Assembly (NCBI RefSeq): GCF_028290105.1
Contig: NZ_JAQGKL010000200.1
Span: forward strand, 1 to 48,979
DNA from: Methylobacterium sp.
Lineage (GTDB): Bacteria > Pseudomonadota > Alphaproteobacteria > Rhizobiales > Beijerinckiaceae
DNA length: 48,979 bases
Reading direction: 5' to 3'
The translations under genes and the position numbers were made by a program. The notes under the pieces are model-generated. The model was given only the letters and a program-made list of their open reading frames with translations, was not told the origin of the DNA and ran no database searches. The stretch's first letter is position 1. Each line of letters opens with the position of its first letter. This document shows, one piece after another, positions 1 through 48,979 of the stretch.

Positions 1-455
1 TCGACACGCTCGACACGCCGCCTCACCTCGAACTGACGGATCCGGAGCGCTTTGCGGGCATGCGGCTCGCTGCCATCGATCTCGTGCGCACGATCCGGCA
101 ACGCTATCCGAGCCGCATGCTGCTGATGAATCGCGGCTACGCTCTCCTGCCGGATCTCAACGACGCGGTGGACGGGGTCGTCGCGGAGAGCCTGCTCACC
201 ACCTACGACGCGCAGGCGAGCGGCTATCGCTGGATCGAGGCCGCCGAGCGCGAGCAGCACCAGCAGGCGCTGCAGCCGCTGCGCGACGCCTCTCCCCCCG
301 TCCCGATTCTCAGCCTCGACTATTGGGACCCTGAGGACGCGGCCACGATCCGCGAGATCTATGCCCGCGAGCGGGCGCTCGGGCACCGCCCCTACGTCGC
401 GCAGATCCTGCTCGACAAGATCAGGCGCGAGCCTGTCGCCATTGTCGAGCCTTGA
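1..455 (+). CDS. GH114-like glycoside hydrolase, C-terminal part (partial)
   Basis: The reading frame is open from the first codon at position 3, so the gene begins outside the window and only about 150 C-terminal residues are visible. The pattern DTLDTP, then YPSRMLLMNRGY, then VDGVVAES, then SLDYWDP resembles the TIM-barrel endo-alpha-1,4-polygalactosaminidase (GH114, PelA-like) family, which cleaves cationic galactosaminoglycan. The acidic residues in DTLDT and VAES sit where barrel hydrolases of this kind carry their catalytic carboxylates. It lies 126 bp before a sugar-nucleotide dehydratase, which suggests an exopolysaccharide locus to the left. The family call is by motif memory, and the missing N-terminus prevents checking a signal peptide. 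Confidence 0.6.
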   Translation, partial: DTLDTPPHLELTDPERFAGMRLAAIDLVRTIRQRYPSRMLLMNRGYALLPDLNDAVDGVVAESLLTTYDAQASGYRWIEAAEREQHQQALQPLRDASPPVPILSLDYWDPEDAATIREIYARERALGHRPYVAQILLDKIRREPVAIVEP

Positions 456-581
456 GGCGGCGATGGGCCAGCAATGCCGGCATCCGACGACTATCTAATC
501 CCTTTGTATCGATTGCGCCGGACCTGAACATCATGTGTATTGATCCGAAATTTGCTTGTAAATAGCATCAGGGGGCAGGTG

Positions 582-1580
582 ATGGACGGAAATACGTGGC
601 AGGCCAAGCGTGTCGCCGTGACAGGCGCCGGTGGTTTCATTGGCAGCCACCTCGTCGATGCCCTCGTCCGGGCTGGCGCCGAGGTCACCGCGATCGTGCG
701 GTACAATTCGGGTGCACGGGTCGGCAATCTCGACTTCCTCGACCCCGAGGTGCGCGGGGCGATGACGATCGCCTTCGGCAATATCGAGGACAGCGACTTC
801 ATCTACCAGACACTCGAGGGGCAAGACGTCGTCCTGCATCTCGGTGCCTTGATCGCGATTCCGTATTCCTACGAGGCCCCACGCAGCTACGTGCGCGCCA
901 ATATCGAGGGCACGCTGAACGTGCTGCAGGCCGGGCGTCGTAGCGCGGTGGGCCGCATCGTCCATACCAGCACCTCGGAGGTCTACGGCACGGCCCTGCG
1001 CGCGTCCATCGACGAGACCCATCCGCTCCAGGGGCAATCGCCCTACTCCGCTTCGAAGATCGCCGCCGACAAACTGGCCGAGAGCTATCATCGCTCCTTC
1101 GACCTGCCGGTGGTGACCTTGCGCCCCTTCAACACCTACGGTCCCCGCCAGTCCGCGCGCGCCTTCATTCCGACGATCATCTCGCAGGCCTTCGCGCGCG
1201 ACGAAGTCCGCCTCGGTTCGCTGACCCCGGAGCGCGACATGACCTACGTCTCCGACACGGTGGCGGGCTTCCTCGCGGCCGGCTCCGAGCCGGGCATCGA
1301 GGGAACGACGATCAATCTCGGGACCGGCGAGACCTATTCGGTGGGCTGGTTCGCCAGCCGCATCCTCGCCCTCATGGGTGTCGACAAGCCCATCGTCACG
1401 GAAGCCCAGCGCCTGCGGCCGGAGCAGAGCGAGGTGCTGAAACTGATCTCCGACAATGGTCTGGCCCGCCGCAGCCTTGGCTGGACGCCCCGCGTCAGCA
1501 TCGACGACGGCCTCTGCCGGATGATCGACTTCGTGCGCTCCAATCGCGGCTTCTACGCCACCGACCGCTACGTCACCTGA
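582..1580 (+). CDS. NAD-dependent 4,6-dehydratase/epimerase (LegB-like extended SDR)
   Basis: A 332-residue extended short-chain dehydrogenase acting on a nucleotide sugar. The NAD-binding GAGGFIG lies at residues 15-21, and the catalytic YSASK (Tyr155, Lys159) follows STSEVYGTA. The later RPFNTYGPRQS stretch is typical of the LegB branch, UDP-N-acetylglucosamine 4,6-dehydratases that feed legionaminic-acid-type or other deoxyamino-sugar synthesis. I chose ATG 582 because GGGGG at 571-575 gives a Shine-Dalgarno with 6-nt spacing. An upstream in-frame ATG at 540 would add 14 unconserved residues and has no ribosome site. Substrate is inferred only; a GDP-mannose 4,6-dehydratase or epimerase activity is the alternative. 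Confidence 0.85.
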   Translation: MDGNTWQAKRVAVTGAGGFIGSHLVDALVRAGAEVTAIVRYNSGARVGNLDFLDPEVRGAMTIAFGNIEDSDFIYQTLEGQDVVLHLGALIAIPYSYEAPRSYVRANIEGTLNVLQAGRRSAVGRIVHTSTSEVYGTALRASIDETHPLQGQSPYSASKIAADKLAESYHRSFDLPVVTLRPFNTYGPRQSARAFIPTIISQAFARDEVRLGSLTPERDMTYVSDTVAGFLAAGSEPGIEGTTINLGTGETYSVGWFASRILALMGVDKPIVTEAQRLRPEQSEVLKLISDNGLARRSLGWTPRVSIDDGLCRMIDFVRSNRGFYATDRYVT

Positions 1581-1860
1581 TCTCGATCCGCCTCCGCTCT
1601 ATCGCGAGATGTGATCCGCCAGCCGGATGGCGTGAGCGGCCGCTCTGGTCGAGCGCGCTCGGCTCGGCAGAAGGCGCAGGGAATCGGACACAGCAGACAC
1701 GAATGCGTCAGCTTGCGGCGTATGTCCTCGGCGCAACCGCGCTTCGGATCCGGAAGGACGGAATTCATCGATTGACTCTCGCGGGCGCGTGTCGTTCCGG
1801 ATGAGGCGATGGCCGCCGGGTCGAGGACGAACCGGACCCGGACCCGAAGGCGACGGATCG

Positions 1861-2718
1861 ATGAAGGCGCTCAAGCCCGGTGCCATGCGAGCGGGGGCGT
1901 CGATGGCGCAAGGCCCGCTGTGCCGGCGCTGCGCCCTTGCGATCCTGGTGCTGTTCGGTGGCGGCGTCTCGCGGGCGAGCGCCCAGCCCGACGATCTCGC
2001 GGCGCTGTTCGAGCCCGGAACCGTGTTCTCGGTCGGCGCCCTGGCGGGGACGGGTCCACGTTTCCAGGGAGCCCGTCGGGCTTCGCTCTGGGGCCTGCCC
2101 TACCTGTCCTTTCGCCGTGCCGACGACGTTGCCGAATGGTGGTCGCCCGACGATGGCCTCGATGCCGACCTCATTGGCCAAGGGCCGTTGCGTGTCGGGC
2201 CCGTGCTCGACCTAAGGGACGGGCGTTCCATCAGGGACACGCAGCATCTTCCGGGCCTGCCCGTGATCCCGCTGAGCGTCGGGCTGGGTCTCTTCGGTGA
2301 ACTCTGGTTCGCCGAGGACACGCTGCGGCTGCGCACCGAAGTCACGCAAGGCATACGGGCGCACGACGGTATTCTGATCAAGCTCGCGGGCGACGCGATC
2401 GGCCGATTCGGTCGCTTCACGCTCAGCGGCGGTCCACGCCTCGTCCTGGCCGACGCCGCATCCGAGCGGCTCGATTTCGGCGTTCCGGAGAGCGCGCGCG
2501 GCCTGAGACCCTATGAGCCGAAGGGCGGTCTGCGTTCGGGCGGACTCGGGGGAGCCCTGGCCTATGACTGGTCAGAACGTTGGCAGACCCTCGTCTACAG
2601 CCGCTACGACCGGCTCGTGTTCGAGGCCGCCCGAAGCCCGATCGCGCGGCGGTTCGGATCGGTCGATCAGATCTCGGTGGGGGTCGGTGCGATCTATTCA
2701 TTCCACCGGATGCCCTGA
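1861..2718 (+). CDS. MipA/OmpV family outer-membrane protein
   Basis: About 285 residues. A basic N-terminus and hydrophobic stretch (LAILVLFGGG) end in ASAQ, a convincing Sec signal peptide. The rest alternates polar and hydrophobic residues as in a beta-barrel and ends SVGVGAIYSF, with the C-terminal aromatic needed for outer-membrane insertion. Family-like segments are RRASLWGLPYLSFR, VGPVLDLR and the late YSRYDRLV. MipA/OmpV proteins are scaffolds for murein enzymes or small porins. The ATG at 1861 has GAAGG upstream; ATG 1903 with GGGGG before it would also keep a signal peptide. The 280 bp before it holds no gene that I can support. Confidence 0.75.
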   Translation: MKALKPGAMRAGASMAQGPLCRRCALAILVLFGGGVSRASAQPDDLAALFEPGTVFSVGALAGTGPRFQGARRASLWGLPYLSFRRADDVAEWWSPDDGLDADLIGQGPLRVGPVLDLRDGRSIRDTQHLPGLPVIPLSVGLGLFGELWFAEDTLRLRTEVTQGIRAHDGILIKLAGDAIGRFGRFTLSGGPRLVLADAASERLDFGVPESARGLRPYEPKGGLRSGGLGGALAYDWSERWQTLVYSRYDRLVFEAARSPIARRFGSVDQISVGVGAIYSFHRMP

Positions 2719-2721
2719 CGT

Positions 2722-2865
2722 TCACATTTCCGTACGGCGGAACACAACTGCGTGATTGAACGATGCATATTTGTAACACATCAAATCAATCCCATTTTCC
2801 GTAGTTTTCGCCGGGATTATTTCTGAATTTATCTGGCACACCGCCTCCAAACGAGGGGGCGTCAT
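2722..2865 (+). promoter_or_regulatory. AT-rich promoter region of the SDR-SMR pair
   Basis: This 144-bp gap is visibly richer in A/T than the coding DNA around it, especially at 2756-2835, and ends with the ribosome site GAGGGGG (2854-2860) before the TTG start at 2866. Low GC suggests a promoter and possibly a target for an AT-preferring silencer such as MucR. No clear -35/-10 pair was fixed. Confidence 0.35.
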
Positions 2866-4020
2866 TTGAAACGGGTATTGCTCACCGGCGCGACCGGACT
2901 CATCGGCGGAGCCGTGCTGCACCACGCTTTGGAGCGCGAAGACGCGGCCGAGTGGGTCTGCCTCGTCCGCTGCACCAGCATCGAGCAGGGACGCCAACGC
3001 GTCGCCGCCCGGCTGGGACGCTTCACCGACCCGTTCACCGCGCAGCGCCTGGCCCGCAAGGTCGAGATCGTCCCCGGGGACTTCACCCGCGCCGACCTCG
3101 ACATGGACCCGCGCCTCGACGGCGTGACGCACATCCTCCATCTCGCCGCCGACACCTCGTGGTGGGGCGACGAGCGGGTGAACCGGACCAATCACGACGG
3201 CACCCTGGCCCTCGCCCGGCGCGCACGCGCCATGCCGGGGCTCCAGCGCTTCCTGCACGTCGGAACCGCGATGATCTGCGGCGCCAAGGCGCCCCGTCAT
3301 GTCCAGGAAGCCGCCTACCCGGCGGACGATGCCCAGCATCTGGTGGCCTACACGGTGTCGAAGGCCGCAGCCGAAACCTCGCTGGCCGAGCACTTCTGCG
3401 ACCTGCCCATCGTGGTCGCGCGGCCCTCGATCGTGGTGGGGCATTCGACCCTGGGAGCCGCCCCGAGTTCGAGCATCCTCTGGGTGGTCCGGGCCGCCGA
3501 TCGCCTGCGCATGCTGCCCTGCGCCCCCGAGAGCTCGGTGGACATCGTGCCCTCGGACTGGGTCGCCGCGACCCTGCACGGGCTCCTGTTCAAGCCACAC
3601 TTGGCGCATCGCCTCTACCACGTCTCGGGCGGCGCATCGGCGAGCACCTCGTGGGGCGACCTGATGCAGGCCTTCGAGGCAGCCGAGCCCAGCGACGGCA
3701 TTCGGGAATTCACCCGCTTCGATCTCGCCGACCGCGCGACCCTGCGCACCCGCTTCGCGCAGGTCTTCGGTCTCGACGGTTCGTTGAAGCAGGCGATGCT
3801 GCGTGCCACGCGAGCCTATTACGCGTTCTGCGCCCTCGACCTCAGCTTCGACAACACTCGGCTCCTGTCGGAGGGGTTCGCGCCGCCGCCGTCGTTGCCG
3901 GACTATCTGCCGGCCTGCCTCGCCAATTCGGGGGAGATCGTCGATCAGTTCGCCGACGATCTCGAGATGTTCACGCCACCCGCGCCGAGCGTCTCGGTGG
4001 CGCTGACGGCCCGCGCATGA
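2866..4020 (+). CDS. SDR oxidoreductase, thioester-reductase-like (NAD_binding_4 type)
   Basis: A 384-residue extended SDR. It starts with the nucleotide-binding GATGLIG at residues 8-14, and the catalytic Tyr162/Lys166 pair lies in YTVSK. The middle (VEIVPGDFTR, ILHLAADTSWW) follows the thioester-reductase/fatty-acyl-reductase branch rather than nucleotide-sugar epimerases, so a fatty-acyl or carrier-bound thioester reduction is the likely chemistry, but the substrate is unknown. The start is TTG, chosen because GAGGGGG lies 5 nt upstream and the Rossmann motif follows immediately. The stop overlaps the next start (ATGA at 4017-4020), implying translational coupling to an exporter, perhaps of the product. 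Confidence 0.8.
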   Translation: MKRVLLTGATGLIGGAVLHHALEREDAAEWVCLVRCTSIEQGRQRVAARLGRFTDPFTAQRLARKVEIVPGDFTRADLDMDPRLDGVTHILHLAADTSWWGDERVNRTNHDGTLALARRARAMPGLQRFLHVGTAMICGAKAPRHVQEAAYPADDAQHLVAYTVSKAAAETSLAEHFCDLPIVVARPSIVVGHSTLGAAPSSSILWVVRAADRLRMLPCAPESSVDIVPSDWVAATLHGLLFKPHLAHRLYHVSGGASASTSWGDLMQAFEAAEPSDGIREFTRFDLADRATLRTRFAQVFGLDGSLKQAMLRATRAYYAFCALDLSFDNTRLLSEGFAPPPSLPDYLPACLANSGEIVDQFADDLEMFTPPAPSVSVALTARA

Positions 4021-4343
4021 ACTCCTTCCTCATCCTCTCCCTGGCCATCGGCGCCGAGATCACCGCGACCCTAGCTCTCAAGGCCGCCGACGGCCTGACC
4101 CGGCCGGGGCCGACCATCTTGGTCGCCCTCGGCTACGGCAGCGCTCTCTGGCTGATGTCCTCCAGCATGGACATGCTGCCGATCGGCGTCGTCTACGCGA
4201 TCTGGGCCGGCGTCGGCATGGTCGGCGCGGCACTGGGCGGCGCGTTCCTGTTCGACGAGCCGATCAGCCCGACCATGATCGCCGGCATCGGCGTCATCGC
4301 CCTCGGCGTCACCATCCTGGCCTCGGCGCAGGCGAGCCACTGA
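4017..4343 (+). CDS. Small multidrug resistance (SMR/EmrE family) exporter
   Basis: A 108-residue inner-membrane protein with four hydrophobic segments, the exact size of the SMR family. Glu14 in IGAEITATLAL matches the essential membrane-embedded Glu14 of EmrE that exchanges protons for drug cations. The conserved VYAIWAGVGMVG stretch of helix 3 and the FDEPIS loop before helix 4 are also present. It overlaps the preceding SDR gene by four bases, so the two are almost certainly cotranscribed. Family members export quaternary ammonium compounds, guanidinium or polyamines; which one applies here cannot be read from the sequence. Confidence 0.9.
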   Translation: MNSFLILSLAIGAEITATLALKAADGLTRPGPTILVALGYGSALWLMSSSMDMLPIGVVYAIWAGVGMVGAALGGAFLFDEPISPTMIAGIGVIALGVTILASAQASH

Positions 4344-4695
4344 CGGGTCCGATCTCCTGATCGTGACGATCTGCGACGCCTTTCGGACGCTCGCAGAACT
4401 CATAGCTGAGCCGGAATCCGGGCGGACACGGCGGTCGCGTCCGAAGAGCGCCCCGAATTTTGCCATGAATGGGGTCACACAGACACGAAACGGCTCCGCT
4501 TGGAGATTAGGGACCGAATCACGCGACGTTCCAGATGGTCGCAGCAACAACGGTCGCCGCTTTATTTCGGATTGTTTCCGCGTGCTGCGTGTCTCCTGCT
4601 TCGAAAGTCACGCTTCCGCAGCATACGGCACGTGATCGAAGAACGCGCCTCCGCCCCGGTGCCTTAAGACCAAACTGAAAGCACGATCGCATTTC
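4344..4695. other. Intergenic region before the metal-efflux operon
   Basis: 352 bp without a convincing gene. The open frame at 4363-4635 has irregular composition and no ribosome site. The region must carry the promoter of the RND operon, but I see no sharp MerR-type or other metal-regulator dyad in it. Confidence 0.5.
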
Positions 4696-5979
4696 ATGAC
4701 CGGGACACAGCGCACGCTTGCGACCCTCATCCTCCCGCTCGGTCTCCTGGTCTGCGTGATCGCGGCTGCGAGCATTTGGCCGGGCCCGATCGTCGGGCTC
4801 GTCACCTGGGCGAGCGCATCGATCCGCGAACGCTTCCTCGCGCCCGAGACCGGCGACATCGAGGGTGGCGCCGGGCGGGATGCCACGGTCTCGCGCGTCT
4901 TCCGGCCGAGTCCGGTACAGCGAGCCACCCTCGACATCGTGCCCGTGAAGACGGTCGTCTTTCGCCCCGAGGGCACGGCTGAGGGCCGCATCGCCCTCAA
5001 CGACGACGACAACGTGCCGGTCACGTCTCCGTATGCGGGGCGGGTGACGAAGGTGCTGGTGCGCGCCGGCGACGAGGTGAAGGCCGGTGATGTCCTTCTC
5101 ACCCTGGAGGCCACGGACATGGTCCAGGCCCAGAACGACTACCAGACCGCTCAGAACACCATTGCCAAGGCAAGTGCGCTGCTGAAGCTCGACCAGACCA
5201 TCGCGGCACGCCAGCAGGAGCTGTTCCAGGCCAAGGCGGTCGCGCTGAAGGATTATCAGGCCGCGCAGAACGACGTGATCGGCGCCCAGAGCGACCTGCG
5301 GTCCGCCGAGGCGAGCTTGGAGGCCGTGAAGAACCGCCTGCGTCTTCTCGGCAAGACCGACGCGGAGATCGCGGCTTTCGAGAAGAAGGGCACCATGAGC
5401 GCGGAGACCCAGATCCGCGCTCCGATCTCAGGCACCATCGTCCAGCGCAAGGTCGGCCTCGGGCAATACCTCTCCACCTCGAGCGATCCGGTCTTCGTGA
5501 TCGGCGACCTCTCGACGGTCTGGCTGGTGGCCAACGTGCGCGAGAGCGAGATCCCCAAGATCCGGATCGGCCAGGAGGTCGAGGCGACGGTGGCGGGTTT
5601 CGGCGACCGGGTCTTCAAGGCTCGGGTCGACTACCTGTCCGCCAGCCTCGACCCGGCCACCCGGCGTCTGGCCGTCCGCAGCGAAGTCGAGAATCCGGAC
5701 CGCGTCCTCAAGCCGGAGATGTTCGCGGCCTTCACGATCGTCACGGGCCCGGGGCAATCGGCACCGGCGGTGCCGGTCGCCGCCATCGTCTACGAGGGCG
5801 CGCGGGCGCATGTCTGGATCGCGCGGCCCGACGGCGCCATCGAGGCCCGCGACGTCAAGCTCGGCCTGATCACCGGAGGCTTGGCGCAGGTGACGGAGGG
5901 CGTCTCCGCCGGCGAGGCGATCGTCACCCGGGGCGCCGTCTTCATGGATCGGGCCACGAGCGGCGACAAGGCGTCCTGA
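4696..5979 (+). CDS. RND efflux periplasmic adaptor subunit (CzcB-like)
   Basis: A 427-residue membrane-fusion protein. An N-terminal hydrophobic segment (about residues 9-28) acts as anchor or signal. The first half of the barrel-sandwich domain (SPYAGRVTKVLVRAGDEV) follows, then a long alpha-helical coiled-coil hairpin rich in Gln, Ala and Glu, and the second half (RAPISGTIVQRKVGLGQYL). The beta-barrel and membrane-proximal domains come next. Adaptors of this kind link an inner-membrane RND pump to an outer-membrane channel and can hand metals to the pump. The pump gene follows after 51 bp and the channel gene after that, forming a complete tripartite system. Confidence 0.9.
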   Translation: MTGTQRTLATLILPLGLLVCVIAAASIWPGPIVGLVTWASASIRERFLAPETGDIEGGAGRDATVSRVFRPSPVQRATLDIVPVKTVVFRPEGTAEGRIALNDDDNVPVTSPYAGRVTKVLVRAGDEVKAGDVLLTLEATDMVQAQNDYQTAQNTIAKASALLKLDQTIAARQQELFQAKAVALKDYQAAQNDVIGAQSDLRSAEASLEAVKNRLRLLGKTDAEIAAFEKKGTMSAETQIRAPISGTIVQRKVGLGQYLSTSSDPVFVIGDLSTVWLVANVRESEIPKIRIGQEVEATVAGFGDRVFKARVDYLSASLDPATRRLAVRSEVENPDRVLKPEMFAAFTIVTGPGQSAPAVPVAAIVYEGARAHVWIARPDGAIEARDVKLGLITGGLAQVTEGVSAGEAIVTRGAVFMDRATSGDKAS

Positions 5980-6030
5980 CACCGCCGCTCGCCACACACC
6001 CCGTAAGGCCCGAGGCCGAGAACGTCCCCG

Positions 6031-9000
6031 ATGAACAGCCTGATCGTCTTCGCCCTGCGCCAGCGCGTGCTGGTGTTCCTGCTGTTCGTGGTGATGCTGG
6101 CGCTGGGCTACGCGAGCTACACGCAGCTCAACATCGAGGCCTATCCCGATCCGGTGCCGCCGCTGGTCGACGTCATCACGCAGAACCCGGGGCAATCGGC
6201 GGACGAGATCGAACGCTACATCACCATTCCCCTGGAGGTGCAGCTCGCCGGCATCCCCAACGCCACCGTGGTGCGCACGATCTCGCTGTTCGGTCTCTCC
6301 GACGTGAAGGTCCAGTTCAGCTACGCCTTCACCTACCAGGAGGCCCTGCAGCGGGTGCTCAACCGCCTGTCGCAGCTGCCACCACTGCCCAACGGTGCAC
6401 AGCCGCAGATCTCGCCGACGAGTCCGGTCGGTGAGATCATGCGTTACAAGGTGACGGGTCCGAAGGGCTATTCGTCCACCGACCTGAAGACTCTCCAAGA
6501 CTGGGTGCTGCAGCGCCGCTTCAAGGCGATCCCCGGCGTCGTCGACGTGACGGCGTTCGGCGGCCGGACCAAGGAATACGAGATCGCGGTCGATCTGACC
6601 CGGCTCCAGGCGCAGGGGCTGACGCTGGTCCAGCTCGTCACGGCGCTCAACAATTCGAGCATCAATGTCGGCGGCCAGACCCTGAACGTCGGCGAGCAAT
6701 CGGCCGTGGTGCGCGGCATCGGCCTCATCCGCGACATGGACGACATCCGCGACACGATGCTGACCCAGGTCGGCGGCGTGCCCGTACTCGTGCGCGACGT
6801 GGCCGAGGTACGGGTCTCGAACGCGCCGCGCCTCGGCATCGTCGGCCATGACGGCGACAACGACATCGTCGAGGGCATCGTCCTGATGAGCCGCGACGGA
6901 GCGAGCCTGCCGACCTTGGGCCTGATCAACGCCGAGATCGACAAAATCAACGCCAGCGGCATCCTGCCCCCGGACGTGAAGGTCGAGCGCATCTACGACC
7001 GCAGTGGGCTCATCCACACCACCACGCACACGGTGATGCACAACCTCGTCTTCGGCGTGGTGCTGGTCTTCGTGGTTCAATGGCTGTTCTTGGGGTCGCT
7101 ACGCAGCGCCATCATCGTGGCGGCGACCATTCCCTTCGCCCTTGGCTTTGCCATCCTCATCCTGGTCCTGCGCGGCGATTCGGCCAACCTCCTGTCGCTC
7201 GGCGCCATCGATTTCGGCCTCATCGTCGACGCCACCGTCATCATGGTGGAGAACGTCTTCCGGCACCTCGCCGAACCCGAGCACGGCGAGGGCCGGGAGC
7301 TGCCAGGCGGCCTGACGGGGCGTCTCGGCACCATCGCGCTCGCGGGGGCGGAGGTGAACCGGGCCATCTTCTTCTCGGCCACGATCATCATCGTGGGCTT
7401 CCTGCCGCTGTTCACGCTCACCGGCGTCGAGGGCCACATCTTCGGGCCGATGGCCAAGACCTACGCCTACGCACTGCTGGGTGGGCTCATCGCGACCTTC
7501 ACGGTTTCGCCTGCCCTCTCCGCGCTGATCCTGCCCAGGCATGTCGAGGAGCGCGACACCCTGATCGTGCGCCTGCTCCGCTTCGGCCACGTACTGATCC
7601 TGCGTTTCGGCCTGCGCAATAAAGTGCTGTCGCTCCTCGTGCTGGTCGCCCTGCTCGGCGCCTCGGCCATCGCCGCGCGGACGCTGGGCCTCGAATTCCT
7701 GCCCAAGCTCGAGGAGGGCAACCTCTACATCCGCGGGACCATGCCGGCCTCGATCTCACTTGAGGCGGGCAACGCCTACGTGGAGCGCCTGCGCGGGATC
7801 ATCGCCGAGGTGCCGGAGGTGATCACGGTTCTTTCGCACCAGGGCCGCCCGGATGACGGCACCGATGCCACGGGCTTCTTCAACGTCGAGATCCTGGCGC
7901 CGCTCAAGCCCTTCGACACCTGGCGCAAGGGCCTCGACAAGGAGGCGCTGGTGCGGGACCTCTCGGCCAAGCTCGACGAGGCCTTCCCCGGCATCGAGTT
8001 CAACTTCTCGCAATACATCGAGGACAACGTCCAGGAGGCGGCCTCCGGCGTGAAGGGCGAGAACTCGGTCAAGATCTACGGCAACGACCTCAACGAGCTG
8101 ACCCGGACGGCGGAGGCGATCAAGGCGACCCTGTCGAAGGTGCCCGGCATCGCGGATCTCGCGGTGTTCGCCTCTCTGGGGCAGCCGACGGTGCGCATCG
8201 ACATCGACCGCCGCAAGGCCGCCCGCTACGGCCTCGCACCCGGCGACGTGAACACCACCGTTCAGGCGGCGATCGGCGGGCAGACGGCGGGCGATCTCTA
8301 CGAGTACGGCTCGGACCGGCATTTCCCCATGCGGGTGCGCCTCGCGCCGCAATACCGCCGTAGCCTGGAGACGATCCGTAACATCACCGTCGGGGCGGCT
8401 AACCCCGCCGGCGGCGTGATCCAGGTGCCGCTCTCCGAGATCGCCACGGTGGAGCTCGTCTCGGGCGCCGCCTTCATCTACCGCGAGAACCAGGAGCGCT
8501 ACATTCCGGTCAAGTTCTCGGTGCGCGGACGCGACCTCGGCGGCGCGGTGCTCGACGCGCAGGCCCGGATCGCCCAGGAGGTGACGCTCCCCGCTGGGTT
8601 CCACCTCGAATGGGTCGGGCAGTTCACCAACCTGCAGGACGCGGTGCAGCGCCTGACCATCGTGGTGCCGGTGACGATCGCGCTGATCGCGCTGCTGCTC
8701 TACGTGAACTTCAACTCGGTCACCGACATGGTGCTGACGCTGAGCGTGATCCCGATGGCGATGATCGGCGGCATCTTCGCGCTGTTCCTCACCCTGACGC
8801 CGTTTTCGATCTCGGCGGCGATCGGCTTCATCGCGTTGTTCGGCATCTCCACGATGGAGGGCGTGATCCTGCTCTCCTACTACAACCAACTCATCGACGA
8901 GGGCTGGGCGCGCACGGAGGCGGTCTGGCACGCCGCCAACGTCCGCATGCGGCCGGTGATGATGACTTGTGTCGCGGCCTGCGTCGGCCTGCTGCCGGCG

Positions 9001-9204
9001 GCGGTCTCCACGGGCATCGGCTCGCAAGTCCAGAAGCCCCTCGCCCTCGTGGTGGTGGGCGGCATCATGCTCGCTCCGAACCTCATCCTGGTGGTGGTGC
9101 CGATCCTGATCGCGCTGTTCTCGCGCCGGCAGCCGCCCGCCACGAACGGAGCGCGTCCCGCCGCTCACGCCACCACTTACGCCGCCCGGACCGAACCGGC
9201 ATGA
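6031..9204 (+). CDS. Heavy-metal-type RND efflux pump (CzcA-like)
   Basis: A 1057-residue inner-membrane proton antiporter of the RND superfamily, the full family length. It opens with one transmembrane helix (residues about 12-30), then a large periplasmic domain (DPVPPLVDVITQNPG), a block of six helices, the second periplasmic domain and the last helix block. The fourth-helix motif at residues 394-408, DFGLIVDATVIMVEN, is the hallmark of the HME (metal) branch; the Asp residues there relay protons. Family members export divalent or monovalent metal ions, but specificity is not decided by what I can see. The stop overlaps a possible start of the next gene (ATGA at 9201). Confidence 0.92.
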   Translation: MNSLIVFALRQRVLVFLLFVVMLALGYASYTQLNIEAYPDPVPPLVDVITQNPGQSADEIERYITIPLEVQLAGIPNATVVRTISLFGLSDVKVQFSYAFTYQEALQRVLNRLSQLPPLPNGAQPQISPTSPVGEIMRYKVTGPKGYSSTDLKTLQDWVLQRRFKAIPGVVDVTAFGGRTKEYEIAVDLTRLQAQGLTLVQLVTALNNSSINVGGQTLNVGEQSAVVRGIGLIRDMDDIRDTMLTQVGGVPVLVRDVAEVRVSNAPRLGIVGHDGDNDIVEGIVLMSRDGASLPTLGLINAEIDKINASGILPPDVKVERIYDRSGLIHTTTHTVMHNLVFGVVLVFVVQWLFLGSLRSAIIVAATIPFALGFAILILVLRGDSANLLSLGAIDFGLIVDATVIMVENVFRHLAEPEHGEGRELPGGLTGRLGTIALAGAEVNRAIFFSATIIIVGFLPLFTLTGVEGHIFGPMAKTYAYALLGGLIATFTVSPALSALILPRHVEERDTLIVRLLRFGHVLILRFGLRNKVLSLLVLVALLGASAIAARTLGLEFLPKLEEGNLYIRGTMPASISLEAGNAYVERLRGIIAEVPEVITVLSHQGRPDDGTDATGFFNVEILAPLKPFDTWRKGLDKEALVRDLSAKLDEAFPGIEFNFSQYIEDNVQEAASGVKGENSVKIYGNDLNELTRTAEAIKATLSKVPGIADLAVFASLGQPTVRIDIDRRKAARYGLAPGDVNTTVQAAIGGQTAGDLYEYGSDRHFPMRVRLAPQYRRSLETIRNITVGAANPAGGVIQVPLSEIATVELVSGAAFIYRENQERYIPVKFSVRGRDLGGAVLDAQARIAQEVTLPAGFHLEWVGQFTNLQDAVQRLTIVVPVTIALIALLLYVNFNSVTDMVLTLSVIPMAMIGGIFALFLTLTPFSISAAIGFIALFGISTMEGVILLSYYNQLIDEGWARTEAVWHAANVRMRPVMMTCVAACVGLLPAAVSTGIGSQVQKPLALVVVGGIMLAPNLILVVVPILIALFSRRQPPATNGARPAAHATTYAARTEPA

Positions 9205-9314
9205 ACGGCGCTCACATTCGAGGCAAGCCTCACGCGCGACCGGCCTTCCAGATTGACTCGCTGGACGACCCGGCGCCTCTACGGCCCCGGACGGCGACAG
9301 GATTCTCCGACACG

Positions 9315-10880
9315 ATGGCGTCATCCTACCCCAATAAGGCTTCAGGCAGCCGGACGCCTTCGCCGCGCCGGATCAGCACCGGCCTGCTCATCGTGACGAT
9401 CGGCGCGCTCGGCGGCTGCATGGTCGGGCCGGACTTCGTGCCGCCTGCCGATCCCCCGGTCGGTCGCTACACCAGCGAGCCGCTGCGCAACCCGAGCGCC
9501 GCCGACACCATCCGGACGGTCCATGGCGGCTCGGCGGACCAGAGCTTCGTCTCCGGCGCCGACGTGCCCGGCCAGTGGTGGACCCTGTTCCGCTCACCGG
9601 CCCTCAACCGGCTCGTGACCGAAGCGCTCGCCAACAATCCTAACCTCGACGCTGCGCAGGCCGCGCTGCGGATCGCGCAGGAGAACGTCGAGGCGCAGCG
9701 TGGAACCCTGTTCCCGGTCGTCACCGGGAACGGTCTCGGCTCTCGCCAGAAGGTGCCCGGCGGCGCGCTGCAGAGTCCCCTCGCCGACCCCAACAAGCTA
9801 TTCTACAGCCTCTACACCCCGCAGGTGACGGTCTCGTTCACCCCCGACGTGTTCGGCGGCAACCGGCGCGAGATCGAGTCGCTAGAGGCGCAGGCCGAAA
9901 ACCAGCGGTTCCAGCTGGAGGCGACCTACCTCACGCTGACGTCGAACGTCGTCTTGGCAGCGATCCAGGAAGCGTCCCTGCGCGCTCAGATCGACGCGAC
10001 GCGCAAGGTGATCCAGGCCCAGACCGACGTCCTCAACCTTTACAACAAGCAGCTCTCGCTCGGGCAGATCGCCGGAGCCGACGTCGTCGTGCAGCAGGCC
10101 GCCCTCTCGGTCTCGATGCAGCTGCTGCCGCCCCTCGAAAAGCAGCTCGCCCAGCAGCGAAACCTGCTGACCGCCCTGGTCGGCCGGCTGCCCAGCGAAG
10201 AGGTCTCCCAGACCTTCACCCTGGCTTCCCTGCGCCTGCCGACCAAACTGCCGGTGAGCCTGCCCTCCCGCCTCGTGCAGCAGCGCCCGGACGTGAAGGC
10301 CGCCGAGGCGAACGTGCAGCAGGCGAGTGCCGCCGTCGGCGTCGCGGTCGCCAACCGATTGCCGCAGTTCAACATCACCGCCAATGGCGGCGCCAGCGCG
10401 GTTCGAATCGCGCAACTCGCCACCTCCGCCGCCTCGTTCTACGGAATCGTCGGCACCGTCGCCCAGCCGATCTTCGATGCCGGGACCCTGTTCCGGCGCC
10501 AGCGCGCGGCGGAGGAGACGCTCAACCAGGCCCAGGCGCAGTACCGCGCTGTCGTGATCGGCGCCTTCCAGAACGTCGCCGACACCCTGCGCGCGCTCCA
10601 GTCCGACGCCAACGCCGTGGCGGCCGCCTCGGCCGCCGAACGGGCAACGGGCGAGAGCCTCGGCCTGATCCGGAAGCAATACACGGCGGGCGCCATCAAC
10701 AGCACGCAGGTGCTGATCGCCCAGCAATCCTACCTCTCGGCCCTGGTCACCTCGGCCGGCGCACGGGCCAACCAATATGCCGACACCGCCGCCCTCTTCC
10801 AGGCGCTCGGCGGGGGCTGGTGGAACCGGTCCGACGTGAAACCGGCCCCCCCGAGTTCGGATCCGGCGAAGTTCCTGTAG
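9315..10880 (+). CDS. Outer-membrane efflux lipoprotein, TolC/NodT family
   Basis: The channel component of the tripartite efflux system. From ATG 9315 a basic n-region and hydrophobic stretch lead to the lipobox LGGC with Cys35, followed by MVGPDFVPP, the standard NodT-family opening. Two TolC-type repeats rich in Ala, Gln and Leu follow, including NNPNLDAAQAALR and the second-repeat VAQPIFDAG. An earlier in-frame ATG at 9201 overlaps the pump stop codon and could serve by translational coupling, but would place 38 extra residues before the signal peptide. I therefore prefer 9315 while leaving the start open. The protein is about 521 residues, normal for the family. Confidence 0.88.
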   Translation: MASSYPNKASGSRTPSPRRISTGLLIVTIGALGGCMVGPDFVPPADPPVGRYTSEPLRNPSAADTIRTVHGGSADQSFVSGADVPGQWWTLFRSPALNRLVTEALANNPNLDAAQAALRIAQENVEAQRGTLFPVVTGNGLGSRQKVPGGALQSPLADPNKLFYSLYTPQVTVSFTPDVFGGNRREIESLEAQAENQRFQLEATYLTLTSNVVLAAIQEASLRAQIDATRKVIQAQTDVLNLYNKQLSLGQIAGADVVVQQAALSVSMQLLPPLEKQLAQQRNLLTALVGRLPSEEVSQTFTLASLRLPTKLPVSLPSRLVQQRPDVKAAEANVQQASAAVGVAVANRLPQFNITANGGASAVRIAQLATSAASFYGIVGTVAQPIFDAGTLFRRQRAAEETLNQAQAQYRAVVIGAFQNVADTLRALQSDANAVAAASAAERATGESLGLIRKQYTAGAINSTQVLIAQQSYLSALVTSAGARANQYADTAALFQALGGGWWNRSDVKPAPPSSDPAKFL

Positions 10881-11047
10881 CGCCGGAACGTCCGGGCAGG
10901 CTACCTCGACATTCGAGCGATAACCTATGTGGTTTCGCTTCCCGGCGGTGTTTCGCACCATGGCGTCGCGGTTCCTCGACCGCGCTACGCAGCGGGTTAC
11001 GCACGATCGGGTTATCGTCTCATGCATCGGCTCGATCGCGCCTCGCG

Positions 11048-13039
11048 GTGAGCCCACCTTCCACCGCGTCGCATGGGGCCGAGCTGACCCTGCGCGGGCT
11101 CCTGCTCGGGGCCGTGATCACCGTCGTGTTCATGACGGCCAATCTCTACATGGGCCTGAAGACCGGGGTGACCTTCTCGACCTCGATCCCGGCCGCGATG
11201 CTGTCGATGGGCGTCCTGCGCCTCGCCGGGCACAGCAACATCTTCGAAAACAACATCGTCCAGACGCAGGCCTCGGCGGCCGGCACCCTGTGCAACGTCA
11301 TCCTGGTGCTGCCGGGCCTCGTGCTGATCGGGCACTGGGCCGATTTTCCGTATTGGCAGACCACCGGGCTCTGCCTGATCGGCGGGCTCCTGGGGATCGC
11401 CTATTCCATTCCGCTGCGCCGCGCCCTCGTGCTCGGCTCGGGCCTGCCCTTTCCGGAGGGCACGGCGGCGGCGGAGGTGCTGCATGCGGGTGAGGTCTCG
11501 CCGGACGGTACCGAGCGGGGCGGCCTGCGCCCGCTCCTCGGTGCCGCGGCGCTGGCCGGCCTTGTCGGCCTCGCCACCTCCGGCTTACGGGTGCTCGCCG
11601 AGGGGGTACACACCACCCTGGCGGCGGGCCCGGCCCTGTTCCGCTTCGGCACCGGCTTCTCCCTCGCCCTCGTTGGCGTCGGCTACCTCGTCGGCCTCGG
11701 CGCCGGCCTGGCGCTGCTCACCGGCGTCGCCATCGCGTGGGGGGCGGCCGTCCCGATCCTCACTGCCCTCGGGACCCCGTCCGGCCAAGTGCCCGACGCT
11801 GCGGCGCTGGCGGTCTGGTCGAGCCAGGTGCGCCTGATCGGAGCCGGCATCATCGCTGTGGGCGCCATCTGGACCGTGGCGAGCCTCGCCCGCTCCATCA
11901 CCGGCAGCATCCGCACCGCCCTCGCCGCCGCGCGCAGGGGCGGGACTGGGTCCGGCATCCCCAGGCAGGAGCGCGACCTCCCGATCACCTGGGTGGCGGC
12001 CGCGGCCTGCGTCCTGGCACTCCTGCTCGCCGGCCTGTTCTGGGTCTTCGCCTTGGAGGCGGGTCTCGGCGACCGCTCCGTGCTCCTCGTCACGGCCGCG
12101 ACCCTGTTCGCGGTCGCGTTCGGGTTCCTGATGGCGGCGGCCTGCGGCTACCTCGCGGGCCTTCTCGGGTCGTCGAGCAGTCCGATCTCCGGCATCGGCA
12201 TCCTCACCACCCTGCTCACCGCGCTGCTGATTCCGCTGCTCATCGGGGCCAAGGCGGGACCGGAAGGCGACCGCTTCGTCATCGGCCTCGCGCTCCTCCT
12301 GGCATCGGTGATCGTCACCATGGCGTCCATCGCCAACGACAATCTGCAGGACTTGAAGACGGGCCAGCTCGTCGATGCCACGCCCTGGCGCCAGCAGGTC
12401 GCGCTCATCGCCGGCGTCACCGTCGGCGCCCTGGTCATCGCGCCGCTCCTCTCCCTGCTCTACCAGGCCTACGGCTTTGCCGGTTCGCTCCCCCGGGCCG
12501 GCATGGATGCGGCCAACGCCCTGCCCGCGCCCCAGGCCACGCTGATGACGCAGATCGCGAGCGGCATCGTTCACGGCGAACTGCCCTGGACGATGGTGCT
12601 GATCGGTGCCGGCCTCGGCGTCGTCTTCGTCGCCGTGGAGACCGTCCTCCGCCGGCGGGGGCTGTCGTTTCCCGCCCTGACGGTGGGGATCGGGATCTAC
12701 CTGCCCCTCGAAGTCGTGGTGACCATCGCCATCGGCGGCGTCATCGGATGGCTGGCGCAGCGTCGCCTCGGCGCCTCCGCGCGACCCGACGACGCCGAGC
12801 CGGCGGCCCGGCGTCGGGGCGTTCTGATCGCGTCGGGATTTCTCGTCGGAGAGAGCATCGTCGGCGTGCTGCTCGCCGCCTCCGATACGCTCGCGGGCCG
12901 GGGTTCGTCCCTCGTGCTCGTCGGATCGGATTTCGCGCCCATGGCCTCCGGCCTCGGCGCCGTGGTGTTCGTCGGCATCGCCCTCGGCTTCTATCGCTTG
13001 GTGTCCCGCGCGCCGGTTGCGGATTCCCCTCCCCCATGA
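11048..13039 (+). CDS. OPT-family oligopeptide/metal-chelate transporter
   Basis: About 663 residues with many hydrophobic helices. The segment VVFMTANLYMGLKTGVTFSTSIPAA, split around LYMGLKTG, and the later LPFPEGTAAAEVL are the family's conserved elements. OPT proteins import short peptides or metal-chelate complexes in symport with protons. The start is uncertain: GTG 11048 puts a short cytoplasmic tail before the first helix, while the longer open frame upstream encodes Arg-rich sequence unlike a transporter N-terminus. It begins 167 bp after the efflux lipoprotein and overlaps or abuts DUF2243, so it may extend the same transcript. A link to metal handling is inference from the neighbours. 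Confidence 0.85.
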   Translation: MSPPSTASHGAELTLRGLLLGAVITVVFMTANLYMGLKTGVTFSTSIPAAMLSMGVLRLAGHSNIFENNIVQTQASAAGTLCNVILVLPGLVLIGHWADFPYWQTTGLCLIGGLLGIAYSIPLRRALVLGSGLPFPEGTAAAEVLHAGEVSPDGTERGGLRPLLGAAALAGLVGLATSGLRVLAEGVHTTLAAGPALFRFGTGFSLALVGVGYLVGLGAGLALLTGVAIAWGAAVPILTALGTPSGQVPDAAALAVWSSQVRLIGAGIIAVGAIWTVASLARSITGSIRTALAAARRGGTGSGIPRQERDLPITWVAAAACVLALLLAGLFWVFALEAGLGDRSVLLVTAATLFAVAFGFLMAAACGYLAGLLGSSSSPISGIGILTTLLTALLIPLLIGAKAGPEGDRFVIGLALLLASVIVTMASIANDNLQDLKTGQLVDATPWRQQVALIAGVTVGALVIAPLLSLLYQAYGFAGSLPRAGMDAANALPAPQATLMTQIASGIVHGELPWTMVLIGAGLGVVFVAVETVLRRRGLSFPALTVGIGIYLPLEVVVTIAIGGVIGWLAQRRLGASARPDDAEPAARRRGVLIASGFLVGESIVGVLLAASDTLAGRGSSLVLVGSDFAPMASGLGAVVFVGIALGFYRLVSRAPVADSPPP

Positions 13040-13047
13040 GGCCCGAC

Positions 13048-13527
13048 ATGGCTACCACGCCCGGGGATGCGCCCCGCTTTCCCCTCGCCGTCGGCCTGCT
13101 GTTCGGCCTTGGCCTCGGCGGGTTCTTCGACGGCATCGTGCTGCACCAGATGCTGCAATGGCACCACATGGTGAGCAGCTGGTATCCGATCACCTCGATC
13201 GAGAACCTAGAGCGCAACACCTTCTGGGATGGGGTCTTCCACAGCGCCACCTACGTCTTCGTGGTCGTCGGGCTGTTCCTGCTCTGGCGCAGCGCCCATC
13301 GGCGCCACCTGCGCTGGTCCAACCGCCTGCTCGCCGGAACCCTGCTGATGGGCTGGGGGCTGTTCAACACCATCGAAGGGCTCATCGACCATCAGATCCT
13401 CGGCGCTCACCACGTCAACGAGCGGGTGCCCCGTGGGCAGTGGCTCGCCTGGGACCTCGGCTTCCTGGCCTGGGGCCTCGCCATGCTGATCGCAGGCTTC
13501 ATCCTCGTGCGCCGCGCTCGCCCATGA
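13048..13527 (+). CDS. DUF2243 family membrane protein
   Basis: A 159-residue membrane protein with about four hydrophobic helices. It carries the family's histidine-rich signature: FFDGIVLHQMLQWHHM, then FWDGVFHSATYVF, and GLFNTIEGLIDHQILGAHHV. The paired membrane-edge histidines look suited to metal or heme binding, but the family function is unknown. ATG 13048 has GAGG (13038-13041) at good spacing; ATG 13036, overlapping the OPT stop codon, would add four residues. Its stop overlaps the start of a 50-residue ORF. DUF2243 genes often lie near copper or cytochrome oxidase genes, which fits a role beside a metal pump, though this is inferred. Confidence 0.8.
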   Translation: MATTPGDAPRFPLAVGLLFGLGLGGFFDGIVLHQMLQWHHMVSSWYPITSIENLERNTFWDGVFHSATYVFVVVGLFLLWRSAHRRHLRWSNRLLAGTLLMGWGLFNTIEGLIDHQILGAHHVNERVPRGQWLAWDLGFLAWGLAMLIAGFILVRRARP

Positions 13528-13676
13528 CCCGCGCTCCGGCCGTGCGCGTCGCCATGCCCTGGCTCGCCTTGGCGGCGGGGCTCGTCCTCGCGACGATGCC
13601 CGTCTGGTGGCCCCTCCTCGCCGAGCGGTCCCTGGGCCTCGACGATCTCCTCACCCTGCGCTGCCTCGGCGGCTGA
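13524..13676 (+). CDS. Small membrane protein (50 residues), hypothetical
   Basis: A short ORF whose ATG overlaps the DUF2243 stop codon (ATGA at 13524-13527). It encodes one clear transmembrane helix (MPWLALAAGLVLATMPVWW) and a short tail ending LRCLGG. Position and overlap argue for translation coupled to DUF2243. I do not recognise a family. It is too short to be certain and could be spurious, but the hydrophobic helix and the overlap favour a real gene. Confidence 0.5.
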   Translation: MTRAPAVRVAMPWLALAAGLVLATMPVWWPLLAERSLGLDDLLTLRCLGG

Positions 13677-13739
13677 GCTTGACCCTGGCGACGGGGCGCG
13701 GGAAGGCACGGGACCGAAACGAAGCCAAGGATTGCCGCG

Positions 13740-13949
13740 ATGGCCACGCCCCGCGACCTCAAGGTGCAGATGGCGGGCGAAACCCGCGCCCGCGAACGGG
13801 CGCAGGCCCTGGCCGCGACCCAGGCGAACCTGGCGAAGCGCGCCGAGATCGCCGCGCGGGACGCGCAGGCCGAGCGCGATACCTGGAAGGCCCGCGCCCT
13901 CGCTGCCGAAGCCGAACTCGAACGCCTGAAGGCCGGAGCCCCGGATTGA
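13740..13949 (+). CDS. Small coiled-coil protein, hypothetical
   Basis: A 69-residue ORF with AAGG (13726-13729) about 10 nt before the ATG. The product is almost entirely helical and charged, rich in Ala, Arg, Glu and Lys, with heptad-like spacing (ARERAQALAATQANLAKRAE), so a short cytoplasmic coiled coil is likely. It lies between the DUF2243 pair and the DUF892 stress protein, about 120 bp before the latter. No family recognised. An overlapping antisense frame exists but has atypical composition. Confidence 0.5.
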   Translation: MATPRDLKVQMAGETRARERAQALAATQANLAKRAEIAARDAQAERDTWKARALAAEAELERLKAGAPD

Positions 13950-14070
13950 TACCGGTAATCCTGACGGCGACACGGACAGTGACCCATAGGCGGCGCGGAA
14001 CAGGAGCCACCCCGGAGTTCTTCTCGTCACGAAAGCGAATGCATTCGCGACCGATCAGGAGAGCTTCAAC

Positions 14071-14580
14071 GTGGCTACCGATACGCGCGACATCTATGTG
14101 ACGGCCCTCAAGAACACGCATGCACTCGAAATGCAGGCGCTCCAGATCATGGAACGCCAGGTCGAGCGCCTGCAGCGCTACCCCGAGATGGAGGCCGCCC
14201 TGCGCCGGCACATCGAGGAGACCCACGGCCAGCGCACCCGGATCGAGGAGGCCCTGCACACCCTCTCCGAGAGCCCCTCGGCCATCAAGGAAGGCGTGCT
14301 CGGCTTCGTCGGCAACATGATGGCGCTCGGGCACACGCCCGCCCAGGACGAGATCCTGAAGAACACTTATGCGAATCACGCCTTCGAGAACTTCGAGATC
14401 GCGGCCTACGAGTCGCTGATCGCCATCGGCGAGGCCGCCGGCCAGCAGACGGCGCTGACGGGCTTCCAGCAATCCCTGCGCGAGGAAGAGGCAATGGCGC
14501 GCACGGTGCGCGAGCTCATCCGGCCGACCACCCTGCGCTACGTCGAACTGACCGCCGCGGGCGAGAAGGCCGACCGCTAA
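14071..14580 (+). CDS. DUF892 (YciE/YciF-like) ferritin-like protein
   Basis: A 169-residue helical protein beginning with a GTG start, supported by CAGGAGAG at 14056-14063 with good spacing. It opens with ATDTRDIYVTALKNTHALE. Acidic and His residues recur on helices (HIEETHGQRTRIEEAL, then YANHAFENFEIAAYESL), matching the ferritin-like four-helix bundle of DUF892. Family members are usually stress-induced and bind a di-iron centre in some structures. It stands alone, followed by a strong hairpin, so it is probably monocistronic. I looked for an EcfG-type promoter upstream and found no good match. Confidence 0.85.
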   Translation: MATDTRDIYVTALKNTHALEMQALQIMERQVERLQRYPEMEAALRRHIEETHGQRTRIEEALHTLSESPSAIKEGVLGFVGNMMALGHTPAQDEILKNTYANHAFENFEIAAYESLIAIGEAAGQQTALTGFQQSLREEEAMARTVRELIRPTTLRYVELTAAGEKADR

Positions 14581-14610
14581 ACGAGCGTCATCGATCGATA
14601 ACACTTGAGA

Positions 14611-14634
14611 GGGCGGCGCCTGCGTGCGCCGCCC
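14611..14634 (+). terminator. Hairpin terminator between convergent genes
   Basis: A perfect 9-bp GC-rich stem, GGGCGGCGC at 14611-14619 and its complement at 14626-14634, with a 6-nt loop, followed on the plus strand by GATGTTGTTG. It lies 30 bp after the DUF892 stop and 12 bp before the stop of the minus-strand twelve-gene cluster, so it may stop both transcripts. Confidence 0.7.
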
Positions 14635-14646
14635 GATGTTGTTGCG

Positions 14647-16413
14647 TCAGGCGCGAGCGCCGTCCAGTGACCTGCAAAGCCGCGCCGTCTGGCGGTCGCG
14701 CCAGACCTGTAGACGCTGACGTTCGGCGGCGTCCGAGGTCGCTTCGAGCGCCAGGATGAGGGCGCCGACCTGAAAGGCGAGGTAGCACGGGGTCAGGAAT
14801 GCGATCAGGCGCGGGTCGATGCGCCGCTCGCAGATCTCCTCCACGATCGCGGTGAGCTTTGCCTGCGCGTCCGCTTCGAAGCCGAATTCCTGCACGGCGC
14901 CCACGATATCCCAGGCGATGTCCTGGCATCCGACGAGGTCGTGGCCGGCATGGTGGTCGAGGGAGTCACTCTTGAGGAGCCGGCCGTCCGGCAGGGACAG
15001 CCATTTCCAGGGCTGCATCCGGTTGTCGGTCTCGACGGGCCGGACGACCGCGCCGAGCGCCGCGACGGCGTCCGGCGTCCAGATGTCGAGGGGTCTGACC
15101 CAGTCCTGTCCCAGCGCCTCGCCGACATTGTGCCGCGCCATTGCGAGGAGTTCATCCAGATGCGCCCCGGCATTTCCGGTGGCGGGGAAATGACGGGCGC
15201 GAAAGCCGAGATAGCGCCCCAGGGTGTCGATCCAGCGGATATTCTCGGCTCGATCCGCGGCGAGAGGCTGCGCATCGGCGTGCCAATGCTCCAGGAGGAA
15301 ACCGTGGCGCAGCCCCAGGCACACAGGCGTGAACTCCGCCTCGGATAGAATCCCGGCCCGCTCGGCTTTGCGCGCAGCCCCCGCGCCGAGGCCGGCGAAT
15401 TTCAGGTGCCAAGTCCGTCCGCGCGCGCGGAGCAGGAACTTGCGCCGTTCCTGCCAGGCGTTCACCGGCGGCCATGCGGCCTCGTCGAGATAGAGATGCC
15501 GGCGCCATTCCCCGCCGGAAATGGTCTCCAGCGGTCCCTCCGCCCTGCCGACGAGGTCAACGAACCAGGCGCCGATCGCGTGCTCCGGCCGCTCCGGGTG
15601 CAGCATCAGTTCGTCGAAGGATACGAGATGGCGCGGGATGCGGCCCCAACGGGCACGGCGCGCCTCCGAGGCTTTGGGTCCCGGTGGGCCATCGTGGCTC
15701 GGAAAGAGAGTGATGCGTGGCTCGGGCACGCCGAGGTCCTGCAGGGCGTCGAGGGTGCCGCCGAAGGAGCTGCCGGACAGGCCCGGCCCTTCATCGACCA
15801 CCGCAATGGCCGCGCCGGTTTCGTGTAGCCTCGCACCCGTGTCTTCGGAGACGGACAGGGTCCGTCTGAACGGGTGCCCGATGGGGCGAACCGTGGTGAG
15901 CCGATCACTTCCGAGACCGGCGGCCACCATCGCGGCGAGCGGCGCGCCGATGCTGCGCAGGCCGATGACCTGCGTGCCCGGGCCGAGCCCCGCCCGGCGC
16001 GCGGCCACCGCATAGGCCTCCGGATATAGGGCATAGTACGAAAAGCCCTCCGGCCAGCGCGTCGCGACTTCGGCCGGAAGCGGCAGCGCGGTGAATGCCG
16101 CGAGGTCTCGCTCAAGGTCTGGAACCTCGCGACGGAACCCGTCACGCCAGGAATTGTCGACGGCGCCCCCGAGGGTCAGCAGCAGCGCTGTCGCGGCCTC
16201 CTGCTGCGGCGAGTTAGCGTCACACCCTTGTGCGGCAAAATCCGCGTCGGCGAGACCCTGGAGCAGGGCGCCGGCCTCGATGAAGGCCGCGACGAGGGCC
16301 CCGTGGCGTCGGATGTCCGCCGGCGCGCGGGCGGCCTCGGCGACGAGGTACTCGATGTCTGAGAGGAGGTCGCGCGGATCTCGGGGCCGGGTCATCTTGC
16401 CGAAGACGAGCAT
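14647..16413 (-). CDS. Phosphoribosyltransferase-like/kinase-like fusion protein (last gene of the twelve-gene cluster)
   Basis: A 588-residue protein without a clear family name. The N-terminal half carries a type I phosphoribosyltransferase-like loop around residue 205 (VVDEGPGLSGSSFGG), preceded by VIGLRSIGAPLAAMVAAGL, which looks like the same fold. The C-terminal half, with WHLKFAGLGAG, LLEHWHADAQPL and, near residues 488-500, HDLVGCQDIAWDIVG, recalls the APH-type small-molecule kinase ending. A two-domain enzyme that makes or processes a phosphorylated precursor is plausible, but both domain calls are inference. ATG 16413 lies 14 bp after the stop of the glycosidase gene; ATG 16395 is an alternative. 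Confidence 0.7.
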   Translation of the reverse strand: MLVFGKMTRPRDPRDLLSDIEYLVAEAARAPADIRRHGALVAAFIEAGALLQGLADADFAAQGCDANSPQQEAATALLLTLGGAVDNSWRDGFRREVPDLERDLAAFTALPLPAEVATRWPEGFSYYALYPEAYAVAARRAGLGPGTQVIGLRSIGAPLAAMVAAGLGSDRLTTVRPIGHPFRRTLSVSEDTGARLHETGAAIAVVDEGPGLSGSSFGGTLDALQDLGVPEPRITLFPSHDGPPGPKASEARRARWGRIPRHLVSFDELMLHPERPEHAIGAWFVDLVGRAEGPLETISGGEWRRHLYLDEAAWPPVNAWQERRKFLLRARGRTWHLKFAGLGAGAARKAERAGILSEAEFTPVCLGLRHGFLLEHWHADAQPLAADRAENIRWIDTLGRYLGFRARHFPATGNAGAHLDELLAMARHNVGEALGQDWVRPLDIWTPDAVAALGAVVRPVETDNRMQPWKWLSLPDGRLLKSDSLDHHAGHDLVGCQDIAWDIVGAVQEFGFEADAQAKLTAIVEEICERRIDPRLIAFLTPCYLAFQVGALILALEATSDAAERQRLQVWRDRQTARLCRSLDGARA

Positions 16414-16427
16414 CGCGTCGTCGCTTT

Positions 16428-17333
16428 CTAGGTCCCGAGGACGCGTCCGGGTGCGTAGCGCCGGACCATCGCGGCGCAGAACTCCGCGTATTCGTTCGGA
16501 TCGATGGGCGGGCTCGAATGGTGGGGGGCGAGGCCGCGATGCTCGGGCGTGAAGCAGAACGTCACCGTGACGTCGAAATCCTCCAGCGCCTTCATCTGCC
16601 GATCGAACCAGTCGAGGGCGTTGGGGCGGAAGCTGTCGGCCCAGGAGAGGCCGGTGCGCAGATAGGTGACGCCGAGGCGCCTCATCCAGGCGACCGCTTC
16701 GTCGAGGCGGTGATCCTCGTAGTGGAACCACTGGCACAGGCCGAGCGCCGGAGTGTGCCGGGCGAACGCTTCGGCGGCGAGCTTCGGGGTTCCGTCCTGC
16801 CGCAGCAAGCCCATGTGGAAGTGCCGGTAATACGAGGAGCCCTCGGCCTCGCGGTGGCGAGTGGTCGCCTCCCATTCGCGCGGCAGGTCGTAGAGGCTGT
16901 ACCAATGGATACGGGGCGCCTGTCCAACGAGCAGTTCGGCCGTCCGCGCGACACCCCAGAGTTGGACCTCCTCGGCGCCGAAGGTCGAGATGCCGACCTC
17001 CGAAACCCAGATCGGCAGGCCCGTGACCGCGCGGATCTCCGCGATCTTCTCCGGCCATTCGTGGATCTGCCACAGGTTCCAATCGAGGGGAAAGCCGTGG
17101 ACCGCGACGGCATCCACCGCGTCGAGGGCGCCGGTTCGCTCCAGCCGCTGGATGAAACCGGGGTCGATCGGCGAGATGCCGCCCAGCACCCGCGGGAGAT
17201 CGGGGTTCTCGGCCCGGATGGCGTGGCCGGCGAGCTTCACCATCTCGGCGAAGCGGTGCCAGTCCGGGTCGAGTTCCGCGTCCCAATGGGATTTGTTGTT
17301 CGGCTCGTTCCAGAGCATCACGGCTTCGATCAC
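16428..17333 (-). CDS. Clan GH-A-like glycosidase, apparently circularly permuted
   Basis: A 301-residue glycoside hydrolase. The acid/base motif LWNEPN appears at residues 7-12 (Glu10) and the nucleophile motif WVSEVG about 100 residues later (Glu112), the usual spacing for clan GH-A TIM barrels such as GH39 or GH5. In ordinary members the first barrel strands precede NEP. Here the typical barrel beginning (MRRLGVTYLRTGLSW, then VTVTFCFTPEHRG, then YAEFCAAMVRRYAPG) comes after the typical barrel end (MGLLRQDGTPKLAAEAF), so the order looks permuted. It starts at GTG 17333, overlapping the methyltransferase stop (GTGA). No signal peptide is visible, so it probably acts in the cytoplasm or is misnamed by fold. 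Confidence 0.8.
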   Translation of the reverse strand: MIEAVMLWNEPNNKSHWDAELDPDWHRFAEMVKLAGHAIRAENPDLPRVLGGISPIDPGFIQRLERTGALDAVDAVAVHGFPLDWNLWQIHEWPEKIAEIRAVTGLPIWVSEVGISTFGAEEVQLWGVARTAELLVGQAPRIHWYSLYDLPREWEATTRHREAEGSSYYRHFHMGLLRQDGTPKLAAEAFARHTPALGLCQWFHYEDHRLDEAVAWMRRLGVTYLRTGLSWADSFRPNALDWFDRQMKALEDFDVTVTFCFTPEHRGLAPHHSSPPIDPNEYAEFCAAMVRRYAPGRVLGT

Positions 17334-18115
17334 GCGCGGACCTCCCTGGGCGCTTGGGCCGGATAGACGGAGCCGGGCTCGGGTTTCTCCGCGCAGCGGC
17401 AGAGATAAACCTCCGCTTCGGGGTGTCCCACGATGGCAAAGCCGCTCGCCCGCAGCATCGCCTCGGTGCAGGCCCGGTTTGGCACCCACCAGTTGGTGGG
17501 ATCGTCCGAATAGCGCCCCTCGATGAAGTGCAGTTTCGGAAAGCCGGGCTCGTCGAAGGGGGCAGCCTCGAAGAAATCGTAGTCGCTCTTCAGGGGCGCG
17601 ACATCCGCAGAGCCGCGCTGCATCGACTGGAAGACGAGGAGGTCGTTCGCCACGGTCTCGCGGATGAGGTCGAGGGCCAGCAGCGGGTGCCGCAGGTGAT
17701 AGAGCACGCCCATGAACAGGACGATGTCGAAGCGCTCGCCCAAGGCCCCGACGTCGTAGACGGAGCCCTGAGCGAACTCGATGTCCTGCCCTGTCACCCG
17801 GGCGGCAAGGCGCGCCTGTTCGAGGTACCGGGCGTCGGAATCGAGCCCGAGCACGCGCGCGGCCCCGCGCCGCTTCATCTCGATGGCGTAGAAGCCGCCG
17901 TTGCAACCGATGTCCAGCACGCTCTTGCCGGTCAGGTCGGACGGCAGCGCGTCGCTGAAGCCGCGCCACTTCACGGCCGGATAGTCACCGAGGAAATGGT
18001 CCGGCGCGGTCCAGACGCCCTGGAGGTTGATGTTGTGGAACCACTGGCCCAGCGCATCGATCTGCCGCCGCAGGGACTCGGCCTCCAAGCGTGCACGATC
18101 GTCTGGTCTCATCAT
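17330..18115 (-). CDS. SAM-dependent methyltransferase (TIGR04290-like)
   Basis: A 261-residue class I methyltransferase. Motif I is VLDIGCNGGFYAIEMKRRGA, followed by the acidic VLGLDSD at the end of strand 2 and FDIVLFMGVLYHLRHP, which resembles CmoB-type tRNA-uridine methyltransferases in this region. The opening LGQWFHNINLQGVWTAP matches my memory of a family found in a conserved twelve-gene oligosaccharide-type cassette, so a small-molecule or sugar substrate is more likely than tRNA. Two adjacent ATG codons (18115 and 18112) could start it. It is separated by 61 bp from the phosphatase upstream, the widest gap within the cluster. Confidence 0.85.
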   Translation of the reverse strand: MMRPDDRARLEAESLRRQIDALGQWFHNINLQGVWTAPDHFLGDYPAVKWRGFSDALPSDLTGKSVLDIGCNGGFYAIEMKRRGAARVLGLDSDARYLEQARLAARVTGQDIEFAQGSVYDVGALGERFDIVLFMGVLYHLRHPLLALDLIRETVANDLLVFQSMQRGSADVAPLKSDYDFFEAAPFDEPGFPKLHFIEGRYSDDPTNWWVPNRACTEAMLRASGFAIVGHPEAEVYLCRCAEKPEPGSVYPAQAPREVRA

Positions 18116-18176
18116 GCCGGCAGCCTTCTCGGATCGACGACGCGCCCGGACCCCGTGGGCCTCACGACGGGCAGCC

Positions 18177-18764
18177 TCATGACAGATGCGCCGTGGCGTT
18201 GACGCCTCGCACCCGACCGCCGCCGGGCCAGATGTCGACGCAGGCGATGGATGCCGGGTCCACCACGAGGCGATCGTAGGCAGCGATGGAGAGACCCAGG
18301 ACATGGAGGAGAACGGCGCGGATGACGTCGCCGTGGCTGACCGCGATCAGACACTCCTCGGGCCGGCCGGCGAGAGCCGCCACGGCCCGTGCCTGGGCCT
18401 GCCCCATGCCCTCGCCGCCGGGCGGGCGGGTGCGGTCGCGCTGCGTGTTCCAGGCCCACCAGAGCGGGTCGTCGGAGAGATCGACGAAGGATCGACCGGT
18501 CCAGTCGCCGAAATCGATCTCATCGAGGCCGGACTCCTCGATCACCGGCAGCCCCAGCACCCGAGCGATAGGGTGCGCGGTCTCGACGGAGCGGGCACGC
18601 GGGCTCGTCAGCACGGCGCGCGCGCCGCAATTGCGAAGGGCCTGCCCGAGCGCGTCGGCTTCGCGGCGGCCCTCGTCCCCGAGGGACACGCCCGCCATGC
18701 GGCCGCACAGGATGCGGTCCACCCGGTCGTGGCTGGCATGGCGCACCAGGATGATCCGGCTCAC
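18177..18764 (-). CDS. Histidine phosphatase family protein
   Basis: A 195-residue phosphoglycerate-mutase-like phosphatase. The catalytic RH dyad is at Arg8-His9 in ILVRHASHD, the second Arg in [11 protein letters not shown], the acid in EIDFGDWTG, and the second His in VSHGDVIRA. All four active-site positions appear intact. Its start overlaps the stop of inositol-3-phosphate synthase (ATGA at 18761-18764), which suggests that it dephosphorylates the inositol phosphate or a derived sugar phosphate; that substrate is an inference from gene order. RNase H/CobC-like phosphatases of the same fold act on other small phosphates. Confidence 0.88.
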
Positions 18765-19864
18765 GCCGGCCCCACCGGGACGATGTCGGCCTCACCGGCG
18801 ATGAAGGCGCGCGTGCGGGCGCGGGCTTCCGCATCCGTGAATTGCTGCGGCGGCGCCTTCATGAAGTAGCTCGACGGCCCGACCAGGGCGCCGCCGATGC
18901 GGCGGTCGAGGGCGAGGCGGGCGCAGCGCACGGCATCGATGACGATGCCCGCCGAGTTCGGCGAATCCCAGACCTCGAGCTTCAATTCCATTGATAGCGG
19001 TACTCCGCCGAAGGCCGTGCCTTCCAGCCGGATCTGCGCCCATTTCCGGTCGGTCAGCCAGGGCACGTGGTCGCTTGGCCCGACATGGATGTCGTCGGGG
19101 TGGAGCGGAACGTCGAGCTGGCTCGTGACCGCGCGGGTCTTGGAGATCTTCTTCGATTCCAGGCGCTCGCGTTCGAGCATGTTCTTGAAATCGGCGTTGC
19201 CGCCGAAGTTGAGCTGGTAGGTCCGGTCGAGGCGGACGCCGCGCTCGCGCATCAGGTTGGCCAGCATCCGGTGCACGATGGTGGCGCCGACCTGGCTCTT
19301 GATGTCGTCGCCCACGATGGGAAGGCCACGCTGCGCGAAGCGCGCCCGCCAATCCGGATCGGAGGCGATGAAGACGGGAATGCAGTTCACGAAGGCGCAG
19401 CCCGCATCGAGGGCGCAGCGGGCGTAGAACTCGGTGGCCGCCTGCGAGCCCACCGGCAGGTAGGAAACCAAAACCTGCGTGCGCGTGCGCCGGAGTTCGG
19501 CAACCACATCGTCGACGGGGCCGTCAGCCTCGACGATTTCCGCGCGCATGTAACGGCCGAGCCCGTCGAGGGTCGGGCCGCGCCGGACGGTGACGCCGCT
19601 CGCCGGCACCTCGGCGAAGCGGATCGTGTTGTTCGGGGCGGCGCCGATCGCGTCGGCCAGATCGCGCCCGACCTTCGCGGCGTTGATGTCGAAGGCCGAG
19701 ACCACCGTGACGTCGCGGATATGGTAGCCGCCGAGGGACACGTTCATCAGCCCTGGCACCGTCTCGGCCGGGTCCGCGTCGCGATAGTAATGCAGCCCCT
19801 GCACGAAGGACGAGGCGCAATTGCCCACTCCGACGAGGCCGACGCGGATCGGATCGCCCGTCAT
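18761..19864 (-). CDS. Inositol-3-phosphate synthase
   Basis: A 367-residue NAD-dependent enzyme that converts glucose 6-phosphate to 1L-myo-inositol 3-phosphate. The NAD-binding [12 protein letters not shown] lies near residues 8-19. Active-site blocks [31 protein letters not shown] and [14 protein letters not shown] are all present. Its size and pattern correspond to the short actinobacterial/archaeal form rather than the 500-residue eukaryotic one. De novo inositol synthesis is unusual in Proteobacteria and here is embedded among glycosyltransferases, which argues for an inositol-bearing glycan or lipid. Both ends overlap neighbours by four bases. Confidence 0.92.
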
Positions 19865-20982
19865 GCGCCGGCCTCCTCCAGGCAGGTCGTGGGCGCGGCG
19901 CCCCGGCTCCGGATCGCGATCCCGGCGCTGAGCGCGTCCTCCAGTTCGGTCGCCCGGCGGCCGGCGCTGTGGCGGGCGAGAACCCGCGCGCGGGCCGCTG
20001 CGCCGATGCGCCGTCGCACCGCGTCCGGCTGCAGCCGTAGGATCGGGAGCACGTCCTCGGGTCCCTGCGCCAGGATGATCTCGGAGCCCGGTGCGAGCAC
20101 CGTGTCGAGGCCGTCCCAGGTGTCGCCGATGATCGGCGTGCCGATGCAGGCCGCCTCGAACAGGCGCACGCTCGGGGAATAGCCGGCCCGGATCATGTCC
20201 GCGCGGGTGACGTTCAGGGTGTAGCGGCTCGCGGCGTAAAAGTCCGGGTGCCGGTCCGGCGGCAGGTGCGCGAAGCGCGTGACGTTGGCGGGCCAGTCGA
20301 TCCCGTCCGGGTATTGGGGGCCGGCGACGCAGAAGCGCAGGTCCGGCGCGCGCCGGGCCGGCTCAATCAGGAGGCGTTCCAGGGTCGGCTGCCGGTCTGG
20401 GCTGTAGGTGCCGAGATAGGAGAGATCGTAGAGGATCTCCCGCTCCAGGGCCGGGTAGGCCTGAGGGTCGACGGAGCAATAAAGCGCGCGCGCGGCTGGC
20501 GAGCCGTAGGTCTCCTCGAGGAGGCGCAGGGTCGGCCCGCCGGTGAAGGACAGGTAGAGGTCGTAATCCGCGATCTGGCGCTTGGCGAGGTAGGCGCAAT
20601 CGTCCGCCTCCAGGCGCGCCAGGGTGACGGGCGTATCGATGTCGTAGAAGGCGCGCAGGCCCTGCGCCCAGGCGAGCACCCGGTCGCCGACAGCGATCCC
20701 GTCGGGCACGTAGGAACCGACGATGACGGCATCCGCCGCCGCGATCGCCTCCCGGTACGTCTCCAGCGCGGCGAGGTCGGGATAGAGCGCGAAGCGGCAG
20801 AAGCCGGGCTCGGCGAGGTCGCGATGCTCGGCATACCAGGGTACGTCCCGCTCCAGGAACAGGACGTCGTGACCGCGCAATGCGAAAGCCTTCAGCAGGG
20901 CGCGGTAGGTGGTGGCGTGCCCGTTCCCCCAGGACGAGGACAGGCTCAGACCGAGCACCACGAGGCTGAGACGGCGGCTCAC
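19861..20982 (-). CDS. CgeB-type glycosyltransferase (third of three)
   Basis: A 373-residue GT-B fold protein. The N-terminal domain has [22 protein letters not shown] and [16 protein letters not shown], typical of the CgeB/spore-coat glycosyltransferase group. The C-terminal domain has [20 protein letters not shown] and, near residue 280, [17 protein letters not shown], the donor-binding Glu region of GT4-like enzymes. The nucleotide-sugar donor is unknown. It resembles the next two genes in layout but is clearly diverged, so the three probably add different residues to one chain. Start and stop overlap adjacent genes through ATGA. Confidence 0.85.
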
Positions 20983-22085
20983 GCAACGCTCCGGGGCCGC
21001 ATGAGGGCGCCCTTGCGGACGGCCTCGTTCCGTAGGATCGCGTCGACCTCTGCCCCGCGCCGCGCATAGGTGTGCTCGGCCGTGATGCGGGCGCGGGCCG
21101 CCGCGCCGATCGTGCGGGCGCGCTCCGGTGTCAGGCCGGCGAGGTGCTCGGCGACTTCGCGCCCGTCACGGGCGACCAGCACCTCGGTGCCCGGCTCCAG
21201 GAAGCGTTCGATGCCCTCCCAGGCATCGGTGATGAGGCAGGCCCCGGCTCCCGCCGCCTCGAAGACGCGGGTTGCCGGCGAGAAGCCCACTTCCGCCATG
21301 CTGTCGCGGGCGATGTTGAGCACGGCGAGCGGCGTCGTGTTGAAGGCGTTGTGCTCGCGTGTGTAGACGTGCCCGAGGTGATGGACGTTGGCCGGCAGGC
21401 CACGGCCTTCCCAGCCGCTGCCGCCGAGGAGGAAGCGCCGCTCGGGTAGGTGCGCGGCCGCGTCGAGGAAGAACGCCTCCACGCGTGCCTCGCGGTCCGG
21501 CAGGCGGTTGCCGAGGAAGGCGAGGTCGGCGGCGAAGCGCGGCTCGGGCGGTACGGGGTGGTGGGTCGCCGGATCGAGGGCGTTGTAGATCGGGATGCAG
21601 CGCCGGGCGCCGAAGTCCTCGTAGGCGGCGACCACCGGCGGGCCGCCGCCATAGGTCAGGACGAGGTCGAGGGCCGGCATCGCGCGGTGCAGGACGTGGG
21701 CGGCGTTCGCCCGCATCTCCGCGAGGGTGGCGGGCGCGTCGACGTCCCAGAAGATGCGGATCGCCTCCGGCCGCGATGTGTCGATGACGCCCTCGAGCAG
21801 TTCCTCGTCGAAGATCCCGACACCGCTCGCCTTGACGACGACATCCGCTCGCGCCGCTTCCGCCACAACGCCGCGCATGGCGTCGGGGGTCGCCGGATAG
21901 ACTTTCACCTCGGCATAGGGCGGCGGGTCGATGTCGCGGTGCTGCTGACGGTCGAAGGCGTCGGGTTCGTAGAAGGTGATGCTGTGGCCGCGGCCGGCGA
22001 GGTCGCTGAGGAGGCCGCGATAGTAGGTGGCCGCGCCGTTCCAGTAGGAGGACAGCAGGCTGGAGCCGTAGAAGGCGATCTTCAT
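20979..22085 (-). CDS. CgeB-type glycosyltransferase (second of three)
   Basis: A 368-residue GT-B glycosyltransferase. It begins MKIAFYGSSLLSSYWNGAA and continues LAGRGHSITFYEPDAFDRQQH. The middle has LVLTYGGGPPVVAAYEDFGA and DLAFLGNRLPDREARVEAFF, and the donor site contains ATRVFEAAGAGACLITDAWEG. The N-terminal pattern (ligand loop with Ser-Tyr-Trp-Asn) is shared with the adjacent paralogues. It is a cytoplasmic enzyme without membrane segments, expected to build the cluster's oligosaccharide from nucleotide sugars. Acceptor and donor are unknown. Confidence 0.85.
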   Translation of the reverse strand: MKIAFYGSSLLSSYWNGAATYYRGLLSDLAGRGHSITFYEPDAFDRQQHRDIDPPPYAEVKVYPATPDAMRGVVAEAARADVVVKASGVGIFDEELLEGVIDTSRPEAIRIFWDVDAPATLAEMRANAAHVLHRAMPALDLVLTYGGGPPVVAAYEDFGARRCIPIYNALDPATHHPVPPEPRFAADLAFLGNRLPDREARVEAFFLDAAAHLPERRFLLGGSGWEGRGLPANVHHLGHVYTREHNAFNTTPLAVLNIARDSMAEVGFSPATRVFEAAGAGACLITDAWEGIERFLEPGTEVLVARDGREVAEHLAGLTPERARTIGAAARARITAEHTYARRGAEVDAILRNEAVRKGALMRPRSVA

Positions 22086-23194
22086 GCGGATCTCTCCAGG
22101 GGTTCGGGAACGCCGAGGCGCGCCACGATGGCGAGCAGTTCGGCGGCGCGATGGGCACAGGTGTGGCGGGCCGCGATGGTGGCAAGACCCTGATCGCGTA
22201 AGGAAATCCGCAAGGCGGGGTCGTTCCGCAGCGCCGCGAGGTGGCGCCCCATCTCGGGCCCGCTGCGGGCGACGAGGTAGTCCGTGCCGGGCCTGAACAG
22301 CCCCTCCGCGTCGTCCCAGGGCGCGCAGGCGAGCGGGATGCCGCAGGCCAGGGCCTCGAAGACGCGGATGGTCGGGATGCCGGGCAGGTGCCGCACGTAG
22401 AAGCGACGTGGCACGTGGACGGTTGCCACATGCTGCGCGAAGAGGCGTGGCGCGGCTGCATTGGGCGCCCAGCCGTTATAGCACGCGCCATGATGTTGCA
22501 GGGTCCGGACCGCCGCATCGGGATAGCGCACGCCGTAGACGTCGAGTCCGAGCCCGGCGGCCCGGGCCGGCGCGAACAGGTAGGTCTCGAGTTCCTGGCT
22601 GCGCTCGTCGTCGCCCCAGTTCCCGATCCAGACGAGTCCGGCGCGCGGGCCCTCCCGCGCCGGCGGATGGAACAGGCGGGTGTCGGCGGCCTCGTGCCAG
22701 ACGAAGGCGCGGTCGCCCCAGCCCCAGTTTCGATAGACCGCCGCCAGGGTCTCGCCGAAGGCCAGGATCCCGTCGAAGCCGGAGAGGTCGAAGCGGCGCA
22801 TCTCGTCGGGGGCGCTGACGGCGCGGTGGTGGGTGTCGTGGAACAGCAGGGTGTAGCCGGCGCCGCTTTTACGCCGGGCGCCGAGGGCGGCGGCGAGGGC
22901 CGGGTCGTTCCACTCGTGGACGATCACGAGATCGGCCTGTGCGACCCGGTCCGCGACGGCGTCGATGCTTGCATAGGTCGTCGAGGCGAGGTCCGGATAG
23001 GCCGCCCGGTAGGCGTCGAGGCCGGCCTCGCCGTGGTCCCGCAGCAGGTTCTCCAGGCTCCAGGCGCCCTCGGGCTCGTAGGCATCGACCTCATGGCCCA
23101 GCGCGATCAGTTCCCGCAGCACCCCGCGCAGGAAATGCGCGTTGCCGTGGTTCCAGCACGAGGCCAGGGAATGGGTGAAGTAGGCGATCCTCAT
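22082..23194 (-). CDS. CgeB-type glycosyltransferase (first of three)
   Basis: A 370-residue GT-B glycosyltransferase starting MRIAYFTHSLASCWNHGNAH and LIALGHEVDAYEPEGAW. Domain two carries GLVWIGNWGDDERSQELE, and then PTIRVFEALACGIPLACAPW, the donor-binding region with the conserved Glu. The ATG at 23194 overlaps the GT4 stop. A much longer open frame continues upstream on this strand but it is Arg-rich and lies under the GT4 gene, so it is a shadow. It is related to the next two genes and most likely arose by tandem duplication followed by divergence. Confidence 0.85.
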   Translation of the reverse strand: MRIAYFTHSLASCWNHGNAHFLRGVLRELIALGHEVDAYEPEGAWSLENLLRDHGEAGLDAYRAAYPDLASTTYASIDAVADRVAQADLVIVHEWNDPALAAALGARRKSGAGYTLLFHDTHHRAVSAPDEMRRFDLSGFDGILAFGETLAAVYRNWGWGDRAFVWHEAADTRLFHPPAREGPRAGLVWIGNWGDDERSQELETYLFAPARAAGLGLDVYGVRYPDAAVRTLQHHGACYNGWAPNAAAPRLFAQHVATVHVPRRFYVRHLPGIPTIRVFEALACGIPLACAPWDDAEGLFRPGTDYLVARSGPEMGRHLAALRNDPALRISLRDQGLATIAARHTCAHRAAELLAIVARLGVPEPLERSA

Positions 23195-24321
23195 GCGGCG
23201 GCCCCCCCGAGGGAGCGGGCGGAGGTCCCGGCCCAGCAGGCGCGGAAGATGCCGAGCACGCCGGTGGTCATCGCCTCGACGCCGTAGCGGCCGGCGCGGG
23301 TGCGCGCGGCCGCGCCCCACCGGGCCCGCTCGGCGGGATCGTCGGCGAGCCCCCGGATCGCCGCGACCGCGCCGGCCTCGTCCTCCGGGTCGACGAAGAG
23401 AGCGGCGCCGTCCCACAATTCGCGAAAGCTCGCGAGGTCGGAGAGGACGAGGGCGCAGCCGGCGCTCGCCGCCTCCAGCACCGCGAGGCCGAAGGGCTCG
23501 TAGCGCGCGAGCGAGAGGAAGACCGGGCGCCGAACGAGGTGCGCGGCGACGCCGAGATCGTCGAGGCGGCCGAGGCAGTCGAGGTGGCGCGCCGCCACGC
23601 GCTCGCCGCTCGGGCTCTCCATCGGTCCGGCGGCCCGAAGCGGCCAGTCGAGGCGCGCGGCGACCCGGTCGAGGGCGGCGGCGTTCTTGGCCCGGTCCCA
23701 GAGGCGCCCGGCGGTGAAGACGTAGGACGCGGGCGGGAGCGCCCCGCTCGGCCGGGCCGACGCGCGGCGCCCGTTGCGCACCACCACGGGGCTCGCGGGT
23801 AGCCCGTAGACCGCCTGCGTCGCCGCCGCGAAGGCTTTCGTCGGCGCCAGCAGGGCATCGACGGTGGCGCATCCGGCGGCGGCGAGATCGCGGCGCCAAG
23901 CGAGGTCGGCGGGCAGCGGGCCGGTCTCCACGGCCTCCCACCACGTCCCGACGCAGGAATGGGAGACGGCCACCACCGGCACCGGGTAGTCCGGGCCGGC
24001 GAGCGCCGGGGAATGCAGGTGGACGATGTCGGCGTTCAGGCTCCCGGCGAGGCGCGCCAGGGCGGCCGCGGCCTCGCGGACCTCGGCCGGGTCCCGCGCC
24101 ATCCAGTCGAGGGCGAGGCCGGTTGCGAGGATGCGGCAGCCGCTGGCGGCCTCGGCGGCGGCGATGCGCTCGGCGGGCGGGACCGGCCCGAGGACCGCGA
24201 TGGTGACGCTCAGCCCGCGCCGCACCAGGCCCTCGCCGAGGTCGAGGCTGTACTGCCAGACCCCGCCCAGGGCGTCGGCCGTCATCAGGACGTGCGGGCG
24301 CTCTCTCACCGGCATCCGCAT
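23191..24321 (-). CDS. Glycosyltransferase family 4 protein
   Basis: A 376-residue retaining GT-B enzyme. The N-terminal VLMTADALGGVWQYSLDLGEGL is the acceptor-side glycine loop. The C-terminal domain has YVFTAGRLWDRAKN and, near residue 275, the E-x7-E donor motif RYEPFGLAVLEAASAGCALV, followed by SDLASFRELW. It overlaps the radical SAM gene by 16 bases if started at ATG 24321, or by 10 if started at ATG 24315. Like its neighbours it is predicted to be cytoplasmic. GT4 enzymes often start or extend lipid-linked or inositol-linked glycans, and the presence of inositol synthase in the operon makes an inositol acceptor worth considering. Confidence 0.88.
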   Translation of the reverse strand: MRMPVRERPHVLMTADALGGVWQYSLDLGEGLVRRGLSVTIAVLGPVPPAERIAAAEAASGCRILATGLALDWMARDPAEVREAAAALARLAGSLNADIVHLHSPALAGPDYPVPVVAVSHSCVGTWWEAVETGPLPADLAWRRDLAAAGCATVDALLAPTKAFAAATQAVYGLPASPVVVRNGRRASARPSGALPPASYVFTAGRLWDRAKNAAALDRVAARLDWPLRAAGPMESPSGERVAARHLDCLGRLDDLGVAAHLVRRPVFLSLARYEPFGLAVLEAASAGCALVLSDLASFRELWDGAALFVDPEDEAGAVAAIRGLADDPAERARWGAAARTRAGRYGVEAMTTGVLGIFRACWAGTSARSLGGAAA

Positions 24322-25598
24322 GCGGCCTCCAGGTCGCGAAGAGGCAGCGGGCGCTCCTCCTGGATGTCGCTGAGGCGCGTGAACTGCCCGAGGTAATGGG
24401 CGTGCGCGCGCTCCCAGGCGTGGTCGTCGGGCTCGCCCCAGAGGCGGCGGTAATCGGGCGAACTCGGATAGGGATAGAGCGGCACCGGATCGTTGGCCCA
24501 GACCCCGTCCCGGCGCAGGCGGTCGCGCCAATCCGCCACCATGGCGGGGTCGTCGCCCGCCACCGCGATCAGGTTGGCCTGGACGAAGGGAACGCTGCGC
24601 CGGGCATGGATCAGGCGCTCGGCGAGATCGTCGGTGGAGGCCCGGCACTTCTTGTCGAGGGCGGCGCGGCCCGCTTCCGTCAGGCTCTCGATGCCGGCCT
24701 CGATGGAGACGCAGCCCGCCGCCCCGAGGAGGTCGAGCATGTCGGGCTTCCAGAGGTCGATCCGGGTCTGGATGCCGAAGCGCACCTCGCGGGAGACGAG
24801 GGCCTCCAGCAGGGGCTTCTGGGGCAGGAAGATCTCGTCGATGAAATAGAGGTAGGTCACGCCCTGCGCGATCAGCCCGTCGATCTCATCGAGGACGATG
24901 GTGAGGTCGCGTCGGCGGTAGGCGTCGCGAAAGTCGATCTTCGCGCAGAAACTGCACGCGTAGGGGCAGCCGCGCGAGGCCTCGACCTCGGCGCCAGGCC
25001 CGTCGGGCTGGGTGTCGAAGCGGTGGTGATGGTGGGTGTGCCGCGCGATCCAGCGGTCGGGCCAGCGCAGGGGGGCCAGATCGGTGAAGCGGCTCGCATG
25101 GGGCCCGCCGGTCACCACCCGGGCGCCGCCGTCGCGGAAGGCGATGGCCGGCACCGCGTGGAGATCGTCCGCATCGGCGAGGCGGGCGACGATCTCCTCG
25201 CATTCGCCGCGCACGACGACATCGCAGGCGAGCTTGTCGAGGGTCGGGCCCGGCGTCGCCGAGCCGTGCGGGCCCACCGCGACCGTGCGGCCGCCGCGCC
25301 CGTTCAGGGCGTCGAGGAAGCCGCGCGGCACCCGCAATTCCGGCGGGGCGCAGCGCCAGAACAGGTAGGTGGGTGCGGTCGCCACCACGGTCATGGCCGG
25401 GGCGAAGGCCGCGACCGCGTCGGCGGCCTGATCCTGGCCGAGGCCGTCGAGATGCGCATCGACGATGAGCGCCTCGTGGCCGGCGGCCTCCAGCAGGGCG
25501 GCGCTATAGGCGAGTTCCAGGGGCAGGTGCGGCGAGCGGCACCCGAAATAGATGCTGTTGCGGTAGTCCCAGGGCGGGTTGACGAGGGCGACTCTCAT
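24306..25598 (-). CDS. B12-binding domain radical SAM protein (TIGR04295-like)
   Basis: A 430-residue protein of the cobalamin-dependent radical SAM class. The N-terminal domain (about 1-150) opens ALVNPPWDYRNSIYFGCRSP and includes HEALIVDAHLDGL, a B12-binding Rossmann pattern. The radical SAM domain has the CX3CX2C cluster motif at about residues 211-218 (CPYACSFC), then YLYFIDEIF and GIQTRIDLW and SIEAGIESLTEAG, which bind SAM and shape the barrel. Enzymes of this class methylate unactivated carbon or phosphorus atoms, or form C-C bonds. Within this glycan cluster, C-methylation of a sugar or cyclitol is the most economical guess. ATG 25598 overlaps the epimerase stop. Confidence 0.9.
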   Translation of the reverse strand: MRVALVNPPWDYRNSIYFGCRSPHLPLELAYSAALLEAAGHEALIVDAHLDGLGQDQAADAVAAFAPAMTVVATAPTYLFWRCAPPELRVPRGFLDALNGRGGRTVAVGPHGSATPGPTLDKLACDVVVRGECEEIVARLADADDLHAVPAIAFRDGGARVVTGGPHASRFTDLAPLRWPDRWIARHTHHHHRFDTQPDGPGAEVEASRGCPYACSFCAKIDFRDAYRRRDLTIVLDEIDGLIAQGVTYLYFIDEIFLPQKPLLEALVSREVRFGIQTRIDLWKPDMLDLLGAAGCVSIEAGIESLTEAGRAALDKKCRASTDDLAERLIHARRSVPFVQANLIAVAGDDPAMVADWRDRLRRDGVWANDPVPLYPYPSSPDYRRLWGEPDDHAWERAHAHYLGQFTRLSDIQEERPLPLRDLEAACGCR

Positions 25599-26659
25599 TC
25601 GGCGGCCCCCGCGAGCGGCGCGTGGCCGGATCTGAACCCGCGCTCGGTCGCGAGCCAGGCGGCCAGATCGGCGACGCCTTCGCGCCACTCGGTCGCGCTG
25701 CCGAGGCTCAGCGCCTCCGTGACCGCGCGCGTATCCGAGACGTAGTAGCGCTGGTCGCCCGGGCGCCAGTCCTGGAGGGTGCGTTCGACGGGACGTCCGG
25801 TCAGGGCGGCGATGTGGTCGAGGATCTGGAGCAGGCTCACCGCGTTGCGCGGGCCGCCTCCGAGATTGAAGGCGCGGCCCGCGATGGCGTCGATGCGGGT
25901 CAAGGCCGCGCGATAGGCGGCGACGGCATCCCGCACGTGCAGGATGTCGCGCACCTGCGCGCCGTCGCCATAGAGGGTGATGGCCTTGCCTTCGAGGGCG
26001 CGGATGAGAAAGTGGGCGACCCAGCCCTGGTCCTCGGTGCCCATCTGGCGCGGGCCGTAGATGCAGCTCATGCGGAAGACCGCCGTCGGCAGGCCGAAGC
26101 TGCGGGAATAGTCGAGCACGTACTGGTCCGCCGCACCCTTGGAACAGCCATAGGGGGTGTGGAAATCCAGCGGGCGGTCCTCGCCGATGCCGCGTGCGCG
26201 TAACGTGGGATCGACCGGCAGGTGGGCGTCGCCCTCGCGGGCGAGCGCGATATCGGGCAGGTCGCCATAGACCTTGTTGGTGGAGGCAAACAGCAGGGGT
26301 ATGGGCCGCGCCCGCGCGCGCATCGCCTCCAGCAAATTGAGCGTGCCGATGAGGTTCACCTCGGCATCGCCGCGCGGGTCGGTGAGGCTCGTCGTCACCG
26401 CCACCTGCGCGGCGAAGTGGAACACGGCCCCGGCCTCGGCCACCGCTTCGCCGAGGGGCCCCGCATCGCGGATGTCGGCGACGATCGAGCGGATCCGGTC
26501 GGGGTGGCGTGCCTGCAGCCATGCGAGGTTGCGCGCCACGCCAGGGCGCACGAGGGCGTCGTAGACGATGACGGTATGGCCGTCGCCCGCCAGGCTGTCC
26601 GCGAGGTTGGCGCCGACGAAACCGGCGCCGCCGGTGATGAGGACGGTGCGTTTCGTCAA
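25595..26659 (-). CDS. NAD-dependent sugar epimerase, CDP-paratose 2-epimerase-like
   Basis: A 354-residue extended SDR. It starts VLITGGAGFVGANLADSL, has ASTNKVYGDL, and then DFHTPYGCSKGAADQYVLDY with the catalytic Tyr and Lys. The block GTEDQGWV and DGAQVRDILHVRD also match RfbE, the CDP-tyvelose/paratose 2-epimerase, closely enough that a C2-epimerisation of an NDP-sugar is a fair prediction. It starts at TTG 26659, whose bases overlap the stop of the upstream epimerase (TTGA); no ATG lies near the Rossmann motif. The donor sugar it makes is presumably used by the downstream glycosyltransferases. Confidence 0.88.
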   Translation of the reverse strand: MTKRTVLITGGAGFVGANLADSLAGDGHTVIVYDALVRPGVARNLAWLQARHPDRIRSIVADIRDAGPLGEAVAEAGAVFHFAAQVAVTTSLTDPRGDAEVNLIGTLNLLEAMRARARPIPLLFASTNKVYGDLPDIALAREGDAHLPVDPTLRARGIGEDRPLDFHTPYGCSKGAADQYVLDYSRSFGLPTAVFRMSCIYGPRQMGTEDQGWVAHFLIRALEGKAITLYGDGAQVRDILHVRDAVAAYRAALTRIDAIAGRAFNLGGGPRNAVSLLQILDHIAALTGRPVERTLQDWRPGDQRYYVSDTRAVTEALSLGSATEWREGVADLAAWLATERGFRSGHAPLAGAAE

Positions 26660-27768
26660 GCCACGAGACCCCGTGCTTCGAGTTCCCGGCGCGCATCCGC
26701 CACGCGGTCGATCGCCTGCTGCCGGGCGACCCAGGCCGCGAGTTCGGCCAGGCCCTCGGTGAAGTCGCGCTGCGGCCGGAAGCCGAGTTCGCGCTCGATG
26801 CGGCCGATATCGGCGATGCAGTGGCGGATGTCGCCGGAGCGCGCCTGGCCGGTGACCTCGGGGGCGATGTCGGGGCGGCCCATGGCCTCGGCCAGCAGGC
26901 GGGCGACCTCGCGCACGGAGCGATCCTCGCCGCTGCCGACATTGTAGACCTGGCCCGGCGCGTCCGGGTGCTCCAGGGCCAGCACGAAGGCGCGCGCCAC
27001 GTCCTCCACGTGGACGAAGTCGCGGCGCTGCTCGCCGTCCTCGAAGATCATCGGCGGCTGGCCGTTGTGGATGCGCGCGGCGAAGATCGCGAGCACGCCC
27101 GTATAGGGATTCGAGAGGGCCTGGCCGGGTCCGTAGGCGTTCCACAGGCGCAGGGCGACGCCCTCCATGCCGTAGGCGGGCGCGAGCGTCAGGGTCAGGC
27201 GCTCCTGCATGTACTTCGTGAGAGCGTAGACCGAGGCGAGCGCGGGCAGCTTGGTTTCCGGTGTCGGCACCGGGCGCAACGGGCGGCCCCCGGCGTCGAG
27301 GGGGTCCCAGAATTCGCCGGCCTTTCGCGGGCGCCGGAGCGCATTCTCCACGAGGGTGCCGTCCTCGGCGCGGTAGAGGCCCTCGCCGTAGACGCTCATC
27401 GAGGAGGCGACGACGACGCGCTTGACCGGATTGGCGATCAGGCCCTCGAACAGCACCGCGGTGCCGCAATCGTTGACCGAGACGTAGCGCTCCACGGCAT
27501 ACATGCTCTGGCCGACACCGACCTCGGCCGCCAGGTGAACCACGCGGTCGACCCCCTTCAGGGCCGCCGCGACGGCCCCGGCGTCGCGCACGTCGCCGAT
27601 GCGGATCTCGACCTCGGGGGCGAGACCCTGCGCCACCTTGGCGTGGCCGTGGACCTGCTCGATCAGGCTGTCGAGAACCCGGACGCGGTAGCCCCGCTCC
27701 AGCAGCGCATGCGCGAGGTGGCGACCGATGAAGCCGGCGCCGCCGGTGATCAGAATGGTTTCTTTCAC
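26656..27768 (-). CDS. NAD-dependent epimerase/dehydratase (first gene of the twelve-gene cluster)
   Basis: A 370-residue extended SDR. TILITGGAGFIGRHL at the N-terminus binds NAD. VASSMSVYGEG and the catalytic YALTK lie in the middle, followed by LRLWNAYGPGQ and EDGEQRRDFVHVED. The insert GEFWDPLDAGGRPL and the overall pattern are nearest to dTDP-L-rhamnose 4-epimerase-like (WbiB) enzymes; UDP-glucose 4-epimerase is the alternative. I chose GTG 27768 because it places the Rossmann strand at once. An ATG at 27831 would add 21 unconserved residues and would bury a DNA dyad that looks regulatory. It leads the operon. Confidence 0.85.
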   Translation of the reverse strand: MKETILITGGAGFIGRHLAHALLERGYRVRVLDSLIEQVHGHAKVAQGLAPEVEIRIGDVRDAGAVAAALKGVDRVVHLAAEVGVGQSMYAVERYVSVNDCGTAVLFEGLIANPVKRVVVASSMSVYGEGLYRAEDGTLVENALRRPRKAGEFWDPLDAGGRPLRPVPTPETKLPALASVYALTKYMQERLTLTLAPAYGMEGVALRLWNAYGPGQALSNPYTGVLAIFAARIHNGQPPMIFEDGEQRRDFVHVEDVARAFVLALEHPDAPGQVYNVGSGEDRSVREVARLLAEAMGRPDIAPEVTGQARSGDIRHCIADIGRIERELGFRPQRDFTEGLAELAAWVARQQAIDRVADARRELEARGLVA

Positions 27769-28109
27769 GCAGTCACGATGCCCCACGCTAGGAATCGAAG
27801 CACTAACAAACGATATCCGGACGGATAACATGGGTTAATGCTGACCACAGGCCAGTCGAAATTCCGACTGTTCTGACGGAATGCCCGTGCGACCCGAGAA
27901 CCGTGAGTTGTCAGCTTTGTTCCTGGCAATGATTCACTGTGTCCGGAATGGTCTTTTTCTTCCTGTCGGCGCAGGCTGCGTCGGGATCTTTCGGGACTTG
28001 CGGCCATTTCGTGCGAGCCCGGCCTTCCCCGTCGCATCTTCGGCGGGATCGCGGTGGCCCGTACCCGGCGTAGCTGTTAGAGATCCGCCGCTGATCAGGG
28101 GAGACGACG
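27769..28109. other. Divergent intergenic region between the twelve-gene cluster and the CorC-like gene
   Basis: 341 bp with no supported gene. It must hold the promoters for both directions. Apart from the two dyads at 27814-27870 and the ribosome site AGGGGAG at 28097-28103 I find nothing distinctive. Confidence 0.5.
27814..27870. promoter_or_regulatory. Two dyads upstream of the twelve-gene cluster
   Basis: TATCCG-GA-CGGATA at 27814-27827 is a 6-bp-arm inverted repeat. CAGTCG and CGACTG (27853-27858 and 27865-27870) form an 18-bp near palindrome around AAATTC. They lie 46 and 85 bp before the GTG at 27768, in the A/T-richer part of the gap, where an operator of the cluster would be expected. 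Binding proteins are unknown. Confidence 0.4.
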
Positions 28110-29420
28110 ATTTTCGACGATGCATGGGCAACCGGCTTGGGCCTCGTTGCCGTCTTCGCCCTCGTGCTCGCCAATGGGTTCTTCGTGGCCGCCGAGTTCG
28201 CCCTGGTCTCGGTGCGCAAGAGCCGGGTCGCCGAACTGGTCTCCGAGCGCCGGACCCATGCCCGGTCGCTCCAGCGCGCCACCGATCACCTCGACGCCTA
28301 CCTCGCCGCCACGCAGCTCGGCATCACCATCTCGTCCCTGGCGCTAGGCTGGGTCGGCGAACCGGCGCTCGCCCACCTCATCGTGCCGGCCCTCGGCTTC
28401 CTGCCGGAGCCGGTGGGCACCACGGCCGCCCACACCATCGCGGTGGTGATCTCCTTCGTCCTCATCACCTCGATGCACATCGTGCTCGGCGAACTGGCGC
28501 CCAAAAGCCTCGCGCTCCAGCGCAGCGAGCGCACCGCGCTCGCCGTGGTCCGGCCGCTCGGCGTCTTCCTGTTCGTCTTCCGGCCCGCCATCCTGTTCCT
28601 GAACGGGCTCGGCAACGGCATCGTGCGCCTGTTCGGGCTCCAGGCCGGCCACGGCGAGGGCTCCCTGCACTCCACCGCCGAGCTCAACCTCCTGGTTCAG
28701 GCGAGCCAGGAGGCCGGCCTGATCCGCGAGGCGCAGCAGGAGGCGGTGCAGCGCATCTTCTCCATCGGCGAGCGCCGGGTGCGCGATATCATGACGCCGC
28801 GCCACGAGGTCGAGTGGGTGGATGCCGACGAGGACCGCGAGGCGATCCTCCGGTCGGTGCGCGAATGCGACCACGCGCAGCTCGTGGTCAGCCGCAGCGA
28901 AGTCGACGAGATCGTCGGCGTGGTGCGCAAGCAGGACCTGCTGAACCAGCTCCTCGACGGCAAGAGCGTGGACGTGCTGGCGGTGACGCAGCCGCCGATC
29001 GTGGTCCACGAGAGCATGTCGATCCTCGCCGTGCTGGAGACCTTCCAGGCCAAGCCCGTGCGGATGGCGGTGGTGGTCGACGAGTACGGCAGCCTCGAGG
29101 GCATCGTCACGCAGACCGACCTCCTGGAGGCGATCGCGGGCAACATCCCGGAGGTGGGCGACGAGCCCAACGTGGTCGAGCGGGACGACGGCTCGCTCCT
29201 CATCGACGGTATGATGCCGGCGACCCAGGCCTTCGACCGCCTCGCCTTCGTGGAACGGCCGGATTCCGACGACTTCACCACGCTCGCGGGCTTCGTGATC
29301 TTCCGCCTCGGCCGCATCCCGGCCACGGGCGAGTTCTTCGAGTCGCATGGCTGGCGCTTCGAGGTCGTCGACATGGACGGCCGGCGCATCGACAAGGTCC
29401 TGGCCACCCCCCTGGCCTGA
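28110..29420 (+). CDS. CorC/HlyC-family (DUF21-CBS-CBS) membrane protein
   Basis: About 436 residues. An N-terminal DUF21 domain has several helices (VLANGFFVAAEFALVSVR, then GITISSLALGWVGEPALA). Two CBS domains follow, from about residue 220 (IMTPRHEVEWVD) and 285 (VHESMSILAVLETF), with a C-terminal CorC_HlyC domain (GSLLIDGMMPA). These proteins are linked to Mg2+/Co2+ export; the old name hemolysin is misleading. Start choice: TTG 28137 is the first standard codon but has no ribosome site, whereas AGGGGAG (28097-28103) sits 6 nt before an in-frame ATT at 28110. I used ATT; with TTG the protein is 9 residues shorter. Confidence 0.88.
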   Translation: MFDDAWATGLGLVAVFALVLANGFFVAAEFALVSVRKSRVAELVSERRTHARSLQRATDHLDAYLAATQLGITISSLALGWVGEPALAHLIVPALGFLPEPVGTTAAHTIAVVISFVLITSMHIVLGELAPKSLALQRSERTALAVVRPLGVFLFVFRPAILFLNGLGNGIVRLFGLQAGHGEGSLHSTAELNLLVQASQEAGLIREAQQEAVQRIFSIGERRVRDIMTPRHEVEWVDADEDREAILRSVRECDHAQLVVSRSEVDEIVGVVRKQDLLNQLLDGKSVDVLAVTQPPIVVHESMSILAVLETFQAKPVRMAVVVDEYGSLEGIVTQTDLLEAIAGNIPEVGDEPNVVERDDGSLLIDGMMPATQAFDRLAFVERPDSDDFTTLAGFVIFRLGRIPATGEFFESHGWRFEVVDMDGRRIDKVLATPLA

Positions 29421-29427
29421 TCGGGCC

Positions 29428-30585
29428 TCAGGCGATCCGTGGCCGCCCGGCGGGTCTGCGGGCCGTGAGGGTCAGGCCGAGGGCCAGGAGCGCGATGGCG
29501 GCCCCGAACCAGGGCAGGCTGCCATAGCCGAGGCCGGCGGTGACCACCGCCCCGCCCAGGGCCGCGCCGGTGGCGTTGCCGAGGTTGAACGCGCCCTGGT
29601 TCAGGGTCGAGGCGAGGTTCGGCGCGTCGGTGGCGGCTTCCACCACCCAGACCTGCAGGGGCGCCACCAGGGCGAAGACCAGGGCGCCCCAGACCGGGAG
29701 CGTCAGCACGGCGGGGATCGCGGCCTTCGCCGTGAAGGCGAACAGGGCCAGGACCACCACGAGGGCCGAGAAGGCGCCGATGACGGTGGCCATCAGGCGC
29801 CGGTCCGCCAGGCGCCCGCCGGCGAGGTTGCCGAGCGTCAGGCCGACGCCGAAGAGCAGGAGCGCGCCGGTGACCTGGGTCGGGGTGAGCCCGCTGACGT
29901 CCTCCAGGAGCGGCGTGATGTAGGTGAACACCGTGAACAGGCTCACCGAGGCCAGCGTGCTCACCAGCATCGGCAGCAGGACCGGCCAGCGCCGCAGGGA
30001 GCGGAACTCCCCCGCCAGGCCCCCGCGCGAGCCGGGCATCCCGCCGGGCACGTAGGCCAGGATGGCGGCGGCGGCCACGATCCCGAGGGCGAGCACGGCC
30101 CAGAACGTCGCCCGCCAGCCGGCGAACTGCCCGAGCGCCGTTCCGAAGGGGACGCCGAGCACGTTGGCCAGGGTCAGGCCCGCGAACATCAGCGCGACGG
30201 CCTGGGTGCGCTGTTCGCGCGGCACGAGGCTCGCCGCCACCACCGCGCCGATGCCGAAGAAGGCGCCGTGCGCGAAGGCGGTGACGATGCGCGCCAGCAT
30301 CAGCAGGTCGTAGCTCGGGGCGAGCGCGCAGCCGAGGTTGCCCAGCAGAAACACCGCCATCAGCACGAGGAGCGCGGCCTTGCGCGGCAGCCGGGCTGTG
30401 GCGATGGCGACGATGGGCGCGCCGACGGCGACCCCGAGGGCATAGCCAGAGACCAGGAGGCCCGCGCGCGGCACGCTCACGCCGAAGCTGTCGGCCACCT
30501 CGGGCAGCAGCCCCATGATCACGAATTCGGTGGTGCCGATGCCGAAGGAGGCCGCGGCCAGGGCGAGGATCGGGCGGGAGAGCAT
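29428..30585 (-). CDS. MFS transporter, AraJ-like drug/sugar exporter
   Basis: A 385-residue inner-membrane protein with twelve hydrophobic segments. ASFGIGTTEFVIMGLLPEVA is the classic opening of the arabinose/chloramphenicol exporter branch, and the loop 2-3 and 8-9 motifs are present (ATARLPRKAALL, GRLADRRL). ATG 30585 immediately precedes helix 1; further ATGs at 30645 and 30672 would add an Arg/Pro-rich tail. It is convergent with the CorC-like gene, 7 bp apart. A 15-bp inverted repeat 53 bp upstream may be its operator. Substrate unknown. Confidence 0.85.
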   Translation of the reverse strand: MLSRPILALAAASFGIGTTEFVIMGLLPEVADSFGVSVPRAGLLVSGYALGVAVGAPIVAIATARLPRKAALLVLMAVFLLGNLGCALAPSYDLLMLARIVTAFAHGAFFGIGAVVAASLVPREQRTQAVALMFAGLTLANVLGVPFGTALGQFAGWRATFWAVLALGIVAAAAILAYVPGGMPGSRGGLAGEFRSLRRWPVLLPMLVSTLASVSLFTVFTYITPLLEDVSGLTPTQVTGALLLFGVGLTLGNLAGGRLADRRLMATVIGAFSALVVVLALFAFTAKAAIPAVLTLPVWGALVFALVAPLQVWVVEAATDAPNLASTLNQGAFNLGNATGAALGGAVVTAGLGYGSLPWFGAAIALLALGLTLTARRPAGRPRIA

Positions 30586-30637
30586 GGGGCGCCTGGGGCT
30601 GAGGCCGGCCCCCGCCCGAGGCGGCGCGAGGGTGGAA

Positions 30638-30652
30638 TGCTGCATTGCAGCA
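30638..30652. promoter_or_regulatory. Inverted repeat upstream of the MFS exporter
   Basis: TGCTGCA-T-TGCAGCA, a perfect 7-bp dyad around one base, 53 bp before the ATG at 30585. Size and place fit a repressor operator, but no regulator gene is adjacent. Confidence 0.4.
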
Positions 30653-30760
30653 CGCACCCGCAGGGCTAACACGGCCGACCCGGATCAGCGATGCGCCGGG
30701 CTCGGGGAGCCTGCGCGCGCATCGTATGCCCCTGACCGCTCCCATCCCCGAAACGACGAA

Positions 30761-30805
30761 CGACGCGCAGACCGGCCCGGACATCTCCGGCCGGCCTGCG
30801 CGTCG
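30761..30805 (-). terminator. Long hairpin downstream of the MucR-like gene
   Basis: CGACGCGCAG at 30761-30770 pairs perfectly with 30796-30805, and the stem continues inward through CCGGCC/GGCCGG with one mismatch and one bulge to a 4-nt loop. Read on the minus strand it follows the mucR stop by about 48 bp and is followed by TTCGTCGTTTCGG. A second 7-bp hairpin (30815-30842) lies between it and the stop codon. Together they look like the mucR terminator. Confidence 0.6.
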
Positions 30806-30852
30806 TGATCTGGATCGGGCCCGACCTGTCGGTCAGGCCCGAGGGGATGCGA

Positions 30853-31395
30853 TCAGGCGTCGACCTTCTTGCGGGGGCCGCGACGCTTCTTCTCGGGCGC
30901 GGGCGCCTCGGCCTCTTCCTTGGCCTCGACGTCCGCCGCCGCCTCGCTGACGGTCTCCTCCGGCGCGCTCTTGGCGACGCCCTTGCGACGCTGCTGGCCG
31001 AGGCCGAGCGCGCGGGCGAGTTCGGAGCGCTGCTCGGAATAGCTCGCCGAGGTCATCGGGTAATCGGGCGCAAGGCCCCACTTCGCGCGATACTGCTCGG
31101 GCGTCAGCCCGCGCAGGGTCAGGTGGCGGCGCAGGGTCTTGTACTGCTTGCCGTCCTCGAAACTGATCAAGTAGTCCGCGGTGATCGAGCGGCGGATCTC
31201 CTGCGGCGTCGCCTTGGGCGGACCGGCATCGACGACCGGCGCACCGGCCGCGGAGACGCCACGGATCGCCTCGTGCACATCACTCAAGAGCTTGGGAAGT
31301 TCTGCGCTCTGTACGTGATTGTTGCTGACATAGGCCGAGACGATATCGGCCGCCAGGGTGATGAGTCGGGCTGCATCGGTGTCTGTTTCGGTCAT
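30853..31395 (-). CDS. mucR: MucR/Ros-family transcriptional regulator
   Basis: A 180-residue DNA-binding protein. Residues 1-60 are the helical oligomerisation part (ITLAADIVSAYVSNNHV, LLSDVHEAIRGV). The core EDGKQYKTLRRHLTLRGLTPEQYRAKWGL, split here around LRRHL, and DYPMTSASYSEQRSELARALGLG are the family signature. The tail is Glu/Ala- then Lys/Arg-rich. In the classic zinc-finger form a Cys-x2-Cys pair precedes EDGK; here those positions are not Cys (the sequence reads DYLISFEDGK), so zinc is probably not bound. MucR proteins silence AT-rich promoters of exopolysaccharide, motility and symbiosis genes. Start at ATG 31395; a longer frame upstream is non-conserved. Confidence 0.88.
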   Translation of the reverse strand: MTETDTDAARLITLAADIVSAYVSNNHVQSAELPKLLSDVHEAIRGVSAAGAPVVDAGPPKATPQEIRRSITADYLISFEDGKQYKTLRRHLTLRGLTPEQYRAKWGLAPDYPMTSASYSEQRSELARALGLGQQRRKGVAKSAPEETVSEAAADVEAKEEAEAPAPEKKRRGPRKKVDA

Positions 31396-32336
31396 GTGGC
31401 TGGGCCGATCTGGTGAAGTGTTGGAGTTGTTGAGAAACCTAGGCTCAGTTCTTTGGCCAATCAAGAAGATCTTCGGCCGGTCAAGCGGTTTTTCCCCGAC
31501 GGGTTGTGGATCATTTGTCAATTTTCGCGCATCGCAGGCATGACGGAGAATGATCGCCCTCCAGTTGCCCGAAAAAACGATGAAGCCACCTGTGGACGCG
31601 ACAGGCGTGACTAGGCGGGGCGCACGTTCTTTAGAATTGTCTGCATCTGCGGAACGAAAACATGGGACTTGATCGATGTCGTCTTCACGCCGTCCCTGCG
31701 CCCGGAATTGCGGCCGCCACGCTCGGCGCCGCTCATCCGCGAACAGCCAGGTCGTCATCATCGACCCGCGGCCGTCTTTCAAAGTGGCCTGATGAACGTT
31801 CGGTAATGCATTGCGACGGTTCTCGCAATGATGATTGCTGCACTATGCGAACAAGTTCACAAGATGTCTACCGCTCTCGCAGCAGGATGCACGTCGATGC
31901 TCCGAGATCCGCGCGTCGTGATGCCCGTCTCGCGCGGCATCCCGGCTCCGTCGTCTTGCGGTCGGAGATCAACTGCACGATCGCGTGAGACTGTAGCGGT
32001 GAAGGACATCGATCAGGCCGACGAAGCTTTTTGGATCGCGCCCGATGCTGTGTCGAATCTGGTCTGATCCGAGTCCGACGGCGTGGTCCAGCGATCAGCG
32101 TCTGGCTTCATCGGAGTGGAGGGGCAGCGATGCGCGGCTGTCCACGCTCCCGGCTGCTTGCGCGGCTTCGGGCGTCCTGAATGGTCGCGCCGTTTTGCAG
32201 GACATCCCCCGCTGATCGGCCAGTCCTGTTCGTGCGCGACACGCGCGGCGCACGCTCGCCGAGTTGCGGCGCGCGGGCGATCCGTTTCCATCAGCCGAGG
32301 CCGACGCGTGCTGTGTTCGGCTTTCGCGGTCCCGTC
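31396..32336. other. 941-bp region without a supported gene between mucR and argC
   Basis: The open frames here (31662-31988 plus, 32083-32430 plus, 32013-32291 minus) have Arg/Ser-rich random-looking products and no ribosome sites, so I do not call them. The part next to mucR (about 31430-31600) is richer in A/T, and includes the palindrome GAAGATCTTC at 31465-31474. A perfect hairpin sits at 31809-31830. An unannotated small RNA or a long regulatory leader of mucR is possible. Confidence 0.5.
31809..31830. promoter_or_regulatory. Perfect inverted repeat in the mucR-argC gap
   Basis: CATTGCGA at 31809-31816 and its exact complement TCGCAATG at 31823-31830 enclose a 6-nt spacer. It lies about 410 bp upstream of mucR, in DNA with no gene. 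It could be an operator or the hairpin of a small RNA. Confidence 0.4.
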
Positions 32337-33281
32337 TCAGTCGAGGCCGAGCATCAGGCCGATATTCTGCACGGCCGCGCCGGAGGCGCCCTTGCCGAGA
32401 TTGTCGAGGCGGGCGACGAGCACGGCCTGACGGAAGGTGTCGTGGCCGTAGACCCGGAGTTCGAGGCGATCGGTGTCGTTGAGCGCCTCGGGCTCGATCC
32501 GCTCGGTGCCGTCGGCGGGGATCACCCGCACGAGGTCCTGGCCCGCGTAATAGGCCGTCAGCACGGCCTTGAGATCGGCGACACGGGGTGCGCCCGGCAG
32601 GGTGTCGAGGAAGAGCGGGACGCTCACCAGCATGCCCTGCCGGAAATTGCCCACGGACGGAATGAAGATCGGCCGGCGGCTCAGGCCCGCATAGGCCTGG
32701 GTCTCGGGCAGGTGCTTGTGCGTGAAGCCGAGGCCGTAGAGCAGGAAGGGCTCGCCCCGCCCGGACTCGTAGGCCTCGATCATGCTCTTGCCGCCGCCGC
32801 TGTAGCCGCTGACCGCGTTGATGCTGACCGGATGGTCGGCCGGCAGCAGACCCGCCTCCACCAGGGGGCGGAGCAGCGCGATGGCGCCGGTGGGATAGCA
32901 GCCCGGATTGGCGACCCGCCGGGCCCGCCGGATCGCGTCGGCTTGCGCCTGCTCCAATTCGGCAAAACCGTAGATCCAGGCGGGGTCGACCCGGTGCGCG
33001 GTGCTGGCATCGAGAATGCGGGGGCCACCGCCCGGCAGGGTGTCGGCGAGCGCCACGGTCTCCTTGGCGGCCTCGTCCGGCAGGCACAGCACGACGAGGT
33101 CGACCTCCTGCAGCAGCGTACGCTTGACGGAGACGTCCTTGCGGCTCTCGTGCGGAATGCTGCGCAGGGCGACGCGGCCTTCGCGCTCCAGGCGCTCGCG
33201 GATGCCGAGGCCGGTGGTGCCGGCTTCGCCGTCGATGAAGACCGTGGGCTGTCCTCCGGCGCCGTGCTCGCTCATGGACAC
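32337..33281 (-). CDS. argC: N-acetyl-gamma-glutamyl-phosphate reductase, type 2
   Basis: A 314-residue enzyme that reduces N-acetyl-glutamyl phosphate to the semialdehyde in arginine synthesis, using NADPH. The short type 2 form is shown by VFIDGEAGTTGLGIRERL at the start and the length. The catalytic Cys128 lies in NPGCYPTGAIALLRPL, and SAVSGYSGGGKSM-like NAVSGYSGGGKSMIEAYE and FTHKHLPETQ follow. GTG 33281 is preferred over ATG 33275 because AGGA sits 6 nt before the GTG. It shares a 240-bp divergent upstream region with the DUF5872 gene. Confidence 0.93.
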   Translation of the reverse strand: MSMSEHGAGGQPTVFIDGEAGTTGLGIRERLEREGRVALRSIPHESRKDVSVKRTLLQEVDLVVLCLPDEAAKETVALADTLPGGGPRILDASTAHRVDPAWIYGFAELEQAQADAIRRARRVANPGCYPTGAIALLRPLVEAGLLPADHPVSINAVSGYSGGGKSMIEAYESGRGEPFLLYGLGFTHKHLPETQAYAGLSRRPIFIPSVGNFRQGMLVSVPLFLDTLPGAPRVADLKAVLTAYYAGQDLVRVIPADGTERIEPEALNDTDRLELRVYGHDTFRQAVLVARLDNLGKGASGAAVQNIGLMLGLD

Positions 33282-33347
33282 GCTCTATCCTGTTCTTCAC
33301 TCACCGAGCGTCCGCTCCGGTCGAGTCCGTGCGGGCGTCGCTTGCCC

Positions 33348-33397
33348 AAGTCAATGTCATTCATCGAAGTCGATGTCGCTCGGCGCAAGTCGATGTT
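33348..33397. repeat. Three phased direct repeats in the argC/DUF5872 divergent region
   Basis: AAGTCAATGTC at 33348, AAGTCGATGTC at 33367 and AAGTCGATGTT at 33387 are three near-identical 11-mers with starts 19 and 20 bp apart, close to two helical turns, so all face one side of the DNA. This is the layout of a multi-site regulator operator. They lie 67-116 bp upstream of the argC start. Confidence 0.6.
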
Positions 33398-33415
33398 TTC
33401 GCGCGGGGCCAACAC

Positions 33416-33439
33416 GGCTTGATGACACCGCATCAAGCC
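33416..33439. promoter_or_regulatory. Perfect 9-bp inverted repeat upstream of the EcfG promoter
   Basis: GGCTTGATG at 33416-33424 and CATCAAGCC at 33431-33439, 6-nt spacer, no mismatch. It is 23 bp upstream of the GGAAC box, so it could be an activator or repressor site or, if transcribed, a hairpin. Confidence 0.5.
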
Positions 33440-33461
33440 TGTGCACGCCGCATGCCGGACC

Positions 33462-33486
33462 GGAACGGGCCTCACCCCCACCCGTT
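33462..33486 (+). promoter_or_regulatory. EcfG-type general stress promoter
   Basis: GGAAC (33462-33466), a 16-bp spacer and CGTT (33483-33486) match the alphaproteobacterial sigma-EcfG consensus GGAAC-N16/17-CGTT exactly. It is 36 bp upstream of the DUF5872 ATG, leaving a short 5' leader with the ribosome site CGGAGA. Family knowledge: EcfG is released by PhyR under general stress. Confidence 0.75.
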
Positions 33487-33521
33487 GGTGCGGCAACGAC
33501 CGTCAATGCCCGGAGACGACC

Positions 33522-34040
33522 ATGTCAGCCAGCGCGGAGAAGACCGATCCCAAGCTTTGGGACAAGGTGAAGAAAGAGATCACCGAATCGGACAAGGGCG
33601 GCAAGCCCGGGCAATGGTCCGCCCGCAAGGCACAGGCCGCGACCAAGGCCTACAAGGACGCCGGCGGCGGCTACAAGGGCAAGAAATCCGACGACAACCA
33701 CTTGAAGCAGTGGACCGAGGAGGAGTGGGACACGAAGTCCGGCGAGAAGAGCGGCGAGACCGGGGAACGCTATCTGCCGAAGAAGGCCCGCGAGGCCGTC
33801 TCGAAATCCGAGTACGACCGGTCGACGAACAAGAAGCGCGCCGATTCGGCCAAGGGCAAGCAGTTCTCGAAGCAGCCGGCGGATGTCGCCAAGAAGACCG
33901 CCGCGGCGCGCAAGGAAAGCCACGGCGCATCCGGATCCGGAAAGACCAAGGCCGACCTGATGAAGGCCGCGCAGGCGAAGAACATCCCCGGGCGCTCGAA
34001 GATGTCGAAGGGGGAATTGGAGCACGCGCTCCACGCATGA
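33522..34040 (+). CDS. DUF5872 protein, probably stress-induced
   Basis: A 172-residue very hydrophilic, Lys-rich protein. The N-terminal half (LWDKVKKEITESDKGGKPGQW, here cut at 20 residues: DKVKKEITESDKGGKPGQW) and the following SARKAQAATKAYKDAGGGYK and WTEEEWDTKSG are the DUF5872 pattern. The C-terminus (TKADLMKAAQAKNIPGRSKM) resembles the SAP-like/Rho_N helix-extended-loop-helix that binds nucleic acid. I chose ATG 33522, with CGGAGA upstream; the longer frame from 33441 would translate the promoter. A DNA- or RNA-protecting role under stress is inferred from composition and from the EcfG promoter. Confidence 0.82.
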   Translation: MSASAEKTDPKLWDKVKKEITESDKGGKPGQWSARKAQAATKAYKDAGGGYKGKKSDDNHLKQWTEEEWDTKSGEKSGETGERYLPKKAREAVSKSEYDRSTNKKRADSAKGKQFSKQPADVAKKTAAARKESHGASGSGKTKADLMKAAQAKNIPGRSKMSKGELEHALHA

Positions 34041-34112
34041 GGCGTGTTTCGATCGGAGGTGGGTGAGAAGACCCAGCTTCCTTGTCCTGCAGGGACGAGC
34101 GATCGCAGTGCC

Positions 34113-34143
34113 ATCCCGGGGCCCGCGCAGCGGAGCCCGGGAT
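34113..34143. repeat. REP-like intergenic palindrome
   Basis: ATCCCGGG at 34113-34120 and CCCGGGAT at 34136-34143 form a perfect 8-bp outer stem. Inside, CCGC and GCGG pair around GCA. This resembles dispersed GC-rich palindromes common in Methylobacterium and other alphaproteobacterial intergenic DNA. Only one copy is seen in this window, so repetition elsewhere is inferred. It also lies downstream of two convergent genes and might stop transcription. Confidence 0.45.
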
Positions 34144-34289
34144 TCATGAACGCAGGGTCTGCCACGTTTCGTGCTGCCGGCTGCCCTGGAGAGCCCGCTT
34201 GCCGCGCCCTCCGGGTCTTTGCTCTCCCGCGACACCCCGGAAGTTCGGTGGATGCCGAAGACGGCCGCCCATCGACCTCGACCGAAAGG

Positions 34290-34541
34290 TCAGGCGGTCA
34301 ATTCACCCCACGACGCCTGCCAGAGGTTCTGCGGGTCGACCACCACGATCTCGCGGTCGCTCTCGTTTGCGACATGCACGGCGATGCCGAAGGCCTCGGC
34401 GATGGGGAGCACGCCGGTGGTGCTGAACAGGCGGCCATCGGGGAGCTTGACCTCGCCCATCGTGGCGCCGTCGCGTTTCGCGAGGCAGAGGGTGACGGCC
34501 TTGGCGTCGGGCTCGCGGACGCGCCGGAAGGGTTTTGCCAT
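34290..34541 (-). CDS. Conserved small hypothetical protein (83 residues)
   Basis: The ORF begins 80 bp after rpsI on the same strand. The product starts MAKPFRRVREPDAKAVTLCL and has alternating hydrophobic strands (GEVKLPDGRLFSTTGVL, REIVVVDPQNLW), suggesting a small beta-rich cytoplasmic protein. GAGAGACC lies about 10 nt before the ATG. I do not recognise a family. Codon use is like that of the neighbours and no better frame competes, so it is probably real. Confidence 0.6.
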   Translation of the reverse strand: MAKPFRRVREPDAKAVTLCLAKRDGATMGEVKLPDGRLFSTTGVLPIAEAFGIAVHVANESDREIVVVDPQNLWQASWGELTA

Positions 34542-34621
34542 CGTGGATTGGTCTCTCGCCGGGCTTCAAAAGGAAAGGGCGGCCGAAGCCGCCCTGTCCC
34601 GATACGTCTTGGTTCGTCGCC

Positions 34622-35101
34622 TCAGCGCTTCGAGAACTGGAAGCTGCGGCGGGCCTTCTTGCGGCCGTACTTCTTGCGCTCGACCACGCGGGCGTCGCGG
34701 GTGAGGAAGCCTTCGCGCTTGAGGGGGCCGCGCAGCTCCGGCTCGTAGTAGGTCAGCGCCTTGGACAGGCCGTGGCGCACGGCGCCGGCCTGGCCCGAGA
34801 GACCGCCGCCATGCACCGAGACGGTGATGTCGTACTGGTCGACGCGGTTGGCGATGGTGAGCGGCTGGCGCAGGATCATGCGCAGCACGGGGCGGGCGAA
34901 GTAGGTCTCGACGGCACGGCCGTTGACCACCACGGTGCCGGTGCCGGGCTTGATCCAGACACGGGCGACCGCGTCCTTGCGCTTGCCCGTGGCGTAGGCG
35001 CGGCCCTGGGCATCGAGCTTCTGAACGTGGACGGGAGCCGCGTTCTCGGGATCCTCGACGTTCGCGCGGTTCAGGTCGGAGAGGGACTGAAGGGTCGCCA
35101 T
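34622..35101 (-). CDS. rpsI: 30S ribosomal protein S9
   Basis: 159 residues. The segments [50 protein letters not shown] and the basic tail ending [12 protein letters not shown] are unmistakable S9. The C-terminal Lys-Arg contacts tRNA in the P site. An N-terminal extension of about 25 residues ([20 protein letters not shown]) precedes the core, as usual in alphaproteobacteria. ATG 35101 follows the rplM stop by 2 bp, so the two genes form the standard cotranscribed pair. Confidence 0.97.
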
Positions 35102-35103
35102 GA

Positions 35104-35577
35104 TCAAGCGCTCACGTTCTTGCGGTTGAGGCTGCCGACGTCGAGCGCCTGCGGCTGCTGGGCGGTGTGGGGATGCTCGGAGCCCTTGTAGACCCGGAGG
35201 TTGCCCATGATCTGGCGGAAGAGCGGGCCGCGCGGCAGCATGCGCTCGACGGCCTTCTCCACGACGCGCTCGGGGAACCGGCCGTCGAGGATGAACTTCG
35301 CCGTCCGCTCCTTGATGCCGCCCGGGTAACCGGTGTGGTGGTAGTACACCTTCTGCTCGCGCTTGCGGCCGGTGAACTTCACCTTCTCGGCGTTGATGAC
35401 GATGACGTTGTCGCCGCAATCGACGTGGGGCGTGTACGAAGCCTTGTGCTTGCCACGCAGGCGCATCGCGATGATGGTGGCGAGCCGGCCGACGACCAGG
35501 CCCTCCGCATCGACGATGATCCACTTCTTGTCGACATCGGCGGGCTTCAGCGAAAAGGTCTTTTGCGCGCTGCTCAT
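35104..35577 (-). CDS. rplM: 50S ribosomal protein L13
   Basis: 157 residues. [55 protein letters not shown] and [20 protein letters not shown] are diagnostic of L13, an early assembly protein of the large subunit. I prefer ATG 35577 ([11 protein letters not shown]), the usual alphaproteobacterial opening. ATG 35592 would add five residues. The upstream 220 bp holds its promoter and no supported gene. Confidence 0.97.
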
Positions 35578-35798
35578 CCCGTGACGTTCCATACTGACTT
35601 GAAAAGGGTGCGCCGCCGCGTTCGGGACGCGACGGCGTTGCGGCGTCTCTAGGGGCTGCCGGACCCGGCGTCAAGCACGGATGCGATTTTGGGCGTCGGA
35701 ATGACGAAAACCGCAATCATTCGAACGGGTTTGGTCTAGTGGTATCCTGGTACCGTATCGCGCAATTCCCGTCTCCCCTCTGAGGGAGGGGCGCTCCC

Positions 35799-36239
35799 TC
35801 ACCGCTCCGGCGGGATCGAGTACGTCCCGGTGGCGTGGCAGACGAGATCGTCCGAATCGGGCGCGGTGATCGCCACCTCGCCCACCGCCAGCCGGCGCCC
35901 GAGCTTGAGCAGGCGCGCCTCGGCCACCAGCCCGTTCGGCCCGGGTTTCCGCAGAAAGTTGAAGTTGAGGTTCGTGGTGACGGCCAGCGCCACGGGGCCG
36001 AGGCTGGCGAGGATCGCCGCGAAGAGCGCGTAGTCGGCCAGCGCCATCATGGATGGGCCGGAGACCGTGCCGCCGGGGCGCAGGTGCCGTTCGTGGTGGT
36101 CCATGCGCATCCGGGCCGAGCCGGGACCGACCGCGACGAGGTGATAGCTGCGCCCGCCCGCCGCCATCTGCGGAAAGGCCGAATCCAGGAAGGCGATGGT
36201 CTCGGGCAGCGACAGGGTCTGGGGCAGGGTCTCGGACAT
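35799..36239 (-). CDS. PaaI-family hotdog thioesterase
   Basis: 146 residues, normal for a single hotdog domain. RHLRPGGTVSGPSMMALADY corresponds to the hydrophobic central helix and catalytic region, followed by TTNLNFNFLRKPGPNGLVAEA and LAVGEVAI on the outer strands. Hotdog thioesterases hydrolyse acyl-CoA; in place of the usual Asp in PaaI's central helix there is a Gly-Pro-Ser-Met stretch, as in several uncharacterised members. It is divergently arranged with a CoA-binding protein over only 44 bp, which supports a CoA-related role. A 7-bp hairpin (35782-35800) overlaps its stop codon. Confidence 0.82.
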   Translation of the reverse strand: MSETLPQTLSLPETIAFLDSAFPQMAAGGRSYHLVAVGPGSARMRMDHHERHLRPGGTVSGPSMMALADYALFAAILASLGPVALAVTTNLNFNFLRKPGPNGLVAEARLLKLGRRLAVGEVAITAPDSDDLVCHATGTYSIPPER

Positions 36240-36240
36240 A

Positions 36241-36283
36241 GCTCACCTTGCAGCATGCTTGAGCATGACCGACAAGGTGAGGC
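36241..36283. promoter_or_regulatory. Symmetric 44-bp divergent control region
   Basis: CTCACCTTG (36242-36250) and CAAGGTGAG (36273-36281) form a perfect 9-bp inverted repeat, and within it CATGCT (36254-36259) and AGCATG (36262-36267) form a second dyad. Each outer arm contains AAGGTGAG placed as the ribosome site of one of the two divergent genes. The inner dyad is an operator candidate. Confidence 0.5.
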
Positions 36284-36709
36284 ATGAGCCACGCCCACGA
36301 CGCCTACGATCCCGCCCTGATCCGCCGGGTGCTGACCGAGACGAAGAACATCGCGCTGGTGGGCGCCTCGGCCAATCCGGCCCGGCCGAGCCACCACGTC
36401 ATGGCCTTCCTGCTGGCACGCGGCTACCGCGTCACCCCGGTCAATCCCGGGCTCGCCGGTCAGACGCTGCTCGGCCAGCCCGTGGTCGCCTGCCTCGCCG
36501 ACCTGGGCCAGCCCGTCGACATGGTCGAGATCTTTCGCCAGTCCGATGCGGCGGGTGGCGTGGTGGACGAAGCGCTGGCCCTGGTGCCGCCGCCGCGCTT
36601 CATCTGGATGCAGGTCGGCGTGCGGGATGACGCCGCCGCCGCGCGGGCGGAGGCGGCGGGGTGCGTGGTGGTGATGGATCGGTGTCCGAAGATCGAGATC
36701 GATCGCTGA
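36284..36709 (+). CDS. CoA-binding (YccU-like) protein
   Basis: 141 residues. NIALVGASANPARPSHHVMA is the Rossmann CoA-binding loop of the succinyl-CoA-synthetase-like CoA_binding domain, followed by GYRVTPVNPG and VDMVEIFRQSDAAG. The WMQVGVRDDAAAARAEAAG segment and the terminal MDRCPKIE complete the YccU pattern. Function of the stand-alone domain is unknown; it may sense CoA state. AAGGTGAG lies immediately before the ATG. It is divergent from the hotdog thioesterase. Confidence 0.85.
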   Translation: MSHAHDAYDPALIRRVLTETKNIALVGASANPARPSHHVMAFLLARGYRVTPVNPGLAGQTLLGQPVVACLADLGQPVDMVEIFRQSDAAGGVVDEALALVPPPRFIWMQVGVRDDAAAARAEAAGCVVVMDRCPKIEIDR

Positions 36710-36741
36710 CGAGACCGCGTTTATCGGCCCGGCTCGTCAGC
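36705..36741. terminator. Hairpin between convergent genes
   Basis: GCTGACGAG (36705-36713), which includes the CoA-binding gene's stop codon, pairs perfectly with CTCGTCAGC (36733-36741). The 19-nt loop contains a further CCG/CGG pair. It lies 54 bp before the stop of the converging MFS gene. No strong U-run, so termination is probable rather than certain. Confidence 0.5.
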
Positions 36742-36794
36742 ACACACTTTGCTGTCGCGGCTGTACGATTTCGCAGCGCCGAAGCGAGACCCGT

Positions 36795-38135
36795 TCAAGC
36801 GTTGTCCAGGCGAAACCCCTTGGTGCCCGTCTCTTCCATGAGCGCCACGGCCGTGAAGCTGATCCCGGCGGCGATCGCCAGATAAAGCCCCACCCAACCG
36901 ACACCGCCCCATTCACTCAACCGCTGCGCCAGGTACGGCGCGGCGGAGGCGCCGAGGATGCCGGCGAGGTTGTAGGTCACGGAGGCGCCGGTGTAGCGCA
37001 CGCGGGTCGGGAAGAGTTCGGGCAGGAGCGCGCCCATGGGCCCGAAGAGCCAGCCCATGGCGAACAGGCCGAGGCACAGGAAGCCGAGCACGAGGCCGCC
37101 CTGGCCGCTGCCGAGCATCGGACCCATCAGGAGGCCGAGGCTCGCCGTGAAGACGAGGCCGGAGAGCAGGACGGGGCGGCGGCCGTACCGGTCGGCGGCC
37201 CAGCCGGAGAGCGGAATGCCGAGCCCCATGAACAGCACGGCCACGCATTCGAACAGCAGGAAGGTCGGCCGGGTGAAGCCGAGCGTCGAGACGCCGTAGC
37301 TCAGGGCGAACACGGTGGAGAGGTAGAACACCGCGTAGCAGGCCACCATCGCGAAGGTGCCGAGCAGGGTCGCGCGGATGTATTTCGTGAAGATCACCGC
37401 AAGCGGCACGCGCTCGGGGGCCGCCTTTTCCAGGGCGGCCTTGAACACCGGCGTCTCGGTGAGTTTCAGCCGGACATAGAGCCCGACGCCGACGAGCACG
37501 GCGGAGGCCAGGAACGGGATGCGCCAGCCCCAGGCCTGGAAGTCGGCCGGGCTCAAGGCCAGCGCCAGCCCGAGGAAGCCGAGATTGGCGGTGATGAAGC
37601 CCACCGGCGCACCGAGCTGCGGGAAGATGCCGTAGAGGGCGCGTCGCCCCGGCGGCGCGTTCTCCACCGCGAGCAGGGCCGCCCCGCCCCACTCGCCGCC
37701 GAACCCCACGCCCTGCCCGAAGCGCAGCACGCACAGGCCCAAGGGCGCCCACCAGCCGGCGGTGGCGTAGGACGGCAGGCAGCCGATCAGCACCGTCGAC
37801 AGGCCCATGATCATCAGCGAGGCCACCAGCGTGGCCTTACGCCCGACCCGGTCGCCGAAATGCCCGAAGAACGCGGCGCCCAGCGGGCGCGCGATGAACG
37901 CGATGGAGAAGGTGGCGAAGGCTGCCAGCGTCTGCACCGCCGGATCGCCCGGCGGGAAGAAGATCGGCCCGATCACCAGGGCGGCGGCGGTGGCGTAGAC
38001 GTAGAAGTCGTAGAACTCGATCGCGGTGCCCACGAAGCTCGCGATAAGGATGCGCGCCGCCGGGACGCTCGCGGGAGCGAGGGACTGGGGGGTGGCCGTC
38101 TGGCGGGTCGCTGGATGGGTCATGGCGGGGGCCAT
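36795..38135 (-). CDS. MFS transporter, metabolite:H+ symporter (MHS/ShiA-like) family
   Basis: 446 residues with twelve hydrophobic segments. ILIASFVGTAIEFYDFYVYA is the MHS opening, followed by ARPLGAAFFGHFGDRVGRKA (the loop 2-3 motif) and LRFGQGVGFGGEWGGAALLA, a family signature. Members import organic acids such as citrate, ketoglutarate, shikimate or proline/betaine with protons; the substrate here is not readable. ATG 38135 is used; ATG 38123 would remove four residues. The gene stands alone, divergent from the first sulfhydrylase. Confidence 0.88.
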   Translation of the reverse strand: MAPAMTHPATRQTATPQSLAPASVPAARILIASFVGTAIEFYDFYVYATAAALVIGPIFFPPGDPAVQTLAAFATFSIAFIARPLGAAFFGHFGDRVGRKATLVASLMIMGLSTVLIGCLPSYATAGWWAPLGLCVLRFGQGVGFGGEWGGAALLAVENAPPGRRALYGIFPQLGAPVGFITANLGFLGLALALSPADFQAWGWRIPFLASAVLVGVGLYVRLKLTETPVFKAALEKAAPERVPLAVIFTKYIRATLLGTFAMVACYAVFYLSTVFALSYGVSTLGFTRPTFLLFECVAVLFMGLGIPLSGWAADRYGRRPVLLSGLVFTASLGLLMGPMLGSGQGGLVLGFLCLGLFAMGWLFGPMGALLPELFPTRVRYTGASVTYNLAGILGASAAPYLAQRLSEWGGVGWVGLYLAIAAGISFTAVALMEETGTKGFRLDNA

Positions 38136-38224
38136 AGCTCAGCTTGAACCGGCAGGATAGCGCTGGTGCGGGGTGGAGGCCGCGCCCCTCCCCGCAATCG
38201 GAGGGTCAGCCTGGACAGCCCGTC

Positions 38225-38252
38225 TTGACCCTGCCCATCCGTCCGGCATAAA
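38225..38252 (+). promoter_or_regulatory. Sigma-70-type promoter of the first sulfhydrylase gene
   Basis: TTGACC (38225-38230), 16-bp spacer, CATAAA (38247-38252): a good housekeeping match about 100 bp before the ATG. The leader downstream contains a GC hairpin at 38325-38340 that ends right against the ribosome site GGAGG, which might modulate initiation. Confidence 0.5.
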
Positions 38253-38352
38253 GAACCATCGTTCGTTACAACGGATGACGTCCCCTTCCGCCGGCTTCCG
38301 TCGGAGCGTAGAAGACAGGCGTTGCGGGCCCGGCGGCCCGGGAGGATTTGCG

Positions 38353-39633
38353 ATGACCGATCGTCTGCCCGGATTCAACACGCGGGCCATCCATGCCGGC
38401 GCCGCGCCCGACGCCACGACGGGTGCGCGTGCCACGCCGATCTATCAGACCGCCTCGTTCGTGTTCGACGACGTGGAGCACGCCGCCTCGCTGTTCGGGC
38501 TCCAGGCCTTCGGCAACATCTACTCGCGCATCACCAACCCGACCAACGCGGTGCTGGAAGAGCGCGTCGCGGCCCTCGAGGGCGGCACCGCGGCGGTGGC
38601 GGTGGCCTCGGGCCACGCCGCCGAGTTCCTGGTGATGCACGCCCTGATGCAGCCGGGCGACGAGTTCATCGCCGCCAACAAGCTCTATGGCGGCTCGATC
38701 AACCAGTTCAACCATTCCTACAAGAACTTCGGCTGGAACGTCGTCTGGGCCGACACCGACGATCCGTCCTCGTTCGAGCGGGCCATCACGCCCCGCACCA
38801 AGGCGATCTTCTGCGAATCCATCGCCAATCCCGGTGGCGTCATCACGGACATCGCCGCCCTGTCCGAGATCGCGAAGCGCCACAACATCCCGCTCATCGT
38901 CGACAACACGATGGCGAGCCCGTACCTGATCCGTCCTTTCGAGCACGGCGCCGACATCGTCGTGCACTCGGCCACCAAGTTCCTGGGCGGCCACGGCAAT
39001 TCCATCGGCGGCATCGTGGTCGACGGCGGCAGCTTCCCCTGGGCGGGCGACGCGCGCTTTCCCATGCTCTCGGCGCCCCGGCCGGAATATGCCGGGGTGG
39101 TGATCGCCGAGACCTTCGGCAATTTCGCCTTGGCCATCGCGATCCGGGTGCTGGGCCTGCGCGACCTTGGGCCGGCGCTCTCGCCCTTCAACGCCTTCCT
39201 GCTCCTGTCGGGCATCGAGACACTGCCCCTGCGCATGCAGCGGCACTGCGACAATGCGCTTGTGGTGGCGACCCACCTGCAGGCCCATCCGGCGGTGGCC
39301 TGGGTCAGCTATCCGGGCCTGGAGAGCGACCGCTACCACCAGCTCGCCCGGCGCTACACGCCCAACGGCGCGGGTGCCGTCTTCACCATCGGGCTCAAGG
39401 GCGGCTACGAGGCCGGCGTGAAGCTCGTCTCGAACCTCACCCTGTTCTCGCATCTGGCCAATATCGGCGACACCCGCTCGCTGATCATCCACCCGGCCTC
39501 CACCACCCACCGCCAGCTCACCGATCCGCAGCGCGTCGCCGCCGGCGCCGGCCCGGAGGTGGTGCGCCTGTCGGTGGGCCTCGAGGATCCACAGGATCTG
39601 ATCGAGGACCTCGACGCCGCCCTGCGGGCCTGA
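38353..39633 (+). CDS. O-acetylhomoserine aminocarboxypropyltransferase/sulfhydrylase-like PLP enzyme (paralogue 1)
   Basis: 426 residues of the Cys/Met metabolism fold. [20 protein letters not shown] and [20 protein letters not shown] open it. The cofactor Lys209 lies in [13 protein letters not shown], with [11 protein letters not shown] and [15 protein letters not shown] forming the PLP phosphate site, and [12 protein letters not shown] and [10 protein letters not shown] the substrate side. The length and [14 protein letters not shown] are typical of MetY, which makes homocysteine from O-acetylhomoserine and sulfide. GGGAGG lies 7 nt before the ATG. A close paralogue follows two genes later. 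Confidence 0.92.
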
Positions 39634-39702
39634 TCGTGGTCGCGTTAACGCTTCCTTTACCAAGGCGGGCCGAGGCTCGGGTCTCGGTCACCGGAGGGCG
39701 CG

Positions 39703-39861
39703 ATGTCGGCCTTGAACTGGGTGGAACAGGTCAACGACGGCGTGGCGTTCTGCCTCGTCATCGCCGCGCTGGTGGCGCTGGCGGTGGCCTGCGCGCCGCC
39801 CTTGCCGGACCGCCGGCTCCCCGCCCTGGCGAAACGAATGCGCGACACCGCCCGTTATTGA
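39703..39861 (+). CDS. Small single-helix membrane protein (52 residues)
   Basis: This short ORF begins at an ATG with a strong ribosome site, CGGAGGG at 39691-39697, 5 nt upstream. The product MSALNWVEQVNDGVAFCLVI starts polar, then forms one hydrophobic helix (VAFCLVIAALVALAVACA), and ends with a basic tail (RRLPALAKRMRDTARY). It sits between the first sulfhydrylase and the receiver protein. I do not know a family. The good initiation signal, helix plus positive-inside tail and matching base use make it likely to be expressed. Confidence 0.6.
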   Translation: MSALNWVEQVNDGVAFCLVIAALVALAVACAPPLPDRRLPALAKRMRDTARY

Positions 39862-39923
39862 CGGCACTGTCGGGCGAGACTAGGCCCCGACCTTCCCCCA
39901 ATCGCGAGATCGTCCGGCCGCCG

Positions 39924-40310
39924 ATGACGAAAGACCAGCCAGACCTCCCCGTCGTGCTCCTCGTCGAAGACGACGGCCTGCTCCTGATGGAAGCGGCCGA
40001 TACCCTCGCGGATGCCGGCTTCGAGGTGGTCGAGGCGTGCCACGCGGACAACGCCCTCACGGTGCTGGAGACCCGCGCCGACGTCGGCGTGCTGATGACC
40101 GATGTCGACATGCCGCGCGGCTCCATGGACGGCTTCGCCCTCGCCCGCCTCGTGGCGCATCGTTGGCCCGGCATCCCCGTCCTCGTCGTCTCCGGCATGG
40201 GCACCCCCGGCCCCAACGACCTGCCCGATGGCGCCCGCTTCATCCCGAAGCCCTACGAGCCGTCGACCCTGGTCCGGACCCTGCGCGCCTTCGCCAGCCG
40301 CGCCGCCTGA
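39924..40310 (+). CDS. Single-domain response regulator (receiver)
   Basis: 128 residues, one CheY-like domain and nothing else. LLVEDDGLLLMEAADTL holds the acidic pair, LMTDVDMPRGSMDG the phosphoacceptor Asp60, VLVVSGMGTPG the conserved Ser/Thr switch position, and RFIPKPYEP the invariant Lys109. There is no DNA-binding output, so it acts through protein contact, as in phosphorelays. No histidine kinase is nearby. It lies between two sulfhydrylase paralogues and may be cotranscribed with the second, 34 bp downstream. Confidence 0.92.
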   Translation: MTKDQPDLPVVLLVEDDGLLLMEAADTLADAGFEVVEACHADNALTVLETRADVGVLMTDVDMPRGSMDGFALARLVAHRWPGIPVLVVSGMGTPGPNDLPDGARFIPKPYEPSTLVRTLRAFASRAA

Positions 40311-40344
40311 CCGCCCACACGTTTTCCACACACGGGAGGCCCGA

Positions 40345-41640
40345 ATGGCCACCGACACCCCCACGCACCGCTTCGCGACCCAGGCCATCCATGCCGGCGC
40401 CGCGCCCGACCCCGCCACCGGCGCGCGGGTCCAGCCGATCTACTTCACCAACGGCTTCGTGTTCGAGGATACCCAGCAGGCGGCCGACATCTTCGCCCTG
40501 CGCCGCACGGGCTTCTCCTACTCACGCGGCTCGAACCCGACGGTCGCCGCCCTGGAGCGGCGCGTCGCCGCGCTCGAAGGCGCCAAGGCGGCGGTGGCCG
40601 TGGCCTCCGGCCAGTCGGCGGTGCTGATGGTGCTGATGACCCTGATGCAGAGCGGGGACGCCTATGTCGCCTCCTCGCGCCTGTTCGGCGGCTCCCTCGG
40701 CCTGATGAATCGTCTCGACGGGCGCTACCACCTCAAGCCGCAGTTCACGAAGGGGCTGACACCGGCCGATTTCGAGGCGCAGATCACGCCCGAGACCCGG
40801 GCGATCATCTGCGAATCCATCGTCAATCCGTGCGCCACCGTCATGGATCTCGCCGGCATCGCCGAGGTCGCGCGCCGGCACGGGCTGCCCCTCGTCGTCG
40901 ACAACACCCTCGCCTCCCCGGCCCTGATCCGGCCGATCGAGCACGGGGCCGACATCGTCATCCACTCGACCTCGAAGTTCCTCGGTGGTTCGGGCCAGAC
41001 CATCGGCGGCGTGATCTGCGATGCCGGGCGCTTCGACTGGGCGGCGGTGCCGGGCCGCTACAACCTGATGAGCGAGCCCTGGGCCGATTACGACGACCTC
41101 GTGCTCACCGAGCGCTTCCCGGACTTCGCCTTCGCCTCCGCCTGCCGGGTCTTCGGCATGCGCGAACTCGGCCCCGGCCTCTCGCCGATGAACGCCTTCC
41201 TGACGCTCACCGGCATCGAGACGCTGCCCCTGCGCATGGAGCGTCATTGCGCGAACGCCAAGACGGTCGCGGCCTTCCTCAAGGACCATCCGGCGGTGGA
41301 CTGGGTGAGCTATCCCGCCCTGCCCGGCCAGGAGGGCGAGGCGATGGCCGCCCGCTACGTGCCGCAGGGTCCGGGCTCGATCTTCACCGTGGCGCTCAAG
41401 GGCGGCGAGCCGGCGGCGGTCAAGTTCATCATGAGCCTCAAGCTGATCTCGCACCTCGTGAACATCGGCGAGATCAAGTCGCTGGCGATCCATCCGGCGA
41501 CCACCACGCACCGCCAGCTCAGCCCCGCCGACAAGGCCGCCGCCATGGTCGGCCCCGAGACGGTGCGCCTCTCGATCGGGCTGGAGAACGCCGAGGACCT
41601 CATCGCCGACGTCGCGCAAGCGCTGTCTCAGCTCGGCTGA
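40345..41640 (+). CDS. O-acetylhomoserine aminocarboxypropyltransferase/sulfhydrylase-like PLP enzyme (paralogue 2)
   Basis: 431 residues, same family as the gene at 38353. [20 protein letters not shown] and FTNGFVFEDTQQAADIFALR open it. Lys211 lies in VIHSTSKFLGGSG. Differences are concentrated near the active-site entrance: the first paralogue has [11 protein letters not shown] and NPGGVITD, this one FSYSRGSNPTV and NPCATVMD. The two may thus differ in acceptor (sulfide versus another thiol or selenide) or acyl donor. GGGAGG lies 5 nt before the ATG. The paired arrangement around a receiver gene suggests a local duplication. Confidence 0.92.
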   Translation: MATDTPTHRFATQAIHAGAAPDPATGARVQPIYFTNGFVFEDTQQAADIFALRRTGFSYSRGSNPTVAALERRVAALEGAKAAVAVASGQSAVLMVLMTLMQSGDAYVASSRLFGGSLGLMNRLDGRYHLKPQFTKGLTPADFEAQITPETRAIICESIVNPCATVMDLAGIAEVARRHGLPLVVDNTLASPALIRPIEHGADIVIHSTSKFLGGSGQTIGGVICDAGRFDWAAVPGRYNLMSEPWADYDDLVLTERFPDFAFASACRVFGMRELGPGLSPMNAFLTLTGIETLPLRMERHCANAKTVAAFLKDHPAVDWVSYPALPGQEGEAMAARYVPQGPGSIFTVALKGGEPAAVKFIMSLKLISHLVNIGEIKSLAIHPATTTHRQLSPADKAAAMVGPETVRLSIGLENAEDLIADVAQALSQLG

Positions 41641-41671
41641 GCGCTCCAGGCTTCCAAAGGTCGCGTCGCGT

Positions 41672-44017
41672 TCAGGCGATCCGCCGAGGCGGGGCGGCCT
41701 CGTCGTCGCCCCCGAGCAGATCCGGCCGGTTGCGCAGGAACCAGGGCACGCGGCTCGCCGGCATCGGCTTGCCGTAGAGGTAGCCCTGGACGTGCGTGCA
41801 GCCCTCGGCACTGAGGAAGGCCGCCTGTTCCGGCGTCTCGACGCCCTCGGCGGTGACGTCGAGGCCGAGACTGCGCCCGAGCTGGAGGACGGCCGTGACG
41901 ATGGCTGCGTCGTTGGCGTCGCGCTCCAGGTCGCGGATGAAGCTCCGGTCGATCTTGATCTCGTCCACCGGGTATTGCTTGAGGTGGGTGAGCGAGGCGT
42001 AGCCGGTGCCGAAATCGTCGAGGGCGACGCGGATTCCGGCGCCGTGCAGGGTGGCCAGCACTTCGCTGACCCGGTCGCCGTGGCCTCCGAGCAGGACGGT
42101 CTCCGTGACCTCGACGCCGATGCGCGCATGCGGCACCCGGGCCGCGTCGATGTCCTGCAGGAAAGCCCCGGCGAGGTCGCCCTGCGCGAACTGCGCCGAG
42201 GACAGGTTCAGGAAGACCCGCCCCGGTTCGAGCCCCTCGGCGATCCAGTGCGTGACCTCGCAGAAGATCTGGCGGCGCAGGGATTCGCCCACCGCGATCC
42301 CGATCTCGGGGTCGTCGAACACGCTGGCGAAGGACCCGGGCATGAGAAGCCCCCGCGTCGGGTGCTGCCAGCGCGCCAGGGCCTCGAAACCGATGACCGC
42401 TCCGCTGCCGAGATGGATCTTGGGCTGGTAGTACGGCACGAGGCCACCGCCCTCCTCCAGGGCCGCGCGCATCTCGCGCGTGACCCGCACCCGATCCTCG
42501 ATGTTCGCCCGCAGGGCCGGCACGAACAGGGTCGCGCGGTTTCGCCCCGAAGCCTTCGCGCCGTAGAGGGCGAGGTCGGCGTTGGTGAACAGGTCCGCCG
42601 CGTTGTCGGCGTGCTCCGGATAGAGCGCCAGGCCAAGGCTCGCCCGGGGCAGGACCGCCCGGCCGCTGATCGGCATCGGCGGTCGCAGGGCATCGAGGAT
42701 GCGCTCAGCCAGGACGTGCAGGCTGGCGGCCATGGATTGTCCGGCCCCGCCACGTTGGGAGATGATGACGAACTCGTCGCCGCCGAGACGCGCCACGAGA
42801 TCCTCCGGCTCGACCGCGCCGCGCAGGCGCCGGGCGACGTCCTTCAGCAGCGCGTCGCCGCAATCGTGCCCGAGGGTATCGTTGATCTCCTTGAAGGCAT
42901 CGAGGTCGAGCAGGATCAGGCCCACTTCGCTCGCCCCGGCCTCGGCGCGGACCAGGGCCGAATCGAGGGTCGTATGGAACAGGGCCCGGTTCGGCAGGCC
43001 GGTGAGGATGTCGTGATGGGCCGCCGTGCGCACCTGCTCCTCCACGGCCTTGCGGGTGGTGATGTCGACGAGGCTGGAGATCAGGCAGGCGGTCCCCTCG
43101 ACCTGCACCGTCTCGATCGACAGGAGAATGTCGCGGCGTTGGCCCGACAGGGTCGTAATGCGGGTTTCGTGGTCCCGCAGCGAGCCCTTCTCGTCGAGGG
43201 TCCGCTGCATCCGGAAGCGGTCAGGACCCGCGACGAAGTCGCGGGTCCTGTAGCTGGCCAGCGTCTCGCCCTGCGCCACCCCGAAGAACCGGTTGCCGGC
43301 GTCGTTGGTGCTGATGATCTGGCCATCGCCCGCCCGCGCCACCACGATGGGCACGGGCACGGCGCGAAACATCCGTTCGAACAATTCCCGGCTCTCGGCG
43401 AGGTCGCTGAAGGCCTTGCGTTCCGCCTGCGTCGCGGCCCATTCCAGGCGGCGCAGCCGGTTCGCGCGAATGACGAAGAGCAGGATCGCCGCATCCGCCA
43501 CGCAGGACGCCATCAGCATTCCGAGCGCCGTCGGCGGTAACGGCGGTGGCAGCAGGTAGGCGCCGAGAAGAACGACGCTGCTGAAGGCGCCGGCCGCCAC
43601 CGTCCAGGCAAAGCGCGTCGGTACCACCAGCATGAACACCCCCGGCAGCATCAGCACCATGAACAGGGCGATGTCGGAGCGCGACGTGCAGAGATACGCG
43701 ATGGCGACGACGGTCAGGGTCTGCCAGGCCACCACCAGCCGCTGCAGGCGCGCGAAGGTCTGGGTCCGGTACAGGGCGAAGAGGCCGTAGAGGGTCAGTC
43801 CGACGATGATCGACCGGGCGGTCAGGATCGCGCCGAAGCGGTCGCTGCCGATGAAACGCGCGTCGCTGAGGACGAACAGGACGTTGAGCGCCAGGGCGAT
43901 CCGGAAGATCAGCCGGGTATGACGCACCGTCTCGGGGAGCCGCTCCGCCTGGAACGTCGCTTCCCGCGCGGGGCAGGAGAATTCGCCTCCGAAGGCTTTG
44001 AGACGGTGAAGCGGCAT
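41672..44017 (-). CDS. Membrane PAS-GGDEF-EAL protein (cyclic-di-GMP turnover)
   Basis: 781 residues. About six hydrophobic helices fill residues 35-190, followed by a PAS domain (from about 215: ERMFRAVPVPIVVARAGDG). The GGDEF domain has the intact RLGGDEF near residue 410, so it may act as a diguanylate cyclase. The EAL domain has GFEALARW near 543, NLSSAQF, VEVTETVL, LDDFGTGYASL, EIKIDRSFI and TAEGVETPEQAAFL, all catalytic positions for phosphodiesterase. Both activities therefore look possible. The sensor is probably the membrane part plus PAS. Start uncertain: ATG 44017 is used; a TTG at 44038 would add seven residues. Confidence 0.92.
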   Translation of the reverse strand: MPLHRLKAFGGEFSCPAREATFQAERLPETVRHTRLIFRIALALNVLFVLSDARFIGSDRFGAILTARSIIVGLTLYGLFALYRTQTFARLQRLVVAWQTLTVVAIAYLCTSRSDIALFMVLMLPGVFMLVVPTRFAWTVAAGAFSSVVLLGAYLLPPPLPPTALGMLMASCVADAAILLFVIRANRLRRLEWAATQAERKAFSDLAESRELFERMFRAVPVPIVVARAGDGQIISTNDAGNRFFGVAQGETLASYRTRDFVAGPDRFRMQRTLDEKGSLRDHETRITTLSGQRRDILLSIETVQVEGTACLISSLVDITTRKAVEEQVRTAAHHDILTGLPNRALFHTTLDSALVRAEAGASEVGLILLDLDAFKEINDTLGHDCGDALLKDVARRLRGAVEPEDLVARLGGDEFVIISQRGGAGQSMAASLHVLAERILDALRPPMPISGRAVLPRASLGLALYPEHADNAADLFTNADLALYGAKASGRNRATLFVPALRANIEDRVRVTREMRAALEEGGGLVPYYQPKIHLGSGAVIGFEALARWQHPTRGLLMPGSFASVFDDPEIGIAVGESLRRQIFCEVTHWIAEGLEPGRVFLNLSSAQFAQGDLAGAFLQDIDAARVPHARIGVEVTETVLLGGHGDRVSEVLATLHGAGIRVALDDFGTGYASLTHLKQYPVDEIKIDRSFIRDLERDANDAAIVTAVLQLGRSLGLDVTAEGVETPEQAAFLSAEGCTHVQGYLYGKPMPASRVPWFLRNRPDLLGGDDEAAPPRRIA

Positions 44018-44084
44018 AGGCACTATGGTGCCCGACAATCATGGCCCAGCGGTTAAGAGCAACGCCGGGATATGTCGGCCTGCG

Positions 44085-44888
44085 TCACGGAGCCCGACGC
44101 GCGCGCAACGCCCGCAATGCGCCACGCAGGGTGCGCACATCCTGCTCGGTCATGCTCATGCGGTGGAGCATGTCGCGCATGTTGCGGGCGATGATGTCCC
44201 GCTTCTCCGGTGGATAGAACCCGGCTTCCGCGAGGCCGTCCTCCAGGCTCGAGAACAGCGACAGCATCGCCGCGCGTGTCGCCGGCGGCGACATCATCTC
44301 GCCGGTGAAGGGCAGGCTCGACAGTCCCGCCGCCCGGCGCCACTCGTAGCCCATCAGGAGCACGCCCTGCGCCAGGTTGAGCGACGAGAAGCGTGCATCG
44401 ACCGGGAAGGTGACGATGGCGTCGGCGAGCGAGACCTCGTCGTTGTCGAGGCCCGCGCGCTCGCGCCCGAACAGGATTCCGGTGCGCTGCCCGGCGCGGG
44501 CGACGACGTCGCGCATCGCCGCGTCGGGCGCCAGGACCCGCTTCATCTGCCCGCGCTCGCGGGCGGTGGTCGCCAGCACGTAGTGCAGGTCGGCGATCGC
44601 CTCGGGCAGGGTGGCGTGGACCGTGGCGCCGTCGAGGATGTGGGTCGCCCCCGAGGCCGCCTCGCGCACGCCCTTCTTGGGCCAGCCGTTCTTCGGCGCC
44701 ACCAGGCGAAGCTCCGAGAGGCCGAAATTCGCCATGGCGCGCGCGGTCATGCCGATGTTCTCGGCGAGCTGCGGCTGCACCAGGATGACGACGGGGCCGG
44801 GCGGCATGTCCGGCAAGGGTTCGGGCGCGGGTTTGGGCGAAGGGGCGGGCTGAGTCATGGCGGCGCCGGGATCGAGGGCGGAGGACAT
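44085..44888 (-). CDS. SPOUT-family RNA methyltransferase (TrmJ-like)
   Basis: 267 residues. PVVILVQPQLAENIGMTARA and MANFGLSELRLVAPK are the start of the SpoU fold. GILFGRERAGLDNDEVSLAD and FSSLNLAQGVLLMGYEWRR are motifs 2 and 3 that form the SAM knot. The C-terminal part (FYPPEKRDIIARNMRDMLHR) is the TrmJ helical extension. TrmJ methylates the 2'-O of tRNA position 32. An N-terminal Pro-rich extension of about 30 residues is present. ATG 44888 has GAGAGGGCGGGG upstream; ATG 44858 is an alternative. Confidence 0.9.
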   Translation of the reverse strand: MSSALDPGAAMTQPAPSPKPAPEPLPDMPPGPVVILVQPQLAENIGMTARAMANFGLSELRLVAPKNGWPKKGVREAASGATHILDGATVHATLPEAIADLHYVLATTARERGQMKRVLAPDAAMRDVVARAGQRTGILFGRERAGLDNDEVSLADAIVTFPVDARFSSLNLAQGVLLMGYEWRRAAGLSSLPFTGEMMSPPATRAAMLSLFSSLEDGLAEAGFYPPEKRDIIARNMRDMLHRMSMTEQDVRTLRGALRALRARRAP

Positions 44889-44909
44889 CCCCGCCCTCTC
44901 GCATGGCAG

Positions 44910-44957
44910 GGGACGGCGGCAAAGTGCCGACGTCCCGCGCAAGGGCGGGCCCGCCCT
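44910..44957 (-). terminator. Paired hairpins after the Fae-like gene
   Basis: On the minus strand, the exact 16-bp palindrome AGGGCGGGCCCGCCCT (44942-44957) touches the stop codon. A second stem follows, with arms GGGACG and CGTCCC at 44910-44915 and 44931-44936, GGCA and TGCC inside. No U-run. Likely attenuates read-through into the TrmJ-like gene. Confidence 0.4.
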
Positions 44958-45505
44958 CAGATCTTCCCGTCGAGGCCCATCTGGTAATATTTGTGGATGA
45001 TCTTGTCCTGGTTCTCCAGCAGCCAGTCGATGGACGGCTCGTTGGTCATCGCCTTCCGGATGGCCTCCGTCATGCCCCGGCGCTGGATGTCGAACAGGGC
45101 CTTGTGGTCGAGGTTCTGCGCCTCGATCACGCCCGGGCTCAGCCAGACCGAGCAGATGATGCCGAGGTCGTTGGCCTTCTCCTTGGGGATGTAGCCAGCC
45201 CGCACCGCGTCGAGCACGCCGTTGGCGATGGCGAACTGCACCGTGCCCATCAGGATCGAGGTGTACTTGCTCTCCGTCACGCTGACCTTGGAGACGCACA
45301 GCGTGACCGGGCGGACCATGATGTCGGTGTTGAGGAGGGCGAAGACCCGGCTGTGGCCGACGACCTGATCGCCCGTGAGGGTGGCGAGCGCCGTGCCCAC
45401 CGGCCCGTCGAGTTCACCGATGATCACCTCGGGCTCCGAGGCGGTGTTGGGCGGGCCGCCGGCCACGAGGGCCTCGCCGGCCCGAAGGATGATGCGTTCG
45501 CTCAT
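44957..45505 (-). CDS. Formaldehyde-activating enzyme (Fae) paralogue
   Basis: 182 residues. GEALVAGGPPNT, PEVIIGELDGPVGTALATL, VTLCVSKVSVTESKYTSILMG and ANGVLDAVRAGYIPKEKAND match the Fae fold, which condenses formaldehyde with tetrahydromethanopterin in methylotrophs. The true enzyme has a catalytic His shortly before the DLIIG strand; counting back from IIG, this protein has Glu24 (SEPEVIIG). It therefore resembles the Fae2/Fae3-type paralogues rather than the main enzyme. The C-terminus (WLLENQDKIIHKYYQMGLDG) is also unlike Fae. Formaldehyde or tetrahydromethanopterin sensing is a guess. Confidence 0.88.
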   Translation of the reverse strand: MSERIILRAGEALVAGGPPNTASEPEVIIGELDGPVGTALATLTGDQVVGHSRVFALLNTDIMVRPVTLCVSKVSVTESKYTSILMGTVQFAIANGVLDAVRAGYIPKEKANDLGIICSVWLSPGVIEAQNLDHKALFDIQRRGMTEAIRKAMTNEPSIDWLLENQDKIIHKYYQMGLDGKI

Positions 45506-45776
45506 GGGGTCCTGTCCGCTGTGATGGTGAGAGGGTGCGCCGGAGGGGCCTCCACCGAGGGGCGCGCGATGTCCAGCGCGATCACGATCTTTTTTGCCGC
45601 CGCGCGCCGGCAAAACAGTGGATGAAGCAGAAGTCCGACCTGTCGCGGGCCGATGCCCTCGAGCCTCTACGATCGGGGTAATCTGACTTTAAGGCTCGGC
45701 GTGCATGGGTCGTCTAGAGCGCGCTCGGTACTGGATTTTGGAAACAAACCCAGGAGAACCCGCGCGCTGGAACCTG

Positions 45777-46424
45777 ATGGCGATGCCCGTTGACCCGAAA
45801 GCCCCGACGCTGACCGCGACCGATCCCATCGTCCGAACCCGTTCGGGCGCCGGAGGCCCCGTGCGGAACTTCCGCCGCGCCTCCCACGGCGCCACGGCGG
45901 TGGAATTCGCGCTGGTGATGCCGCTGTTCGTGCTGATCCTGGTCGAGATCCTTCAGGGCGGGCTCTACATCTTCTGCTACGCGGCGCTCGAGAAGGCGAC
46001 GGCGGACGCGAGCCGCACGGTCATGCTCGGCGCCCTGACCAACAGTTCCAACACGGCCAGCGGGTTCCGGGCCTCCGTCGTCTGCTCCAACCTGATCGCC
46101 GGGCTCTCCTGCAACAACATCGTCACCAGCCTGCAGACGACGACCCTGTCCGGCAGCGGGCTCGGATATTCGAAGTTCGTGAGTGCCGACGAGAAGAGCC
46201 TCGTCGTCGTCCCCATGGACAACAGCAAGACCGATTACTGTACGGGTGCGCCCGGGACTTACGGGTACCTCCAGGTGTTCTACGCGGTCCCGGCTTTCAG
46301 TCCGATCTGGATCGCCCTCGGAAGCACCACGCAATGGAACGGCGCGAGGGTCGTGTTCACGCGGGCGGCGGTGGCGTTCCGCAACGAACCCTTCACGACG
46401 CCTAGCGTCTCGACGGGGTGCTGA
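45777..46424 (+). CDS. TadE/TadG-family pseudopilin-like protein (first)
   Basis: About 215 residues. After a polar N-terminal stretch comes FRRASHGATAVEFALVMPLF, the TadE signature with the Glu at +5 of the processing-type site, then one transmembrane helix and LEKATADASRTVMLG. The C-terminal part is periplasmic, with Cys residues (VVCSN, LSCNN, DYCTG, STGC) that could form disulfides. Such minor pseudopilins help assemble Flp/Tad pili. The start is uncertain: ATG 45705 with AAGG, or ATG 45777/45783. Two related genes follow directly, but the Tad ATPase and platform genes are not in this window. Confidence 0.8.
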   Translation: MAMPVDPKAPTLTATDPIVRTRSGAGGPVRNFRRASHGATAVEFALVMPLFVLILVEILQGGLYIFCYAALEKATADASRTVMLGALTNSSNTASGFRASVVCSNLIAGLSCNNIVTSLQTTTLSGSGLGYSKFVSADEKSLVVVPMDNSKTDYCTGAPGTYGYLQVFYAVPAFSPIWIALGSTTQWNGARVVFTRAAVAFRNEPFTTPSVSTGC

Positions 46425-46431
46425 AGCCGCC

Positions 46432-47088
46432 ATGCGTCGCCTGAGCCTCTCCCGTTTCGGCCGCGATCGGCGCGGCGTCGCCATCGTCGAGTTCGCCGTC
46501 ATCGTGCCGGTGATGATCCTCCTGTCGGCGGTGGCCTTCGATCTGGTCCGCTACGTGATCTACATCCGCAAGGTCGAGCTCGCCGCCAGCACGATGGCGG
46601 ACCTGATGGCGCGCAACGACACCGGGACGGTCACCCAGACCGACATCCTGGCGATTTCTCGGGCCCAGCTCGTGATCTTCCCGGAGGCCATGGCGGTCGC
46701 CTCGGACACCAACGTCTCGGTCTGGTCGCTCCTGAAATGGTCGATCTCCGGCGTCCAGTTCAAGACGACCTCCGGCTGCACGTCGAACTGCGTCTATGTT
46801 CCGACGGTGTCCTGGACTTCGGGCCAGAAGCGCCCCTGCCTCATCCCGTTGCTGCCGGCGCCGAATACCGATCCGCCGAAACCCACGACCATGCCTATCG
46901 ATACCTTCGCGCCGGGGTTCCTCGTCGTGGCCGATGTGGTCTTCAGCTACAAGCCGGTGATCGCGCAATCCGTGGTCGGGTCGGTCAACATCACCAAATC
47001 CTTCTATTTCGCGCCGCGCTACGTCTCGGCCATCACTTTCGATGCCAGCGGAGGCACCAGCTCCGCGAACGCCTGCCCCCTATCGTGA
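46432..47088 (+). CDS. TadE/TadG-family pseudopilin-like protein (second)
   Basis: 218 residues. RFGRDRRGVAIVEFAVIVPV is the TadE-type basic cleavage region and helix with the conserved Glu in VEFAV. VRYVIYIRKVELAASTMADL then gives the amphipathic helix after the membrane segment. The periplasmic part is Ser/Thr/Pro-rich with paired Cys (SGCTSNC). It begins 7 bp after the first pseudopilin gene and 11 bp before the vWA-carrying third, so the three form one operon and likely one complex. Confidence 0.82.
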   Translation: MRRLSLSRFGRDRRGVAIVEFAVIVPVMILLSAVAFDLVRYVIYIRKVELAASTMADLMARNDTGTVTQTDILAISRAQLVIFPEAMAVASDTNVSVWSLLKWSISGVQFKTTSGCTSNCVYVPTVSWTSGQKRPCLIPLLPAPNTDPPKPTTMPIDTFAPGFLVVADVVFSYKPVIAQSVVGSVNITKSFYFAPRYVSAITFDASGGTSSANACPLS

Positions 47089-47099
47089 GGCCTCTCTCC

Positions 47100-48449
47100 A
47101 TGACCGCGTTGACTGCCGCCCGGCTCGCCCGGCTGACACTCCAGCTTCGGCGCCTGCGCGACGAGCGCGGCGGCAACGTGCTGCTGGTCTTCGCCCTGGC
47201 CCTCGTCCCCCTGATCGGCCTGATCGGGGTGAGCGTCGATTTCGTTCGCGGGATCAATTATCGCACCCACTTCGACCGCGCGGTGGACGCCGCCACGCTC
47301 ACCGCGGTGGCGACGGCGCGCGATTACATCTCGTCCAACCCCAACAACGAGACCAACCCGACGGCGTCGGCGCTGACCCTGGGGCAGACCCGTGGAATGG
47401 CCGCCTTCCGCGCCAATGCCGGCCCGATCCTGACCAGCCTTCCGCTGACGCCGGACCTGACGGTGACCCGAACCGGCAACGTCGTCACGGCGGCGGCGAC
47501 TTATGCCTCGACCTACTCGTCGCCCTTCAGCAAGGTCTTCAGCGACGTGACGGCGATCGCGGTGTCGGGCAAGTCGAGTTCGAGCCTGACGCTCGGCAGC
47601 TACACCGATTTCTATCTTGTGCTCGATACGTCGGGGTCGATGGGTTTTCCGACCTCAAGCGCGGCGCAACTTCAGTTCGCCAAGCTGAACCCCGACATGG
47701 CCGATGCCAAGGGCAACAACTGCGCCTTCGCCTGCCATTTCGCCGGATCGAGAGGCTTTGGCATCGCCAAGGCGAACAACATCGAGCTGCGGATCGCGAC
47801 GGTCAGCAACGCGGTCCAGCAACTCATCGGCAAGGCACAGTCGAACCAGACGCTGAGCAATCAGTATCGGATGGGAATGTACCCGTTCGTCAGCTATCTT
47901 GAGACGGCCGCCGATATTACGACGAATTTATCGTCGCTGACTTCCATCAATCTCGAAAACTACATGGATATCGGCGACTCGACGGTTCCGCGCGGTAGCG
48001 GAGGAACCCACTACGAGAACGTCTTCTCCGCAATCAATTCGAAGATCAGACTTGTGGGGGACGGGACCAGCGCCAGCAAACCACTTCCTTTCGTATTCTT
48101 TATCACGGATGGTGTCGGCAACAACCAGTATTGGGACAATCGGAATGGCTGGACGGGCTCCCAGGCCAAGCTGCTCGATCCGACGCTCTGCAAGACCCTG
48201 AAGGATAGGGGCGTGACCGTTTCGGTCCTCTACATCCCCTACGTGCCGCTCGCGACGCCGTTCAACACCAACGTGGGCTACGAGAACGTCGTGGTGAACG
48301 CCCTGATCCCCAACGTGCCGAGCACGCTGCAGAGCTGCGCGTCCGCCGGTTATTTCCGGACCGCCAGTTCCGCGACCGAGATCCAGGACGCGCTGAACGC
48401 CATGTTCGACCAGGCGACGCGCAAGGCCCGTCTGATCGCAGGTCCCTGA
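47100..48449 (+). CDS. TadG-like protein with von Willebrand A domain
   Basis: 449 residues. A basic N-terminus and RDERGGNVLLVFALALVPLI anchor it in the membrane through the putative Flp pilus-assembly TadE/G region, followed by VDFVRGINYRTHFDRAVDAA. A periplasmic vWA domain begins near residue 170: the metal-ion-dependent adhesion motif has DTSGSMG (Asp176), a Thr in GSGGTHYENV, and the Asp in FFITDGVGNN. These hold a divalent ion that contacts partner proteins. GTGAGG lies 9 nt before the ATG. In Tad systems this protein is expected to sit at the pilus base or tip. Confidence 0.85.
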   Translation: MTALTAARLARLTLQLRRLRDERGGNVLLVFALALVPLIGLIGVSVDFVRGINYRTHFDRAVDAATLTAVATARDYISSNPNNETNPTASALTLGQTRGMAAFRANAGPILTSLPLTPDLTVTRTGNVVTAAATYASTYSSPFSKVFSDVTAIAVSGKSSSSLTLGSYTDFYLVLDTSGSMGFPTSSAAQLQFAKLNPDMADAKGNNCAFACHFAGSRGFGIAKANNIELRIATVSNAVQQLIGKAQSNQTLSNQYRMGMYPFVSYLETAADITTNLSSLTSINLENYMDIGDSTVPRGSGGTHYENVFSAINSKIRLVGDGTSASKPLPFVFFITDGVGNNQYWDNRNGWTGSQAKLLDPTLCKTLKDRGVTVSVLYIPYVPLATPFNTNVGYENVVVNALIPNVPSTLQSCASAGYFRTASSATEIQDALNAMFDQATRKARLIAGP

Positions 48450-48588
48450 CAGAGAAAACCCTTTGTCATGGGGGGAGCCAGGGCCTCCTGCTTCCGAACC
48501 GTGACCGCGCGGGCTAAGGACGGCGCGGGATCGGCATCCGCCTTGCGTGGAGCCGCGGGACATCCTGGCTCAGGAAGGCGTGCTGCAG

Positions 48589-48979
48589 ATGGACAAGATC
48601 AAGGTTGCGAACCCGGTCGTCGAACTCGACGGCGACGAGATGACCCGGATCATCTGGAGCGAGATCAAGACCAAGCTGATCCACCCCTACCTCGACCTCG
48701 ACCTCGAATATTACGACCTCGGCGTCGAGCATCGCGACGCCACCGACGACCGGGTCACCGTCGAAGCCGCCGAGGCGATCAAGCGCCACGGCGTCGGCGT
48801 GAAGTGCGCCACCATCACCCCCGATGAGCAGCGGGTGAAGGAGTTCGGCCTGAAGGAGATGTGGAAGTCGCCCAACGGCACGATCCGCAACATCCTCGGC
48901 GGCGTCATCTTCCGCGAGCCGATCATCTGCCGGAACGTGCCCCGCCTCGTGCCGGGCTGGACCCAGCCCATCGTCGTCG
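48589..48979 (+). CDS. icd: NADP-dependent isocitrate dehydrogenase (5' part, runs off the window)
   Basis: About 130 N-terminal residues are visible. [20 protein letters not shown] is the start of the homodimeric (type II, eukaryote-like) isocitrate dehydrogenase common in alphaproteobacteria, followed by [54 protein letters not shown] and [11 protein letters not shown], where Ser/Asn/Arg of KSPNGTIRN bind isocitrate. It oxidises isocitrate to 2-oxoglutarate in the TCA cycle. AGGAAGG lies about 10 nt before the ATG. The coding frame is intact to the end of the window. Confidence 0.96.

Follow-up and report, generated by a model that had tools for sequence, protein, structure and literature searches.

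The product of cpGH, a gene in DNA of Methylobacterium sp., is a circularly permuted glycosidase barrel: its two halves occur in crossed order in unpermuted sister proteins, and a single eight-strand barrel is predicted for its chain. An earlier note on this DNA had proposed such a permutation from the letters alone, and we now regard the permuted strand order of cpGH as near certain. In our judgement, it is highly likely that cpGH is a naturally permuted glycosidase of the clan GH-A type, probably cytosolic and retaining, and that it is the sister of a barrel found in fusion with an SDR and probably the replacement of that barrel.

The cpGH gene and its neighbours

The window, that is, the whole stretch of 48,979 nucleotides that was analysed, is a contig of a draft genome of 316 contigs. 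As shown in Table 1, cpGH is the eleventh of twelve tightly packed minus-strand genes (27831-14647), which encode, in this order, SDR1, SDR2, the TIGR04295 protein, four glycosyltransferases, an inositol-3-phosphate synthase-like protein, a histidine phosphatase, the TIGR04290 methyltransferase, cpGH, and a 588-residue protein; this run probably is an operon. The TIGR04290 methyltransferase and the TIGR04295 radical SAM protein, both above the cut-off of their models, are thus encoded in one gene run. In a simple motif test, a methyltransferase frame ending in the same overlap with cpGH was found at 68 of 102 loci.

Table 1. Positions of cpGH, of its parts and of neighbouring genes in the window.
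Feature	Positions	Strand	Details
Permuted glycosidase gene (cpGH)	16428..17333	-	301 aa, GTG start, TAG stop
cpGH residues 1-195, strands b4-b8 of an ordinary barrel, including NEP (putative acid/base E10) and E112 (putative nucleophile)	16749..17333	-	Alignments to the Tistrella fusion and PslG
cpGH residues 196-301, strands b1-b3 of an ordinary barrel (b1 198-200, b2 224-229, b3 254-259)	16431..16748	-	Tistrella fusion alignment and model strands
Joint, residues 193-197, from old C-terminus (helix 185-192) to old N-terminus (strand 198-200)	16743..16757	-	Model; rotation-scan peak
E10 codon, predicted acid/base, after b4	17304..17306	-	NEP in 104/104 loci
E112 codon, predicted nucleophile, end of b7	16998..17000	-	VSEVG/VTEVG in 103/104 loci, ISEVG in L079
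TIGR04290 family methyltransferase	17330..18112	-	4 bp overlap with cpGH start; E 2e-113, model positions 2-226 of 226
SDR2, free-standing SDR equivalent to the SDR half of the fusions, without a barrel	25595..26659	-	58-63% identical to the three named fusions over their SDR half
SDR1, NAD-dependent epimerase/dehydratase	26656..27831	-	
TIGR04295 B12-binding radical SAM protein	24306..25598	-	E 7.8e-215
Four glycosyltransferases	23191-24321, 22082-23194, 20979-22085, 19861-20982 (span 19861..24321)	-	
Inositol-3-phosphate synthase-like protein	18761-19864	-	
Histidine phosphatase family protein	18177-18764	-	
588 aa protein, last gene of the run	14647..16413	-	No Pfam/NCBIfam match

Several other features of this region were recorded. 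The inositol-3-phosphate synthase-like protein, encoded amid glycosyltransferase genes, scored 547 bits against the mycothiol INO1 model (cut-off 638), and a relative of the 588-residue protein was present at 16 of the best 80 loci. Elsewhere in the window, positions 29428-30672 of the minus strand encode an MFS transporter similar to Cmx/CmrA chloramphenicol efflux proteins (330.5 bits, below the model cut-off of 400). The sequence GGAAC-N15-18-CGTT, which we take to be the EcfG-type promoter motif, had two matches in the window versus 1.1 expected, both at 33-40 kb and outside the cpGH run.

Order of the catalytic motifs and the start of the gene

In clan GH-A, an Asn-Glu pair holding the acid/base follows the strand equivalent to b4, and the nucleophile Glu stands at the end of b7. 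When the translation of cpGH was read, NEP was found at residues 9-11 and a nucleophile-type Glu at residue 112 (WVSEVG), followed in sequence by MGLLRQDGTPKLAAEAF, LGVTYLRTGLSW, FCFTPEHRG, and YAEFCAAMVRRYAPG, just as the earlier note had described. That note had also held that no N-terminal half is lost upstream, and this too was borne out. The preceding gene encodes the TIGR04290 methyltransferase in a different frame, and because its TGA overlaps the GTG start of cpGH, no N-terminal half is lost there. Moreover, at L064, L066 (= L085), L087, L090, and L104, an in-frame stop lies at most 10 codons upstream of WNEP, so that nothing can precede WNEP in these five genomes (six loci). A lost N-terminal half was thus ruled out by the shadow frame of the methyltransferase and by the close upstream stops.

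Predicted structure of cpGH

An AlphaFold2 model made from the window sequence and 36 homologues (pLDDT 85.5, pTM 0.86; pLDDT below 50 at residues 155-167 and 299-301) showed the 301 residues as one barrel with its strands in permuted order, not as a normally connected barrel. The eight strands (residues 4-7, 48-53, 75-80, 108-113, 142-145, 198-200, 224-229, and 254-259) run along the chain as b4-b8 and then b1-b3. This predicted structure is a (beta/alpha)8 barrel of the kind found in clan GH-A and carries the catalytic pattern of the clan, with N9-E10 coming after strand one of the chain (b4) and E112 at the end of strand four (b7). Eight strands, the pTM value, and the alignment of almost the whole model to closed barrels all point to a single folded domain in this prediction.

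When the model was compared with known structures by sequential alignment, PslG aligned to model residues 1-195 only (PslG 156-356; Z 11.7, 2.4 A, 25% identity, 175 residues). PslG was 29th by Z, within 1.3 of the best match (an unrelated barrel, 13.0), and had the lowest rmsd and the highest identity in the list. Almost full coverage of the model was given by other barrels, whose Z was in some cases slightly above that of PslG (up to 13.0), at 3.5-4.5 A and no more than 14% identity. Both kinds of match, partial to PslG and nearly complete to others, are as expected for a rotated chain of a symmetric barrel. Foldseek alone found no full-length relative in the PDB; its top rows were unrelated TIM barrels (TM by query mostly ~0.2-0.45, rmsd ~8-10 A), and lower rows held partial glycosidase matches, such as 7kgz (181 columns, 3.5 A) and 2bnj (167 columns, 4.3 A).

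Crossed halves in unpermuted relatives

Searches of plasmids (tblastn) and of whole genomes identified relatives in which a part resembling cpGH residues ~194-294 comes first and a part resembling residues ~5-192 comes second, in one frame. Each such relative is an N-terminal barrel followed, at the C-terminal end of the same protein, by an SDR. Both halves of a homologous protein in swapped order, the mark of a natural permutation, were seen as two crossing blastp matches in all three fusions named here, from Tistrella mobilis, Paracoccus sp. AK26, and Rhizobium etli, and the same crossed order was found in 11 of 11 further intact fused barrels, at 30-41% identity per half. In the Tistrella fusion, cpGH residues 195-293 matched residues 13-113, and cpGH residues 5-192 matched residues 120-305. 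The lowest identity of any half was 28%, for the first half of the Paracoccus barrel.

The position of the cut was examined with a rotation scan, in which the family alignment was cut at every sixth column and scored against nine fused barrels (including one decayed barrel, G443, and excluding G356 and G131, which are near copies of the Tistrella row). The score was 88.6 bits in the native order, 134.4 bits at best, and 63.6 bits at worst, and the peak corresponded to a cut before residue 193, which is the expected joint. Profile searches of the PDB gave a similar picture. With the native profile (37 rows, the window plus 36 of the 80 best loci), PslG was found at 7.5e-6 as two crossing stretches; with the rotated profile (nine rows, from which L074, whose joint reads QWLHF and lies outside the joint pattern, was excluded), PslG was found at 1.1e-11 as a single stretch, PslG 25-301.

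These results also bear on the possibility that cpGH is a truncated glycosidase with an unrelated C-terminal domain. Such a reading would agree with the weak Pfam match to the first part of the protein alone (best at residues 3-119, below cut-off). However, residues ~194-294 match the first hundred barrel residues of the canonical sisters at ~30-41% identity, the model is one eight-strand barrel, and scores rise on rotation, and we consider truncation extremely unlikely. A separate C-terminal domain was ruled out by the single-barrel model and by this match to the start of the sister barrels: as the earlier note had surmised, the C-terminal third of cpGH is b1-b3.

Conservation of the permuted order

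Relatives of cpGH were collected from GTDB species genomes as the best 80 of 567 stretches, to which further loci were added to give 104. The earlier note had asked whether all cassette homologues share the order, and those examined do: permuted order with the same ends was found at 104 of 104 loci (window included), and it is thus not a local rearrangement. These loci represent 100 distinct proteins, since four genomes were entered twice. The genera represented among the best 80 of the 567 included Methylobacterium, Methylorubrum, Microvirga, Mesorhizobium, Roseomonas and relatives, Rhodoplanes, and Bradyrhizobium, together with one Lysobacterales MAG. The start codon was at the same place at 103 of 104 loci, the remaining one (L025) having a GTG one codon further out. 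Both catalytic glutamates were kept throughout (Table 1), and RTGLSW (b2), HGFP (b6), and WYSL (b8) were present in all listed forms.

In addition, 107 plasmid records, for example Sinorhizobium meliloti pSymB, contained a cpGH relative with 80% or more of the length covered at E 1e-5; no phage relatives were found at E 1e-5. In one of the plasmid loci (L131; S. meliloti R11 pSymB, 12001-15351), the permuted gene is followed by two opposite-strand genes, one for an F420 hydrogenase-type protein and one for a polysaccharide pyruvyl transferase, unlike in the window.

Because the window comes from a draft genome in hundreds of contigs, one could ask whether the order is an artefact of sequencing or assembly, or whether two separate genes have been taken for a single one. 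The recurrence of this same order at every locus, in many genera, in a record titled as complete (L017), and in many plasmid records leaves that explanation a negligible probability; homologues with the same order refute an artefact or a merger of two genes.

Family placement

No Pfam model matched cpGH above its cut-off. In the native order, cpGH scored 17.5 bits against Glyco_hydro_cc (cut-off 21) and 10.9 bits against GH53 (cut-off 24); rotation raised these scores only slightly, to 19.4 and 13.5 bits, respectively, still below the cut-offs. Since no cut-off was passed, cpGH has not earned a GH39 or GH5 label, and it was not filed under GH39, although its sequence is distantly similar to that of a classified GH39 member, PslG, which is its nearest solved relative. 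Homologues of cpGH are annotated as hypothetical protein, beta-xylosidase, or glycosyl hydrolase, and the permutation helps to explain how proteins of this type escape family models.

Decay of the fused barrel

The SDR half of the three named fusions is closer to SDR2 of the window (Table 1) than to SDR1 (30-32% identity), and the order SDR1, SDR2, radical SAM protein, and four glycosyltransferases is common to the window and the Tistrella cluster. SDR2 was found by motif within reach at 22 of the best 80 loci, and a barrel stood ahead of it at none of the 22. As a control for a second barrel, these 80 loci were searched by tblastn with two intact and two decayed barrels; the permuted gene was hit at 80 of 80 loci, 19 matches extended beyond the 60-base margin, and the 15 of these 19 that were listed all overlapped the start of the permuted gene.

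The permuted gene was found in 93 distinct genomes (24, 7, 9, 17, and 36 new per search, with uneven sampling). Seven of them also contained an SDR-fused barrel: G443, G1163, G1164, G1165, and G1166 (one genus), G911, and G301. The fused barrel was not found in the other 86, in searches of limited reach with intact or decayed fused barrels; among 31 genomes known to have the permuted gene, one decayed-barrel query missed that gene in 7 and found every intact fusion. In eleven genomes, the fused barrel was present and a permuted gene was not found at E 0.001, and in one alignment LWNEPNN and the nucleophile Glu were kept in the fused barrels of all 11.

When both genes occurred in one genome, the fused barrel had lost NEP in all six genomes, of the seven, in which it could be read, and four of the six had also lost the nucleophile. 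In the seventh (G301), the fusion was cut by a contig end and the nucleophile was kept. The SDR-fused barrels lacking NEP are those of L221 (G443), L219, L220, L222, L236, and L194/L212 (G911). They probably are dead enzyme domains kept in frame ahead of the SDR. Given that five of the six decayed fusions are from one genus, they represent only about two independent decays; at least two of the losses look independent, since G911 and the G443 genus lie in different parts of the SDR tree.

That the permuted enzyme replaced an unpermuted relative is well supported. Where it is present, the fused barrel is without its catalytic motif or was not found, and the permuted copy probably took over the job of the fused barrel, in a direction of replacement that we infer. 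Alternatively, cpGH could be a real permuted barrel whose fused relative decayed independently of it, once the SDR fusion could do without a barrel, and the two could have had different jobs. The small number of independent decays and the position of the permuted rows outside the fused group in the trees (see below) are compatible with that explanation. It is at odds with the fact that loss occurred only beside the permuted gene (every readable genome with both genes versus none of the 11 without the permuted gene), with the similar kinds of neighbouring genes, and with the many permuted-gene genomes in which the fused barrel was not found. We regard unrelated decay as unlikely and replacement as the better reading.

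Trees and descent

In a barrel tree with canonical outgroups, the permuted and the fused rows formed separate groups (95/89 and 100/99, respectively); L106, L107, L110, L111, L136, and L137, which did not fit the pattern, were left out. A second barrel tree, with more fused and fewer permuted rows (24 permuted rows, no decayed row), gave 100/99 for the fused group and 48/79 for the permuted group. Both trees excluded G356, G131, and the partial fusion G301, and in such trees long branches join the outgroup, which makes the root unsure. As the permuted rows were not nested in the fused group in either tree, the permuted gene may have an origin other than the fused barrel. In the SDR tree, stand-alone SDRs stood among fused ones, and a single fused clade was not rejected (AU p 0.22). 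The later SDR tree was made without G356 and G131; G192, in which the motif test detected no SDR motif, entered this tree only.

The ends common to all permuted loci argue for a single permutation event. We can infer, if not prove, the following history: an intact fusion was once present, the permuted gene came about or was acquired separately, and decay or loss of the fused barrel followed. The opposite polarity, with the permuted order ancestral and the canonical fused order derived, might be read from the genome counts, since the permuted gene was found in 93 genomes and an intact fusion in 11, numbers affected by uneven sampling. Canonical order in the more distant relatives PslG, L146, and L147, and in clan GH-A enzymes in general, makes it very unlikely that the permuted order came first.

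Proposed origin and function

We propose that the break in an ordinary barrel fell between helix 3 and strand 4, with a link of about five residues now connecting the former ends, and that the permuted gene possibly arose by duplication and end-trimming. Its sister is the canonical barrel that forms the N-terminal half of the barrel-SDR fusion in the same kind of cluster elsewhere. By analogy, E10 and E112 may act as Glu165 and Glu276 of PslG do, which would make cpGH a probable cytosolic retaining beta-glycosidase with E10 as acid/base and E112 as nucleophile. The chain begins at b4, and cpGH thus has no leader; this, together with the fusion of its sister to an SDR of the nucleotide-sugar type, suggests a cytosolic enzyme active during synthesis of the product of the gene run. 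There, cpGH may trim or transfer a sugar of an oligosaccharide or glycoside whose synthesis the surrounding genes direct, where "oligosaccharide" is taken from the short name of the TIGR04295 model, B12_rSAM_oligo.

Comparison with known systems

In the literature searched, which left subscription papers mostly outside its scope, we found no report of a natural permutation in clan GH-A, no paper on circular permutation with GH39, and no papers on TIGR04290 or TIGR04295; the matches listed for permuted glycosidases and TIM barrels mostly concerned GH70, MalS, CE4, and unrelated subjects. We lean towards the view, with less confidence than we place in the permuted glycosidase itself, that cpGH represents the first natural circular permutation in the very large clan GH-A and that it displaced a fused relative at least twice, leaving dead barrels on the SDR.

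The closest comparison is with the barrel-SDR fusions of Tistrella mobilis (WP_014747405.1), Paracoccus sp. AK26 (WP_167624239.1), and Rhizobium etli (ACE94375.1), which are annotated as NAD-dependent epimerase/dehydratase or SDR. They share with cpGH a homologous barrel (~28-41% identity per half), the same NEP and nucleophile motifs, and a similar gene cluster (SDR1 and glycosyltransferases, with TIGR04290 or TIGR04295 annotated in some). The fusions differ in having canonical order and a fused SDR, whereas the window has a permuted barrel and a separate SDR. PslG of Pseudomonas aeruginosa is described, in excerpts of PMC11912335, as a GH39 retaining endo-beta-glucosidase with acid/base Glu165 and nucleophile Glu276. 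These residues match E10 and E112 by position, and PslG is nearest by structure over model residues 1-195; unlike cpGH, PslG has canonical order, and its identity to cpGH is low.

Transaldolase and class I aldolase are likewise TIM barrels, treated in a study of non-sequential structure alignments (PMC2213659). However, they are not glycosidases, and they were compared by structure and not as close sequence sisters.

Natural permutations of glycosidase barrels are few, and that of GH70 from GH13 was the case most often met in the literature searched. According to excerpts of PMC4919382, the barrel of GH70 glucansucrases is a permuted version of the GH13 type, its chain beginning at alpha3-beta4, and the permutation is explained by duplication, fusion, and partial truncation. 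GH70 and cpGH are alike in being naturally permuted glycosidase barrels, cut at almost the same place and with surviving unpermuted relatives. They differ in that GH70 enzymes belong to clan GH-H and are large, extracellular, and multidomain, whereas cpGH is a leaderless protein of 301 residues encoded in a biosynthetic gene run. With an unpermuted sister at ~28-41% identity, coexisting decayed copies, and a GH70-like cut, the effect of permutation on activity, stability, and partnering is directly testable on the cpGH pair, as is the question of why an enzyme was released from a fusion and rewired.
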